Origin: Komagataeibacter melaceti
Lineage (GTDB): Bacteria > Pseudomonadota > Alphaproteobacteria > Acetobacterales > Acetobacteraceae
Direction of reading: 5' to 3'
Length of the DNA: 47,234 nt
Assembly: GCF_003403295.1 (NCBI RefSeq)
Contig: NZ_QUWV01000026.1
Location: 1 to 47,234, forward strand
Of the stretch, positions 1 through 47,234 are shown piece by piece (within the stretch, counting starts at the first letter, position 1; each line of letters opens with the position of its first letter). Below the pieces are notes generated by a model that did no database searches, was not told the origin of the DNA, and worked only from the letters and a program-made list of their open reading frames with translations. Made by a program: the position numbers and the translations under genes.

Positions 1-503
1 ATATTCTCTTGTCAAAGAACCCGCCGGAGCAGCATCGCCGTCCGGTGAAGGGGCTTTTACGGATATTGGGGCACCGTGTCAACGCCACCCCAAAAACACA
101 TGAAATGCACGGAAATCAGCCACTAAACACATAAAACGTTCACTACTCGCACCGAAAAAAATGCACGAATAATGAAAAATATATGAAAAAAGAGGACCGC
201 ATCCTGCCGGACAGGTTCCGACCGGCCGGGTTGGGGTCATAGGACGAAATCTGCCCCCGTTTTGCAATGCAATGCTTCTTATGGCGTTGCCCTGCGAAGG
301 AGGCTGCAATCCCCCTTCCGGTCCCCACCTCAGGATCATCTATTATATATGAAGCGCGCCATTACCCGTTCAGCTATCATCAAACGATAAGCTTCAAGCT
401 GACCAGTCGGCAGCAGAGGCCACCATCAGAAAACCATATTTCCCCGGATCACGTCAGGCCGTCTCGATAATCCGCCTTCAGGCCATGCAGCAGGGTCCAT
501 CCA
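1..503. other. Intergenic region with no supported gene
   Basis: No convincing gene is visible here. The short open frames are overlapping and have no recognisable protein character. Bases about 120-200 are much more AT-rich than the rest of the window, and another AT-rich patch (TATTATATAT) lies near 341-350. A promoter for the downstream lipid locus probably lies here, but no clear -35/-10 pair can be assigned. The first 80 or so bases could be the tail of a gene beginning outside the window; nothing supports a particular frame. Confidence 0.5.
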
Positions 504-1637
504 GTGGCTCATATCTTGTTCCCTTACATTGCCCAGCCACATCAGGAATTCCATTCGCTTCCGATTGCCCTGGAAATGAGCCGCCTTTACCCGGACATTC
601 AGGTTCACATCGCAAGCCTGACCCCGGAGCGTGATGCGCGGATACGCCGGTTATCACAGTGCTATCCGCAATCCCGTGTCAGCTTCGACCTCCTTCGCCA
701 GCCCGCATGGATTCGGCGGCATCTGGAGCGGTATGGTCCGACACCTTTAAGTAAACTGGCGGTTCTTTTTTCAAACAGAAATTATTTCAACAGATTTCAG
801 GCCATTGTCGTACCAGAGCGCACATCGCTTTATTTGCGCAGGATGGGCGTTATCCATCCGCGTCTTATATGGACGCGTCATGGCGCGGGTGACCGGGCCA
901 TCGGCTTTGCCCGGGACGCCCGGCATTTCGACCATATCCTTCTGGCAGGCCCCAAGGTGGAAAGGCGCCTGTTGGAAGCGGGCGCCTTACGTCCGGAACA
1001 TTATACAACCGGCATTTATGCGAAATTCGATATGGTGCGCCGGTTACATACCGGCCACGCGCGGCTGTTTGCCAATGATCGCCCCACCATAATTTACAAC
1101 CCGCATTTCAGCCCCAGGTTTTCGTCATGGCCGCGCTTTGGCAGGAAGGTGCTTGAATATTTCGCATACCAGACAAAGTACAATCTGGTTTTTGCCCCTC
1201 ATTACCGGCTGTTCGACGCGGATCGGCAGGAAACCATGAAAATTCTGGCCCCTTTCATGTCGCTATCCCATATGATCATTGACCCGGGCAGCGACAGGAG
1301 CGTGGATATGACCTATACCCTTGCGGCCGACCTATATATGGGCGACGTCAGCAGCCAGATCGGCGAGTTCCTGATCAGGCCCCGCCCCTGCCTGTTCCTT
1401 GACGCGCATCGGACCAGATGGCGGGAAAACCCCGATTATGAGAGCTGGACGCTGGGGCGGGTCATGAACAATGTGGACGGGCTGGAGACAGGTCTTGACA
1501 CTGCTTTCCGCTCACATGCAAATTTCCTTGATCGGCAAAAAGAGTATATACGCGACACATTCGGGTTTGCGGCGCCAGTTGATACGGCTGCCAAGGGCGC
1601 GAAATCGATTATTGACTTTTTGAGGGTAATTGGTTGA
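504..1637 (+). CDS. CDP-glycerol glycerophosphotransferase-like protein
   Basis: 377 aa with a GTG start, preceded by CAGGG about 8 bases upstream. No signal peptide or membrane segment is seen, so it is probably cytosolic or peripheral. Motifs resemble the glycerophosphotransferase family (TagB/TagF type, PF04464): an RHG motif at residues 125-127 in the place of the family WHG, a PH pair at 232-233 in the place of the KxHP motif, and GDVSS at 280-284 followed by EFL.RPRPCLFLD, matching the family TDYSS...kPiifyd block. Family members transfer glycerophosphate from CDP-glycerol to a lipid or sugar acceptor. Its stop overlaps the TTG start of the acyl-AMP ligase gene (TTGA), so the two are probably translated together. 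I infer a role in adding a head group to the sphingolipid made by the neighbours. A generic GT-B glycosyltransferase is the alternative. Confidence 0.7.
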   Translation: MAHILFPYIAQPHQEFHSLPIALEMSRLYPDIQVHIASLTPERDARIRRLSQCYPQSRVSFDLLRQPAWIRRHLERYGPTPLSKLAVLFSNRNYFNRFQAIVVPERTSLYLRRMGVIHPRLIWTRHGAGDRAIGFARDARHFDHILLAGPKVERRLLEAGALRPEHYTTGIYAKFDMVRRLHTGHARLFANDRPTIIYNPHFSPRFSSWPRFGRKVLEYFAYQTKYNLVFAPHYRLFDADRQETMKILAPFMSLSHMIIDPGSDRSVDMTYTLAADLYMGDVSSQIGEFLIRPRPCLFLDAHRTRWRENPDYESWTLGRVMNNVDGLETGLDTAFRSHANFLDRQKEYIRDTFGFAAPVDTAAKGAKSIIDFLRVIG

Positions 1638-3430
1638 AGACCGCCCATTCGCCGTTTCAAAATACGTCTGTGGAAGTCACATTACCAGAAATGACAAGCC
1701 TCCCGACCCCCTCCGATTCTGGTCTGCCGCGTCGTTACGGCGATTTTCCATCGTTCCCCGCGGCGCTGGATTATGCCGCGCAGGGCAGCAGCGGATTCAA
1801 CATCTACTCCGGCAAGGGTGTCCTGCTCGAAACTCTGCCTTACAGCGCACTGCGTGAGCAGGCGATCGAGACCGGAAAGCGCCTTCTCTCACTCGGGCTG
1901 AAGCCCGGTGACCGGGTGGCCATCGTGGCGGAAAGCGATGGTGACTTTGCGCGTATCTTCTTTGGCTGCCAGTACGCGGGCCTCGTCTCGGCCCCCCTGC
2001 CCCTGCCCGTGGCCTTTGGTGGCCGTGAAGGTTATGTCGGCACCCTGCGTGGCATGATCGAAGGTGCGGCGGCCTCAGCCGTGGTGATCGCCTCGATCAT
2101 CTCCTCATGGACCGATGAGATCACGGCGGGTCTGGACCTGAAATTCGCCGGTACGCCGAGCGAACTGCTCGAAACCCCGATTACGGTTGAGACACTTCCG
2201 GCCATCGGGCCGGATGACCTGTCCTATCTGCAGTTCTCCTCGGGCAGCACCCGTTTCCCGATGGGGATTGCAGTCACCCAGCGTTCGGGCATGGCCAACG
2301 CGCACGCCATTGCGCTCAATGGTCTGAAGGTGCGCGAGACGGGTGATCGCTGCGTATCGTGGCTGCCGCTTTATCATGACATGGGGTTGGTTGGCTTCTT
2401 CCTCACCCCCATGACCTGCCAGCTTAGCGTTGACATGCTGCCGACCCGGGAATTCGCCCGTCGGCCCCATGTCTGGCTTGACCTGATCAGCCGCAACCGG
2501 GGCACGATCTCCTACAGCCCGTCCTTCGGTTACGAACTCTGCGCGCGACGCGCCACCTCGATCGAGCTTGACCTGTCATCATGGCGGATCGCTGGCATCG
2601 GGGGGGATATGATCCGCTATCATATCCTTGAGGACTTCGCCCAGCGCTTCGCCGCTTCCGGCTTTGACAGCCGCGCGTTTACCGCAAGTTACGGCATGGC
2701 CGAGGCCACGCTGGCCATAAGCTTCGCCCCGCTCGGCTCGGGTATCCGCACCGACACGATCGACCTGCGCGCGCTGGAAACACGTGGGGAGGCCATTCCC
2801 TCCAACGATCCGGCACGGGCGCTGCGCACTTTCGTCATCTGTGGCGAAGTGCTGCCAGAGCATGAGCTAGAGGTGCGTGACGCGCAGGGCCGCGTACTGC
2901 AGGACCGTCAGGTCGGCACCATTTTTGTCCGTGGCCCGAGCCTGATGCAGGGCTACTTCCGCAGGCCGCAGGAAACCGCCCGCGCGCTTGATTCCGATGG
3001 ATGGCTGAATACGGGCGATCTGGGTTACATGCTGGACGGGCAGGTTGTCGTGACCGGCCGGGCCAAGGACCTGATCATCATCAACGGCCGCAATATCTGG
3101 CCGCAGGATCTGGAATGGTCGGCCGAGACCGAAATCAGCACGCTGCGCAGCCGCGATGTGGCCGTCTTCTCCGTGGATGAGGACGAAGGGGAAAAGATCG
3201 TGGCACTGGTGCAGTGCCGTGCGTCCTCCCCCGAAGCACGTGAGACGCTGAAGACGGAAACCGCCAGCCTGTTCCGGCGGCAGCATGGGGTGGATGTTTC
3301 CATTATCCTTGTACCGCCCCACACGTTGCCGCAGACATCATCAGGCAAGCTGACACGGGCACGGGCAAAGGCCATGCTGCTTTCCGGCGCGTTCCAGCCG
3401 CTTGAGACAAGTTCCGTCCCGGTTGTCTGA
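1634..3430 (+). CDS. Fatty-acyl-AMP ligase / acyl-ACP synthetase of sphingolipid locus
   Basis: 598 aa, ANL superfamily. The N-terminal adenylation domain has the P-loop SSGSTRFPMG (from residue 202) and YHDMGLVGFF (from 247), both typical of fatty-acyl-AMP ligases. The C-terminal hinge region carries NTGDLGYM and GRAKDLIIINGRN. These enzymes activate a fatty acid with ATP and load it on an acyl carrier protein. An ACP gene and serine palmitoyltransferase follow, so the likely job is to charge the dedicated ACP for sphingolipid synthesis, as the Caulobacter acyl-ACP synthetase does. The start is TTG at 1634: GAGGG lies seven bases upstream and the codon overlaps the previous stop. ATG at 1691 is a possible shorter start with a poorer ribosome site. 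Confidence 0.87.
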   Translation: MKTAHSPFQNTSVEVTLPEMTSLPTPSDSGLPRRYGDFPSFPAALDYAAQGSSGFNIYSGKGVLLETLPYSALREQAIETGKRLLSLGLKPGDRVAIVAESDGDFARIFFGCQYAGLVSAPLPLPVAFGGREGYVGTLRGMIEGAAASAVVIASIISSWTDEITAGLDLKFAGTPSELLETPITVETLPAIGPDDLSYLQFSSGSTRFPMGIAVTQRSGMANAHAIALNGLKVRETGDRCVSWLPLYHDMGLVGFFLTPMTCQLSVDMLPTREFARRPHVWLDLISRNRGTISYSPSFGYELCARRATSIELDLSSWRIAGIGGDMIRYHILEDFAQRFAASGFDSRAFTASYGMAEATLAISFAPLGSGIRTDTIDLRALETRGEAIPSNDPARALRTFVICGEVLPEHELEVRDAQGRVLQDRQVGTIFVRGPSLMQGYFRRPQETARALDSDGWLNTGDLGYMLDGQVVVTGRAKDLIIINGRNIWPQDLEWSAETEISTLRSRDVAVFSVDEDEGEKIVALVQCRASSPEARETLKTETASLFRRQHGVDVSIILVPPHTLPQTSSGKLTRARAKAMLLSGAFQPLETSSVPVV

Positions 3431-3479
3431 CGGGTTGCGGCCAGCCCGTTTTTCCGCACGGGCGGAAGTGTAAAGCGGG

Positions 3480-3501
3480 ACTGGCCAAAAACCAGTTTTT
3501 C
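3480..3501 (+). terminator. Weak terminator-like hairpin between ligase and ACP genes
   Basis: A short stem, ACTGG...CCAGT, with an A-rich loop is followed directly by TTTTT. The stem is only five base pairs, so it may attenuate rather than end transcription. It sits in the 188-base gap between the acyl-AMP ligase and the ACP gene, where expression of the two could be uncoupled. Confidence 0.3.
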
Positions 3502-3618
3502 GATCATAAAACTTCCGGTCAGGGGCCGGATTGCAGCCCCACCCGTGATTCATGAATTGCGGGCTGGCCATTCATGCTGATCCCCTGCCCAGGCAGGACG
3601 TGCCATAAGGATGTAGGA

Positions 3619-3870
3619 ATGACTGAAACGGTAGCGAGCGTCTCCGCGCTGATCGTGAAGACGCTGCTGGCGAACCCCAAGGTTCCCCGTGATATCAATG
3701 GCAGCAGCAAGATCGTTGAGGATCTGGCCTTTGATTCACTGGCCGTCATGAATTTCGTCATGGAAATCGAGGATACCCTCGATGTTTCCGTGCCGCTGGA
3801 CCGGCTGGCCGATATCCGCACGATTGATGATCTGGCTGCGTGTATCGTCTCCCTCAAGCAGGCGTCCTGA
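3619..3870 (+). CDS. Acyl carrier protein dedicated to sphingolipid synthesis
   Basis: 83 aa. The phosphopantetheine attachment motif is DSLAVMNF, within an acidic helix-rich sequence. It is divergent from the housekeeping AcpP encoded at 16732-16971. AAGG lies eight bases before the ATG, which fixes the start over longer in-frame options. Its place between an acyl-ACP synthetase and serine palmitoyltransferase matches the Caulobacter arrangement in which a special ACP supplies the acyl chain for 3-ketosphinganine synthesis. The following gene starts six bases after the stop. Confidence 0.88.
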   Translation: MTETVASVSALIVKTLLANPKVPRDINGSSKIVEDLAFDSLAVMNFVMEIEDTLDVSVPLDRLADIRTIDDLAACIVSLKQAS

Positions 3871-3876
3871 CGCGCC

Positions 3877-5079
3877 ATGTCCATCTTTTCCAAATATGAA
3901 TCGCTGGCATCCTCGCTGAAAGCCGTTACGGCCGGGGGCGGGCGCAACCCCTTCAACGTCGTTATCGAAAAGCCCATTTCCTCCACCGTCGGGCTGATCG
4001 AGGGGCGCGAGACCCTGCTTTTCGGCACCAACAACTACCTTGGCCTGAGCCAGTCTCCCGCCGCGATTGAAGCCGCGGTCGAGGCCGCGCGGGCCTATGG
4101 CGTCGGCACCACCGGGTCACGCATCGCCAATGGCACGCAGGGGCTGCACCGTCAGCTTGAGCAGCGCCTTGCTGCGTTTTTCCGGCGGCGGCACTGCATG
4201 GTGTTTTCCACCGGCTATCAGGCCAATCTGGGCACGATTTCCGCCTTGGCGGGCAAGGATGACTACCTGCTGCTGGATGCGGATAGTCACGCCAGCATTT
4301 ATGACGGCAGCCGCCTGGGTCATGCGCAGGTCATCCGCTTCCGCCATAATGACGCCGATGACCTGCGCAAGCGCCTGCGCCGCCTTGATGGCACGCCGGG
4401 TGCCAAGCTGGTCGTGGTCGAAGGCATCTACTCCATGATGGGTGATGTCGTGCCCATGGCGGAGTTCGCGGCAGTCAAGCGGGAAACGGGTGCGTGGCTG
4501 CTGGCCGATGAAGCCCATTCCGTTGGTGTCATGGGTGAACACGGGCGCGGCGTGGCGGAAGCTGACGGCGTGGAAGACGATGTAGATTTCGTCGTCGGCA
4601 CCTTTTCCAAAAGTCTGGGCACGGTTGGCGGATACTGCGTGTCCAACCATGCCGGGCTGGATCTGATCCGCCTGTGCTCACGCCCATACATGTTCACCGC
4701 ATCGCTGCCGCCTGAAGTCATTGCCGCGACCATGGCCGCGCTGGACGAAATGGAGCGCCATCCCGAACTGCGTGTGCAGTTGATGGACAATGCGCGCAGG
4801 CTGCATGCGGGGCTTCAGGCCGCCGGTCTGCGCACCGGGCCGCAGGCCAGCCCGGTGGTTTCCGTCGTGCTGGATGACATTCCGGTTGCCGTGGCGTTCT
4901 GGAACCGGCTGCTGGATCTGGGGGTTTACGTCAACCTCAGCCTCCCGCCCGCAACACCGGACCAGCATCCGCTGCTGCGCACCTCCGTCATGGCGACGCA
5001 TACACCCGAACAGGTTGACCGCGCTGTTGAGATATTCGCGGTCGTGGCGCGGGAAATGGGTCTTAACCACGCCGCCTGA
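3877..5079 (+). CDS. spt: Serine palmitoyltransferase
   Basis: 400 aa, the usual length for soluble bacterial SPT, with no membrane helix. It belongs to the PLP-dependent alpha-oxoamine synthase family. The PLP lysine lies in GTFSKSLGTVGGY (K245), the ring-stacking histidine is H138 in DADSHAS, and D211 and H214 lie in LADEAHSVG. It condenses L-serine with an acyl thioester to give 3-ketosphinganine, the first committed step of sphingolipid synthesis. AONS (BioF) and KBL are close relatives. The neighbouring acyl-AMP ligase, ACP, lipid kinase and hydroxylase argue for SPT, and the GTFSKS-GTVGG block is SPT-like. Its last 17 bases overlap the end of the convergent cytidylyltransferase-like gene. 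Confidence 0.88.
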   Translation: MSIFSKYESLASSLKAVTAGGGRNPFNVVIEKPISSTVGLIEGRETLLFGTNNYLGLSQSPAAIEAAVEAARAYGVGTTGSRIANGTQGLHRQLEQRLAAFFRRRHCMVFSTGYQANLGTISALAGKDDYLLLDADSHASIYDGSRLGHAQVIRFRHNDADDLRKRLRRLDGTPGAKLVVVEGIYSMMGDVVPMAEFAAVKRETGAWLLADEAHSVGVMGEHGRGVAEADGVEDDVDFVVGTFSKSLGTVGGYCVSNHAGLDLIRLCSRPYMFTASLPPEVIAATMAALDEMERHPELRVQLMDNARRLHAGLQAAGLRTGPQASPVVSVVLDDIPVAVAFWNRLLDLGVYVNLSLPPATPDQHPLLRTSVMATHTPEQVDRAVEIFAVVAREMGLNHAA

Positions 5080-6028
5080 ATAGACCGGCCTGCCTTAACT
5101 TCCATAACAGATAAGGCAGGCAGATCAGGGGGTGCCGTTCGGAAAACGGCCCTAGCGGCAGTTCAATGCCGGAATGACGCCGGATTTTCCAGGCGATGTA
5201 GCGCGCACCGCCTTCAAACGTGAAGGCGGCCTTGAACAGGCGGCTGACATTCAGCACCCGCCCCAGCCGTCCACGCAGCCACCACCCATCCTGCAGGGAG
5301 CGGCGCTGCGTAGGGGCCAGATGAGGCACCAGGGTCGCGCCGTCCTGATCGAAGGCAAGCCCCTCCGCAGTCCATATGTCCGGCAGGAGCGCCCTGTAGC
5401 GGGCTTCCGCCCCATCCAGCAGGGTCCGGGGCCTGCGGCCATTTTCCACCCGCAGTTCCGCCCCATAGGTATGGGCGAACAGGGCCAGCCAGAATTCGTC
5501 CGCCGTTCCCCGCTCCGGACCGAGTGCGGCGGCCCACCGCCCCGCCTGCGCCACCGCGCGGATGATGCACGCAAGAATGGCGTCCGCCGCTTCCGGCCCC
5601 TGCACCCACACCAGCCGCACGGGCTGGCAGAAGCGCGCCCACACGGTGGTATCAAGCGTCGCCTGCCCCGTCATGCGCCGGAACTGGGCAATGGACAGGA
5701 TCGCCACCTTGGCGCGCATGACGCGGCCATCCACCGTAATCTCGTGATATTCCACATTGGGGGGAAGCAGGCGGTTGGCCTCACGCGCCATGTAGCCAGC
5801 GCCCCAGTCCTCCAGCCGCTCGACAATGACATAGAAGTCCAGAATCCCCTCAGGATCGGGTTCACGCAGGACCGAGCCGTAAAAGAGAACCCCCATGGGG
5901 CGCGCCGTGCCGACCATCTGCGTTACAAACTGCGTAACCGAGAGGGCGACCGGCTGCGTCAGGTCATTGGCCAGCAGGTGGGCAATCCGCCCCGCGGCGG
6001 CAAGACGGAGTGGGCTGGCGTGCGGCAT
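5063..6028 (-). CDS. Tam41-like lipid cytidylyltransferase
   Basis: 321 aa. A nucleotidyltransferase core is visible: FYGSVL (residues 49-54) followed by LDFYVIV with D64, the GS...DxxxxV pattern of Tam41, the mitochondrial CDP-diacylglycerol synthase. The middle region (VDGRVMRAKVAILS, then RFCQPVRLV) resembles the Tam41 stretch around its GRLxKPV motif, and the C-terminal AAFTFEGGARYIAWKIRR resembles the conserved Tam41 end. There are no membrane helices, unlike CdsA. Tam41 makes CDP-diacylglycerol from phosphatidate and CTP. Here it sits right after a lipid kinase, so its substrate could be a phosphorylated sphingolipid. The start is ATG 6028, with GAGG ten bases upstream; TTG at 6037 is less likely. 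The kinase stop lies about 12 bases upstream. The 3' end overlaps SPT on the opposite strand. Confidence 0.72.
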   Translation of the reverse strand: MPHASPLRLAAAGRIAHLLANDLTQPVALSVTQFVTQMVGTARPMGVLFYGSVLREPDPEGILDFYVIVERLEDWGAGYMAREANRLLPPNVEYHEITVDGRVMRAKVAILSIAQFRRMTGQATLDTTVWARFCQPVRLVWVQGPEAADAILACIIRAVAQAGRWAAALGPERGTADEFWLALFAHTYGAELRVENGRRPRTLLDGAEARYRALLPDIWTAEGLAFDQDGATLVPHLAPTQRRSLQDGWWLRGRLGRVLNVSRLFKAAFTFEGGARYIAWKIRRHSGIELPLGPFSERHPLICLPYLLWKLRQAGLFRRRG

Positions 6029-6040
6029 GCTGACCAATCC

Positions 6041-7021
6041 TCAGGCCTGAATGAAGTCTATGGGCGCGGTTGATGACAGGGTGATCCGCCCGCTTGCACC
6101 GGGCGAAAGCACCTCACCATCCAGCACGAAATCGGATGTCAGCGTCATTTCGATGCGCGCCTCGCATCCGCTGCAATAATCGGGGTTCCGGCGCAGCCAG
6201 CCCGGGTGCCGCCCCCGCAGCAGCGTCACCGCCGTCCTGAGCAGGCGCGAGGGGGAAGCCGCCACATGCAGGTAATTGATGACATCATCACGCGCGCCAT
6301 GGTCCGTCCAGAACGGCCAGATACCATAAGGCAGGTGCTGCAGCGTGGTGGACAGGAACAGGAAGCAGTTTTCCTGTGGCCGCACCGTTTTGCCCGCCTT
6401 TATGCCGATAGGGTCGCCCTGCATCCATTCCTGCCGCGAGCGCCGCGTAAGCAGTTGCGCGACCGAGGACAGGAACGAAACCACAACAGCCGTCTCATGC
6501 GCGTAGTGATTCAGAATGGCGGGCTGGTGGGCCAGTTCGATCCCGCGCGTAAACGCCGCCGCCCCGTGGAACATGCCCACCACCGGCTCCCGCCCATCGG
6601 CCTCGGGCCATTCGACAACCAGCCCGCTGCGCCTGCGCACGTTACGCCGCAGCGTGTCCGACGCGGCAAGGGTAAGGAGATGTTCGAGCGCCTCGATCCC
6701 GCGCATGCCGAACCCGACATCCCCGGCAATCAGGTTGGTATTGCCCGAAGGCAGGATGGCAAGGGCAGGCAGCCTGTCGGGCGCATAATGGCGATGGACC
6801 GCCGTCATGACATCGCTGACGGTGCCGTCACCCCCGTCAATGGCGATGCAGTCCATCTGGCGCGCGGCCAGGTCCGCTATGTGGTTATCCAGATGGGCGC
6901 GATCTGCGGGATCAATGAAATTCTCCCCCAGATGGCTGCGGGCTGTCCGGGCGTACAGGCTGCCGTCATTCACATTCCGCCGGCTGCGCGGATTATAAAC
7001 AAGCGCAAAACGTCCGGTCAC
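6041..7021 (-). CDS. Diacylglycerol/ceramide kinase-family lipid kinase
   Basis: 326 aa, a typical length for the DAGK catalytic family. The ATP-binding motif GGDGT is at residues 63-67 and PSGNTN at 91-96 (PxGTxN in relatives). A C-terminal LDGE motif completes the family pattern. The start is GTG at 7021; no better ATG lies upstream. Members phosphorylate diacylglycerol, sphingosine or ceramide. In Caulobacter, as I recall, a member of this family (CpgB) is the ceramide kinase for ceramide phosphoglycerate. Here it is cotranscribed with a Tam41-like cytidylyltransferase and divergent from a phosphoesterase-permease operon, all beside SPT. I infer ceramide or long-chain-base kinase activity. 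Diacylglycerol kinase remains possible. Confidence 0.8.
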   Translation of the reverse strand: MTGRFALVYNPRSRRNVNDGSLYARTARSHLGENFIDPADRAHLDNHIADLAARQMDCIAIDGGDGTVSDVMTAVHRHYAPDRLPALAILPSGNTNLIAGDVGFGMRGIEALEHLLTLAASDTLRRNVRRRSGLVVEWPEADGREPVVGMFHGAAAFTRGIELAHQPAILNHYAHETAVVVSFLSSVAQLLTRRSRQEWMQGDPIGIKAGKTVRPQENCFLFLSTTLQHLPYGIWPFWTDHGARDDVINYLHVAASPSRLLRTAVTLLRGRHPGWLRRNPDYCSGCEARIEMTLTSDFVLDGEVLSPGASGRITLSSTAPIDFIQA

Positions 7022-7180
7022 TGATTATCCCATCCCTGTCTGAAATTTGACGTACAGGCCATAAGCAACCATCTGCCTTCTATTGCAAGGCACGAAACGA
7101 TGGTTCCCCCCGACGGACCGGCAGGCATAACATCCGCCCGGACCAGCCGGGGCGGGTTTGAGGCAAGGAAAGACACCAGC

Positions 7181-8095
7181 TTGAGCACTGTCACGATCGC
7201 CCATCTTTCGGACCCTCACCTGCCGACCGAGATGGTCCCGCCCCGCCTGCGGGAGAGACTGAACAAGCGCATGTTCAGCTACCTTTCATGGAAGAGACGC
7301 CGCCGTTTCATACATCGCCCGGAAATCCTGGCCCGTGTAATGGCCGATATCCGCAGCAGTTCCGTCAACATGATCGCGGTGACCGGCGACCTGACCAATA
7401 TGGGCCTGCCGGGTGAATGTCGTCAGGCCATGCGCTGGCTGGAACAGATGCCGGCGCCGTGTACAGTCATACCCGGAAATCATGACACCCTTGTTCAGGA
7501 CAACTGGCACGATACGGTCGGCCTGTGGGCGCCATGGATGGGGCCCCTGCCCTTCCCCTTCGTCCGCCGGATCGGAAATGTGGCGCTGATCGGTGTCAGT
7601 TCATGCGTGCCCGTGCCCTGGCTCCTGGCAACGGGCCGGGTGGGCGCGCACCAGTTGCAGCGCCTGCGCACCGTGCTGCACGAGACGGCACGCCAGGGCC
7701 TGTGCCGCATTGTCATGATCCACCACCCCCCCGTGCCCGGTCTTGCATCCCCGCGCAAAGCGCTGACGGATATGGATGATTTCGCCACCTGCATTGCACA
7801 CGAAGGGGCCGAGATGGTCCTGCACGGACATGTGCATCTTTCCACCCTGTCCTCCCTGCCCGGGCCTGACAGGGCCGTACCAGTGGTCGGGATCGCCTCG
7901 GCTTCAGCACGATCGTGTGATCCCCTGCGCGCAGCGGCCTGGAATCGTATTACCGTGGCCGGAAACGGGGCTGGCTACACACTCGGCGTTACAAGACGTT
8001 TCTTTCCAGCCGAGGGGAAGGACGGCACAACGCAGGAAACTATTTTTGAACAGCCCCCTCCATCCAGCCGTTTTTCGGGTATAAGCACGCCCTGA
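7181..8095 (+). CDS. Calcineurin-like metallophosphoesterase
   Basis: 304 aa. All five metal-binding blocks of the calcineurin-like family are present in order: LSDPHLP, VTGDLTN, PGNHDTL, MIHHPP and HGHVHLS. The fold is shared by CpdA-type cyclic nucleotide phosphodiesterases and LpxH-type lipid phosphoesterases; sequence alone does not choose between them. I take TTG at 7181 as start because AAGGAAAG lies about ten bases upstream and the conserved domain begins right after; an ATG at 7100 has no good ribosome site. It opens a rightward operon divergent from the lipid kinase, and its stop overlaps the LptF-like start (TGATG). I infer a lipid-phosphate or nucleotide-lipid hydrolase in the sphingolipid pathway. 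Confidence 0.82.
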   Translation: MSTVTIAHLSDPHLPTEMVPPRLRERLNKRMFSYLSWKRRRRFIHRPEILARVMADIRSSSVNMIAVTGDLTNMGLPGECRQAMRWLEQMPAPCTVIPGNHDTLVQDNWHDTVGLWAPWMGPLPFPFVRRIGNVALIGVSSCVPVPWLLATGRVGAHQLQRLRTVLHETARQGLCRIVMIHHPPVPGLASPRKALTDMDDFATCIAHEGAEMVLHGHVHLSTLSSLPGPDRAVPVVGIASASARSCDPLRAAAWNRITVAGNGAGYTLGVTRRFFPAEGKDGTTQETIFEQPPPSSRFSGISTP

Positions 8096-9330
8096 TGAGC
8101 CGCATGTCCTTTCAGCACCGGATAATGGGAAAACTGCTGCCCGGCACAATGGATCGCTATCTCCTGCGCCAGGTTGTGCCGCCGTTTTCCATTGCGCTTG
8201 GTGTGGTCATGATCGCACTGCTGCTGGAACGGCTGCTGGTGCTGTTTGACATACTGGCCGCCAATGGCAGTTCGATGAAAACGTTCTTCGGCCTGCTCAG
8301 TGACCTGATCCCGCATTATCTGGGGCTGGCGCTACCCGCGGCCATGTGCGTAAGCGTGTTTTCCGTCATCCGGCGCATGAGCACGAACCACGAGATCGAT
8401 GCGCTGATGGCCAGCGGCGTCTCGATCTTCCGCATCTGCCAGCCTTTCGTGCTGACCGGCGCGGTATTCGGCCTGCTTGCCTTCTCGCTTTACGGGTTCA
8501 TCCAGCCTTACGCGCGCTATGATTACCGGGCGGCCTTCTACTTCGCCAGCCATGCCGGGTGGGCGCCCCATCTGCAGTCCAAGATGTTCGCCGTATCGGA
8601 CAATATCGTGCTCACGGCGGAGACGGTGGACCATGCCGGTTCGCGCATGTGGCATGTCTTCATCCGCGACAACACGGACAAGTCGCATGTCCGCTTCATT
8701 TCCGCGCAGAAGGGCTACCTCTACAACCCCTCCGACGGGTCGAACATACGGCTGGACCTGGTGGACGGCACGATCATAACCGACAGTCTGGACAAGCCGC
8801 CCAGCATCACCGGCTTCAGCCGCACCACCCAGCTGATCTCCCCCAACCACAAGCTGGATGACGAAGCCTACCGCAACCGGGGGGAGACCGAACGCGAACT
8901 GACGGTGCCCGAACTGTATGAGGGCATACGCCACGGCTATAATGGCCTCAGCCATTCCTACATGGTGGCCGAACTGCATTTCCGTCTGGCGCGCACCGTC
9001 GCCATTCCCTTCATTCCCCTTCTGGCCTGCGCACTGGCGGGTGTGCGCAAGCGCCAGCGCGGCAACCCGGGGCTGGCCATCGCCGCCATCACGCTGGTCG
9101 GCTTCGACCATACGCTGCAGATGGGGCTGAGCTTCGTCGCCAACATGCATATGTCGCCGCTGCTGGTCATCTGGCTGCCCACCGCCGGGTTCGCAACCAT
9201 CTGCGTTGGCATGCTGATCCGGCAGGCGGGGGGACTGCGCATGCTGCTGACCCGTGGCCCGGCCCTGCCTGCCCGCCAGCTCTCGGCCGATGGCCTGCCA
9301 CGACGCCACGTTGCGGAAGGCCCGGCATGA
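8095..9330 (+). CDS. LptF-like permease (YjgP/YjgQ family)
   Basis: 411 aa. The family layout is clear: two N-terminal membrane helices after RYLLRQVV, the conserved LP...VI block with IDALMASGVS in the coupling-helix region, a long periplasmic beta-jellyroll domain (roughly residues 140-290), and three C-terminal helices. LptF with LptG and the ATPase LptB extracts lipopolysaccharide from the inner membrane. The usual neighbours (pepA, lptD) are absent and the gene is coupled on both sides to lipid genes (TGATG upstream, ATGA downstream). It could therefore be the cell's housekeeping LptF or a paralog serving the sphingolipid. No ATPase gene is in the operon; it would have to borrow LptB. 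Confidence 0.82.
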   Translation: MSRMSFQHRIMGKLLPGTMDRYLLRQVVPPFSIALGVVMIALLLERLLVLFDILAANGSSMKTFFGLLSDLIPHYLGLALPAAMCVSVFSVIRRMSTNHEIDALMASGVSIFRICQPFVLTGAVFGLLAFSLYGFIQPYARYDYRAAFYFASHAGWAPHLQSKMFAVSDNIVLTAETVDHAGSRMWHVFIRDNTDKSHVRFISAQKGYLYNPSDGSNIRLDLVDGTIITDSLDKPPSITGFSRTTQLISPNHKLDDEAYRNRGETERELTVPELYEGIRHGYNGLSHSYMVAELHFRLARTVAIPFIPLLACALAGVRKRQRGNPGLAIAAITLVGFDHTLQMGLSFVANMHMSPLLVIWLPTAGFATICVGMLIRQAGGLRMLLTRGPALPARQLSADGLPRRHVAEGPA

Positions 9331-10436
9331 AGCACAGGCTGCGCATGGCCTGCGGCACGGTCCTGATCGGGTACCTGTCGCGCGAACTTCTGACCAAGGT
9401 ATTCACCACGACCATCATCGTGGTGGCGCTCATGGAAATCCTGACGCTGCTGGAGCAGGTCACGGAAATCATGCACCGCCATCTGGGGCTGTCGGGCGTG
9501 CTGTATTACGCGGTGCTGCACATGCCGCTGCTGTTTGGCAACGCCATGCCGGTTGCCGTCCTGATCGGCTCGCTGCTGACGCTGCTGCAGCTCACCACAT
9601 CGAACGAGATCTCGATCATGCGGGCGGCCGGCCTGTCCACGCCGGGGCTGATCAAACTGTTCCTGCCCACCATACTCGCGCTGGGCGTGCTGAGCGGAAT
9701 CGTGGATGACCAGATCACCCCGCGCAGTGAACTCGCGCTGGCGCGGTGGTGGAACGCCACATCCCCCAACGCCGCGACCACATGGCGCAATTACTGGATC
9801 CGCTCCCATGACGACCTGATCAACATCAACTATCTCGATGGTGGCGGCACGCACATGAAGAACGTGACCGTCTATCACCGCGACCATCAAGCCCTGCTGC
9901 AGAAGGTCACGACCCTGGCGGATGTGCATTACGTGCACGGGCACTGGTATGGCACGCCGTCACGAATCCTGAGCGTCATCAGCCCGACCCGGGTGGACCT
10001 GCTGGACATACAGGAGGGCCAGGTCGTGCGGCTGGACTGGCCGCCATCGCTTACCCCCAGCTACATCATGCAGCTTACGGTCAGCTTCACCCAGTCCATC
10101 GGCACCATGCTTGATGAACAGCGTGGCGTACTCGCTTCCAGCCAGTCCCCGTCTTTTTTCCTGACGGAAATACTGGGACGCATCATGTTACCCGTGACAT
10201 TTACGGTTATGCTGTTACTGGCGGTGCCGGTGGTCTATATCCCACCGCGTGCCGGTGCGCGTAGCTGGCTTCCGATATGGTGCCTGGGCGCGGGTCTGCT
10301 ATTTGTCGTGTTCCAGGGGCTGCTGCGCGCCCTGGGCAATGCGGGAACCTTGCCTTCACTTATGGCAATATGCGTCGGGATTCTCATTTTCATCCTTGGC
10401 GTCATTACCGTGCTACTGAGGATCGAAGAGCGATGA
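9327..10436 (+). CDS. LptG-like permease (YjgP/YjgQ family)
   Basis: 369 aa. Same family as its upstream partner: N-terminal helices after YLSRELLTKVF, the cytoplasmic coupling region NEISIMRAAGLS, a periplasmic domain around residues 125-270 and three C-terminal helices ending near the stop. It would pair with the preceding LptF-like protein as a heterodimeric extractor. Start and stop both overlap neighbours by four bases (ATGA), so the five genes from 7181 to 11991 are almost certainly one transcript. Housekeeping LPS export and dedicated sphingolipid export are both possible, as for its partner. Confidence 0.82.
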   Translation: MKHRLRMACGTVLIGYLSRELLTKVFTTTIIVVALMEILTLLEQVTEIMHRHLGLSGVLYYAVLHMPLLFGNAMPVAVLIGSLLTLLQLTTSNEISIMRAAGLSTPGLIKLFLPTILALGVLSGIVDDQITPRSELALARWWNATSPNAATTWRNYWIRSHDDLININYLDGGGTHMKNVTVYHRDHQALLQKVTTLADVHYVHGHWYGTPSRILSVISPTRVDLLDIQEGQVVRLDWPPSLTPSYIMQLTVSFTQSIGTMLDEQRGVLASSQSPSFFLTEILGRIMLPVTFTVMLLLAVPVVYIPPRAGARSWLPIWCLGAGLLFVVFQGLLRALGNAGTLPSLMAICVGILIFILGVITVLLRIEER

Positions 10437-11215
10437 TTACGAACACCCTGAAGAACAGTTCCATCCGGACAGGCCGAAGCTTCGACCTGGGCAAGATGAA
10501 CCTTCGTCAGCTCTGGATTGCCTACCTGACCTATCCCACCATCATGCTGTATTTCGCCCTCGCCATCGCCAGTTACGCCGTCATGGTGTACGCGCACACC
10601 TCCCTGCTTCCGATCGCGATCAGCATTGTATCGGTCATGCTCGTCTACCCGCTGGTGTGGTACGGTATCCATCGTTTCATCCTGCACGGGCGGTTCCTCT
10701 ACCGCATGAAATGGAGCGCATCGCTGTGGAAGCGCATCCACTTCGATCACCACCAGGACCCGCACCTGCTTGACGTGCTGTTCGGCTCGCCCCTCAACAC
10801 CATTCCCACCATCGCCATCGTGACCGTGCCCATCGGCTATGCCATCGGCAACATGGCCGGGGCCGCCGCCGCCTTTGGCGCGGGGCTGACCATCACCTGC
10901 ATCTACGAATTCTTCCACTGCATCCAGCACCTGAACTACAAGCCGCGCATGAGCTGGATCCAGCGCATGAAGCAGCGCCACGTCCTGCATCACTTCCATA
11001 ACGAGAACGGCAATTACGGCATCACCAGCTTCGTGGCCGACCGCCTGTTCGGCAGCTATTATGTCGATGCCCGCAGCTTCCCGCGCAGCCCGAGCGTGTT
11101 CAACCTCGGCTACGACGTAAAGGAAGCGCAGCAGTACCCCTGGGTCATGGAAGAAACCGGCGCGCCGCCGCGTGACCGGCCCGATGGGGCGAACATCACC
11201 CGCAACGCGGCGTGA
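10433..11215 (+). CDS. Fatty acid hydroxylase-superfamily protein, likely sphingolipid hydroxylase
   Basis: 260 aa integral membrane protein. The di-iron histidine motifs of the fatty acid hydroxylase/sterol desaturase superfamily are all visible: HRFILH (H80, H85), HFDHH (H103, H106, H107), FFHCIQH (H162, H166) and HVLHHFH (H183, H186, H187). Two pairs of hydrophobic helices lie at about 30-75 and 122-158. Members use O2 to hydroxylate or desaturate lipid chains. Acetic acid bacteria are known to make ceramides with 2-hydroxypalmitate, so a fatty acid 2-hydroxylase (FA2H/Scs7-like) role fits. C4 long-chain-base hydroxylation is the alternative. The start is ATG 10433 overlapping the LptG stop (ATGA), with GAGGATCGAAGAG before it. 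Confidence 0.82.
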   Translation: MITNTLKNSSIRTGRSFDLGKMNLRQLWIAYLTYPTIMLYFALAIASYAVMVYAHTSLLPIAISIVSVMLVYPLVWYGIHRFILHGRFLYRMKWSASLWKRIHFDHHQDPHLLDVLFGSPLNTIPTIAIVTVPIGYAIGNMAGAAAAFGAGLTITCIYEFFHCIQHLNYKPRMSWIQRMKQRHVLHHFHNENGNYGITSFVADRLFGSYYVDARSFPRSPSVFNLGYDVKEAQQYPWVMEETGAPPRDRPDGANITRNAA

Positions 11216-11991
11216 GCGGCACAATGGGGCTGAACGTACTCATACTGGCGGGCAGCCGCCCGGGACGCCCCGACCCGATGGCCCAGGCGGCAGGCATATC
11301 GCACAAGGCCATCCTGCCCGTCTGCGGCGTTCCCATGATCAGCCGGGTCATAAAGGCCCTGCAGGCGGTCGAGACGATTGGCCGCATCGCCATTTGCATA
11401 GAAAAACCCGATGTGCTTGACGGCGTCGTGCCGGAAAGCGTCACCTTTATCCCGCCCGCGGCAGGCCCCAGCGCCAGCGTGCTCAAGGCGCTGGACATGC
11501 TGGGCACGCCCCTGCTGGTCACCACCGCCGACCACGCCCTGCTTGAGCCGGAATGGGTCCGTGCCTTCGTACGGGCCGCGCAGGACAGCGGGTGTGACGT
11601 TGCCGCCGGCATTGCCATGGAACCCCAGATCCTGCGCGATGTGCCGGACACCAAGCGCACCATGATCCGGCTGGCGGATGGCGCCTTTTCAGGCTGCAAC
11701 ATGTTCCTGTTCCGCACGCCCGCCGCCCATGGCGTGATCCGGCTGTGGCAGAAACTGGAAGCCGACCGCAAGAACCCGCTCAAGATGGCCCGCATCCTCG
11801 GCTTTGGCATCCTGCTGCGCTTCGTGCTGCGGCGTCTGACACGTGCCGATGTCTGCCGCCGTATCGGCCGCCTTTCGGGCGCACGGGTCGCGCTGATCCC
11901 ACTGCCCTTCGGCCGGGCCGCCGTGGATGTGGACAAGCCGGCCGACCTTGAACTTGTAACGCGCCTTCTCTCCACCGCACCGGCGGGCTGA
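11212..11991 (+). CDS. MobA-like NTP transferase family protein
   Basis: 259 aa. The N-terminal nucleotide-binding loop reads VLILAGSRPGRPDP, followed by HKAILPVCGVPMISRV, the substitute for the sugar-nucleotidyltransferase K-P-G-PMI signature. A later TTADHALL supplies the acidic metal site. This is the MobA-like NTP transferase family, which makes nucleotide-linked cofactors, sugars or alcohols. It closes the phosphoesterase-permease-hydroxylase operon with a GTGA overlap; ATG at 11224 is an alternative start. I infer that it makes an activated head-group donor for the locus; the substrate cannot be read from sequence. A basic hydrophobic stretch (FGILLRFVLRRLTR) near residue 200 may touch the membrane. 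Confidence 0.72.
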   Translation: MSGTMGLNVLILAGSRPGRPDPMAQAAGISHKAILPVCGVPMISRVIKALQAVETIGRIAICIEKPDVLDGVVPESVTFIPPAAGPSASVLKALDMLGTPLLVTTADHALLEPEWVRAFVRAAQDSGCDVAAGIAMEPQILRDVPDTKRTMIRLADGAFSGCNMFLFRTPAAHGVIRLWQKLEADRKNPLKMARILGFGILLRFVLRRLTRADVCRRIGRLSGARVALIPLPFGRAAVDVDKPADLELVTRLLSTAPAG

Positions 11992-12010
11992 GGGCCTGCC
12001 CTCCCACGCA

Positions 12011-12511
12011 ATGTCCCGCCCATCAGCCCCGCAGGTCCAGTCCGCCATCCGTACCGGAGCCAGCCAGATGTGCAGGCTGCATGGATGGGCGGTACTGCAT
12101 GAGTTCACCCTGCCCGACCGCAGGCGGGCCGACATTATGGCCCTGACGGCCGATGGCTCCTTCATCTGTATCGAGATCAAGTCCGGCCTGCCGGATTTCC
12201 GTGCCGACCATAAATGGCAGGATTACCTGCCGTGGTGCGACCAGATGTATTTTGCGGTCAGTCAGGACTTTCCCCCCGATGTGCTGCCCCAGGACACCGG
12301 CCTGATCGTGGCCGCGACGGGCCACGGCGTGGATGGCATGACCACCTGCGTGGACTGTGCCATTATCCGCCACCCGCCGCGCATGCCCCTTGCCCCGGCC
12401 CGCAGGCGGCGGCTGACGCTACAGTTCGCGATCGAGGCCGCCGGGCGTCTGGGCCGCATCGAGATGCCGCAGGTGGAACACGCGGTCAAAACGGCGCTAC
12501 GCGTGGAATAG
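12011..12511 (+). CDS. mmcB: MmcB family DNA repair protein
   Basis: 166 aa. The sequence has the core of a PD-(D/E)xK-like nuclease fold: RRADIMAL with D, then FICIEIKSG with E-x-K, followed by DFRADHKWQDYL and WCDQMYFAVS. This pattern is that of the Caulobacter MmcB family (DUF2161-like), linked to mitomycin C damage repair and SOS control. No SOS box could be assigned in the 19-base gap before it. It is in the same direction as the lipid operon but not overlapping. Confidence 0.8.
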   Translation: MSRPSAPQVQSAIRTGASQMCRLHGWAVLHEFTLPDRRRADIMALTADGSFICIEIKSGLPDFRADHKWQDYLPWCDQMYFAVSQDFPPDVLPQDTGLIVAATGHGVDGMTTCVDCAIIRHPPRMPLAPARRRRLTLQFAIEAAGRLGRIEMPQVEHAVKTALRVE

Positions 12512-12536
12512 AGTTTGAGACAGGAAAGGTTACCCC

Positions 12537-13322
12537 ATGACACAGGCCATTCTGAGCCGTTTTGAAGCCGCACGTTCGGTCGTGCGCGATGCCGCCGCCC
12601 TGGCCATGAAAATGCGCCCCGCCCCCGGCGGCCCCAAGGGCACCCAGAAGAGTGCGCAGGACTGGCTGACGGAAACCGATGGCGCGGTCGAGTCCTTCAT
12701 TTCGGAGCGAATCGGCACCCTGTTCCCCGAAGATGGCTTTCAGGGCGAGGAAGAAGGCCGCACCCGCACCGGCACCCTGCGCTGGGTCGTGGACCCGATC
12801 GACGGCACCTCCAATTACGCGCGCGGCCGCAACCGCTGGTGTATCTCGCTGGGCCTGATGGATGGCGATACACCGGTTGCCGGAATTATCGAGGCCCCTG
12901 CCCTTGGCGAGACCTATACCGCCGTGCGCGGGCACGGGGCGTTCCTCAACGGCCAGCGCATCCATGCCTCCCCGGTGACGGATACCGCTTCCTCCCTGAT
13001 TGAAATGGGGTGGAGCAACCGCGTACCGCCCGGCGTGTTTCAGGAAAAGATCGACGCCATCCTGAATCTGGGCGCCATGCCGCGTTCGGGCGGGTCCGGT
13101 GCCATTGCGCTGGCCGAAGTCGCCTGCGGGCGGCAGGATGGCTACCTGGAAATCCGCATCAACCTGTGGGACGTGGCGGCCGCGCTGGTACTGCTTGAAG
13201 AAGCCGGTGCGCGTGTCTCCCCCTTCCTGCGTGATGGCGGGCTTACGGACGGCATCAGCATCCTCGCGGCGGCTCCCGGCATTGCCGATGCCCTGTCGGA
13301 TGCCGTGGGCGTATCCTTTTGA
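12537..13322 (+). CDS. Inositol monophosphatase-family phosphatase
   Basis: 261 aa. The three metal-binding blocks of the family are visible: GEEEG near residue 63, DPIDGTSNYARG near 90, and WDVAAALVLLEEAGARVS near 210. Members remove phosphate from myo-inositol 1-phosphate, histidinol phosphate or 3'-phosphoadenosine nucleotides. The substrate cannot be fixed here. The ATG has AGGAAAGG about eight bases upstream. It follows mmcB by 25 bases. Confidence 0.85.
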   Translation: MTQAILSRFEAARSVVRDAAALAMKMRPAPGGPKGTQKSAQDWLTETDGAVESFISERIGTLFPEDGFQGEEEGRTRTGTLRWVVDPIDGTSNYARGRNRWCISLGLMDGDTPVAGIIEAPALGETYTAVRGHGAFLNGQRIHASPVTDTASSLIEMGWSNRVPPGVFQEKIDAILNLGAMPRSGGSGAIALAEVACGRQDGYLEIRINLWDVAAALVLLEEAGARVSPFLRDGGLTDGISILAAAPGIADALSDAVGVSF

Positions 13323-13450
13323 CCATACGGGCGGCATGGGTATGAACGGGCTTGCCTAACCGGCCATGATTCAGCCATGAAAACAGGCCACTCCAGCGCA
13401 TGGGCCGTCTGGGTGGATCTGCGGTTACGAATCGGAAAGGGAGGATGGGT

Positions 13451-14272
13451 TTGCACAAGTTTCATCTCATCAGGACATCACTCGCCGCCATGGCCCTGAT
13501 GATGCCGCTGCATGCCGCCCTGGCAGCGAGCATGGAAGAAGAACAGAACCTGGTTGACCGCGCGACCCTGACCGTTCGGGACATGTTCACCTCTGCCACG
13601 GCCGATAGCAGGATCACCCATTACCTTGCGGATTCCCGCGGGGTGATTGTCTGCCCCTCGGTCTTTCGCATGTCGATCGCCTTTGGCGGTGGCGGTGGTG
13701 GCTGCGTCTTCCTGACGCGTGATGCCCATGGCTCATGGTCTGACCCGGCCTTCTACCGCATGAGTTCGGCCAATTTCGGCGTGCAGTTCGGCATGCAGGA
13801 TGTTGAGGTCATGCTGTTCGTCATGACCGATCAGGGCGTGCAGTCGCTGCTGGACAGCCAGTTCAAGCTCAGCGCCGATGTCGGCACGTCCTTCGCCTCC
13901 TCCGGTTCCGGACTGGAGCGGGGCACGGCGGGCGAACATAACACCAGCATCCTCGGGGTGCAGAAGTCCAAGGGGCTGTTTGCCGGGGCGGCCCTTGGCG
14001 GCTCCAAGATGCGAGTGAACAGCGCCGCCAACCGGGCCTATTACAACCAGGTTGTCGGACCGGAGGATATTGTGGTGTCGATGCGGGTCAACAACTCCGG
14101 GGCCGACCCGCTACGCGCCGCCCTGTCGGAAGTGCTGGCCACGGCCCAGAGCCGCCCGGGCAAGAATGGCCAGACAGGAAGTGCCGCCACATCAACCACC
14201 AGCACGTCACCCCAGCCCGTGGCCACGGCCCCCGCTGGCGCGGTTACAAGCCAGAGCCTGCCCCCCCAGTAA
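13451..14272 (+). CDS. Secreted SYLF-domain (Ysc84-like) lipid-binding protein
   Basis: 273 aa. An N-terminal signal peptide (KFHLIRTSLAAMALMM, cleavage likely after ALA) precedes a SYLF/Ysc84 domain: FGGGGGGCVFLTR, YRMSSANFGVQFGMQ, then DVEVMLFVMTDQG, and a C-terminal GVQKSKGLFAGAALGGSKM. The last 45 or so residues are a low-complexity Ser/Thr/Pro/Ala tail. SYLF domains bind phosphoinositides or other lipids; bacterial members are mostly uncharacterised. Start choice is unusual. GGGAGG abuts ATG 13445 with no spacer but lies six bases before TTG 13451, so TTG is the better start. Confidence 0.82.
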   Translation: MHKFHLIRTSLAAMALMMPLHAALAASMEEEQNLVDRATLTVRDMFTSATADSRITHYLADSRGVIVCPSVFRMSIAFGGGGGGCVFLTRDAHGSWSDPAFYRMSSANFGVQFGMQDVEVMLFVMTDQGVQSLLDSQFKLSADVGTSFASSGSGLERGTAGEHNTSILGVQKSKGLFAGAALGGSKMRVNSAANRAYYNQVVGPEDIVVSMRVNNSGADPLRAALSEVLATAQSRPGKNGQTGSAATSTTSTSPQPVATAPAGAVTSQSLPPQ

Positions 14273-14318
14273 CCAGAGGAACGGGGTAGCAAACGGCAGG
14301 ACAGGACCGGCGCGGCCG

Positions 14319-15323
14319 CTATTTTGCAGGCTGCGGCGCGTCCTGCGCGTGCTTCGCGGCCCTGAAGACCGAGACATGGCGGTTATGGTCATCCAGTGAG
14401 GATGCAAAATCATGCCCGCCATGGCCGTTTGCCACAAAATAGAGCTGGTCCCCCTGCGCCGGGTGCGCTGCGGCCTGAAGCGACGCCAGACCGGGGGAAC
14501 AGATCGGCTCCGGCGGCAGGCCGGGAATGACATAGGTATTATAGGCCGTGGGCTGTAAAAGATCGGCACGCGACAGCGCATGCCCAAGCGGCCCCACCCC
14601 CTTGTTCAGCCCGTAAACCACTGTGGGATCGGACTGGAGCCGCATGCCCTTATGCAGGCGGTTGAGGAACACCCGCGCAACCATGGGCCGCTCATCTGCA
14701 ACCGCTGTCTCGCGTTCGATCATCGAGGCCAGGACCAGCAGGTCGTGCCGGTTCACCACGGCAGGGTCAACCTCCCGCCCATCCCATACCTGATCAAGGG
14801 CACGATCCATGGCATGCTGCATGCGCGCCAGCATCTGGGCGCGTGGCATGCCCCATTCGTAATCATAGGTCAGGGGCATGACAGATCCCTCCGCCGGGAA
14901 GGGAAAGCTGCCATCCATATAGGGGGCACGGTCCAGCAAGGCCGCAATCTGGATGGCGGACAGCCCCTCCGGCACGGTCAGACGGTGCACGACCGGCCTA
15001 CCATGGCGCAGGACCACCAGTACCTGGCGGATGGATGCATGTGCGGGAAAGACCAGTTCGGCCGCATGGAAAGACCCGTCAACGCGGGTCAGGGCCGTAG
15101 CCCCCATGAATACTTTTTGCGTAAGCAGGCTGCGATCAAGCACATCCGCCTGCTGCAGGGTGGCAAGAACCTGCGCCACGCCACCATGGGGAATGACAAC
15201 CGTACGCTGTTCGGTCAGGGGACCGGGGGCGGCGTAGTGCCTTGCCCCCACGAACACGATGCCCAGACCTGACAGGACCAGCAGCAAGAACACCAGCCCC
15301 AGGGCCGTCAGAACCCTGCGCAC
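14319..15323 (-). CDS. mltG: Endolytic murein transglycosylase MltG
   Basis: 334 aa. One N-terminal membrane helix is followed by a LysM-like region (IVIPHGGVAQVLATL) and the YceG catalytic domain. The catalytic glutamate lies in LASMIERETAV, followed by RVFLNRLHKGMRLQSDPTVV, YNTYVIPGLPPEPICSPG and YFVANGHGGHDFA. MltG cleaves nascent glycan strands and sets their length. GTG at 15323 is the start, with a strong AAGGAG five bases away. It is the last gene of the leftward fab operon, a common arrangement. Confidence 0.95.
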   Translation of the reverse strand: MRRVLTALGLVFLLLVLSGLGIVFVGARHYAAPGPLTEQRTVVIPHGGVAQVLATLQQADVLDRSLLTQKVFMGATALTRVDGSFHAAELVFPAHASIRQVLVVLRHGRPVVHRLTVPEGLSAIQIAALLDRAPYMDGSFPFPAEGSVMPLTYDYEWGMPRAQMLARMQHAMDRALDQVWDGREVDPAVVNRHDLLVLASMIERETAVADERPMVARVFLNRLHKGMRLQSDPTVVYGLNKGVGPLGHALSRADLLQPTAYNTYVIPGLPPEPICSPGLASLQAAAHPAQGDQLYFVANGHGGHDFASSLDDHNRHVSVFRAAKHAQDAPQPAK

Positions 15324-15373
15324 CCCATCTCCTTACGTATTTCTGGCAAGGGTGTGCCCGCAGGCACGTCCCT

Positions 15374-16657
15374 TTACACGCCGCGCAGGATCACGCTGGC
15401 GTTGGTTCCGCCAAAGCCGAAGCTGTTGGACAGGATCGTGTCGATCTTGCGCTCCTGCGCCGTGTGCGCGATGCGGTCGATCACACTCTCACGCGACGGG
15501 TTGTCGAGGTTGAGCGTGGGCGGCGCGACATTGTCACGAATGGCGAGGATGGAATAGATCGCCTCGATCGCCCCGGCCGCGCCAAGCAGGTGGCCGGTCG
15601 CAGACTTGGTGGAGGACATGGCGAGCTTGCGCGCGTCATCACCGAACAGGCGCTCGACCGCTTCCAGCTCAAGGTCATCCGCCATGGTGGATGTGCCATG
15701 CGCGTTGACATACTGGATGTCCGCCGTGGTCAGCCCCGCGCTGCGCAGGGCGTTCTGCATGGCGCGATATGCCCCTTCATGCCCCGGCGCGGGCGCCGTG
15801 ATATGATGGGCATCGCCCGACATGCCGTAACCGATCACCTCGGCATAGATCTTGGCGCCACGGGCCTTGGCGTGTTCGTATTCTTCCAGCACCACGATGC
15901 CGGAACCCTCACCCATCACGAAGCCATCGCGGTCCCTGTCCCACGGACGGGATGCCTTTTCCGGCGTATCGTTGAAATGGGTGGAAAGAGCCTTGGCGGA
16001 GCAGAACCCGGCAATACCCAGCGGGCACACCGCGGCCTCGGCCCCACCGGCGACCATAACATCCGCATCGCCCAGCATGATCATGCGCGCGGCATCGCCA
16101 ATGGCGTGCACACCCGTGGCGCAGGCCGTGACGACCGAATGGTTCGGCCCCTTGAAACCGTATTTGATGGAGACATGCCCCGAGACCAGATTGATCAGGG
16201 CGGACGGGATGAAGAAAGGCGACAGGCGGCGTGCCCGGCCTTCCTTTACCGTTACCGATGCCTCGTAAATTGTCTGGAGGCCGCCGATACCCGCACCGAT
16301 CATGACGCCGGTACGGCAGCGATCTTCCTCCGATTCCGGCTTCCAGCCCGAATCCTCGACCGCTTCGGTCGCCGCCACGAGACCAAGATGGATAAAGCGG
16401 TCCATCTTTTTCTGGTCCTTGACCGGCACCCAGTCCGAAAGGGTCAGGCCGCCACTTTCCGTTGGCCCTGCGGGCACTTCGCCCGCGACCTGTGCCGGCA
16501 GGTCGGACGCATCGAACGCTGAAATACGGCCAAAGCCGTTTTCCCCGGCCACGAGACGTGACCAGTTACGCTCAACACCCAGTCCGAGAGGGCTGACCAT
16601 GCCCATACCGGTTACGACAACGCGCCGCTGTCCAGACGTCAATCCGGTAGACTGCAT
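15374..16657 (-). CDS. fabF: Beta-ketoacyl-ACP synthase II FabF
   Basis: 427 aa, normal length. It is a thiolase-fold condensing enzyme that elongates acyl-ACP with malonyl-ACP. The active-site cysteine is in VVTACATGVHAI, and the two catalytic histidines are in NAHGTSTMADD and SATGHLLGAAGAIE, with the conserved lysine in SSTKSATGH. The C-terminal SFGFGGTNASVI is intact. ATG 16657 is preferred over the adjacent TTG because AGGA is seven bases upstream. It follows acpP in the leftward fab block. Confidence 0.97.
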   Translation of the reverse strand: MQSTGLTSGQRRVVVTGMGMVSPLGLGVERNWSRLVAGENGFGRISAFDASDLPAQVAGEVPAGPTESGGLTLSDWVPVKDQKKMDRFIHLGLVAATEAVEDSGWKPESEEDRCRTGVMIGAGIGGLQTIYEASVTVKEGRARRLSPFFIPSALINLVSGHVSIKYGFKGPNHSVVTACATGVHAIGDAARMIMLGDADVMVAGGAEAAVCPLGIAGFCSAKALSTHFNDTPEKASRPWDRDRDGFVMGEGSGIVVLEEYEHAKARGAKIYAEVIGYGMSGDAHHITAPAPGHEGAYRAMQNALRSAGLTTADIQYVNAHGTSTMADDLELEAVERLFGDDARKLAMSSTKSATGHLLGAAGAIEAIYSILAIRDNVAPPTLNLDNPSRESVIDRIAHTAQERKIDTILSNSFGFGGTNASVILRGV

Positions 16658-16731
16658 CAACCCGTCCTGCTCCCTAGAAAGTAACGATACCTGACTGAAT
16701 TCGTATTAAAGTGTGATCGGCGTAAAGCCGA

Positions 16732-16971
16732 TCAGGCCGCTTTCTGCTTCTCGATGTAATCGATCGCGTCCTTCACGGTCGTGATCTTCTCGGCGGCGTC
16801 CTCAGGGATTTCGACGCTGAAAGCTTCCTCGAAAGCCATGACCAGCTCGACCGTGTCCAGGCTGTCCGCGCCCAGGTCGTCGATGAAAGACGCATCCGGG
16901 GTGACCTTGCTTTCGTCCACACCAAGGTGCTCGACTACGATCTTCTTAACCTTATCGGCGATTTCGCTCAT
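16732..16971 (-). CDS. acpP: Housekeeping acyl carrier protein AcpP
   Basis: 79 aa, very acidic. The phosphopantetheine serine is in [16 protein letters not shown]. The start is the ATG of [10 protein letters not shown]; an upstream in-frame extension is not conserved-looking and is rejected. It carries growing chains for fatty acid and lipid A synthesis. It differs clearly from the specialised ACP at 3619, which has DSLAVMNF. A 257-base gap upstream, toward fabG, probably holds its own promoter, giving the high expression usual for acpP. Confidence 0.97.
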
Positions 16972-17228
16972 CTGTCTCTGCTTCCTGTCTGCCCCTGAAA
17001 GAAACGGGCGGTTCGAAACGTGTTCGTCGTGTAACGTCCCTGCGCGCCGATGTTGCACACCGGCCTGCTTCGGACGAAGCTGCGGGCGATTAGCACGGTT
17101 TTGATGCCATCGCCAAGGCAGCGATTGCATTTCGTGTCCGTTCGCCCCGAATTTAAGGGGACAGCCGGGCTGTCAGGCCTATCTTTTTTGTCACTTCGGG
17201 CCCGCTGTCCAGCAAAATATCACATCCC
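16972..17228 (-). promoter_or_regulatory. acpP upstream region with inverted repeats
   Basis: This 257-base gap between fabG and acpP has no gene. On the plus strand it holds a perfect GACAGC-CGG-GCTGTC inverted repeat at 17160-17174, followed a few bases later by a T run. A second small inverted repeat, GCTTCG-TCC-GAAGC read leftward, is near 17075-17088. Either could be a hairpin that trims the fabG transcript or an operator. A separate acpP promoter is expected here by analogy, but no -35/-10 pair could be assigned. Confidence 0.35.
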
Positions 17229-17984
17229 TCAGGGCATCGCCATGCCGCCGTTGACATGCAGGGTGGCCCCGGTCACCCATCCGGCCTCGTCCGATGCCAG
17301 ATAGACCACGGCGGGGGCGATGTCACCCGGCTGGCCCATGCGGCCCAGCGGGATGGCGCCCACCAGCTTTTCCTTCTGCGCATCAGGCAGGACATCGGTC
17401 ATGGCGGTCTGGATGAAGCCCGGGGCGATGGTGTTCACGGTCACGCCGCGCGCGCCCGCTTCCTGCGCCAGGGACTTGCCCATGCCGATCATGCCGGCCT
17501 TGGCGGCGGCGTAATTGGCCTGTCCGGCATTGCCCGTAACCCCCACGACGGAGGCGATGTTGATGATCCGCCCCGCCCTGCGGCGCAGCATGCCCTTCAG
17601 CACCGCGCGGCACAGACGGAAGGGGGCGGCAAGGTCCACGTCAAGCACGCGGTTCCAGTCGTCATCCTTCATCCGAATCGCAAGCGTGTCGCGCGTCAGG
17701 CCCGCATTGTTGACCAGAATGGCCAGCGGCGCGCCTGCCTTTTCCTCGGCGCTGGCGACCAGTGCGTCAGCCGCGGCGGCATCGGACAGGTCAGCAGGGC
17801 ATACATGCAGCCGCTCGGCCCCGCCCTGCGCGCCGATATCGGCCGCCACTTCCTCCAGCACCGCCTGCCGGGTGCCCGACAGCACCACGGTGGCCCCCTG
17901 CGCATGCAGCGCGCGGGCAATCTCGCGCCCGATTCCACCCGATGCGCCGGTTACTAGCGCAACCTTTCCGTCCAGTCTGAACAT
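17229..17984 (-). CDS. fabG: 3-oxoacyl-ACP reductase FabG
   Basis: 251 aa, short-chain dehydrogenase. The cofactor loop is TGASGGIGREIA, then NNAGLTRD. The catalytic Ser-Tyr-Lys are in NIASVVG and ANYAAAKAG, and PGFIQTAMT follows. It reduces 3-ketoacyl-ACP with NADPH. The start is ATG 17984 because GGAGG is immediately upstream; an upstream ATG at 18014 adds a non-conserved leader. It lies between fabD and acpP. A role in 3-ketosphinganine reduction is conceivable, but its place in the fab operon argues for fatty acid synthesis. Confidence 0.96.
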   Translation of the reverse strand: MFRLDGKVALVTGASGGIGREIARALHAQGATVVLSGTRQAVLEEVAADIGAQGGAERLHVCPADLSDAAAADALVASAEEKAGAPLAILVNNAGLTRDTLAIRMKDDDWNRVLDVDLAAPFRLCRAVLKGMLRRRAGRIINIASVVGVTGNAGQANYAAAKAGMIGMGKSLAQEAGARGVTVNTIAPGFIQTAMTDVLPDAQKEKLVGAIPLGRMGQPGDIAPAVVYLASDEAGWVTGATLHVNGGMAMP

Positions 17985-18035
17985 GAACCCTCCGTCCCCC
18001 AAGCTATCCATCAATGAAACAGGTGCCGCCAGCGC

Positions 18036-19013
18036 TCAGCGCGCGGCGAGATAGGCTTCGATATCCGCAGGCGTGCCGACCGAGCAGGTGGCGACATCAC
18101 CATTGATGCGCCGCACCAGCCCCGCCAGCACCTTGCCTGCCCCGATCTCGACAAAGCTGTCGATGCCCATGGCCACCATCGCGTCAACGCTTTCGCGCCA
18201 GCGCACCGTGCCCGTGACCTGGCGCACCAGCAGGTCGCGGATCATGTCGGGCTGGGTCACCTTGGCTGCCGTGACATTGGCCACCACCGGCACGACGGGC
18301 ACGTTGATCGGCGCATCGGCAAGGGCCTTGCGCATTTCCTCGGCCGCGGGCGCCATCATGGAGCAGTGGAACGGGGCCGAAACCGGCAGCTTGAGCGCGC
18401 GCTTGACGCCCTGCTCCTTCGCCAGTGCGATCACGCGGTCAATCGCCGCCATCTCGCCCGCCACGACCACCTGGCCGCCGCCATTGTCATTGGCGACTTC
18501 CAGCACCTGCCGGTGGGTCTGGCCGGCCTCATCGGTAAAGCTGGCGGCCTGCGCGCACAGGGCGCTGGCGCGCTCAAGGTCCATGCCCACGCCGATCAGG
18601 GCGGCCATGCCGCCTTCACCCGGGGGCACGGCCTTCTGCATGGCGTTGCCGCGCAGGCGCAGCAGGCGCGCGGTCTGGGCCACACCCAGCGCGCCGGTGG
18701 CGGCAAGGGCTGAATATTCCCCCAGCGAGTGCCCGGCCACCAGCGCCACGTCACGCTTCAGGTCAAGCCCGCCCTCACGCTCCAGCACCCGCAGCACGGC
18801 CAGCGAGACCGCCATCAGCGCGGGCTGGGCGTTATCGGTGCGGGTCAGTTCGTCCATCGGCCCTTCGAAAATCAGCTTCGAGAGGTGCTGGCCCAGTGCG
18901 TCATCAACTTCCTGAAACACTTCCCGCGCCGGCGCGAACGCCTGGGCCAGATCGTGTCCCATTCCAACTGACTGACTTCCCTGACCGGGGAAAACAAAGG
19001 CTTGCACAGGCAT
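18036..19013 (-). CDS. fabD: Malonyl-CoA:ACP transacylase FabD
   Basis: 325 aa. The N-terminal FVFPGQGSQSVGMG oxyanion region, the nucleophile elbow GHSLGEYSALAATGAL and the histidine in SAPFHCSMM match FabD. It loads malonate on AcpP to begin and extend fatty acids. ATG 19013 is preferred; ATG 19022 three codons upstream is also possible. It heads the leftward order fabD-fabG-acpP-fabF-mltG, standard for alphaproteobacteria. Confidence 0.96.
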   Translation of the reverse strand: MPVQAFVFPGQGSQSVGMGHDLAQAFAPAREVFQEVDDALGQHLSKLIFEGPMDELTRTDNAQPALMAVSLAVLRVLEREGGLDLKRDVALVAGHSLGEYSALAATGALGVAQTARLLRLRGNAMQKAVPPGEGGMAALIGVGMDLERASALCAQAASFTDEAGQTHRQVLEVANDNGGGQVVVAGEMAAIDRVIALAKEQGVKRALKLPVSAPFHCSMMAPAAEEMRKALADAPINVPVVPVVANVTAAKVTQPDMIRDLLVRQVTGTVRWRESVDAMVAMGIDSFVEIGAGKVLAGLVRRINGDVATCSVGTPADIEAYLAAR

Positions 19014-19079
19014 GGCTTCCATCCAGACTGATATTGTTTCTTCAACGCCCCCGCGTGATGCGGGCTATGACAGGCAGTG

Positions 19080-19619
19080 TCAATCACCCCCGCGCCCATG
19101 GCGCAGCCGCCACAGCGCCAGCAGCAGCACGTCCCATGGCAGCGCAGCACCTTCACGCAGGCGCCAGAACCAGCGTCGGCCCCATCCGCGCGCGGCGGGC
19201 ACGCCGGGCGGTGGCACACGCACCACCCGCCACCCCATCATGCGCATGAGCAGCATGCAGCGCGGCAGGTGATAGGCGCTGCTGGCCACCGCAACCGGCC
19301 CCCCATATCCCTGCCGCTGCAGGAGCCGCGAACAGGCCAGGACCGAGGCGAGTGTGTCCGGTGCGGTTTCCTCCGCCATCACGGCGTCAGGCGGCACACC
19401 GGCTTCCACCAGCAGGCGGGTCATGACGGCGGCTTCCGTCAGCCCCGCTGGTCCCGGCAGACCACCGGTGGGCATATACATGACCGCCCCATCCCGCCCC
19501 GCGCCAAAGGCCCGGGCGGCGGCGACGCGCAACCGCAGCGTGCGCCCTGCCGTGCCATCCGGCCGCAGCTTCGCGCCGAAGATGACGACTGGCAGGGCCA
19601 TCCCCGCTCCACACTGCAT
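19080..19619 (-). CDS. YdcF/DUF218 family protein
   Basis: 179 aa. The DUF218 pattern is visible: an N-terminal VVIFGAKLRPDG strand and loop, then YMPTGGLPG, AEETAPDTLASVLAC, and VASSAYHLPRCMLLMR. Family members (YdcF, SanA) are linked to envelope functions; the molecular activity is unclear. A final hydrophobic, Arg-rich stretch (LLLALWRLRHGRG) is unusual for a soluble protein. It lies six bases after the methyltransferase stop and is probably cotranscribed with it. ATG 19601 is an alternative start. Confidence 0.75.
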   Translation of the reverse strand: MQCGAGMALPVVIFGAKLRPDGTAGRTLRLRVAAARAFGAGRDGAVMYMPTGGLPGPAGLTEAAVMTRLLVEAGVPPDAVMAEETAPDTLASVLACSRLLQRQGYGGPVAVASSAYHLPRCMLLMRMMGWRVVRVPPPGVPAARGWGRRWFWRLREGAALPWDVLLLALWRLRHGRGGD

Positions 19620-19625
19620 GGTGGG

Positions 19626-20900
19626 TCAGTCCGGTGCGCGCAGCAGCACCCGGTTGAGCGATTCCAGCGTGGTGAAGATCTGCTCCCACGCCCGGGCGAA
19701 GCGTGAGGCCGACAGGCCCCGTGTCTCCGAGATCGCGGCGAGGTCGGCCACGCTGCGCACGCCATCAATCAGCGGCAGGATACCGCGTGCCTGTGGCGGC
19801 AGCGGGATGGATACCTGCAACGTGCCGAAGGCGAAGGGCAGCCGGTCATCCGGCCCGATCATGCGGGCCAGTTCGAGACCGGGAATCTCGCGCATGACCG
19901 GCACGGCATCCGGGGCGAATGCGTCGGCCCGCCGGACCGGCTCGCTCGCGCGCCGCACATAGGCGACGTGCGTGGCCATGTTGCCCGCCACGTCCTCGGC
20001 CACGGCCTGCCGGGCGCGTTCGGGCAGCGCCGCGATCCGTTCACGCAGCCGTGGGTCGGGCAGCAGCAGGGCCGGGTCGTAGCGCGCCGGTTCCATCAGG
20101 CAGGAAGCCGCCAGCCCCGCGCGGTCCAGCAGGGCATGGAAGGCCGTTATGTCATAGGCCCGGTCACGCGGGTTGAGCAGCAGGTCGTACAGCCCCGCAT
20201 CACCGCCGGTCAGGTGGTCACCAAAATTGGTATTCTGCCGCAGCCATGCCGTAGCGGGCAGGTGCCGCATGACCCGACGCGCTGTATCCAGCCGCCGCGC
20301 AGGGGGTTCCGCCAACGGGGCAAGGCGTTCAAGCGCGTCCTGAAGCATGTACACGCCCGTCCGGCCATAGGGCGCATAGACCATAAGTCCCATGCCGCCA
20401 CCGGGCGCCAGCACGCCCTCAAGTGCCGCCAGCCCGGCATCGGGGTCCGGCAGGTGGTGCAGCACGCCACAGCAGTCGATATAGTCAAACGGGCCGGACA
20501 CCGCGCCAGCAAGGTCCGTCAGGTCGCCACTGACAAAACGCATGTTCTCCAGCCCGCGCACCGCCGCACGGGCACGGACCGTTTCCAGCGCAGCGGCGGA
20601 GCGGTCCAGACACACGACCTCCCCCGGTCGGCCCTCGCGCGCCATGTGGGTGGCCAGCATGATCGCGCCATCCCCCGTGCCGCACCCGGCCACCAGCACG
20701 CGCAGCGGCAGGGAACGGGAGCGGGTTGCGCCAAACACCCAGTAATCAATCTCACGCAGGTGGCTGGGGCTGCCGATCAGCAGCCTGCTTTTTTCCTCAC
20801 GCGGGTCACGGGCGGGATAGGGATACTGCTCGTACTGGGCCTGCAGCCCGGCGTCACGCGCATCCCCTGCGCCGGGGGCGCCACTTTCATTGCTGGTCAT
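19626..20900 (-). CDS. Class I SAM-dependent methyltransferase with C-terminal extra domain
   Basis: 424 aa. An N-terminal segment with YEQYPYPARDP precedes a Rossmann methyltransferase domain: VLVAGCGTGDGAIMLA (SAM-binding motif I), VVCLDRSAAAL, FVSGDLTDL, and DYIDCCGVLHHLPDPD. The remaining half, about residues 200-424, has a predicted helical region and a final stretch (ILPLIDGVRSVADLAAI) resembling a small winged-helix or PqqD-like unit. The substrate is unknown. The start is ATG 20900, nine bases after the stop of the upstream gene, with GAGG seven bases before. Confidence 0.75.
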   Translation of the reverse strand: MTSNESGAPGAGDARDAGLQAQYEQYPYPARDPREEKSRLLIGSPSHLREIDYWVFGATRSRSLPLRVLVAGCGTGDGAIMLATHMAREGRPGEVVCLDRSAAALETVRARAAVRGLENMRFVSGDLTDLAGAVSGPFDYIDCCGVLHHLPDPDAGLAALEGVLAPGGGMGLMVYAPYGRTGVYMLQDALERLAPLAEPPARRLDTARRVMRHLPATAWLRQNTNFGDHLTGGDAGLYDLLLNPRDRAYDITAFHALLDRAGLAASCLMEPARYDPALLLPDPRLRERIAALPERARQAVAEDVAGNMATHVAYVRRASEPVRRADAFAPDAVPVMREIPGLELARMIGPDDRLPFAFGTLQVSIPLPPQARGILPLIDGVRSVADLAAISETRGLSASRFARAWEQIFTTLESLNRVLLRAPD

Positions 20901-20908
20901 GGCGGGCC

Positions 20909-21667
20909 TCAGCGCGGCAGCAGCTTGCCGCGCTGCCAAGCCTCGGCAGCGTCCTCGGCGCTCATGCCGTCATTGCGCATGGCGTGGTCCAGCGCGCTGA
21001 CCACCTTGTTGCCCAGCGTCAGTTCATCCAGTTCATCCAGCAGGTCCGAATCCATATCGGCGCGGATGGCCGAGCGGATCAGGATACGGGCCTCCTGCTC
21101 CGCGCCGCAGGCGGATTTCGGGTCTGCAAGCTCGACCATGCGGCTGCCGTAATGCAGGGAGGACGGCTGCCATGTGGGGATGAGTTCAGGCTGGCCCTTT
21201 TCCAGCACCTCCGCCGCATGGGCAAAGGCTTCCGCATCGGGGCGGCTGGCAATGGTGTAGCCCGCCGCCGTCAGGTCATAGGCCGCCACGACCTGCCTTA
21301 CCCGATCCAGAACCGATGCGGGCGTCACGATTTCCCGCCCGATTGCACTACCTGCCGCGGCAAGCTCCGCAAGCGATGTGACACCAGCCCCCGCCGCAGC
21401 GGGCACGCCGAAGCCGAAGGCGGGGCGGTAAAGCTGCCCGAATGCCTGCATGCCCAGATCGGGGGCAAGGAACCCGGCATCCACATCCGGCAGCCAGGCG
21501 GAGACGAACAGGTCCACATCCCCACGGCGCATGTGTTCCTGCATTTCCGCACGGGGGGCCACGACGTATTCTATCTCAAGTTCATAGGCTTCCAGCACGC
21601 GCGCCACGGCGGCGGCGGATGCCTGCTGCACGGTCGTGTCCAGATGCCCGAGGGTCACGGTTGTCAT
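20909..21667 (-). CDS. OpuAC-like substrate-binding domain protein without signal peptide
   Basis: 252 aa. The sequence resembles the glycine betaine/proline ABC substrate-binding family (OpuAC, PF04069): an opening TVTLGHLDT, then GDVDLFVSAWLPDVDAGF, and WQPSSLHYG near the end. Normal members are secreted or lipid-anchored, but this one begins directly with the first strand and has no signal sequence. There is no ABC permease or ATPase gene beside it. It may bind a quaternary amine or similar ligand in the cytoplasm, perhaps for the methyltransferase encoded just downstream. AAGGAG precedes the ATG, so the start is secure. Confidence 0.7.
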   Translation of the reverse strand: MTTVTLGHLDTTVQQASAAAVARVLEAYELEIEYVVAPRAEMQEHMRRGDVDLFVSAWLPDVDAGFLAPDLGMQAFGQLYRPAFGFGVPAAAGAGVTSLAELAAAGSAIGREIVTPASVLDRVRQVVAAYDLTAAGYTIASRPDAEAFAHAAEVLEKGQPELIPTWQPSSLHYGSRMVELADPKSACGAEQEARILIRSAIRADMDSDLLDELDELTLGNKVVSALDHAMRNDGMSAEDAAEAWQRGKLLPR

Positions 21668-21705
21668 GTCATTTCACTCCTTGAAGGGGGGACAGGCCCG
21701 ACCTG

Positions 21706-22341
21706 TCAGCCCTGTGGCTGGGGCATCTGCACATGCGCGGGCCGTGCGGGCGCGCCGTGGCGGGGGGATGCGGACGGGACGGCGTAGTCGAACACTACGG
21801 TCGCGATGATGTAGGGTGCCGCGAATTTCTTGAATGCCTCATGCGCGGGATCGAAATAGGCCGGGTCGTTCACCACGGGGCGACCCACGTAATAGTTACG
21901 GTCCCCTTCGGAGCGGAACGTGACCACGAAGGCCTGCTGCAGCCCCTCATCCGCGCCCTCGCCGCTGATCTGGGCACCGCTCTCGATGGCGGCGATGACG
22001 GGTGAACCATCCTCGCGCCGCGAAATCTGGGCAAGGGCCATGAACCGCCGCACAACTTCGGCGCGCTGGGCATCGGTAATGGTGGGCAGGAAGCGCATCA
22101 GGACAATATGACGGACGGTACCCATGTGGAACCCGGCCGAGGTGAAGGTGCGCAGCCCGATCCGTGATGCCATGACCCGCTGCGCGCGCGTGGCGTCACT
22201 GATGGGCGTTTCCTCGGCCGATGCAGCCTGTGCCGCCGGGGCGGGCGCGGGCGGCGTATCCGCATGCGCCACACCCCCCAGCAGAAGCCCGCCCATGGCC
22301 AGAAACGCCGCACCCTGCGTCTTGATATGCTTAACCTTCAT
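21706..22341 (-). CDS. Secreted Dabb-domain (stress-responsive A/B barrel) protein
   Basis: 211 aa. A signal peptide (FLAMGGLLLGGVAHA) is followed by an Ala/Pro-rich linker and then a ferredoxin-like alpha/beta barrel (Dabb) domain: VRHIVLMRFLPTITDAQRAEV, split around residue 75, and QAFVVTFRSEGDRNYYVG, ending with FDYAVPS. Dabb proteins are small dimeric barrels of mostly unknown role. Export of a Dabb protein is less common than a cytosolic location. It precedes the OpuAC-like gene by 38 bases. Confidence 0.75.
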   Translation of the reverse strand: MKVKHIKTQGAAFLAMGGLLLGGVAHADTPPAPAPAAQAASAEETPISDATRAQRVMASRIGLRTFTSAGFHMGTVRHIVLMRFLPTITDAQRAEVVRRFMALAQISRREDGSPVIAAIESGAQISGEGADEGLQQAFVVTFRSEGDRNYYVGRPVVNDPAYFDPAHEAFKKFAAPYIIATVVFDYAVPSASPRHGAPARPAHVQMPQPQG

Positions 22342-22382
22342 CCTGTCCGTCTTTGTTCCTGTAAATCAGTAGGTTGGTATCA

Positions 22383-23210
22383 TCAGGCCATGGCCGCCCC
22401 GATCCGGGCGAATTTGCGCTGGCGCATCTGGAGCACGCGGTACATCCCCGCCGCAAGCACGGCATGCAGCCGCCCGTGCGGCGTCCAGCCAATGGTCTTG
22501 AGGATCATGCCCGTGACCCGCGCGGCGTGGCGCGGCTGGTAAAAGCGCAGCGCGCGCGACATGTAGGCCGCGATGCAGCGCCGGTGGTCATAAGGCACGC
22601 CGGGCGGCTCGTTCGTGGTGTGGAAGGCGGAGGCGAGTTCATCGTCCTCGCTTTCCGTCACCCGGCCCAGCGCGATGCGCGTGCGCTGCCACACGCCCAG
22701 GCGCTCCCGGCGCAGGTAGCGCTGCATATGGTCATAGAACAGCTTGAAATGACGGTACTCATCCGCCGCGATCTGCCGGCATATCGCCTGCAGCAGCGGC
22801 TCGCGCGTGGCGTCGGCCAGGGCGGTGTAGAAAGATGACGTGCCGGTTTCCACCATGCAGCGCGCGATCAGTTCCCCCGTGCGTGAACCACGGATGGAGG
22901 CATCCACATCCACATCCAGCCGGTAGGACTGCCGGTAGCGCGCGAACGCGGCCATGTAATCCCATGACGGATCGGCCAGCATCGCCCACCGGCCCAGCGC
23001 ATCGCCGTGCTGGACCTCCTCCTGCGCCCAGTTATCCGCCGCCTGGCTGAAGTCAGGGTCATCAGCGAACACGTTCTTCAGGTAATGGGCGTATTCAAGG
23101 CCATTGCGCTCGACAACCGATGCGGCCTTGACCAAGGGGACAATATCAGGATCCACCCGCTGCGGGTCGAAACGGTCCCAGTTCATCTGTTCAATGCGCC
23201 AGTGTTTCAT
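22383..23210 (-). CDS. Ferritin-like domain protein
   Basis: 275 aa. Two E-x-x-H motifs, [16 protein letters not shown] and [14 protein letters not shown], lie about 105 residues apart, each within a helix, as in di-iron ferritin-like four-helix proteins. An N-terminal [14 protein letters not shown] helix supplies a further glutamate. The rest of the C-terminal part is basic and helical, including a [14 protein letters not shown] stretch. Possible roles are iron oxidation, a lipid oxidase or a hydroxylase; none can be chosen. The start is ATG 23210, with AGGTTGAG just upstream. It is divergent from sucC. Confidence 0.7.
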
Positions 23211-23392
23211 CTCAACCTGTCTTCTGCATGTTCTCCATAACGGCATCCGGAACGTGCCACTGCCGGGGAGGACATGACACATGTTTCACGTTTACGCCAA
23301 TCCCGCGCGCTCTCCCCCTGTCATACCGGTCCCATATCGTGCTAGGGGCGTTGCCCGACACCGCCAATAAGAAAGACAGATTGGGTCGCCAT

Positions 23393-24592
23393 ATGAACAT
23401 TCACGAATATCAGGCAAAGGCGCTGCTGCGCTCCTACGGCATGCCCGTGCCTGAAGGACGTGCTGCCGCCACCACGGATGAAGCCGTAACGGCCGCCCGC
23501 GCACTGGGTGCGCCGGTTACCGTGGTCAAGGCACAGATTCACGCCGGGGGGCGTGGGGCCGGGCATTTTGCCGGCAGGCCCGAAGGCAAGGGCGGCGTCC
23601 GCCTGGCCCGCAGCATTGAAGAGGTCTCGGAAGCAGCGGACGCCATGCTGGGCGAGGTGCTTGTCACCCTCCAGACCGGCCCGGCGGGCCGCCTTGTCCG
23701 CACGCTGTATGTCGAGTCCGGCTGTGACATCGCGCGTGAGCTGTATCTTTCCCTGCTGGTGGACCGCTCGACCGGGCGTCTGGTCATCGTGGCCTCGCCC
23801 GATGGCGGCATGGAAATCGAGCATGTGGCGGCGGCGACGCCCGAACGCATCTTCAAGGAAAGCATCGACCCCGCCCGGGGGCTGTGTGATTACCAGTCCC
23901 GTGGCCTGGCGGTGCGCCTTGGGCTCAAGGGCCGTGAAATCCGCGCGTTCCAGAACGTGGTGCGCGCCGCCTATGACGCCTTTACCGACCTTGACGCCGC
24001 GATCGTGGAAATCAACCCGCTGGTCGTGACCGGGGCAGGCGACCTGCTGGCGCTCGACGCCAAGATGTCATTCGACGAGAACGCCCTGTTCCGCCACCCC
24101 GAGGTGGCGAAGCTGCGTGACGAGAACGAGGAAGACCCCCGCGAACGTGAAGCCGCCGAATACGGGCTGGCCTATGTGGGGCTGGATGGCAACATCGGCT
24201 GCATGGTCAATGGCGCGGGCCTGGCCATGGCGACGATGGACATCATCAAGATGGAAGGCGAAGAGCCGGCCAACTTCCTCGATGTCGGCGGTGGCGCGTC
24301 CAAGGAACGGGTGGCGGCCGCCTTCCGCATCCTGATCGGTGACCCCAAGGTGCGCGGCATCCTTGTCAACATCTTCGGCGGCATCATGCGCTGTGACGTG
24401 ATTGCGGAGGCCATCATCGCCGCATCGCACGAAACCGGGCTGAACGTGCCGCTGGTGGTGCGCCTGGCGGGCACGAATGTCGAACGCGGCAAGGCGCTGC
24501 TGGCTGAATCCGGCCTGACAATCATTCCCGCCGATGATCTGGGCGACGCCGCCCGCAAGATCGTAACCGCCGTCCGTAACGCCGGAGCCTGA
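23393..24592 (+). CDS. sucC: Succinate-CoA ligase beta subunit
   Basis: 399 aa. It begins [16 protein letters not shown], the canonical N-terminus, with an ATP-grasp domain ([16 protein letters not shown], and VEINPLVVT with the metal-binding acids) and the C-terminal ligase domain ([30 protein letters not shown]). It forms the heterodimer that converts succinyl-CoA to succinate with ATP synthesis in the citric acid cycle. The ribosome site is weak. Acetobacter aceti is known to replace this enzyme with a CoA-transferase, so its presence is informative about lineage. Confidence 0.95.
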
Positions 24593-24596
24593 GCGA

Positions 24597-25469
24597 ATGT
24601 CCATTCTCGTCAACCGTTCCACCAAGGTGATCACGCAGGGCTTTACCGGCGCGCAGGGCACCTTCCATACCGAACAGGCCATTGCCTATGGCACCCGCAT
24701 GGTCGGCGGCGTCACCCCGGGCAAGGGCGGCAGCCTCCATCTCGGCCTGCCGGTGTTCGACACCGTTGCCCAGGCGCGTGAGGCCACCGGGGCCGATGCC
24801 TCGGTCATCTACGTGCCGCCCGTGGGCGCGGCCGACGCCATCCTTGAGGCCATAGCCGCCGGCATCCCGCTGATCGTGTGCATTACCGAAGGGATTCCGG
24901 TGCAGGACATGGTGCGCGTGCGCGCAGCACTGGAACAGTCCGACAGCATCCTGATCGGCCCGAACTGCCCCGGCATCATCACGCCCGATGAATGCAAGAT
25001 CGGCATCATGCCCGGCCCCATCCACCGCCGCGGGCATGTGGGCATCGTCTCGCGCTCGGGCACCCTGACATACGAGGCCGTGGCCCAGACCACCGCCATC
25101 GGCCAGGGGCAGAGCACCTGCGTCGGCATTGGCGGCGACCCGGTCAAGGGCATGGACTTTACCGATGTGCTCGAGCGCATGATCGCGGACCCGGACACGC
25201 ATTCCATCGTCATGATCGGTGAGATCGGCGGCACCTCGGAAATCGAGGGTGCGGAACTGATCCGCGCCAGCGGCACGCGCAAGCCGGTCGTGGGCTTCAT
25301 CGCGGGCGCCACCGCCCCTCCGGGCCGCCGCATGGGCCATGCGGGCGCCGTGATTACCGGCGGGCATGAAACCGCCAGTGCGAAGATAGAGGCCCTGCAC
25401 GCAGCGGGCATACACGTCTCCCCCAGCCCGGCGGAGCTGGGCACCACGCTGGCGCGCGTGCTGGGCTGA
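24597..25469 (+). CDS. sucD: Succinate-CoA ligase alpha subunit
   Basis: 290 aa. The CoA-binding Rossmann domain has [18 protein letters not shown] and the phosphohistidine is in [21 protein letters not shown] and [11 protein letters not shown] are intact. It carries the phosphohistidine intermediate and binds CoA. The start lies four bases after the sucC stop, with GGAG inside the sucC end. A strong stem-loop follows the gene. Confidence 0.96.
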
Positions 25470-25480
25470 TCCCGCCCGGA

Positions 25481-25519
25481 CATGGGTGGCACGGACCGAG
25501 ATGGTCCGCGCCACCCGTG
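25481..25519 (+). terminator. Strong stem-loop after sucD
   Basis: A 17-base-pair stem with a five-base loop: CATGGGTGGCACGGACC pairs with GGTCCGCGCCACCCGTG, with one A-C mismatch and one T-G pair. It begins 11 bases after the sucD stop. An A/T-rich stretch follows, but there is no clean T run, so it may protect the sucCD mRNA or terminate imperfectly. Confidence 0.65.
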
Positions 25520-25611
25520 CCATAAAATATAAATATGATGGTGTTCAGCCCTGTTATATGGCACAGGCAGAACGGCTTTTTCACATCATGACCGCCAGAG
25601 GATCACGACCG

Positions 25612-26631
25612 ATGCCCGATGGGAGCCGCCCGGAAACCCTGCACGCGCATGCTGGCCCCACCAGCCTGCCCCCCGTAAGGACAGACTGGACGCGTGATGA
25701 AGTCGCGGCCCTGATGGCGCTGCCCTTTCCCGACCTGATCTACCGTGCCCAGACCGTGCATCGCGCCCGGTTCGACCCCACGGAAATGCAGGTCTCCACC
25801 CTGCTGTCCATCAAGACCGGCGGTTGCCCCGAAGACTGCGCCTACTGCCCGCAGAGCGCCCAGCATGAGGATGGCGGCGTCAAGGCCAGCCGCCTCATGG
25901 CGGTGGAAGAAGTGCTGAAGGAAGCCCGCGCCGCCAAGGCCGCCGGGGCCACGCGCTTCTGCATGGGCGCGGCATGGCGCAGCCCGAAGGAGCACGACCT
26001 GCAGACCGTGTGCGCCATGGTCAAGGGCGTAAAGGAACTGGGGCTGGAAAGCTGCGTGACGCTGGGCATGCTCGATAACGGGCAGGCGCACAAGCTCAAG
26101 GCGGCGGGGCTGGATTACTACAACCACAACATCGACACCTCGCCCGAATATTATGGCGACATCATCTCGACCCGCACCTTTCAGGACCGGCTCGACACGC
26201 TGGACAACGTGCGTGACGCGGGCATCAATGTCTGCTGTGGCGGGATTGTCGGCATGGGTGAGGACAGCACCGACCGCGCAGGCATGATCGCGGCCCTGGC
26301 CAGCCTGCCCCAGCACCCCGAAAGCGTGCCGATCAACATGCTGGTGCGCGTGGAAGGCACGCCGCTGGCCGACCGGACGGATGAGATGGTGGACCCGATC
26401 GAGTTCGTGCGCACCATTGCCGCCGCCCGCATCACCATGCCCGCCAGCCGCGTGCGTCTGGCCGCCGGGCGCGAGGACATGACCGACGAGGCCCAGACCC
26501 TGTGCTTCCTGGCGGGTGCCAATTCGATTTTCTATGGCGAACGCCTGCTGACCACCCCCAATCCCGCCGCCACGCGCGACCGGCAGTTGCTTGACCGGCT
26601 GGGCATGCATACATCCCACAAACAGGGCTGA
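25612..26631 (+). CDS. bioB: Biotin synthase BioB
   Basis: 339 aa. The radical SAM cluster motif is [13 protein letters not shown]. Later landmarks include [32 protein letters not shown] and [12 protein letters not shown], with the [12 protein letters not shown]-terminus. It inserts sulfur into dethiobiotin. ATG 25612 is chosen because AGAGGA is nine bases upstream; longer in-frame starts back to 25486 lack a ribosome site and run through the AT-rich leader. No other bio genes are in the window. Confidence 0.95.
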
Positions 26632-26713
26632 ACCCGACGCAGCCGGCGCGGGCCGGCAGGGCATTTTCCCGCGCTGGTCCGTGTCCGGACGCGTGCATTA
26701 CGAAATCTGGAAC

Positions 26714-27349
26714 ATGTCCTATACGGTAAAGGAAATTTTCCCCACCCTGCAGGGTGAGGGCGCGCAGGCTGGCCGCACGGCGGTATTCTGCCGCTTTGCG
26801 GGGTGCAACCTGTGGTCCGGCCTTGAACGGGACCGGGAACAAGCCACCTGCCGGTTCTGTGATACCGATTTCATCGGGACGGATGGCCCGGGCGGCGGGC
26901 GCTTTGCCTCCGCCGCACAGTTGGCCGACGCCATTGCCGCCGCTTGGCCCGCGCAGGGCCAGGGGCCGGGCTTTGTCGTCTTTACCGGGGGGGAACCGCT
27001 GCTCCAGCTTGACGCCGCACTGATCGCGGCGCTGCATGAGCGCGGCTTTGAAATTGCGGTGGAAACCAATGGCACCCTTGCCGCGCCCGACGGGATCGAC
27101 TGGCTCTGTGTCAGCCCCAAGGCCGGCGCCGTGCTTGTGCAGAAAAGCGGGGATGAGCTGAAGCTCGTCCACCCGCAGCCCGGCCTGCCGCCCGAACAAG
27201 TTGCGGATCTGGATTTCCAGAAATTCTGGCTCCAGCCGATGGATAACGCCCATCGTGACATCAATACCGCCGCAGCGGTCGATTACTGCATGCATCATCC
27301 GCAATGGCGTCTATCATTGCAGACCCACAAGCTGATCGGGATACCCTGA
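26714..27349 (+). CDS. queE: 7-carboxy-7-deazaguanine synthase QueE
   Basis: 211 aa. It begins [16 protein letters not shown], a canonical QueE start. The iron-sulfur motif is C-x14-C-x2-C (CNLWSG...CRFC), the expanded loop form known in proteobacterial QueE instead of C-x3-C-x2-[12 protein letters not shown] and VETNGT follow. It makes the deazaguanine ring for queuosine from carboxytetrahydropterin. Earlier starts, back to 26591 inside the bioB end, are unlikely. Confidence 0.94.
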
Positions 27350-27350
27350 C

Positions 27351-28088
27351 ATGAGCGTTCCCCCGCCCCTTTCCCGCCCTGAAGACGAAGCCGCCCTTGT
27401 CCTGTTCTCCGGCGGGCAGGATTCAGCCACCTGCCTTGCATGGGCGCTGTCACGCTTTGGCCGGGTGGAAACGCTGGGCTTTGACTACGGGCAACGCCAC
27501 GCGGTTGAACTGGAATGTCGCGCTACGCTGCGCGAGGGCATGGCCACCGAAAACCCGACATGGGCGCAGCGCCTTGGCGCGGACCATACGCTGGATCTTG
27601 CGGCCCTTGGCACCGTATCGGACACCGCGCTGACGCGTGAGGCCGAGATCGCCATGACCGAAGGCGGGCTGCCCAATACCTTCGTGCCCGGGCGCAACCT
27701 CATTTTCCTGACCTTTGCCGCCGCCCTCGCGGCCCGGCGCAACGTCCGCCATATCGTGACCGGCGTGTGCGAGACCGATTATTCCGGCTACCCCGACTGC
27801 CGGGATGACACGATCAAGTCGCTTCAGGTCACGCTCAACCTGGGCATGGACAGCCATTACATCATCCACACCCCGCTCATGTGGATCGACAAGGCCCAGA
27901 CATGGGAGCTTGCCCTCCAGCTTGGCGGCAACGCGCTGGTCAGGCTCATCAACCACGAAAGCCATAGCTGCTACCTTGGCACGCGCGGCACGCTGCATGC
28001 ATGGGGACATGGCTGCGGCACATGCCCGGCCTGCCTGTTGCGCAAGGCCGGATGGGAACGGTTCATGGCAGAACGCCACCATGTTTGA
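27351..28088 (+). CDS. queC: 7-cyano-7-deazaguanine synthase QueC
   Basis: 245 aa. The ATP pyrophosphatase loop is [27 protein letters not shown] is present, and the C-terminal zinc site is formed by cysteines in SCYLGTRG and [11 protein letters not shown]. It converts carboxydeazaguanine to preQ0 using ATP and ammonia. It begins one base after the queE stop and overlaps queD by eight bases, so queECD is one operon. Confidence 0.96.
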
Positions 28089-28608
28089 ACTGGTCTTTAC
28101 CCGCCGCTTTTCCATGGCGCACCGCCTGCTGTCCGGCGGGAGCGAACGCTGCGCCCTGCCGCACGGGCATAATGAATATGTCCGCGCCAGCCTGCGCGCC
28201 ACCACCCCCGGCGCACTGGACGGGCGCGCCAACATGGTCCTGCCCTTCCAGCGCGCGAAGGAGACATGGCACCGCTTCATAGACGGCCATGTGGACCACG
28301 CGCTGCAACTGGGCGAGCGTGACCCCCTGCTGGAATGGTTTGCCAAACATGAACCCCAGCGCGCACGGCGCATACTGGTCACGCCCGGCGACCCCACGAC
28401 CGAGCTGCTGGCCTGCCTGCTCATGGCCAAGCTGAACGCCTTTCTGGCGCATGACGGGGGCATACTGACCTGCGCCACCCTCGAAATCGAGGAAACGCCC
28501 ACCAACACCGTCCGCTACAGTGGTGATCCCCTTGCCGTCTTGCCCCGGCCGCGCCCCGCCGCGCAGTGCTGGTGGCAGCGCCCGGACATGACCATTGCCG
28601 ACACCTGA
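28081..28608 (+). CDS. queD: 6-carboxy-5,6,7,8-tetrahydropterin synthase QueD
   Basis: 175 aa. The zinc-binding histidines are in FSMAHRLL and [11 protein letters not shown], with a cysteine just before (RCALPHGH) as expected for the catalytic residue, and [12 protein letters not shown] follows. The C-terminal [11 protein letters not shown] matches the family ending. It is longer than the E. coli enzyme (about 120 aa) and lies in the length range of the alphaproteobacterial form. It makes the pterin used by QueE. Confidence 0.9.
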
Positions 28609-28642
28609 TCCATTTCCACCGTTGAAAGGCCCCGCCGCATCC

Positions 28643-30103
28643 ATGTCAGCTTTTGTCCGTTACCGTCAGGAATGGTTCGGTAACATCACGCGCGACACAC
28701 TGGCCGGAATGGTCGGGACGTTCGCGCTGATACCGGAAGTCATTGCATTTTCATTCGTGGCTGGCGTGGACCCGGCGGTCGGGCTGTATGCGTCATTCGT
28801 CATAAGCGTCGTGATCGCCCTGACCGGGGGCAGGCCGGGCATGATCTCGGGCGCGGCCGGGTCGGTCGCCCTTGTGGCGGCGGCACTGGTGCGCGGGCAT
28901 GGCGTGCAGTACCTGCTGGCGGCCACCCTGCTATGCGGGCTGCTGCAGGTCGTGTTCGGGATGCTGCGGCTGCATGTGCTCATGCGCTATGTCTCGCGCC
29001 CGGTGCGCACCGGGTTTGTCAATGCGCTGGCCATCCTGATCTTTTCGGCACAGGTTCCGCACATGCTGCATGTGACATGGCACAGCTACGCCATGATCGC
29101 GCTGGGGCTGGCCATCATCTACACCGTGCCGCGTGTGTTCACGGCCATTCCCTCGCCCCTGATCTGCATCGTGGTGCTGACGGTGGTGTCGGTCCTTCAC
29201 CCCATGCCACTGCATACGGTGGCCGACCTTGGCCGCCTGCCCGACAGCCTGCCGCATCTGGTCTGGCCGGACGTGCCGTTCTCGCTTGATACGCTTGAGG
29301 TGATCGCGCCCTACGCGCTGGCCATGGCGAGCGTGGGCATGCTCGAATCCATGATGACCGCCCGCGTTGTGGACGACATGACCGAAACCCACAGCAGCAA
29401 GCGACAGGAATGTGTGGGCCTTGGTGTGGCCAACATCGCCGTTGGCCTGTTTGGCGGCATCGCGGGTTGCGGCATGATCGGGCAGACGGTGGGCAACCTG
29501 CGCTATGGCGGGCGGGGGCGGCTGTCCACCTTCGTGGCGGGGGCTTTCCTGCTGCTGCTCATGGTCCTGCTGCGGCCGTGGGTGGCGCAGGTGCCGGTCA
29601 CGGCGCTGGTCGCGATCATGATCATGGTATCGGCCAGCACATTCTCATGGTCGTCGCTGCGCGATCTGGCGCATCACCCGCGCACCACCAGCGTCATCAT
29701 GCTCGCGACCGTAGCCGTTGTTGTCGGCACGCATGACCTGGCGGCAGGCGTTGCGGTGGGTGTCCTGCTCAATGGCCTGTTTTTCGCCTTTCAGGTTTCC
29801 AGCATGCTCTCGGTCACCAGCACGCTGTCCGCCGATGGCGGCAGCCGGACCTACCGGGTGGACGGGCAGGTCTTCTTTGCCTCATCCGACAGCTTTACCG
29901 ATGCCTTTGACCTGCATGACACGGCGCGCACCATCACCATTGACCTGACACAGGCCCATCTGTGGGACATGACGGCCATTGGCGCGCTTGAGGAACTGGT
30001 GGGCAGGCTGGAAGCGCAGGGCAAGCAGGTGCAACTGACCGGGCTGAACCATGCCAGCAGTTCGCTGCTTGAACGCCATACCGCCCTGCAGTCACAGGGC
30101 TGA
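28643..30103 (+). CDS. SulP/SLC26-family anion transporter with STAS domain
   Basis: 486 aa. The membrane domain (about residues 15-385) has many helices with the SLC26 landmarks IPEVIAFSFVAGVDPAVGLY, GAAGSVALVAAAL and FGGIAGCGMIGQTVGNL. A C-terminal STAS domain (about 390-486) includes ITIDLTQAHLWDMTAIGAL. Substrates in the family are sulfate, bicarbonate or other anions and cannot be fixed here. ATG 28643 is preferred; TTG 28595 would overlap queD by 14 bases. No carbonic anhydrase or sulfate-assimilation gene is adjacent. Confidence 0.9.
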   Translation: MSAFVRYRQEWFGNITRDTLAGMVGTFALIPEVIAFSFVAGVDPAVGLYASFVISVVIALTGGRPGMISGAAGSVALVAAALVRGHGVQYLLAATLLCGLLQVVFGMLRLHVLMRYVSRPVRTGFVNALAILIFSAQVPHMLHVTWHSYAMIALGLAIIYTVPRVFTAIPSPLICIVVLTVVSVLHPMPLHTVADLGRLPDSLPHLVWPDVPFSLDTLEVIAPYALAMASVGMLESMMTARVVDDMTETHSSKRQECVGLGVANIAVGLFGGIAGCGMIGQTVGNLRYGGRGRLSTFVAGAFLLLLMVLLRPWVAQVPVTALVAIMIMVSASTFSWSSLRDLAHHPRTTSVIMLATVAVVVGTHDLAAGVAVGVLLNGLFFAFQVSSMLSVTSTLSADGGSRTYRVDGQVFFASSDSFTDAFDLHDTARTITIDLTQAHLWDMTAIGALEELVGRLEAQGKQVQLTGLNHASSSLLERHTALQSQG

Positions 30104-30148
30104 CCCCAGCCACGCGCCCCGGAGACCGGAAACGGCGCGGGGCAAGGA

Positions 30149-31033
30149 CTATTTCGTATGCGCGGGGGGCGCGGGCTGGGCAAAGGGGTCCGCTGCGGGT
30201 GCGCCCGCCAGCTTGGCCCAGCGATCAGCCGCGGCGGTATCACCCGCCTGCCGCGCGCTCTGGCTGGCGCGGGCATAAAGCTGTAGCGCGGCCTGTCCGT
30301 CCCCTGCCCTGTCCGCCGCGCGGGCCGCGACGCCAAGCGCGCGGGCCATATCACGATACGCTACCTGATGCCGCCGGATCGTGACGGCCTGCAGCGCATC
30401 CTGCCAGGCCGTCCGGGCATCGCCATTGGTGGCGAGCAGGTTGCGGGCCGCGATTTCCTTCGCATCCGCACTCCATGACGGTGGAACCCGGCCTGTCAGC
30501 GTGGCGAAATAGGCCGCGACCGAGGCCAGCGTGGCCTGATCCCCGCTATCATCGGCAATCAGCCCCCGGATGAACTGCCCCTTTTCCGCAATATCCGAAT
30601 CCTGCGCGCCTGCCGCACGCGCGGCGGCCGTAGCGGCTTCGGCCTCACGGCCAAGGCGGTGCAACGCACCCGCCTGCACCAGATCAAGCCCGGAATCATC
30701 GCCTGACTGCCCGCGCACCGCCAGCGCCGCGCGCGTTGCGGTGATGGTGGCCAGCGCATCCTGCGGCTTGTTGGCGTCAAGCTGCACGGTGGCCAGATTA
30801 TAGCCGGAATCGCCTATCGCCGTGACATCATCACGCGCCAGCGCGCGTTCACCCGCAGCCCGGTACTGCTGCTCCGCCACTGCAAGGCGGTCCATCCCCA
30901 CGGCCTCGCCCGCCGTATCCATATCCTGTGACAGGGTGGTGTCGGTGGGGGAGTCCGCCTTCTGCGCGCCCCCGCCGCATCCTGCCAGCGCGAGAAGCAG
31001 CGCCATGGCCGCGTAGTCCTTTTTCATGGTCAT
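30149..31033 (-). CDS. Lipoprotein with TPR-like helical repeats, MCE operon
   Basis: 294 aa. The N-terminus KDYAAMALLLALAGC carries a lipobox (LAGC), so the mature protein is a lipid-anchored envelope protein. The rest is Ala/Gln-rich helix pairs with spacing like tetratricopeptide repeats (AEQQYRAAGERALARD, AALQLYARASQSARQAGD). The C-terminus is Pro/Ala-rich. The start overlaps the MCE gene stop (ATGA). In this place other MCE operons have a periplasmic MlaC-type or outer-membrane lipoprotein (PqiC/ABC-type auxiliary). I infer a scaffold or outer-membrane partner of the transporter. There is no homologue I can name. Confidence 0.72.
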   Translation of the reverse strand: MTMKKDYAAMALLLALAGCGGGAQKADSPTDTTLSQDMDTAGEAVGMDRLAVAEQQYRAAGERALARDDVTAIGDSGYNLATVQLDANKPQDALATITATRAALAVRGQSGDDSGLDLVQAGALHRLGREAEAATAAARAAGAQDSDIAEKGQFIRGLIADDSGDQATLASVAAYFATLTGRVPPSWSADAKEIAARNLLATNGDARTAWQDALQAVTIRRHQVAYRDMARALGVAARAADRAGDGQAALQLYARASQSARQAGDTAAADRWAKLAGAPAADPFAQPAPPAHTK

Positions 31034-31977
31034 GGCTGCACCCTCTGCGCCGGGAGACGGTGCCCGTGCTTCACCTTGTTTGAACTGCCACCCAGTATCC
31101 ACAGCCCACGCATCTGGTCGACCAGCTTCTGCAGGCTGCTGACCGTGCTCTGCGCCTGCACCAGCAGGACCGGAAGCTGCTGGCTGGCATCCTGCAGGTT
31201 GCGGGTGATGGCGGGCGTGGCGTTGCTCAGGTCGCCCGTGGCGTTGCGCACGTTGGTCATGCTGGCGTTGGCCTTGTCCATCACGCTGGCAAGCTGCTTT
31301 TCAATGGGCGTGAGCTGGCTGATCGTGGCGTCAAGCGTGGTGATCATCTGCTCGGCCTGCCGGACCAGGTCGTCATTCGTCATGAGACGCCCGATGGAGC
31401 CCTTGCCCGCATGCATGTCGGTAATGGTCGCATCCATCGTGGCCATCATGTGCTGGGCGTTATCAAGCACCGGAATGACGCGGTCACGGATATCGCTGAA
31501 GGTCTGGGTAATGGTATCGGCCGGATTGGGCGCGTTGGTGGCGCTGAGCACGGCGTAGCTCCAGTCCAGCTTGTCCCCCACCCCGCGCGAGATGTCGATG
31601 TAGCTGGCCCCGGCCACCACGAAACGCTTGCGGATGATGGCCGTGCTGTCACGGCGGATATAGGGTTCGATGTCCGGATCGATTTCCGCGATGGCGTACA
31701 TCCCGCCCGAGGGGTTGATGCGCACGCGCCGCACCGTGCCCGCATGGATGCCCATCACCTCCAGGTCATCACCCACCGAAAGGCCGCTTACGCCATTTTC
31801 GGGCAGGACGATCCGCAACCGGCCAGCGGGCGTGAGCCAGTCATGCAGCACGCCGGCCTCGATCACGGCGCCGAACAGGATGACGAGGGAGACCAGAACC
31901 AGAATCCCGACCCACTCATCCGCGTAACGGACACGCACCAGTTGCCGGATTCCGTCTGACTGTTGTTTCTGGACCAT
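31030..31977 (-). CDS. MlaD-family MCE domain protein
   Basis: 315 aa. One N-terminal membrane helix (VGILVLVSLVILFGAVI) is followed by an MCE domain: LRIVLPENGVSGLSVGDDLEVMG, split around residue 62, then GTVRRVRINPSGGMYAIAEIDP. After it comes a long helical region (about residues 155-300) that likely forms the needle or tunnel coiled coil typical of MCE hexamers. MCE proteins bind and conduct lipids across the periplasm. The start overlaps the previous stop by one base (TAATG), so it is translated with the ATPase-like gene. Confidence 0.87.
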   Translation of the reverse strand: MVQKQQSDGIRQLVRVRYADEWVGILVLVSLVILFGAVIEAGVLHDWLTPAGRLRIVLPENGVSGLSVGDDLEVMGIHAGTVRRVRINPSGGMYAIAEIDPDIEPYIRRDSTAIIRKRFVVAGASYIDISRGVGDKLDWSYAVLSATNAPNPADTITQTFSDIRDRVIPVLDNAQHMMATMDATITDMHAGKGSIGRLMTNDDLVRQAEQMITTLDATISQLTPIEKQLASVMDKANASMTNVRNATGDLSNATPAITRNLQDASQQLPVLLVQAQSTVSSLQKLVDQMRGLWILGGSSNKVKHGHRLPAQRVQP

Positions 31978-32672
31978 TACACCACCCGCATGGGAAAAAG
32001 ACCTTCATCAAGAAGGCGCATGTGGAGATTCACCGCCTTGCGATATTCGCGCCACGCCGCCGGGGAGCGGACGAACCATAACACGCCGCACCCTCGGTCC
32101 CGCGCCGCGGTGACCGTCTCGAAGAACGGCAGTACGCTCTCCTCGGGCAGGGTGTCGGATATATCTTCCAGCACCAGCAGCTCCGGCCGCCCGAGGAAGG
32201 CCCGCACGCAGGCCGCCCGCGCCAGGTCCGCACCAGAAAGCCGGTCCGGCGCGGTAATGGGCAGTCCGGGCAGGCCAAACCTGTACCCCAGCTGGGTTGC
32301 GTGTTCCACCACGTCCTCGAACTCATCGGTCGTATGGTAGAGCTGCGGCAACATGACATTGAGATGCGTGCCAAACAGGTTGAGCCAGCTGCCGTGGCGC
32401 GAGATGCGGCCGATACGCCCGCGCAGCGCGTTGAGCTGCCTGTCACGCAGCGTGCTCCAGTCCAGCCCCATGAACCTGATGCTGCCCTGCGTGAGCGAAA
32501 CCATGCCCGAGCACATATCCGCAAATATGGCGGCCCGCGCACTGTCACGGCAGTCGATCACCACACATTCACCGGGCATCATGCGCAGGTTGTAGGGCGC
32601 GGGCATGAGCCCGGTTTCCGCAAACGAGGGCACGACGTCGCGCAGTTCCAGCAGGGGAGCATTTGCCGTCAT
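31977..32672 (-). CDS. Degenerate ABC ATPase-like (MlaF-like) subunit
   Basis: 231 aa. The overall order follows MlaF, but the ATP-handling motifs are lost. The Walker A position reads CRDSARAA (residues 41-48) with no glycine-rich GKS/T. The Q-loop place reads SRHG (91-94). The signature is LSGAD (145-149) instead of LSGGQ. Walker B is LLVLEDI with the D-E order changed, and the H-loop place reads FVRS. The reading frame is intact and coupled on both sides (two bases after the permease stop, TAATG into the MCE gene), so this is not a decaying pseudogene. I infer a non-hydrolysing adaptor. An authentic ATPase encoded elsewhere would be needed for active transport. Confidence 0.78.
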   Translation of the reverse strand: MTANAPLLELRDVVPSFAETGLMPAPYNLRMMPGECVVIDCRDSARAAIFADMCSGMVSLTQGSIRFMGLDWSTLRDRQLNALRGRIGRISRHGSWLNLFGTHLNVMLPQLYHTTDEFEDVVEHATQLGYRFGLPGLPITAPDRLSGADLARAACVRAFLGRPELLVLEDISDTLPEESVLPFFETVTAARDRGCGVLWFVRSPAAWREYRKAVNLHMRLLDEGLFPMRVV

Positions 32673-32674
32673 GG

Positions 32675-33574
32675 TCAGAAATCCAGCATGAAGAGAATAT
32701 TGACCACCAGCACCAGCATGATCCCGCGCGCAAAGCCTCGCGGCATGATGGTGGCCATGGTGTCATTGCTGCTGACCGTCAGCCCGCTAATGCACGCCCC
32801 CAGCCCCACGAAGAACCCGACCAGCACGAATTTCAGCGGAATGACCAGATAATCCCACGTTGTCATCGCAGCGAGGACGTTGAAGAAGAACGTCCAGACC
32901 GAGGATGTGATGACCCCGTTGGCATGGGCCACCACAAAGCCCATCAGCAGCGACACGACCGAAAAGATCATGCCCAGCGTAAAGCCCCCCACCGTGAACG
33001 CGAACGTGCGCGGCATGACCAGCGCCAGGAACGGGTCGATGCCGCGCACCTGCAGGCTGCGCACCTCGCCGCCCAGAACCAGCATCCCGATCTCGGTCAG
33101 CGACAGCATGCCGCTGCGGCCCATCAGGATGATCCCCACAAGAATGGGTGAGATTTCACGCACCAGCACGGAAACGAGGATGGAGCCGGTCATCTGCGCC
33201 ATGCCGGCATAGCCCAGCCAGTACGCCGCCTGTGACACGACCATGAGCCCCGCCAGCGTCGCGGTGATCACGATGCTCAGAAACCCGCCGCCCACCACCT
33301 GCCGCAATGTGGCGCGGAATTCATAGCGGACCGGCCTGCGCCATGAGTTGGGGCGCAGGCTCTCGCGCAGCGTGCCCCACCCTGCCCCGATCAGCAGCAG
33401 CGTGAAACGGACCTGATGGCGTGTCAGCCGCCCGATGCTGGCCAGCCAGGGCGCGAACCGCCCCAGCAGTTGCACGAAACGGTTATCTTCCTCGGCGTGC
33501 GGCGTAGCTTCCGGCGGCGCGGCCCCGTTGCCGCCGCCCGCCTGCGGCGTGGTGGGAGGGGGAGCGTCCGTCAT
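32675..33574 (-). CDS. MlaE-family ABC permease
   Basis: 299 aa. A Pro/Ala/Glu-rich N-terminal tail (about 40 residues) precedes an MlaE-type membrane domain: FRATLRQVVGGGFLSI, split by an interfacial helix, then VREISPILVGIILMGRSG, EVRSLQVRGIDPFLALV and MPRTFAF, and a C-terminal helix pair. MlaE permeases form the inner-membrane core of MCE phospholipid transporters. It overlaps the upstream sensor gene (ATGA). Together with its neighbours it makes up an Mla-like transporter with no MlaB gene. Confidence 0.88.
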   Translation of the reverse strand: MTDAPPPTTPQAGGGNGAAPPEATPHAEEDNRFVQLLGRFAPWLASIGRLTRHQVRFTLLLIGAGWGTLRESLRPNSWRRPVRYEFRATLRQVVGGGFLSIVITATLAGLMVVSQAAYWLGYAGMAQMTGSILVSVLVREISPILVGIILMGRSGMLSLTEIGMLVLGGEVRSLQVRGIDPFLALVMPRTFAFTVGGFTLGMIFSVVSLLMGFVVAHANGVITSSVWTFFFNVLAAMTTWDYLVIPLKFVLVGFFVGLGACISGLTVSSNDTMATIMPRGFARGIMLVLVVNILFMLDF

Positions 33575-35913
33575 CGCCGCCCGGCCAGCACATAGGTACG
33601 GGTCAGCCCTACGCCGGGGATGAAGAAGCGCCCGCGCTCACGGAACAGGAAGTTCTGCCGCAGGGCAAGATAGACATCCTCCGTCACCTGAATGGTGCCG
33701 ACATCCGGTGCGCCCTGCGCCATCATCTCAGCCATGCCCATGGCGTCACCCCACAGGTTGAACGCCTGCGGCTCCTTGCCCAGCATGCCACCAAATACCG
33801 GCCCCACATCCATCCCGATACGGAATATGGGGTCCAGATCCTCCTTGGCCAGCATGGCCAGCATGTTCTCACGCATCATCAGCGCCGCATTGGCCATGCG
33901 GTACGAGGCCCCCTTGTCCGGCGTGTGCGAGCAGCCCGCCACGCATACGACCCGGTGCCCCAGCATACGGATGGAATACAGCCCGCACTGATGCGCGATG
34001 TCCTGCAGCAGGCCGGCCATCGTATCAATCAGCTTGATGTTGGCCGTCGGGTCGTTCTGGGCCGTCATCACCATATCGGACAGGCTTATGACCATGATGG
34101 CGACGGCGGGATAGAAACCGTTCATCTCCTTCAGGTCCGCCGGGGCCTGCTGCCCGTTCATGGCCAGCGCGCCGGGCGCCAGCAGGAAGCCCTGGCTGGG
34201 ATCGTGCGGCTCCTCATCCGCCGGGGGTTCGCTTTCCAGTTCCTCCCGTGCGGCGGCGACGGCGGTGAAATGCTGCGCGGAGAAACGGGCCGCCGCGACA
34301 CCTGCGATCATGTCCACAAAATGCGAGACCATGTCCGCCCGTGGCGCGTCTTCCAGCGTGATGACGCCCACCGGGCCGGTTGCGCCCTGAATGGGATTGC
34401 AGAACAGGGCCTTGCTGCCAAAGCTGCGCATGTACACGCGGTAGAAGGCGGCTGTCCGCTCGTCATCCGCCGCACTGGCTATGGCCAGCGCATCCCCGTG
34501 GGAGACGGCATCAAAAAAGCTCTTGAGGTCGGTGGTGGCCATTTCAAAGCCACCGGAATGTACATCCTGCTGCCGGTCATAGGAATCGATGCACATGAGG
34601 GTGTGCCCGTCATGCAGGATTCGCCATATGGCCGCGCGGCGGGCATGGGACTGGTCGGCCAGCGCCTCGGTCAGGATAAGGGCGTTATCCTCCGGGTTGA
34701 ACAGTTCGGGATACGCCGCGACGGACTGCAGGGCATGGCTTTCGTAATTGGCCACGGCATGGGACTGCTCGATCTCACGCCGCAGGCGTTCGCTCCTGCG
34801 GGCCTGCAGGAACAGCATGAACCCCAGCCCGGACGCCATGAGCACGACCAGAATGGAAAACAGCAGGTTCTGCCGCCCCGACGCCATGGCGAAACGTGAA
34901 AAATCATCTTCCGGCGCGACCAGCAGCAGAACCCAGCTATCCTTGCCCACGGGCAGGTTCGCGGTGATCGTGACGTAGTTCTTGTCATTTACCCGGACGG
35001 TCCGCGCGCCGTAGCCGTGAACGCGGTACTGGTCGAACGCCTTGGTCATGACCGGGAAGCGGGCGGGATCAATCACCATCTTCATCGGGTCGCCATTGGC
35101 CTGGACGAGCGTTTCCTCCATGCCATGCCCGGCCAAAACGTGCCCGTCATGGTCCAGCAGGATGGCGTTGCCGCTTTCCCCGATCTTGAGCGAGTTCAGG
35201 AATTTGTTCAGGTGGTCGAGCGAGATGTTGATGGCATAGACATGCGTCTTGTCATCCGCGCCCTTGTAAGGCACCGCAGATGTCAGGATCAGTTGCCGCG
35301 TTACCTCCACAACGTAGGGGTGGGTCCAGAATTCCTGCCCCGCCTTGACGGTATCGGCAAACCAGCTATGCCCGCGCGGGTCGTAATTGCCCGCCGGGGT
35401 CTGCCACTGCTTTATGACCTTGTCGTTCCCGTCGCGCAGTTCATGGGCGAAGGTAGCCTTGTCCGTTCCACGGTTCTGCAGCGTCGTGACGGAAATGCCC
35501 TGATTGTTGCCGCCGCGTTCGAGTTCGCTGAAGCTGCCGTCACCATCCGCAAGGTAGAAGGACTGGATCTGCGGCACGTTGCGCAGCATGGTGCTGCTGT
35601 AGCCATTGAATATTTTCTGCTCGACCGACGGGGCGCCATGTTCAAGCATGTCACGCGCCACGATCGCCCCGGCGGAAGCGGGCATGAGGAAGGAACTGAC
35701 TTCCTTGGCGATGTAATCCTGCTGGCTGACCAGCAGGTCATGCGTAAGGGCCAGCGCGCCCGTGCGCGCGGTCTGGTAGGAATGCCACCCCACCCCCGCG
35801 ATGATGGCAATGACCGAGACCACCCCGGCCACGGGAATGCCGATATGAAGCAGGAAGCGCCTGAACTGGTCGGAAGGGGCAATCGTGGGATCGACAATCT
35901 CGTCCGTGGACAA
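33571..35913 (-). CDS. dCache-GAF membrane protein with degenerate class III cyclase domain
   Basis: 780 aa. Two membrane helices (22-42 and 348-370) flank a periplasmic dCache-like sensor domain. A cytoplasmic GAF-like domain spans about 395-550, and a class III adenylate/guanylate cyclase homology domain fills 600-780 (VPVFGGMLG-like block, LRQNFLFRERGRFFIPGVG). Catalysis looks lost: the first metal Asp (family FADIVGF) is replaced in MVISLSDMV, the second is H653 in LGHRVV, and the transition-state Asn and Arg are G726 and M730 in WGDAMGMAEMM. I infer that the domain senses a nucleotide or acts as a dimer platform. It leads the MCE operon, coupled to the permease gene by ATGA. A distant diguanylate-type role is unlikely because no GGDEF is present. 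Confidence 0.82.
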   Translation of the reverse strand: MSTDEIVDPTIAPSDQFRRFLLHIGIPVAGVVSVIAIIAGVGWHSYQTARTGALALTHDLLVSQQDYIAKEVSSFLMPASAGAIVARDMLEHGAPSVEQKIFNGYSSTMLRNVPQIQSFYLADGDGSFSELERGGNNQGISVTTLQNRGTDKATFAHELRDGNDKVIKQWQTPAGNYDPRGHSWFADTVKAGQEFWTHPYVVEVTRQLILTSAVPYKGADDKTHVYAINISLDHLNKFLNSLKIGESGNAILLDHDGHVLAGHGMEETLVQANGDPMKMVIDPARFPVMTKAFDQYRVHGYGARTVRVNDKNYVTITANLPVGKDSWVLLLVAPEDDFSRFAMASGRQNLLFSILVVLMASGLGFMLFLQARRSERLRREIEQSHAVANYESHALQSVAAYPELFNPEDNALILTEALADQSHARRAAIWRILHDGHTLMCIDSYDRQQDVHSGGFEMATTDLKSFFDAVSHGDALAIASAADDERTAAFYRVYMRSFGSKALFCNPIQGATGPVGVITLEDAPRADMVSHFVDMIAGVAAARFSAQHFTAVAAAREELESEPPADEEPHDPSQGFLLAPGALAMNGQQAPADLKEMNGFYPAVAIMVISLSDMVMTAQNDPTANIKLIDTMAGLLQDIAHQCGLYSIRMLGHRVVCVAGCSHTPDKGASYRMANAALMMRENMLAMLAKEDLDPIFRIGMDVGPVFGGMLGKEPQAFNLWGDAMGMAEMMAQGAPDVGTIQVTEDVYLALRQNFLFRERGRFFIPGVGLTRTYVLAGRR

Positions 35914-36010
35914 TGCTCTCTTCCTGTTTCAAGACATCAGGTGCGGTGTGTTCACAAATCCTAGACCACACATCGCGCGCTGGCCAAACCCTTTATGGCC
36001 TGCGCACAGT

Positions 36011-36694
36011 TCAACCCAGCCATAGCGGATCGGACAGGCGGGCGATGAATGCCGCGTGGGCCGCCAGTTCCGCCTCTGTCGGCCGCACCCGCACGGGCAC
36101 ATGCCCCGGTTCGCGCACGTAATTGTAACCTGTCACGCCGCCGCCATCGCCCTCTTCCACCGCCAGGCCAAGCCCGCGCTGCCTGCCGCCGGTCAGTTCC
36201 AGATAGACCGCCGCCAGCAGCTTGCAGTCCAGCAGGGCGTTATGGGTGGTGCGTTCCGACAGGTCGATGGAAAAGCGCCGGCACAGTGCGTCAAGGCTGT
36301 TGGGCATGCCGGGAAAACGCTCCCGCGCCATGTCGAGCGTATCGACCATGCGGCCCATATCCAGCTCCGGCAGCTTCGCGCGCGCCAGCTCCGCGTTCAG
36401 GAAGCCGAAGTCGAACCGGGCGTTATGGGCGATCAGGGGGTCATTGCCGATGAATGTCAGGAACCCCTGCGCGATCTCGGCAAATTTGGGTTTGCCCTCC
36501 AGATCGGCGCGGGTGAAGCCATGCACGCGGGACGCTTCCTCGGGCACGTCACGTTCGGGGTCGATCAGGACATGGAAATTCCGCCCCGTGGGCAGGTCGC
36601 CCACCAGTTCCAGCGCCGCGATCTCGATCACCCGGTCGCCCTTGAGCGGATCAAGGCCGGTGGTTTCCGTATCAAACAGGATCGTGCGTTTCAT
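36011..36694 (-). CDS. dnaQ: DNA polymerase III epsilon subunit (proofreading exonuclease)
   Basis: 227 aa. Exo I is LFDTETTGLD, Exo II HNARFDFGFLN, and Exo III TTHNALLDCKLLAAVYLEL, giving the full DEDDh set. It removes mismatched 3' ends for the replicative polymerase. It overlaps the coaE stop by four bases (ATGA) and follows aroE-coaE, the usual alphaproteobacterial order. Confidence 0.95.
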   Translation of the reverse strand: MKRTILFDTETTGLDPLKGDRVIEIAALELVGDLPTGRNFHVLIDPERDVPEEASRVHGFTRADLEGKPKFAEIAQGFLTFIGNDPLIAHNARFDFGFLNAELARAKLPELDMGRMVDTLDMARERFPGMPNSLDALCRRFSIDLSERTTHNALLDCKLLAAVYLELTGGRQRGLGLAVEEGDGGGVTGYNYVREPGHVPVRVRPTEAELAAHAAFIARLSDPLWLG

Positions 36695-37320
36695 GCGTGT
36701 TTCCTTCTGGTCCGTGCCCGTGCGGGCACCGTGCCCTCATGCATGGCGCGCAGCAGGCGCCGGACCTGCCGCAGCGTATCATGGCGCGACAGCCCTGTTT
36801 GCAGGACCACATCGGCCCGGCGGCGGCGCAGGGCATCGGGCATCTGGCGCGCCAGCACCGCGTCAAGCTGGGCGGGCGTCATCTTGCCCCGGCGCAGGAC
36901 GCGGGCGCGCTGTATCCGCGCGGGCGCGCTGACAACCGCCACGGCGTCACATACCCGCTCGGCCCCGGTCTCGAACAGCAGGGGAATATCCAGCACGACC
37001 CAGCGGCACCCGTCGCGCCGCGCGCGCTGGATGAAGCGTTCGCGCGCCCTGCGCACCATAGGGTGGAGAATCCCCTCAAGCCCGCGAATGATGGCCGGGT
37101 CCGACAACGCCACGCGCCGCAGCATCCCCCGGTCCAGCACGCCCTCTCGCACCGAGCCGGGCACCAGCCTGCCAATGGCGGTCAATGCACGGCCATGCGG
37201 TTCCTGCAGGGCGCGGACCTCCGCATCCGCATCGAACACCCGCACGCCCGCGCGGCGGAACAGGGCGGCGGCCGTGGACTTGCCCATGCCGATGCCGCCC
37301 GTCAGCCCCAGCACCCGCAT
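36691..37320 (-). CDS. coaE: Dephospho-CoA kinase
   Basis: 209 aa. The P-loop is LTGGIGMGKST near the N-terminus, with DADAEV and the CoA-binding region VVLDIPLLFETGAE following. It phosphorylates dephospho-CoA to finish CoA synthesis. ATG 37320 is right before MRVLGLTGG; longer starts are not supported. It follows aroE by ten bases. Confidence 0.95.
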   Translation of the reverse strand: MRVLGLTGGIGMGKSTAAALFRRAGVRVFDADAEVRALQEPHGRALTAIGRLVPGSVREGVLDRGMLRRVALSDPAIIRGLEGILHPMVRRARERFIQRARRDGCRWVVLDIPLLFETGAERVCDAVAVVSAPARIQRARVLRRGKMTPAQLDAVLARQMPDALRRRRADVVLQTGLSRHDTLRQVRRLLRAMHEGTVPARARTRRKHA

Positions 37321-37330
37321 GGCCCGCCCT

Positions 37331-38218
37331 TCAGCCCGTGCGGCTGGCATGCAGGTCCGCATCAAGCAGGGCCTCGACATCCGGCCCGATCGGCGCTGTC
37401 ACGCCAAACCATTTACGAAATCCCAGCCCGGCCTGATGGATCAGCATGCCCAGCCCGTCCACACAGCGCAGGCCATGCGCCTGGGCCTGGACAAGCAGCG
37501 CGGTCTGACGGGGCACATACACGATGTCACACACCACCAGCGCCCTGTCAGCCTGCCCCAGATCGAGCGGGAAGGCGGCATTGCCTGCCCCCTCCATCCC
37601 GATGGAGGTGGTGTTGACCAGCAGGGTGCATTCCGCCAGCACCTCGCCCGCCCGCGCCCAGTCGATCACGGTGATTCCGGCCAGCGAGGCCGCGAGTGCT
37701 TCCGCCCGCGCACGGGTCCGGTTGGCGATGATGACCTTCACCCCCCGGTCAAGCAGGCTGGCGGCGATTGCGCGGGCGGCGCCCCCCGCCCCCAGCAGCA
37801 GCGCGCAGCCACCATGGACGGGGATTCCATGCGCCTCGACATTGGCGACGAATCCGTCCCCGTCGGTGGAATAGCCCTCAATCCTGCCGTCATCGGCAAA
37901 AACCAGCGTGTTGACCGAGCCGGAACGCTCGGCCGAACGGTCCAGCCGGTCCACGATCCCGTAGGCCGATTCCTTGTGCGGGATGGTAACGTTCACCCCC
38001 CGGAACCCGGCGGCCTGCAGGCCACGCACGGCCGTCTCGAACTGTCCCGGCCGGACAGGCAGCGGCACGTAGGCGCCGTTGACGCCACATTTTTCCAGCC
38101 AGAAATTATGCATGAGCGGCGAACGCGAATGCGCCACCGGCCAGCCGATCACCCCGGCCAGAAGTGTATGCCCGTCAATGCGCGGGGCGCGCGGCGTTGT
38201 CTTTTCCATAGGCTCCAT
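37331..38218 (-). CDS. aroE: Shikimate dehydrogenase
   Basis: 295 aa. The shikimate site is HSRSPLMHN and the catalytic lysine is in NVTIPHKESAYG. The NADP loop is LLLGAGGAARAIAASLL with NRTRARAEALA. It reduces 3-dehydroshikimate in aromatic amino acid synthesis. The start at 38218 overlaps the upstream stop (TGATG); ATG 38209 is a possible later start. Confidence 0.95.
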   Translation of the reverse strand: MEPMEKTTPRAPRIDGHTLLAGVIGWPVAHSRSPLMHNFWLEKCGVNGAYVPLPVRPGQFETAVRGLQAAGFRGVNVTIPHKESAYGIVDRLDRSAERSGSVNTLVFADDGRIEGYSTDGDGFVANVEAHGIPVHGGCALLLGAGGAARAIAASLLDRGVKVIIANRTRARAEALAASLAGITVIDWARAGEVLAECTLLVNTTSIGMEGAGNAAFPLDLGQADRALVVCDIVYVPRQTALLVQAQAHGLRCVDGLGMLIHQAGLGFRKWFGVTAPIGPDVEALLDADLHASRTG

Positions 38219-39066
38219 CAGGCTGTCTGTTTGCGTGAACCGGCACTCTGGCGGCTGAACTCGTCCCATGCCTGCGGCAGGATGCGGGCAAGGCGTTCGG
38301 CCCATTGCGCCTGCCCCTCGGCGGAGGACACCAGATCCTGGCGAATCTCGATTTCAAGATAGGGCAGGCCCCGCCCCTCGGCATGTACGGGCACGGTGTA
38401 ATCACTGGCGTCGGTCAGCGCATAGGGTTCGTTGCTGCCCACGACCAGCCCATCTTCCGCCGCCAGCAGGTCACGCACCCGCAGGCCGAAGGCGGGGTTG
38501 CGGTTATGCAGCACGCCGGTATGCCACGGACGATCCTGCCCGTTCATGCATTCGGTAAAGCTGTGCAGGGAAACCAGCACGACCGGCAGGCCAGCCTCCA
38601 GCCGGGCGGAGACCTCGCCCTCGATCCGCTGGTGATAGGGCAGGAATATCTCCTCCACCCGCTGGCCTTCCTGCGTTGCGGTAAGCTCCATGTTGCCCGG
38701 CACGTCGGTGCCATCGCTGCGCCGCACGATGGATGTCGGGTGTCCCGGCGCGCGGTTGCAGTCGATCACGAGGCGGGAATAGGCCTGCTCGATCAGGGTG
38801 CAGCCAAGCGCGCGGGCCAGCAGGCGGCCCGTCTCGGCCATGCCGAGGTCACAGGCGATATGGCGCGCCCGGTCGGCGGCGCTGACCCCCAGATCCCCCA
38901 GCGCGGCGGGAATGGCGCGGCCCGCATGATCGCTGACCAGCACGAAAGGCAGGCCGGACGGCGCGGCATCACCCGCATCGGGCGGGGGCGCGAACTGGAT
39001 GACGGGTGCGGGATCACCCTGCGTCAGCAGACGTGACGGCTCTTGCGCAAGGGCTGCGTGCTGCAT
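38218..39066 (-). CDS. N-formylglutamate amidohydrolase-family protein
   Basis: 282 aa. The family landmarks are VLVSDHAGRAIP, YSRLVIDCNRAPG, FLPYHQRIEGEV, VVLVSLHSFTE and LEIEIRQDL, with metal-binding His and Glu residues. The family hydrolyses N-formylglutamate or other N-acyl amino acids. No histidine-degradation genes are nearby, so the substrate is uncertain. The start is ATG 39066, with GAGG about ten bases upstream. Its stop overlaps the aroE start, placing it at the head of the aroE-coaE-dnaQ transcript. Confidence 0.83.
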   Translation of the reverse strand: MQHAALAQEPSRLLTQGDPAPVIQFAPPPDAGDAAPSGLPFVLVSDHAGRAIPAALGDLGVSAADRARHIACDLGMAETGRLLARALGCTLIEQAYSRLVIDCNRAPGHPTSIVRRSDGTDVPGNMELTATQEGQRVEEIFLPYHQRIEGEVSARLEAGLPVVLVSLHSFTECMNGQDRPWHTGVLHNRNPAFGLRVRDLLAAEDGLVVGSNEPYALTDASDYTVPVHAEGRGLPYLEIEIRQDLVSSAEGQAQWAERLARILPQAWDEFSRQSAGSRKQTA

Positions 39067-39183
39067 TGTGCGGGGCGTCCTCTGGCCGTGGGCGGATTGC
39101 GTGACGACCCTACAGCCCAAGCCGCATGAGTAAAAGACCCCGTGCTACAACCCACATCCCGCAGGAATGATTGTATCTGGCCG

Positions 39184-39224
39184 CCCACGTGGGTAGGGTG
39201 CGCGGCAACCACGGCATCATGCCG
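39184..39224. promoter_or_regulatory. Inverted repeats between the divergent amidohydrolase and argH genes
   Basis: Two perfect palindromes lie in the 198-base divergent gap: CCCACGTGGG at 39184-39193 and CGGCAT-C-ATGCCG at 39212-39224. They are close enough to bind one regulator, but either could be chance. No matching regulator gene is in the window. Confidence 0.3.
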
Positions 39225-39264
39225 CATGGTCCTTGAATCACACTTGGGGTAGCTGGAACACGGA

Positions 39265-40695
39265 ATGCCGGGGAACGCGAAAACGCTGACGGATCAGGAC
39301 GCGCCAAAGGCCAACGCGCAGTGGGGCGGACGCTTTGCCGGGGGACCGGCGGAGATCATGCAGGACATCAATGCCTCGATCGGGTTTGACAAGGCGCTGT
39401 GGCGGCAGGACATCGCGGGCTCCAAGGCCCATGCCGCCATGCTGGCCAGGACCGGCATCATCTCCGCCGAGGATGCGCGCGCCATTACCGAGGGACTGGA
39501 CGAAATCGGGCGCGAGATCGCGGCCGGCACGTTCGAGTTCAGCACCGCGCTGGAAGATATTCACATGAATATCGAATCCCGCCTGTCCGACCGCATTGGC
39601 GAGGCCGGCAAGCGCCTGCACACCGCGCGCTCACGCAATGATCAGGTCGCGACCGATTTCCGCCTGTGGGTGCGTGATGCGATTGACGGGCTGGACCAGC
39701 AGGCGGCCTCGCTCATGCGTGCATTGGCGCGCCGCGCGCAGGAACACGCCGCGACCCCGATGCCCGGCTTCACCCACCTGCAGACCGCCCAGCCCGTCAC
39801 CTTCGGCCACCACCTGCTGGCCTATGTGGAAATGCTGGCGCGTGATCGCGGGCGGCTGGCGGATGCGCGGCGCAGGCTCAATGAATCCCCGCTGGGTTCG
39901 GCAGCCCTTGCGGGCACGTCGTTTCCCATCGACCGGGAGATGACGGCAAAGGCCCTCGGCTTCGACCGCCCGACCGCCAATTCGCTCGATGCCGTGTCCG
40001 ACCGTGATTTCGCGCTGGAATACCTGTCCGCCCTGTCCATCATGGCGGTGCACCTGTCGCGGCTGGCGGAAGAAATCGTGATCTGGTGTTCCGCGCCCTT
40101 CTCCTTCATCCGCCTGTCAGATGCGTTCACCACCGGCTCATCCATCATGCCGCAGAAGCGCAACCCGGATGCGGCCGAACTGGTCCGCGCCAAGGGCGGG
40201 CGCATTACCGGCGCGCTGGTGGGACTGCTGACGGTGATGAAGGGCCTGCCGCTGGCCTATGCCAAGGACATGCAGGAAGACAAGGAACCCGTTTTCGCGG
40301 CGACCGACGCCGCCGCCCTGAGCCTTGCGGCCATGGACGGCATGATCCGTGACCTGAGCGTCAATGCCGAACAGATGCGCGCCTATGCCGGTTCAGGCTT
40401 CTCCACCGCGACCGACCTGGCGGACTGGCTGGTGCGCGTGCTGAAGGTGCCCTTCCGCACCGCCCACCATGTCACGGGCCGTCTGGTTGGCAAGGCGGAA
40501 GCGCGTGGCGTGGGGCTGGCCGACCTGACACTGGAGGAAATGCAGGCCGAGGAGCCGGGCATCACCAGCGACATCTTCTCGGTGCTGGATGTCGATTCCT
40601 CCATCGCCTCGCGCACCAGCCATGGCGGTACGGCAAGCGACAACGTGCGCGCGCAGTCCGCGCGCTGGCTTGATGCGCTGGGGGCGGAAAAATGA
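39265..40695 (+). CDS. argH: Argininosuccinate lyase
   Basis: 476 aa. The fumarase/aspartase signature is [19 protein letters not shown]. The N-terminus [33 protein letters not shown] and [17 protein letters not shown] are typical. It splits argininosuccinate to arginine and fumarate. It is slightly longer than the 460 aa common form. Its stop overlaps the next start (ATGA). Confidence 0.96.
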
Positions 40696-40859
40696 GCCGC
40701 CTCCTGACCCGGCACAGGCGCATAGCCACATTCATACTGCTGACCGGCCTGCTGGCGGTCATGGCCACGACGCTTGATGCATGTGGCCGCATTGGCACGC
40801 CCCGCCCGCCGGAACATTCGACCGCCTATTACCGCAGCTACCCCAGCACGGACAGGTAA
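40692..40859 (+). CDS. Small LptM-like lipoprotein
   Basis: 55 aa, found by reading the argH-cdd gap. Basic residues (TRHRR) and a hydrophobic helix ([17 protein letters not shown]) lead to the lipobox LDAC, then [11 protein letters not shown], the short CGxxGxxxxP pattern of the YifL/LptM lipoprotein family (PF13627). LptM in E. coli helps assemble the LptD-LptE translocon. The ATGA overlap with argH argues strongly that it is expressed. It ends four bases before the convergent cdd gene. Confidence 0.78.
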
Positions 40860-40863
40860 GCGC

Positions 40864-41262
40864 TCAGGACAGGTTGCCCGGCCCGAAACTGTCGGGCAGC
40901 AGGTCCGCCAGCGTCCGTTCAACCATGGTCTCTCCCTGTGGCGAGACCATGGTGACCCGCGTGTCGGCCACCCCGAATTCCCTTATTTTCTGCCTGCATC
41001 CGCCACATGGGGTGCACGGCGCATCGCCCCCGCCGCACACGACCACACGGCGGATACGCCGCCCGCCCGCCAGCGCCATGGCCGCGATGGCCCCGGCCTC
41101 GGCACAGGTTCCCTCCGGATAGGCGGCGTTTTCAACATTGCATCCGGCAAAAATCAGCCCATCTACGGTTTCGACAGCGGCGCCGACCTGAAAACGCGAA
41201 TACGGGGCATAGGCCCGCAGCCGTGCATCAACCGCCGCGCGCACCAGAGGGTCATTTTTCAT
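40864..41262 (-). CDS. cdd: Cytidine deaminase
   Basis: 132 aa. The zinc and catalytic motifs are GCNVENAAYPEGTCAEAGAI (C-A-E) and PCTPCGGCRQ. It deaminates cytidine or deoxycytidine in pyrimidine salvage. The ATG at 41262 begins MKNDPLVRAAV; longer frames are antisense to lysA. It is convergent with the small lipoprotein gene and divergent from lysA. Confidence 0.93.
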   Translation of the reverse strand: MKNDPLVRAAVDARLRAYAPYSRFQVGAAVETVDGLIFAGCNVENAAYPEGTCAEAGAIAAMALAGGRRIRRVVVCGGGDAPCTPCGGCRQKIREFGVADTRVTMVSPQGETMVERTLADLLPDSFGPGNLS

Positions 41263-41329
41263 GACTGATGTTTGCTTCCCCGCCTTTCGTGCGTCAAGCA
41301 CCTTGGAAGGGACGGTGCAAGGCGGTATC

Positions 41330-42712
41330 GTGCAGCCCATCATGGCTGATGCTCCCCTTACCTGTCCCGGACAGGACCCTTCCGTTGCCGAACTTCTGGC
41401 CGTCCGTCCGGCGCTGTCCATGCATGCCGTGGACGGGCTGGTGCTGGAGGACGTACCCCTTAACGCCATTGCCGACGCGCTTGGCACACCCACATGGGTC
41501 ATGAGCGCGGGCACGCTGCGCGCGCGCTACCGGCGGCTGGCTGCGGCCCTTGAGGCCACGGGCCGCCCGGTTTCGATCCACTTCGCGGTCAAGGCCAATG
41601 ACCACCTGGCCGTGCTGCGCGTACTGGCGGCCGAAGGCGCTGGCGCGGACGTGGTCAGCGGCGGTGAACTGCGCCGGGCCATGATGGCGGGCATCCCGGC
41701 GGGGCGGATCGTCTTTTCCGGCGTAGGCAAGACACCCGATGAGATGCGGCTGGCCCTGCGCGCGGGCATCGGCCAGATCAATGTTGAAAGCGCGGAGGAA
41801 CTCGAACTCCTCTCCGCCGTCGCCCGGGCCGAAGGGATCGACGCTCCCATCGCCCTGCGCATCAACCCCGATGTGGACGCAGGCACCCACGCCAAGATCA
41901 CCACCGGCCTCGCCACCAACAAATTCGGCATCCCCTATGACCGCGCGGCCGATCTCTATGCCCACGCGGCAGGCCTGCCCGGCATCCGGCCCGTCGGGCT
42001 GGCCATGCATATCGGCAGCCAGATCACCCGCATGCAGCCCTACCGCACCGCCTATGCGAAGCTTGCGGATCTGGTGCGGACCATCCGTTCGCGCGGGCTG
42101 GCGGTGGACGTGCTGGACTGTGGCGGCGGGCTTGGCATTTCCTACCGCGATGAAACCGAAGGCGCGCCCGAAGCCCTTGCCGCCGCGATCCATGCCGAAC
42201 TGGGCAGTCTGGGCACGCGCCTTGCCATCGAGCCGGGCCGCTGGCTGGCTGGCCCTGCTGGCGTGCTGCTGAGCACGGTCATCCTGCGCAAGCGTGGCTA
42301 TGACGGCATGCCGCCCTTCCTTGTGCTGGATGCGGCGATGAACGACCTCATGCGGCCCAGCCTGTATGATGCGTGGCATGGCATCGTGCCCCTTTCCGCC
42401 GCCGGGGCCGTCGCCCCGACCGAGCAGGTGCATGTGGTGGGCCCGGTATGCGAAAGTGGCGATACATTCGGCCATGACCGCACCCTGCCGCACATGGAGG
42501 CGGGATCACGCCTCGCGCTGCTGGATTGCGGGGCCTATGGCATGGTCATGAGTTCCACCTACAACGCCCGCCCGCTGGCAGCACAGGTGATGGTGGATGG
42601 CAGCCGCTGGGCCGTCATCCGCGAACGGCAGGAGATCGAGGACCTGTGGGCCGCTGACCGTATTCCCGAATGGGCCGGGGCATCCCTCGCCACTGCTGGC
42701 GGAGGCCTATGA
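41330..42712 (+). CDS. lysA: Diaminopimelate decarboxylase
   Basis: 460 aa from GTG 41330. The PLP lysine is in HFAVKANDHLAVLR. Later motifs include ADVVSGGELRRAMM, HIGSQI, CGGGLGISY, IEPGRWLAG and GPVCESGDTFG. It makes lysine from meso-diaminopimelate. The start is uncertain: GTG 41330 has AAGG about seven bases upstream, ATG 41342 a weak site, and an ATG at 41261 would collide with cdd. All leave an N-terminal tail of 25-50 residues before the family domain. The stop overlaps the next start (ATGA). Confidence 0.93.
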   Translation: MQPIMADAPLTCPGQDPSVAELLAVRPALSMHAVDGLVLEDVPLNAIADALGTPTWVMSAGTLRARYRRLAAALEATGRPVSIHFAVKANDHLAVLRVLAAEGAGADVVSGGELRRAMMAGIPAGRIVFSGVGKTPDEMRLALRAGIGQINVESAEELELLSAVARAEGIDAPIALRINPDVDAGTHAKITTGLATNKFGIPYDRAADLYAHAAGLPGIRPVGLAMHIGSQITRMQPYRTAYAKLADLVRTIRSRGLAVDVLDCGGGLGISYRDETEGAPEALAAAIHAELGSLGTRLAIEPGRWLAGPAGVLLSTVILRKRGYDGMPPFLVLDAAMNDLMRPSLYDAWHGIVPLSAAGAVAPTEQVHVVGPVCESGDTFGHDRTLPHMEAGSRLALLDCGAYGMVMSSTYNARPLAAQVMVDGSRWAVIRERQEIEDLWAADRIPEWAGASLATAGGGL

Positions 42713-45450
42713 CAGCCGGGCAGGACAGCACCCAGCCCGGCGGCAACCTGCCGCAACGTCTGGCCCATGCCCGCCAGCAGGCCCGTCGCGCCCTGTGGGC
42801 GGAACGCCTGTGGCCGCTCATGCTGCCGGGGGCCGATGCGGCCCTGGGCGTGGCGGTGCTCGGGCTGACACGCCTGCCCCAGTCCCTGCCTGATTCCGTC
42901 CACGCGCTTGCGCTGGCAGGCATTGCCGCAGGCGCGGGTTACATGACATGGCGGGCGGCCCAGCGTATCCGCCCCCCCACCGCGCAGGAAACCGACCGGC
43001 GGGTGGAGCAGGCATCCGGCCTGTCCGGCCAGCCACTGCGCACGTTATTCGACCGGCCCGCCAACCCCGACACACCGCAGACCATCTATCTGTGGCACCG
43101 GCACCTGCAACGCATCACGGCGGAACTTGGCCACCTGCGCGGCGGCTGGCCCCGGCCCCGCCTGCATGCCACGGGGCAATGGCGGGTGACGGTGGTGCTG
43201 GGCGTGGTGCTGGCCGGTGGACTGGTCTGGTCCGGCGGGCATGCGCCCAGCCGGGTCATGGCCGCCTTCCTGCCCGGCATGGATGATGCCGACACACCGG
43301 CAGCGCAGATCAACGCATGGATCACCATGCCCGACTACGCCCCCGGCGCGCCGGTCTTCCTAGACGCCACACATACGGACGCCACCATTCCCGCGGGCGC
43401 GCAACTGACCGTGACCCTGAACGGGCTGAACGGCCACCCCGCCCTGCACATGCGCGGGCCGCAATATCCCGCGCTGGGGCCGCATGATTTCCGCGCGCTG
43501 GGCAATGCAAGCTGGACCACGCAGGCCAGCCTGCTAGCCAGCGGCACACTGACCCTGCGCGGGCGGGGGCGCACGCTTGCGCGGTGGCACCTGAAGGTCA
43601 CGCCAAACCCCGCGCCCGAAATCGCATGGGGGCAGAATCCCGGCAGCCAGGATGGCGAATGGCGGACCCGCCTGCCCTATCACGTCTCCCAGCCCTACGG
43701 CATTGCAAGCCTGCATGCGGAACTGGTCATGCCGGACAGCCCGCACGACAGGCTTGACGTGCCGATCCCGCTCAACGGCCACCCGCGCGTGGCGGATGAT
43801 GTGGCAACCGTTGACCTGTCCGAAAACCCGTGGGCGGGGGAAGACGTGACGGCACGCCTTGTCGCCACAAGCAGCAGCGGTGTTACGGCCACCTCCGCCC
43901 CGGTGCGGCTGCGGATCGGGGCGCGGAACTTCAACAACCCGCTGGCCAAGGCGATACTGGATATCCGCAAGCGAATCGCCCTACGGCGTGAAAACCGCAC
44001 GCAGGGCATGCGTGAACTGCTCGCGCTGGGTCAGGCCGACACCCTCCTGACCCATCAGGTCGGGCTGATGCTTGCCCTGACCAGCACGGCAGCACTGCTG
44101 GATAGCGAGGATGTGCCCGATGATTACGCCATAACGCAGGCCACCGGGCGGCTGTGGTTCCTTGCGCTCGACATCGAGCACAAGCGCCATGACATCAACA
44201 ATGAACAGGCCGATTTCGGGGTACAGGCCGCGCAGGAAGCCGTGCGCCAGCAGCTTGAACACATGCGCCAGATGGGCCCGAAGGGTCAGGGCCCCGACCA
44301 GCAGGCCGAACTCCAGCACCGCATGCAGGCGCTGAAGGATGCGATCTCACGCAAGATGCAGGCCCTTGCCCAGCAGGCCATGCGCAACCATTCGGCCATG
44401 CCCGCCCTGCCGCAGATGACCGCGCGCGGTACGCAGAATCTCGACCGCATGATGCAGCAGTTGCAGGACGACGCCGCCAATGGCCGTGATGCCGACGCCA
44501 TGCAGAAGCTCCAGCAGATGGAGGACATGGCCGAGAGCATGCGCAACGCGACCCCGCAGGATATGGTCCAGCTTGCCCAGCAGATGCAGGCCCGCCAGCG
44601 GGCAAAGGAACTGCGCCACGCCCTGCGTGACCTGACGGCCCGCCAGTCGCAACTGCTCGACCATGCCCAGTCACGGCTGGATCAGGCGCAGCGCGAGCAG
44701 GAACGTGAAGCCGCCAGACACCAGACGGACATGGATGACGACGGGCCGGACCTTTCCAACATGTCCACGGCCGACCTGCTACGCCAGTTGGGGATCACGC
44801 CCCCCGATGGCGCCCCGACCCAGCAGCCCCCCAAACCACCGCCGCCAGAAAGCATGACGCCCGAGGCCCGCGCCGCCCAGCAGCATGCCGACCGCGCCGT
44901 GCAGCATGCGCTGGCCCGTGCGCTGCATGAACTGCGCCATGAGTTCAAGCAGTTCTCCGGCAAGGACACCCCGGCCCTGGACAAGGCACAGGCGGATATG
45001 AAGGCGGTGCGCGCAGCCTTGGGCACTGGCAAGGACACGGACGCTGCCAGTGCCGAGAAAAAGGTGCTGGCTGACCTGCAGCAGGGCGACCAGCAGATGC
45101 GCCAGTCCATCCGCAACCATGGCGCACAGGGCAGCATGACCATTTTCATGCCGATGATGTCACAGGGTAATGGCCAGGGCAGCAGCGGCAGTGGCGGCAA
45201 CCGCCCCGGCGATCAGGATGATGATGACGATGCCGACCAGCAACCCGCAGACAGCAAGAACGACCGCGACCCGCTAGGCCGCAAGACGGGCGATACACGG
45301 CAGGGTATGGATAATGACACCCATGTTCCCGACAATGCCAGCCGTGAGCGGGCGCGGGAGATCGAACAGGAACTCCGCCGCCGCGACGCGGACCGCACCC
45401 GCCCACCCGAGGAACTGGAATATCTCGACCGGCTGCTGCGCGCGTTCTAA
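42709..45450 (+). CDS. DUF4175/TIGR02302 large membrane protein
   Basis: 913 aa. Membrane helices lie in the N-terminal part (around residues 33-75 and 155-175), followed by an Ig-like beta-rich domain (about 180-400) and a long Gln/Met/Ala/Glu-rich helical domain (about 420-800), and an acidic, Gly/Ser/Asp-rich tail (DDDDDADQQP). This is the layout of the alphaproteobacterial TIGR02302 family, whose role is not known. It starts inside lysA (ATGA overlap), and the lysA-TIGR02302 order is conserved in alphaproteobacteria as I recall it. The strong compositional bias means distant homology statements should be cautious. Confidence 0.8.
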   Translation: MTAGQDSTQPGGNLPQRLAHARQQARRALWAERLWPLMLPGADAALGVAVLGLTRLPQSLPDSVHALALAGIAAGAGYMTWRAAQRIRPPTAQETDRRVEQASGLSGQPLRTLFDRPANPDTPQTIYLWHRHLQRITAELGHLRGGWPRPRLHATGQWRVTVVLGVVLAGGLVWSGGHAPSRVMAAFLPGMDDADTPAAQINAWITMPDYAPGAPVFLDATHTDATIPAGAQLTVTLNGLNGHPALHMRGPQYPALGPHDFRALGNASWTTQASLLASGTLTLRGRGRTLARWHLKVTPNPAPEIAWGQNPGSQDGEWRTRLPYHVSQPYGIASLHAELVMPDSPHDRLDVPIPLNGHPRVADDVATVDLSENPWAGEDVTARLVATSSSGVTATSAPVRLRIGARNFNNPLAKAILDIRKRIALRRENRTQGMRELLALGQADTLLTHQVGLMLALTSTAALLDSEDVPDDYAITQATGRLWFLALDIEHKRHDINNEQADFGVQAAQEAVRQQLEHMRQMGPKGQGPDQQAELQHRMQALKDAISRKMQALAQQAMRNHSAMPALPQMTARGTQNLDRMMQQLQDDAANGRDADAMQKLQQMEDMAESMRNATPQDMVQLAQQMQARQRAKELRHALRDLTARQSQLLDHAQSRLDQAQREQEREAARHQTDMDDDGPDLSNMSTADLLRQLGITPPDGAPTQQPPKPPPPESMTPEARAAQQHADRAVQHALARALHELRHEFKQFSGKDTPALDKAQADMKAVRAALGTGKDTDAASAEKKVLADLQQGDQQMRQSIRNHGAQGSMTIFMPMMSQGNGQGSSGSGGNRPGDQDDDDDADQQPADSKNDRDPLGRKTGDTRQGMDNDTHVPDNASRERAREIEQELRRRDADRTRPPEELEYLDRLLRAF

Positions 45451-45481
45451 ATAACCAACTGAAAAATAAAAGTTTTTGGGT

Positions 45482-45505
45482 GCCGCCTTTTTGAAAAAAG
45501 GCGGC
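45482..45505. terminator. Bidirectional rho-independent terminator
   Basis: GCCGCC followed by TTTTT, one G, then AAAAAA and GGCGGC makes an 11-base-pair stem with its own T/A runs, so it can work in both directions. It lies between the convergent ends of the TIGR02302 gene and the antiporter gene. A preceding AAAAGTTTTTGGGTG stretch is a common lead-in to such terminators in this family, from memory. Confidence 0.85.
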
Positions 45506-45604
45506 ATCTCTCGAAAACGCTGCACCCGACAGGTGAAATGCTCACCTATCAGGCAACTTCCCGCCCCCTTCTACCGGACGACCCTGCGTCCGGTAGCGCC
45601 GCCA

Positions 45605-47234
45605 TCAGGCATCGGTTTTCTGGTCGGTCTTGGTTGAAGGAAAGACGCGGTTGACCGGAGCCGTGGCAAGGTCAATGGCATCGTAGGACGGCAGGGCTTC
45701 CGACGCATCATCCCCAGAGACAGGCAGAAGCTGCGCATCGGGCATTTCACCCTTGGCATGCGCCTGGGTGAGGCGTTCAAGGTTCTCGCCAATCCGGGGA
45801 TAGTCCTCGACCAGCTTGCGGAAATCACGCGCGCTCATGGTCATGAAATGCCCGAACTGCAACGAGCGGCTGGTGGCGTTCACCCGCCCGTTCTTCAGAG
45901 CTTCCACCGCGCCCAGCACCGCACCTGCGCCAAAGCGGACATCATGCTTGGGGTAATGCGTCTCCGCCAGCCCGGCGCTGATGAAATACACGGTCCGCAC
46001 CTTCTGCCCGTTGCGGTACAGCCGCTCCCCGGGGGATGAGAAGTGGATGGACATTTTCATGGCGATGTCGTGCAGGACGCCGTCGGCCACCCCCTCGAAC
46101 ACGGGGAAGTTGTGGATACGGCTTTCGATGCCTGCGCGGATGTTGAACTTCAGCCTGAAATCAAGCTGTTCGCGCCTATGTTCCACATCGCGATGCAGTT
46201 CGCGGTGCAGTTCCTCGCTCAGGAGCGATTCGGACATCAGGGTATCGTATTTCTCTTCTTCCAGCCTCAGGGCGATCTGGCGCAGCATCCGGTTTTCCAA
46301 TGCCTCGGAATACCCGTGGTAGTGCAGGCGCAGGGTCTGCAATGCCTCGTCCAGCAGCTTGCACTGGCGGTCCAGAACCTCACCCACGATGTCGCTTATG
46401 CGGTGGCCCAGCGTCGGCTCCATACGCTGGCGCATGAAGCGCGTCAGCGACAGCGAGACGAAATAGGCGATCATCAGCATCTCGAACCGCTCCATCATGC
46501 AGTACATGAGGGGGGCGTCGAAATTGAAGCGGTGATGGATCATCTGCGCCACGCGAAACCGCAGCGAAGGCCGCAGCCTGCGCCGCAGGGCCCGCACGTA
46601 GCCAAAGCGCCCCTCCAGCCGCGCGCCGTCCACCATTGCCTCGGCCGAACGCAGCAGCGTTTCCATCACCCGGCGCGACAGGCCCTGGATGCGGAACAGG
46701 TCCAGCAGGATGGAGCGCTCCCGGTTGGCGATTACGATCAGCGCCAGCGTCACGCGCTGGCGGTCACCCAGTGCGGTATCAAAGGTATTGGCCTGTTCCT
46801 CGGCATGGACGCGGCGGTCCAGCACTTCCACCACCGTGCTGGTCACGGTGGGAGAGAAACCAAGCTCGCCCGCCACGTCACGCGTCTGGTCACGCACCTC
46901 CCCCAGCCCGATGGCAAGGATCTGGTGCCGCAGCGCCTGGTCGATCAGCGGAAGCTGGTCCAGTTTCAGGAACAGCACCAGATAACGCAGCGACAGGCCA
47001 TTGACGAACAGGGTGATCAGCACGAAGCCCGTGGCGATAATGCCGATGAAATGCGCGATGCTGCTGGAAACATGCTCGTTTTCCGTCACCGCCAGCGCCA
47101 GCGCCAGCGTAATGGCGCCACGCAGCCCGCCCCACACCATTGTCACCTTGAACGGCGTCGGCACGGGGGGAGACAGCTTGGTGGCGGCAAGGATGGGCAG
47201 CATGCCGAACACCACCGCCCCGCGCGCCAGAAGC
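45605..47234 (-). CDS. Cation/proton antiporter with cNMP-binding-like domain (5' end outside window)
   Basis: This is the C-terminal part of a larger protein; the frame remains open to the window edge (LLARGAVVFGMLPIL). The first 80 or so residues seen are the last helices of a NhaP/CPA1-type antiporter (WGGLRGAITLALALAV, FVLITLFVNGLSL). A long helical region of about 260 residues follows. Then a domain resembling cyclic-nucleotide-binding proteins appears: FSSPGERLYRNGQKVRTVYF, VRFGAGAVLGAVEAL, then RVNATSRSLQFGHFMT. The phosphate-binding cassette is atypical (GAGAVLGAV instead of GExAL), so ligand binding is uncertain. Fusion of a CPA1 exchanger to a cNMP-like domain recalls animal sperm NHEs. 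No start codon is in the window. Confidence 0.83.
   Translation of the reverse strand, partial: LLARGAVVFGMLPILAATKLSPPVPTPFKVTMVWGGLRGAITLALALAVTENEHVSSSIAHFIGIIATGFVLITLFVNGLSLRYLVLFLKLDQLPLIDQALRHQILAIGLGEVRDQTRDVAGELGFSPTVTSTVVEVLDRRVHAEEQANTFDTALGDRQRVTLALIVIANRERSILLDLFRIQGLSRRVMETLLRSAEAMVDGARLEGRFGYVRALRRRLRPSLRFRVAQMIHHRFNFDAPLMYCMMERFEMLMIAYFVSLSLTRFMRQRMEPTLGHRISDIVGEVLDRQCKLLDEALQTLRLHYHGYSEALENRMLRQIALRLEEEKYDTLMSESLLSEELHRELHRDVEHRREQLDFRLKFNIRAGIESRIHNFPVFEGVADGVLHDIAMKMSIHFSSPGERLYRNGQKVRTVYFISAGLAETHYPKHDVRFGAGAVLGAVEALKNGRVNATSRSLQFGHFMTMSARDFRKLVEDYPRIGENLERLTQAHAKGEMPDAQLLPVSGDDASEALPSYDAIDLATAPVNRVFPSTKTDQKTDA

Follow-up and report, generated by a model that had tools for sequence, protein, structure and literature searches.

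Which lipid is made by the genes that surround serine palmitoyltransferase (SPT) at 0.5-12 kb of the window (the whole 47,234-nucleotide stretch of Komagataeibacter melaceti DNA that was analysed), and is their combination a new pathway? The predicted genes are borne out by profile matches, and the Tam41-like gene by Pfam matches of its relatives and by its fold (Table 1). The grouping as one compact locus is real, but it consists of three transcription units and not one, because the kinase and Tam41-like genes lie on the minus strand. Overlaps of 1-4 bases, originally stated for most adjacent genes, are found in five of the ten adjacent pairs from 504 to 11991 (504/1634, 7100/8095, 8095/9327, 9327/hydroxylase and hydroxylase/11212), a count that takes the ATG at 10433 as the hydroxylase start; the longest ORF begins at 10277, the start at 10433 being likelier. 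The ends of the SPT and Tam41-like genes converge with a 17-base overlap, and the four remaining pairs are separated by 3-143 bases. The plus-strand ORFs 5174-6073 and 6206-7024 were rejected as genes: neither has a Pfam match, and both overlap genes of the minus strand (Tam41-like and kinase).

Table 1. Features of the sphingolipid locus, with positions in the window.
Feature	Position	Strand	Basis
TagF-like GT-B protein, 377 aa, GTG start	504..1637	+	Fold; sub-cut-off Pfam
Fatty acyl-AMP ligase (AasR-like)	1634..3430	+	NF006624, AMP-binding
Dedicated acyl carrier protein (AcpR-like)	3574..3870	+	PP-binding
Serine palmitoyltransferase (Spt)	3877..5079	+	NF047599
Putative CTP:ceramide-1-phosphate cytidylyltransferase (Tam41 fold, at the CpgC/CC_1161 position)	5063..6037	-	Fold match
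Putative ceramide kinase (lipid kinase at the CpgB/CC_1160 position)	6041..7021	-	DAGK_cat, GGDGT motif
Calcineurin-like phosphoesterase (CC_1158-like)	7100..8095	+	Metallophos, motifs
Second LptF-type permease	8095..9330	+	LptF_LptG
Second LptG-type permease	9327..10436	+	LptF_LptG
Di-iron fatty acid/sphingolipid hydroxylase	10433..11215	+	FA_hydroxylase, histidine motifs
MobA/CofC-like nucleotidyltransferase (CC_1153-like)	11212..11991	+	NTP_transf_3

The kind of cluster is already known, and the original prediction that the combination had not been described as a pathway does not hold. The published phosphosphingolipid cluster of Caulobacter crescentus, CC_1168-CC_1152 (17 genes), includes a ceramide kinase, a CDP-DAG-synthase-like protein, a phosphoesterase, a CofC-like protein and a second LptC/LptF/LptG; mutants and lipid profiles are published, as are orthologs in six further species (PMC11324152). 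The two clusters share ligase, ACP, SPT, ceramide kinase, the CDP-DAG-synthase-like/Tam41-like protein, phosphoesterase, CofC-like protein and second LptF/LptG (PMC11324152, PMC12275187), orthology to the CC_ genes resting on domain, order and published description. Unlike that of Caulobacter, the locus here lacks CerR, CerS, CpgA and CpgD, contains a TagF-like gene and has the hydroxylase inside, whereas Caulobacter CC_0202 lies elsewhere and is of DesA type; in the genome as a whole no ortholog of CpgA, CpgD or CerR was found, and a short-chain dehydrogenase (SDR) adjoins CerS elsewhere. The loci of Dongia, Azospirillum and relatives (L083-L088, L094, L115) share the surroundings of the Tam41-like gene, including hydroxylase, MobA-like gene, phosphoesterase and LptF/LptG and, where long enough, SPT, ACP and ligase, but they have CpgA inside and, where long enough, CerR and CerS too. 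We consider it likely that the whole arrangement is a form of the proteobacterial phosphosphingolipid locus peculiar to this lineage; what is new is the variant, with SDR and CerS elsewhere, no CpgA or CpgD found, the Tam41 fold and the added TagF-like gene.

The genes for the sphingoid base, aasR, acpR and spt, lie side by side at 1634-5079, as expected of a Caulobacter-type locus. The ligase matches NF006624 (E=4.3e-269, 893.7 bits, cut-off 600) and Pfam AMP-binding (E=1.4e-44), and the ACP matches PP-binding (E=3.4e-10). SPT passes the beta model NF047599 (643.5 bits, cut-off 500) and fails the alpha model NF047603 (477.7 bits, cut-off 670), which would fit a gain of the locus from Betaproteobacteria. 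The SPTs of G125 and G127, two genomes from different families within the class, likewise pass the beta model.

The surrounding genes co-occur with spt, the lack of which the original prediction had named as evidence against itself: of 147 relatives, 43 carry both spt and the Tam41-like gene (tam41L), four carry only spt and one only tam41L. Outside the genus, 25 tam41L-bearing genomes with 3-20 kb of locus sequence each have at the locus the kinase (25), hydroxylase (23), SPT, LptF-type permease, LptG-type permease and phosphoesterase (22 each), ACP and MobA-like gene (21 each) and ligase (19). This linkage, seen also in 80 named loci, rules out chance clustering. Exceptions are a 20 kb locus (L055 of G047) with neither phosphoesterase nor LptF/LptG homolog, one (L063 of G146) with no LptF/LptG homolog, and two (L049 and L057, of G072 and G083) with no spt. 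In 45 long named loci the hydroxylase and the MobA-like gene are each found in only 21, the latter with CpgA in 20/21 and with the phosphoesterase in 20/21. That the genes make, hydroxylate, decorate and move one lipid fits this linkage and the phyletic profile, but the set is incomplete here, and the claim of a full set fails: ceramide synthase and reductase lie outside the window.

The CerS-type acyltransferase is encoded on contig C10 of the same genome (G000:C10:7793-8923, E=2.4e-92) and is present in all 19 genomes of the genus. Adjoining it in divergent orientation is the SDR, a classical short-chain dehydrogenase (adh_short, E=1.4e-30) with the cofactor motif TGASSGIG and a YxxxK motif (YSGSK). 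The SDR scores at least 308 bits in 39 of 147 genomes and lies beside cerS in all 39, the two matches being 75-342 bases apart. Of the 47 relatives that bear spt, the SDR is found in 37, CerR in nine, both in none and neither in one, and the SDR therefore probably replaces the reductase CerR. The ortholog cuts (CerS 259, SDR 308 and CerR 229 bits) were chosen after the score lists had been viewed, the next scores below them being 238, 211 and 127; they leave out six CerS matches (G023, G029, G033, G034, G046, G068), SDR matches of at most 211 bits and all CerR-profile matches of at most 127 bits. Where first-look candidates were many, part of them were scored per genome (15 for CerR). On this scale no CerR ortholog was found in the K. 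melaceti genome, whose best profile match reaches 98 bits as against at least 229 for ten orthologs. That a CerR-like epimerase still present in the genus carries out the reduction, the SDR beside cerS having another role, is quite improbable: matches of about 98 bits occur in most relatives, including some without spt, eight spt-bearing family genomes with the SDR have no match at E<=1e-20 (mostly among the best 10-15 candidates per genome), and SDR and CerR ortholog exclude each other in the counts above. The Bacteroides 3-ketosphinganine reductase BT_0972 (PMC9278070) is likewise a classical SDR, a likeness at the level of the family; the proposed reductase here differs in being paired with a Caulobacter-type CerS.

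The kinase matches DAGK_cat (E=4.7e-12); in 70 of the 71 named loci with both genes, it lies next to tam41L in the same orientation. By domain, fold and arrangement it is a putative ceramide kinase beside a CC_1161-like protein; ceramide kinase activity of Caulobacter CpgB is cited in PMC11324152 and PMC12275187. The Tam41-like protein of the window matches no Pfam family at E<=10, and 11 of 35 aligned Tam41-like sequences match Tam41_Mmp37 (PF09139; best 2.9e-8). Its structural model (pLDDT 92.0, pTM 0.90) has the Tam41 fold: the five best PDB matches in Foldseek are all Tam41, led by 7ecd (1.1e-9) and 6ig4 (2.2e-9). Since the modelled protein folds like CTP-binding Tam41, a CDP-ceramide intermediate is suggested. 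Identity to these CDP-DAG synthases is 12-14%, and, judging from the gene context, the substrate would be ceramide-1-phosphate rather than phosphatidic acid. Activation as CDP-ceramide had been proposed before from an InterPro domain (PMC11324152).

The hydroxylase (FA_hydroxylase, E=2.4e-20) has the histidine motifs HRFILH, HFDHH, HCIQH and HVLHH. Both the phosphoesterase (Metallophos, E=1.3e-11; motifs DPH, GDL, GNHD and GHVH) and the CofC-like protein (NTP_transf_3, E=3.2e-16) of Caulobacter-type loci are present; 43 of the 147 relatives have homologs of the latter (E<=1e-20), and every one of these also has tam41L. The two permeases match LptF_LptG (PF03739; cut-off 27.9) almost equally, the LptF-type with E=1e-54 (186.4 bits) and the LptG-type with E=1.2e-54 (186.1 bits). 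The former scores higher on the LptF than on the LptG model, under both NCBIfam cut-offs, and the latter higher on the LptG model, under its cut-off. They are two of four such matches in the genome, a further and higher-scoring pair being on contig C208; the single LptC match over the cut-off lies on another contig, outside the locus. Flippase-like ORFs occur in eight of the 25 tam41L loci outside the genus and none was seen in the locus of the window.

CpgA and CpgD are required for ceramide diphosphoglycerate in Caulobacter. CpgA (CDP-alcohol transferase) has no match at E<=1e-3, and CpgD (CDP-glycerate synthase) none at E<=1e-25, in any of the 19 genomes of the genus; the same four of 147 genomes carry both. 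Despite this absence the CofC-like and phosphoesterase genes, usual companions of CpgA, are retained. For acetic acid bacteria, a review table gives only ceramide, for Acetobacter malorum. One reading, possible though on balance unlikely, is a plain CPG head group (one phosphoglycerate) as predicted for Zymomonas (PMC11324152), CpgA and CpgD having simply been lost from the genus: of the Caulobacter genes tested, CC_1160 and CC_1161 are enough for CPG (PMC11324152), and both kinds are present here. It does not account for a CofC-like gene kept with the phosphoesterase gene despite its usual pairing with CpgA, nor for the added TagF-like gene. Improbable, in our judgement, is the use of CDP-ceramide by housekeeping CDP-alcohol transferases (e.g. 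phosphatidylserine synthase followed by the decarboxylase), which would yield ceramide phosphoethanolamine or a lipid like it; the Tam41 fold implies a CDP-lipid and the locus has no dedicated CDP-alcohol transferase, but CofC-like protein, phosphoesterase and TagF-like protein would be left without a role.

The TagF-like gene overlaps the ligase gene by four bases, and its product could use CDP-glycerol to extend ceramide with a teichoic-acid-like head group of glycerophosphate. The best match of the modelled GT-B fold is the wall teichoic acid polymerase TagF with CDP-glycerol (PDB 3l7k, 1.7e-11), at 13% identity, but UDP-GlcNAc 2-epimerases and other GT-B families fit almost equally well. 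The gene predicted as glycerophosphotransferase-like is present and its label weak, the match to Glyphos_transf (PF04464; E=0.11, 11.9 bits) falling below the cut-off of 22.1. It lies beside the locus in the genus (14 genomes full-length, four partly readable, one not found), near it in eight of 45 long named loci and in 11 of the 25 tam41L loci outside the genus; being absent from the other 14, it cannot be essential to the head group of the family, and we regard a teichoic-acid-like product as quite improbable, to the same degree as reduction by the epimerase. The gene was also rejected as an ortholog of CC_1152/CpgD, a nucleotidyltransferase, the CpgD-like genes found (L063:13449-14219) belonging to another family. 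Least credible is CPG2 made as in Caulobacter with unrelated enzymes in place of CpgA and CpgD; all remaining CPG2 gene kinds (kinase, Tam41-like, CofC-like, phosphoesterase) are kept, but the absence of a full-length CpgA ortholog and of a CpgD match extends to the whole genus.

For the lineage-specific locus that we favour, we infer the reactions, their order and substrates, and export as follows. The ligase would charge the dedicated ACP with a fatty acid, which SPT would condense with serine; the CerS-type acyltransferase and the SDR, in place of CerR, would complete ceramide, and the hydroxylase would add a hydroxyl group to the lipid. The kinase would form ceramide-1-phosphate, which the Tam41-fold enzyme would convert with CTP to CDP-ceramide, and a further transferase would then attach an alcohol. 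Phosphoesterase and CofC-like enzyme may elaborate the head group, joined in some members of the family by the TagF-like protein. The second LptF/LptG pair would carry the lipid in the direction of the outer membrane, possibly with the remaining Lpt components in common with LPS transport. The finished lipid probably differs from the known one, since some of the described steps are absent or have a substitute. A more specific version, tentative and rather less likely than not, is a rewired pathway in which a cytosolic NAD(P)H-using SDR works with ceramide synthase instead of periplasmic CerR, CDP-ceramide made by the Tam41-fold enzyme leads to a new head group free of CpgA and CpgD, extended by the TagF-like protein in some genera, and the product leaves by a dedicated second LptF/LptG.

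The variant bears on two open questions and on the nature of the head group. The step by which Caulobacter CpgC converts ceramide-1-phosphate to CPG has been called unidentified (PMC12275187); a Tam41 fold at the corresponding position predicts CDP-ceramide and makes this open question testable. It is debated whether acylation or reduction comes first in bacterial sphingolipid synthesis, and how periplasmic CerR obtains its reducing power (PMC11087976); a lineage in which a cytosolic-type SDR next to ceramide synthase seems to have taken the place of CerR offers a natural test. The CofC-like/phosphoesterase pair, retained without CpgA and CpgD, also hints at a head group that may be hitherto undescribed.

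The eleven genes of the locus are arranged in three transcription units (Table), in a genome of 3.49 Mb (248 contigs). Gene and domain calls bear out the inventory of the original prediction; its statements on strands, gene overlaps and completeness are not quite accurate. Its claim that the combination is not described as a pathway fails, since a Caulobacter cluster of the same kind is published (PMC11324152, PMC12275187). Olea-Ozuna et al. (2024) describe 17 Caulobacter genes, CC_1168-CC_1152, five leading to ceramide and six to ceramide phosphoglycerate (CPG) and diphosphoglycerate (CPG2), plus a second set of LptC, LptF and LptG genes, as well as a potential flippase; orthologs are known in six further species (PMC11324152). 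Dhakephalkar et al. (2025) name CDP-glycerate as the product of CpgD, cite CpgB as ceramide kinase and term the mechanism of CpgC unidentified (PMC12275187).

Table. Positions of features in the window, in other contigs (C) of its own genome (G000) and in loci (L) fetched around the tam41-like gene of relatives
Feature	Position	Strand	Remarks
Unit 1: TagF-like, acyl-AMP ligase, ACP, serine palmitoyltransferase (SPT)	504-5079	+	
Unit 2: lipid kinase, then Tam41-like	7021-5063	-	
Unit 3: phosphoesterase, LptF-type, LptG-type, di-iron hydroxylase, MobA/CofC-like	7100-11991	+	
First 2 kb, with TagF-like gene	1-2000		G+C 0.550 versus 0.61-0.69 in rest of window
MmcB-like, inositol-monophosphatase-family, Ysc84-like genes	12011-14272		directly after the locus
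Cache-domain adenylate/guanylate cyclase	33571-35913	-	
Diaminopimelate-decarboxylase-like gene	41261-42712		
DUF4175 protein, 926 aa	42670-45450		E=5.6e-162; gene overlaps end of the preceding gene
Ceramide synthase (CerS) homolog	G000:C10:7793-8923		away from the locus
Group-1 glycosyltransferase	L040:2107-3192		similar ORFs in 12/25 loci outside the genus
Polysaccharide-flippase-like ORF	L040:14727-16133		
Polysaccharide-flippase-like ORF	L056:3399-4970		
Second CpgA-like CDP-alcohol transferase	L059:16127-17338		between LptG and hydroxylase; Dongia-related MAG

A search of 147 genomes of relatives matched the Tam41-like protein in 44, including 19 of 19 from the genus. With spt counted genome-wide only when over the family cut-off, 43 genomes hold both genes, four spt alone and one the tam41-like gene alone; the MobA-like gene occurs in 43 genomes, every one of which carries the tam41-like gene. 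The loci fetched from the 25 tam41-like-bearing genomes outside the genus (at least 16 kb in 22) contain the kinase in 25, hydroxylase in 23, SPT, LptF-type, LptG-type and phosphoesterase genes in 22 each, ACP and MobA-like in 21 each, ligase in 19, a GT4 glycosyltransferase in 12, TagF-like in 11, a flippase-like gene in eight, CerS in six, and the reductase CerR and the CDP-alcohol transferase CpgA in three each. A scan of named genomes, which was centred on the relative L059 rather than on the window and therefore does not show the window's close kin, gave at least 585 relatives among at least 593 candidate stretches, of which 80 loci were kept (Dongia, Kordiimonas, Sphingosinicella, Azospirillum, Burkholderiales, Nitrospirales and others). 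Of the kept loci, 71 contain both the kinase and the tam41-like gene, and in 70 of them the two genes are adjacent and codirectional; SPT is on the opposite strand to the tam41-like gene in 49 of the 50 loci with both. The 45 loci longer than 19 kb hold CerS (44), LptF-type (41), kinase (40), LptG-type (39), CerR (38), SPT (36), ACP (35), ligase (34), CpgA, hydroxylase and MobA-like (21 each), phosphoesterase (20), the CDP-glycerate synthase CpgD (12) and TagF-like (8) genes; a second CpgA-like transferase is also present in eight.

The window's Tam41-like protein has no Pfam match of its own; Tam41_Mmp37 is matched by 11 of 35 aligned sequences (best 2.9e-8), and the profile of the 35 finds solved Tam41 at E=0.0023. 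Its model (pLDDT 92.0, pTM 0.90) is closest to Tam41 with CTP-Mg (7ecd, 1.1e-9) and mitochondrial Tam41 (6ig4, 2.2e-9), followed by aminoglycoside nucleotidyltransferases at about 2e-4. This fold, with the kinase next door, predicts that the protein would convert ceramide-1-phosphate and CTP to CDP-ceramide. The idea of an activated ceramide is not new, because Olea-Ozuna et al. suggested an NDP-activated form for CC_1161 from its InterPro domain (PMC11324152); the modelled Tam41 fold supports it.

Each of the 19 genus genomes has a CerS homolog. Adjoining cerS in the window's own genome is a divergent classical short-chain dehydrogenase (SDR) of 265 aa (adh_short, E=1.4e-30), and all 20 genomes for which the cerS neighbourhood was fetched, three of them from the genus, have an SDR of this type adjoining cerS. 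A profile from ten such SDRs scores at least 308 bits in 39 of 147 genomes (next match 211 bits), 75-342 bases from the cerS match in all 39. CerR orthologs are found in ten of the 147 (at least 229 bits, next 127). Of the 47 genomes with spt, the SDR occurs in 37 and CerR in nine; none has both and one (G039) has neither. In G039 a 183-bit SDR lies within 5 kb of cerS. The SDR is also present in two genomes (G028, G074), and CerR in one (G077), without spt over the cut-off. The partition has a Fisher p=1e-6 with the genus counted once and other kinship within the family uncorrected, and the probable replacement of CerR may therefore be one event. Caulobacter CerR is periplasmic, with its electron source described as an open problem (PMC11087976), whereas a classical SDR lacking a periplasmic export route would act in the cytosol; for a classical SDR in the role of 3-ketosphinganine reductase there is a precedent in Bacteroides, BT_0972 (PMC9278070). 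The best-ranked matches in the open-licence literature (the top 10-20 of longer listings) included no paper dealing, for this family, with CerR replacement or with the head group of a phosphosphingolipid, which is weak evidence of absence.

Full-length CpgA orthologs (at least 450 bits) occur in four of the 147 genomes (G080, G115, G125, G146), and these four also hold the CpgD orthologs (at least 312 bits). Weaker CDP-alcohol transferase domain matches are seen in most other relatives (any match at E<=1e-3 in 89/147), with none in the 19 genus genomes; CpgD-profile matches at E<=1e-25 (91-117 bits) extend to seven more genomes, all outside the genus, with none inside it. Among the 45 named loci longer than 19 kb, 21 carry the MobA-like gene; 20 of these also have the phosphoesterase and 20 have CpgA, and the pair of MobA-like gene and phosphoesterase stands without CpgA once (L152). 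The window's genus is the exception to this rule, keeping both genes without CpgA and CpgD. Since neither was found there, the known route to CPG2 is unlikely on gene content; CPG, or else a different head group, is expected.

One candidate head-group gene is the TagF-like one, though it is no universal answer: outside the genus, 11 of the 25 tam41-like loci hold it, as does one more genome (G072), where it adjoins spt. Its product is modelled as a GT-B protein (pLDDT 85.8, from 9 sequences), best matching TagF H444N with CDP-glycerol (1.7e-11), with UDP-GlcNAc 2-epimerases nearly equal (4.5e-11). Two further TagF-like matches lie on contigs C90 and C93 of the same genome. From the low G+C of the first 2 kb, the TagF-like gene of the window is possibly a later arrival. 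The group-1 glycosyltransferase of relatives, near the MobA-like gene or LptG, may glycosylate the lipid; none is present in the window's locus. Among the named loci (L083-L162), a flippase and a DUF2141 protein tend to co-occur in those of Kordiimonas and sphingomonad type (24 of 25 flippase loci), in which the MobA-like gene is mostly missing, a pattern that suggests a second head-group type.

A further LptF/LptG pair, on contig C208 of the window's genome, has family scores above those of the window's pair, so that the latter is taken as a putative additional pair, as in the Caulobacter cluster. A single LptC exceeds the cut-off in this genome, and the same family search found no dedicated LptC2. 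In relatives, flippase-like ORFs adjoin the TagF-like gene or separate LptG from the hydroxylase. The three genes directly after the window's locus are found next to it in several family genomes too; any role of theirs in the lipid pathway is putative. The locus is, on the whole, of an ordinary class, in an unusual, testable variant.
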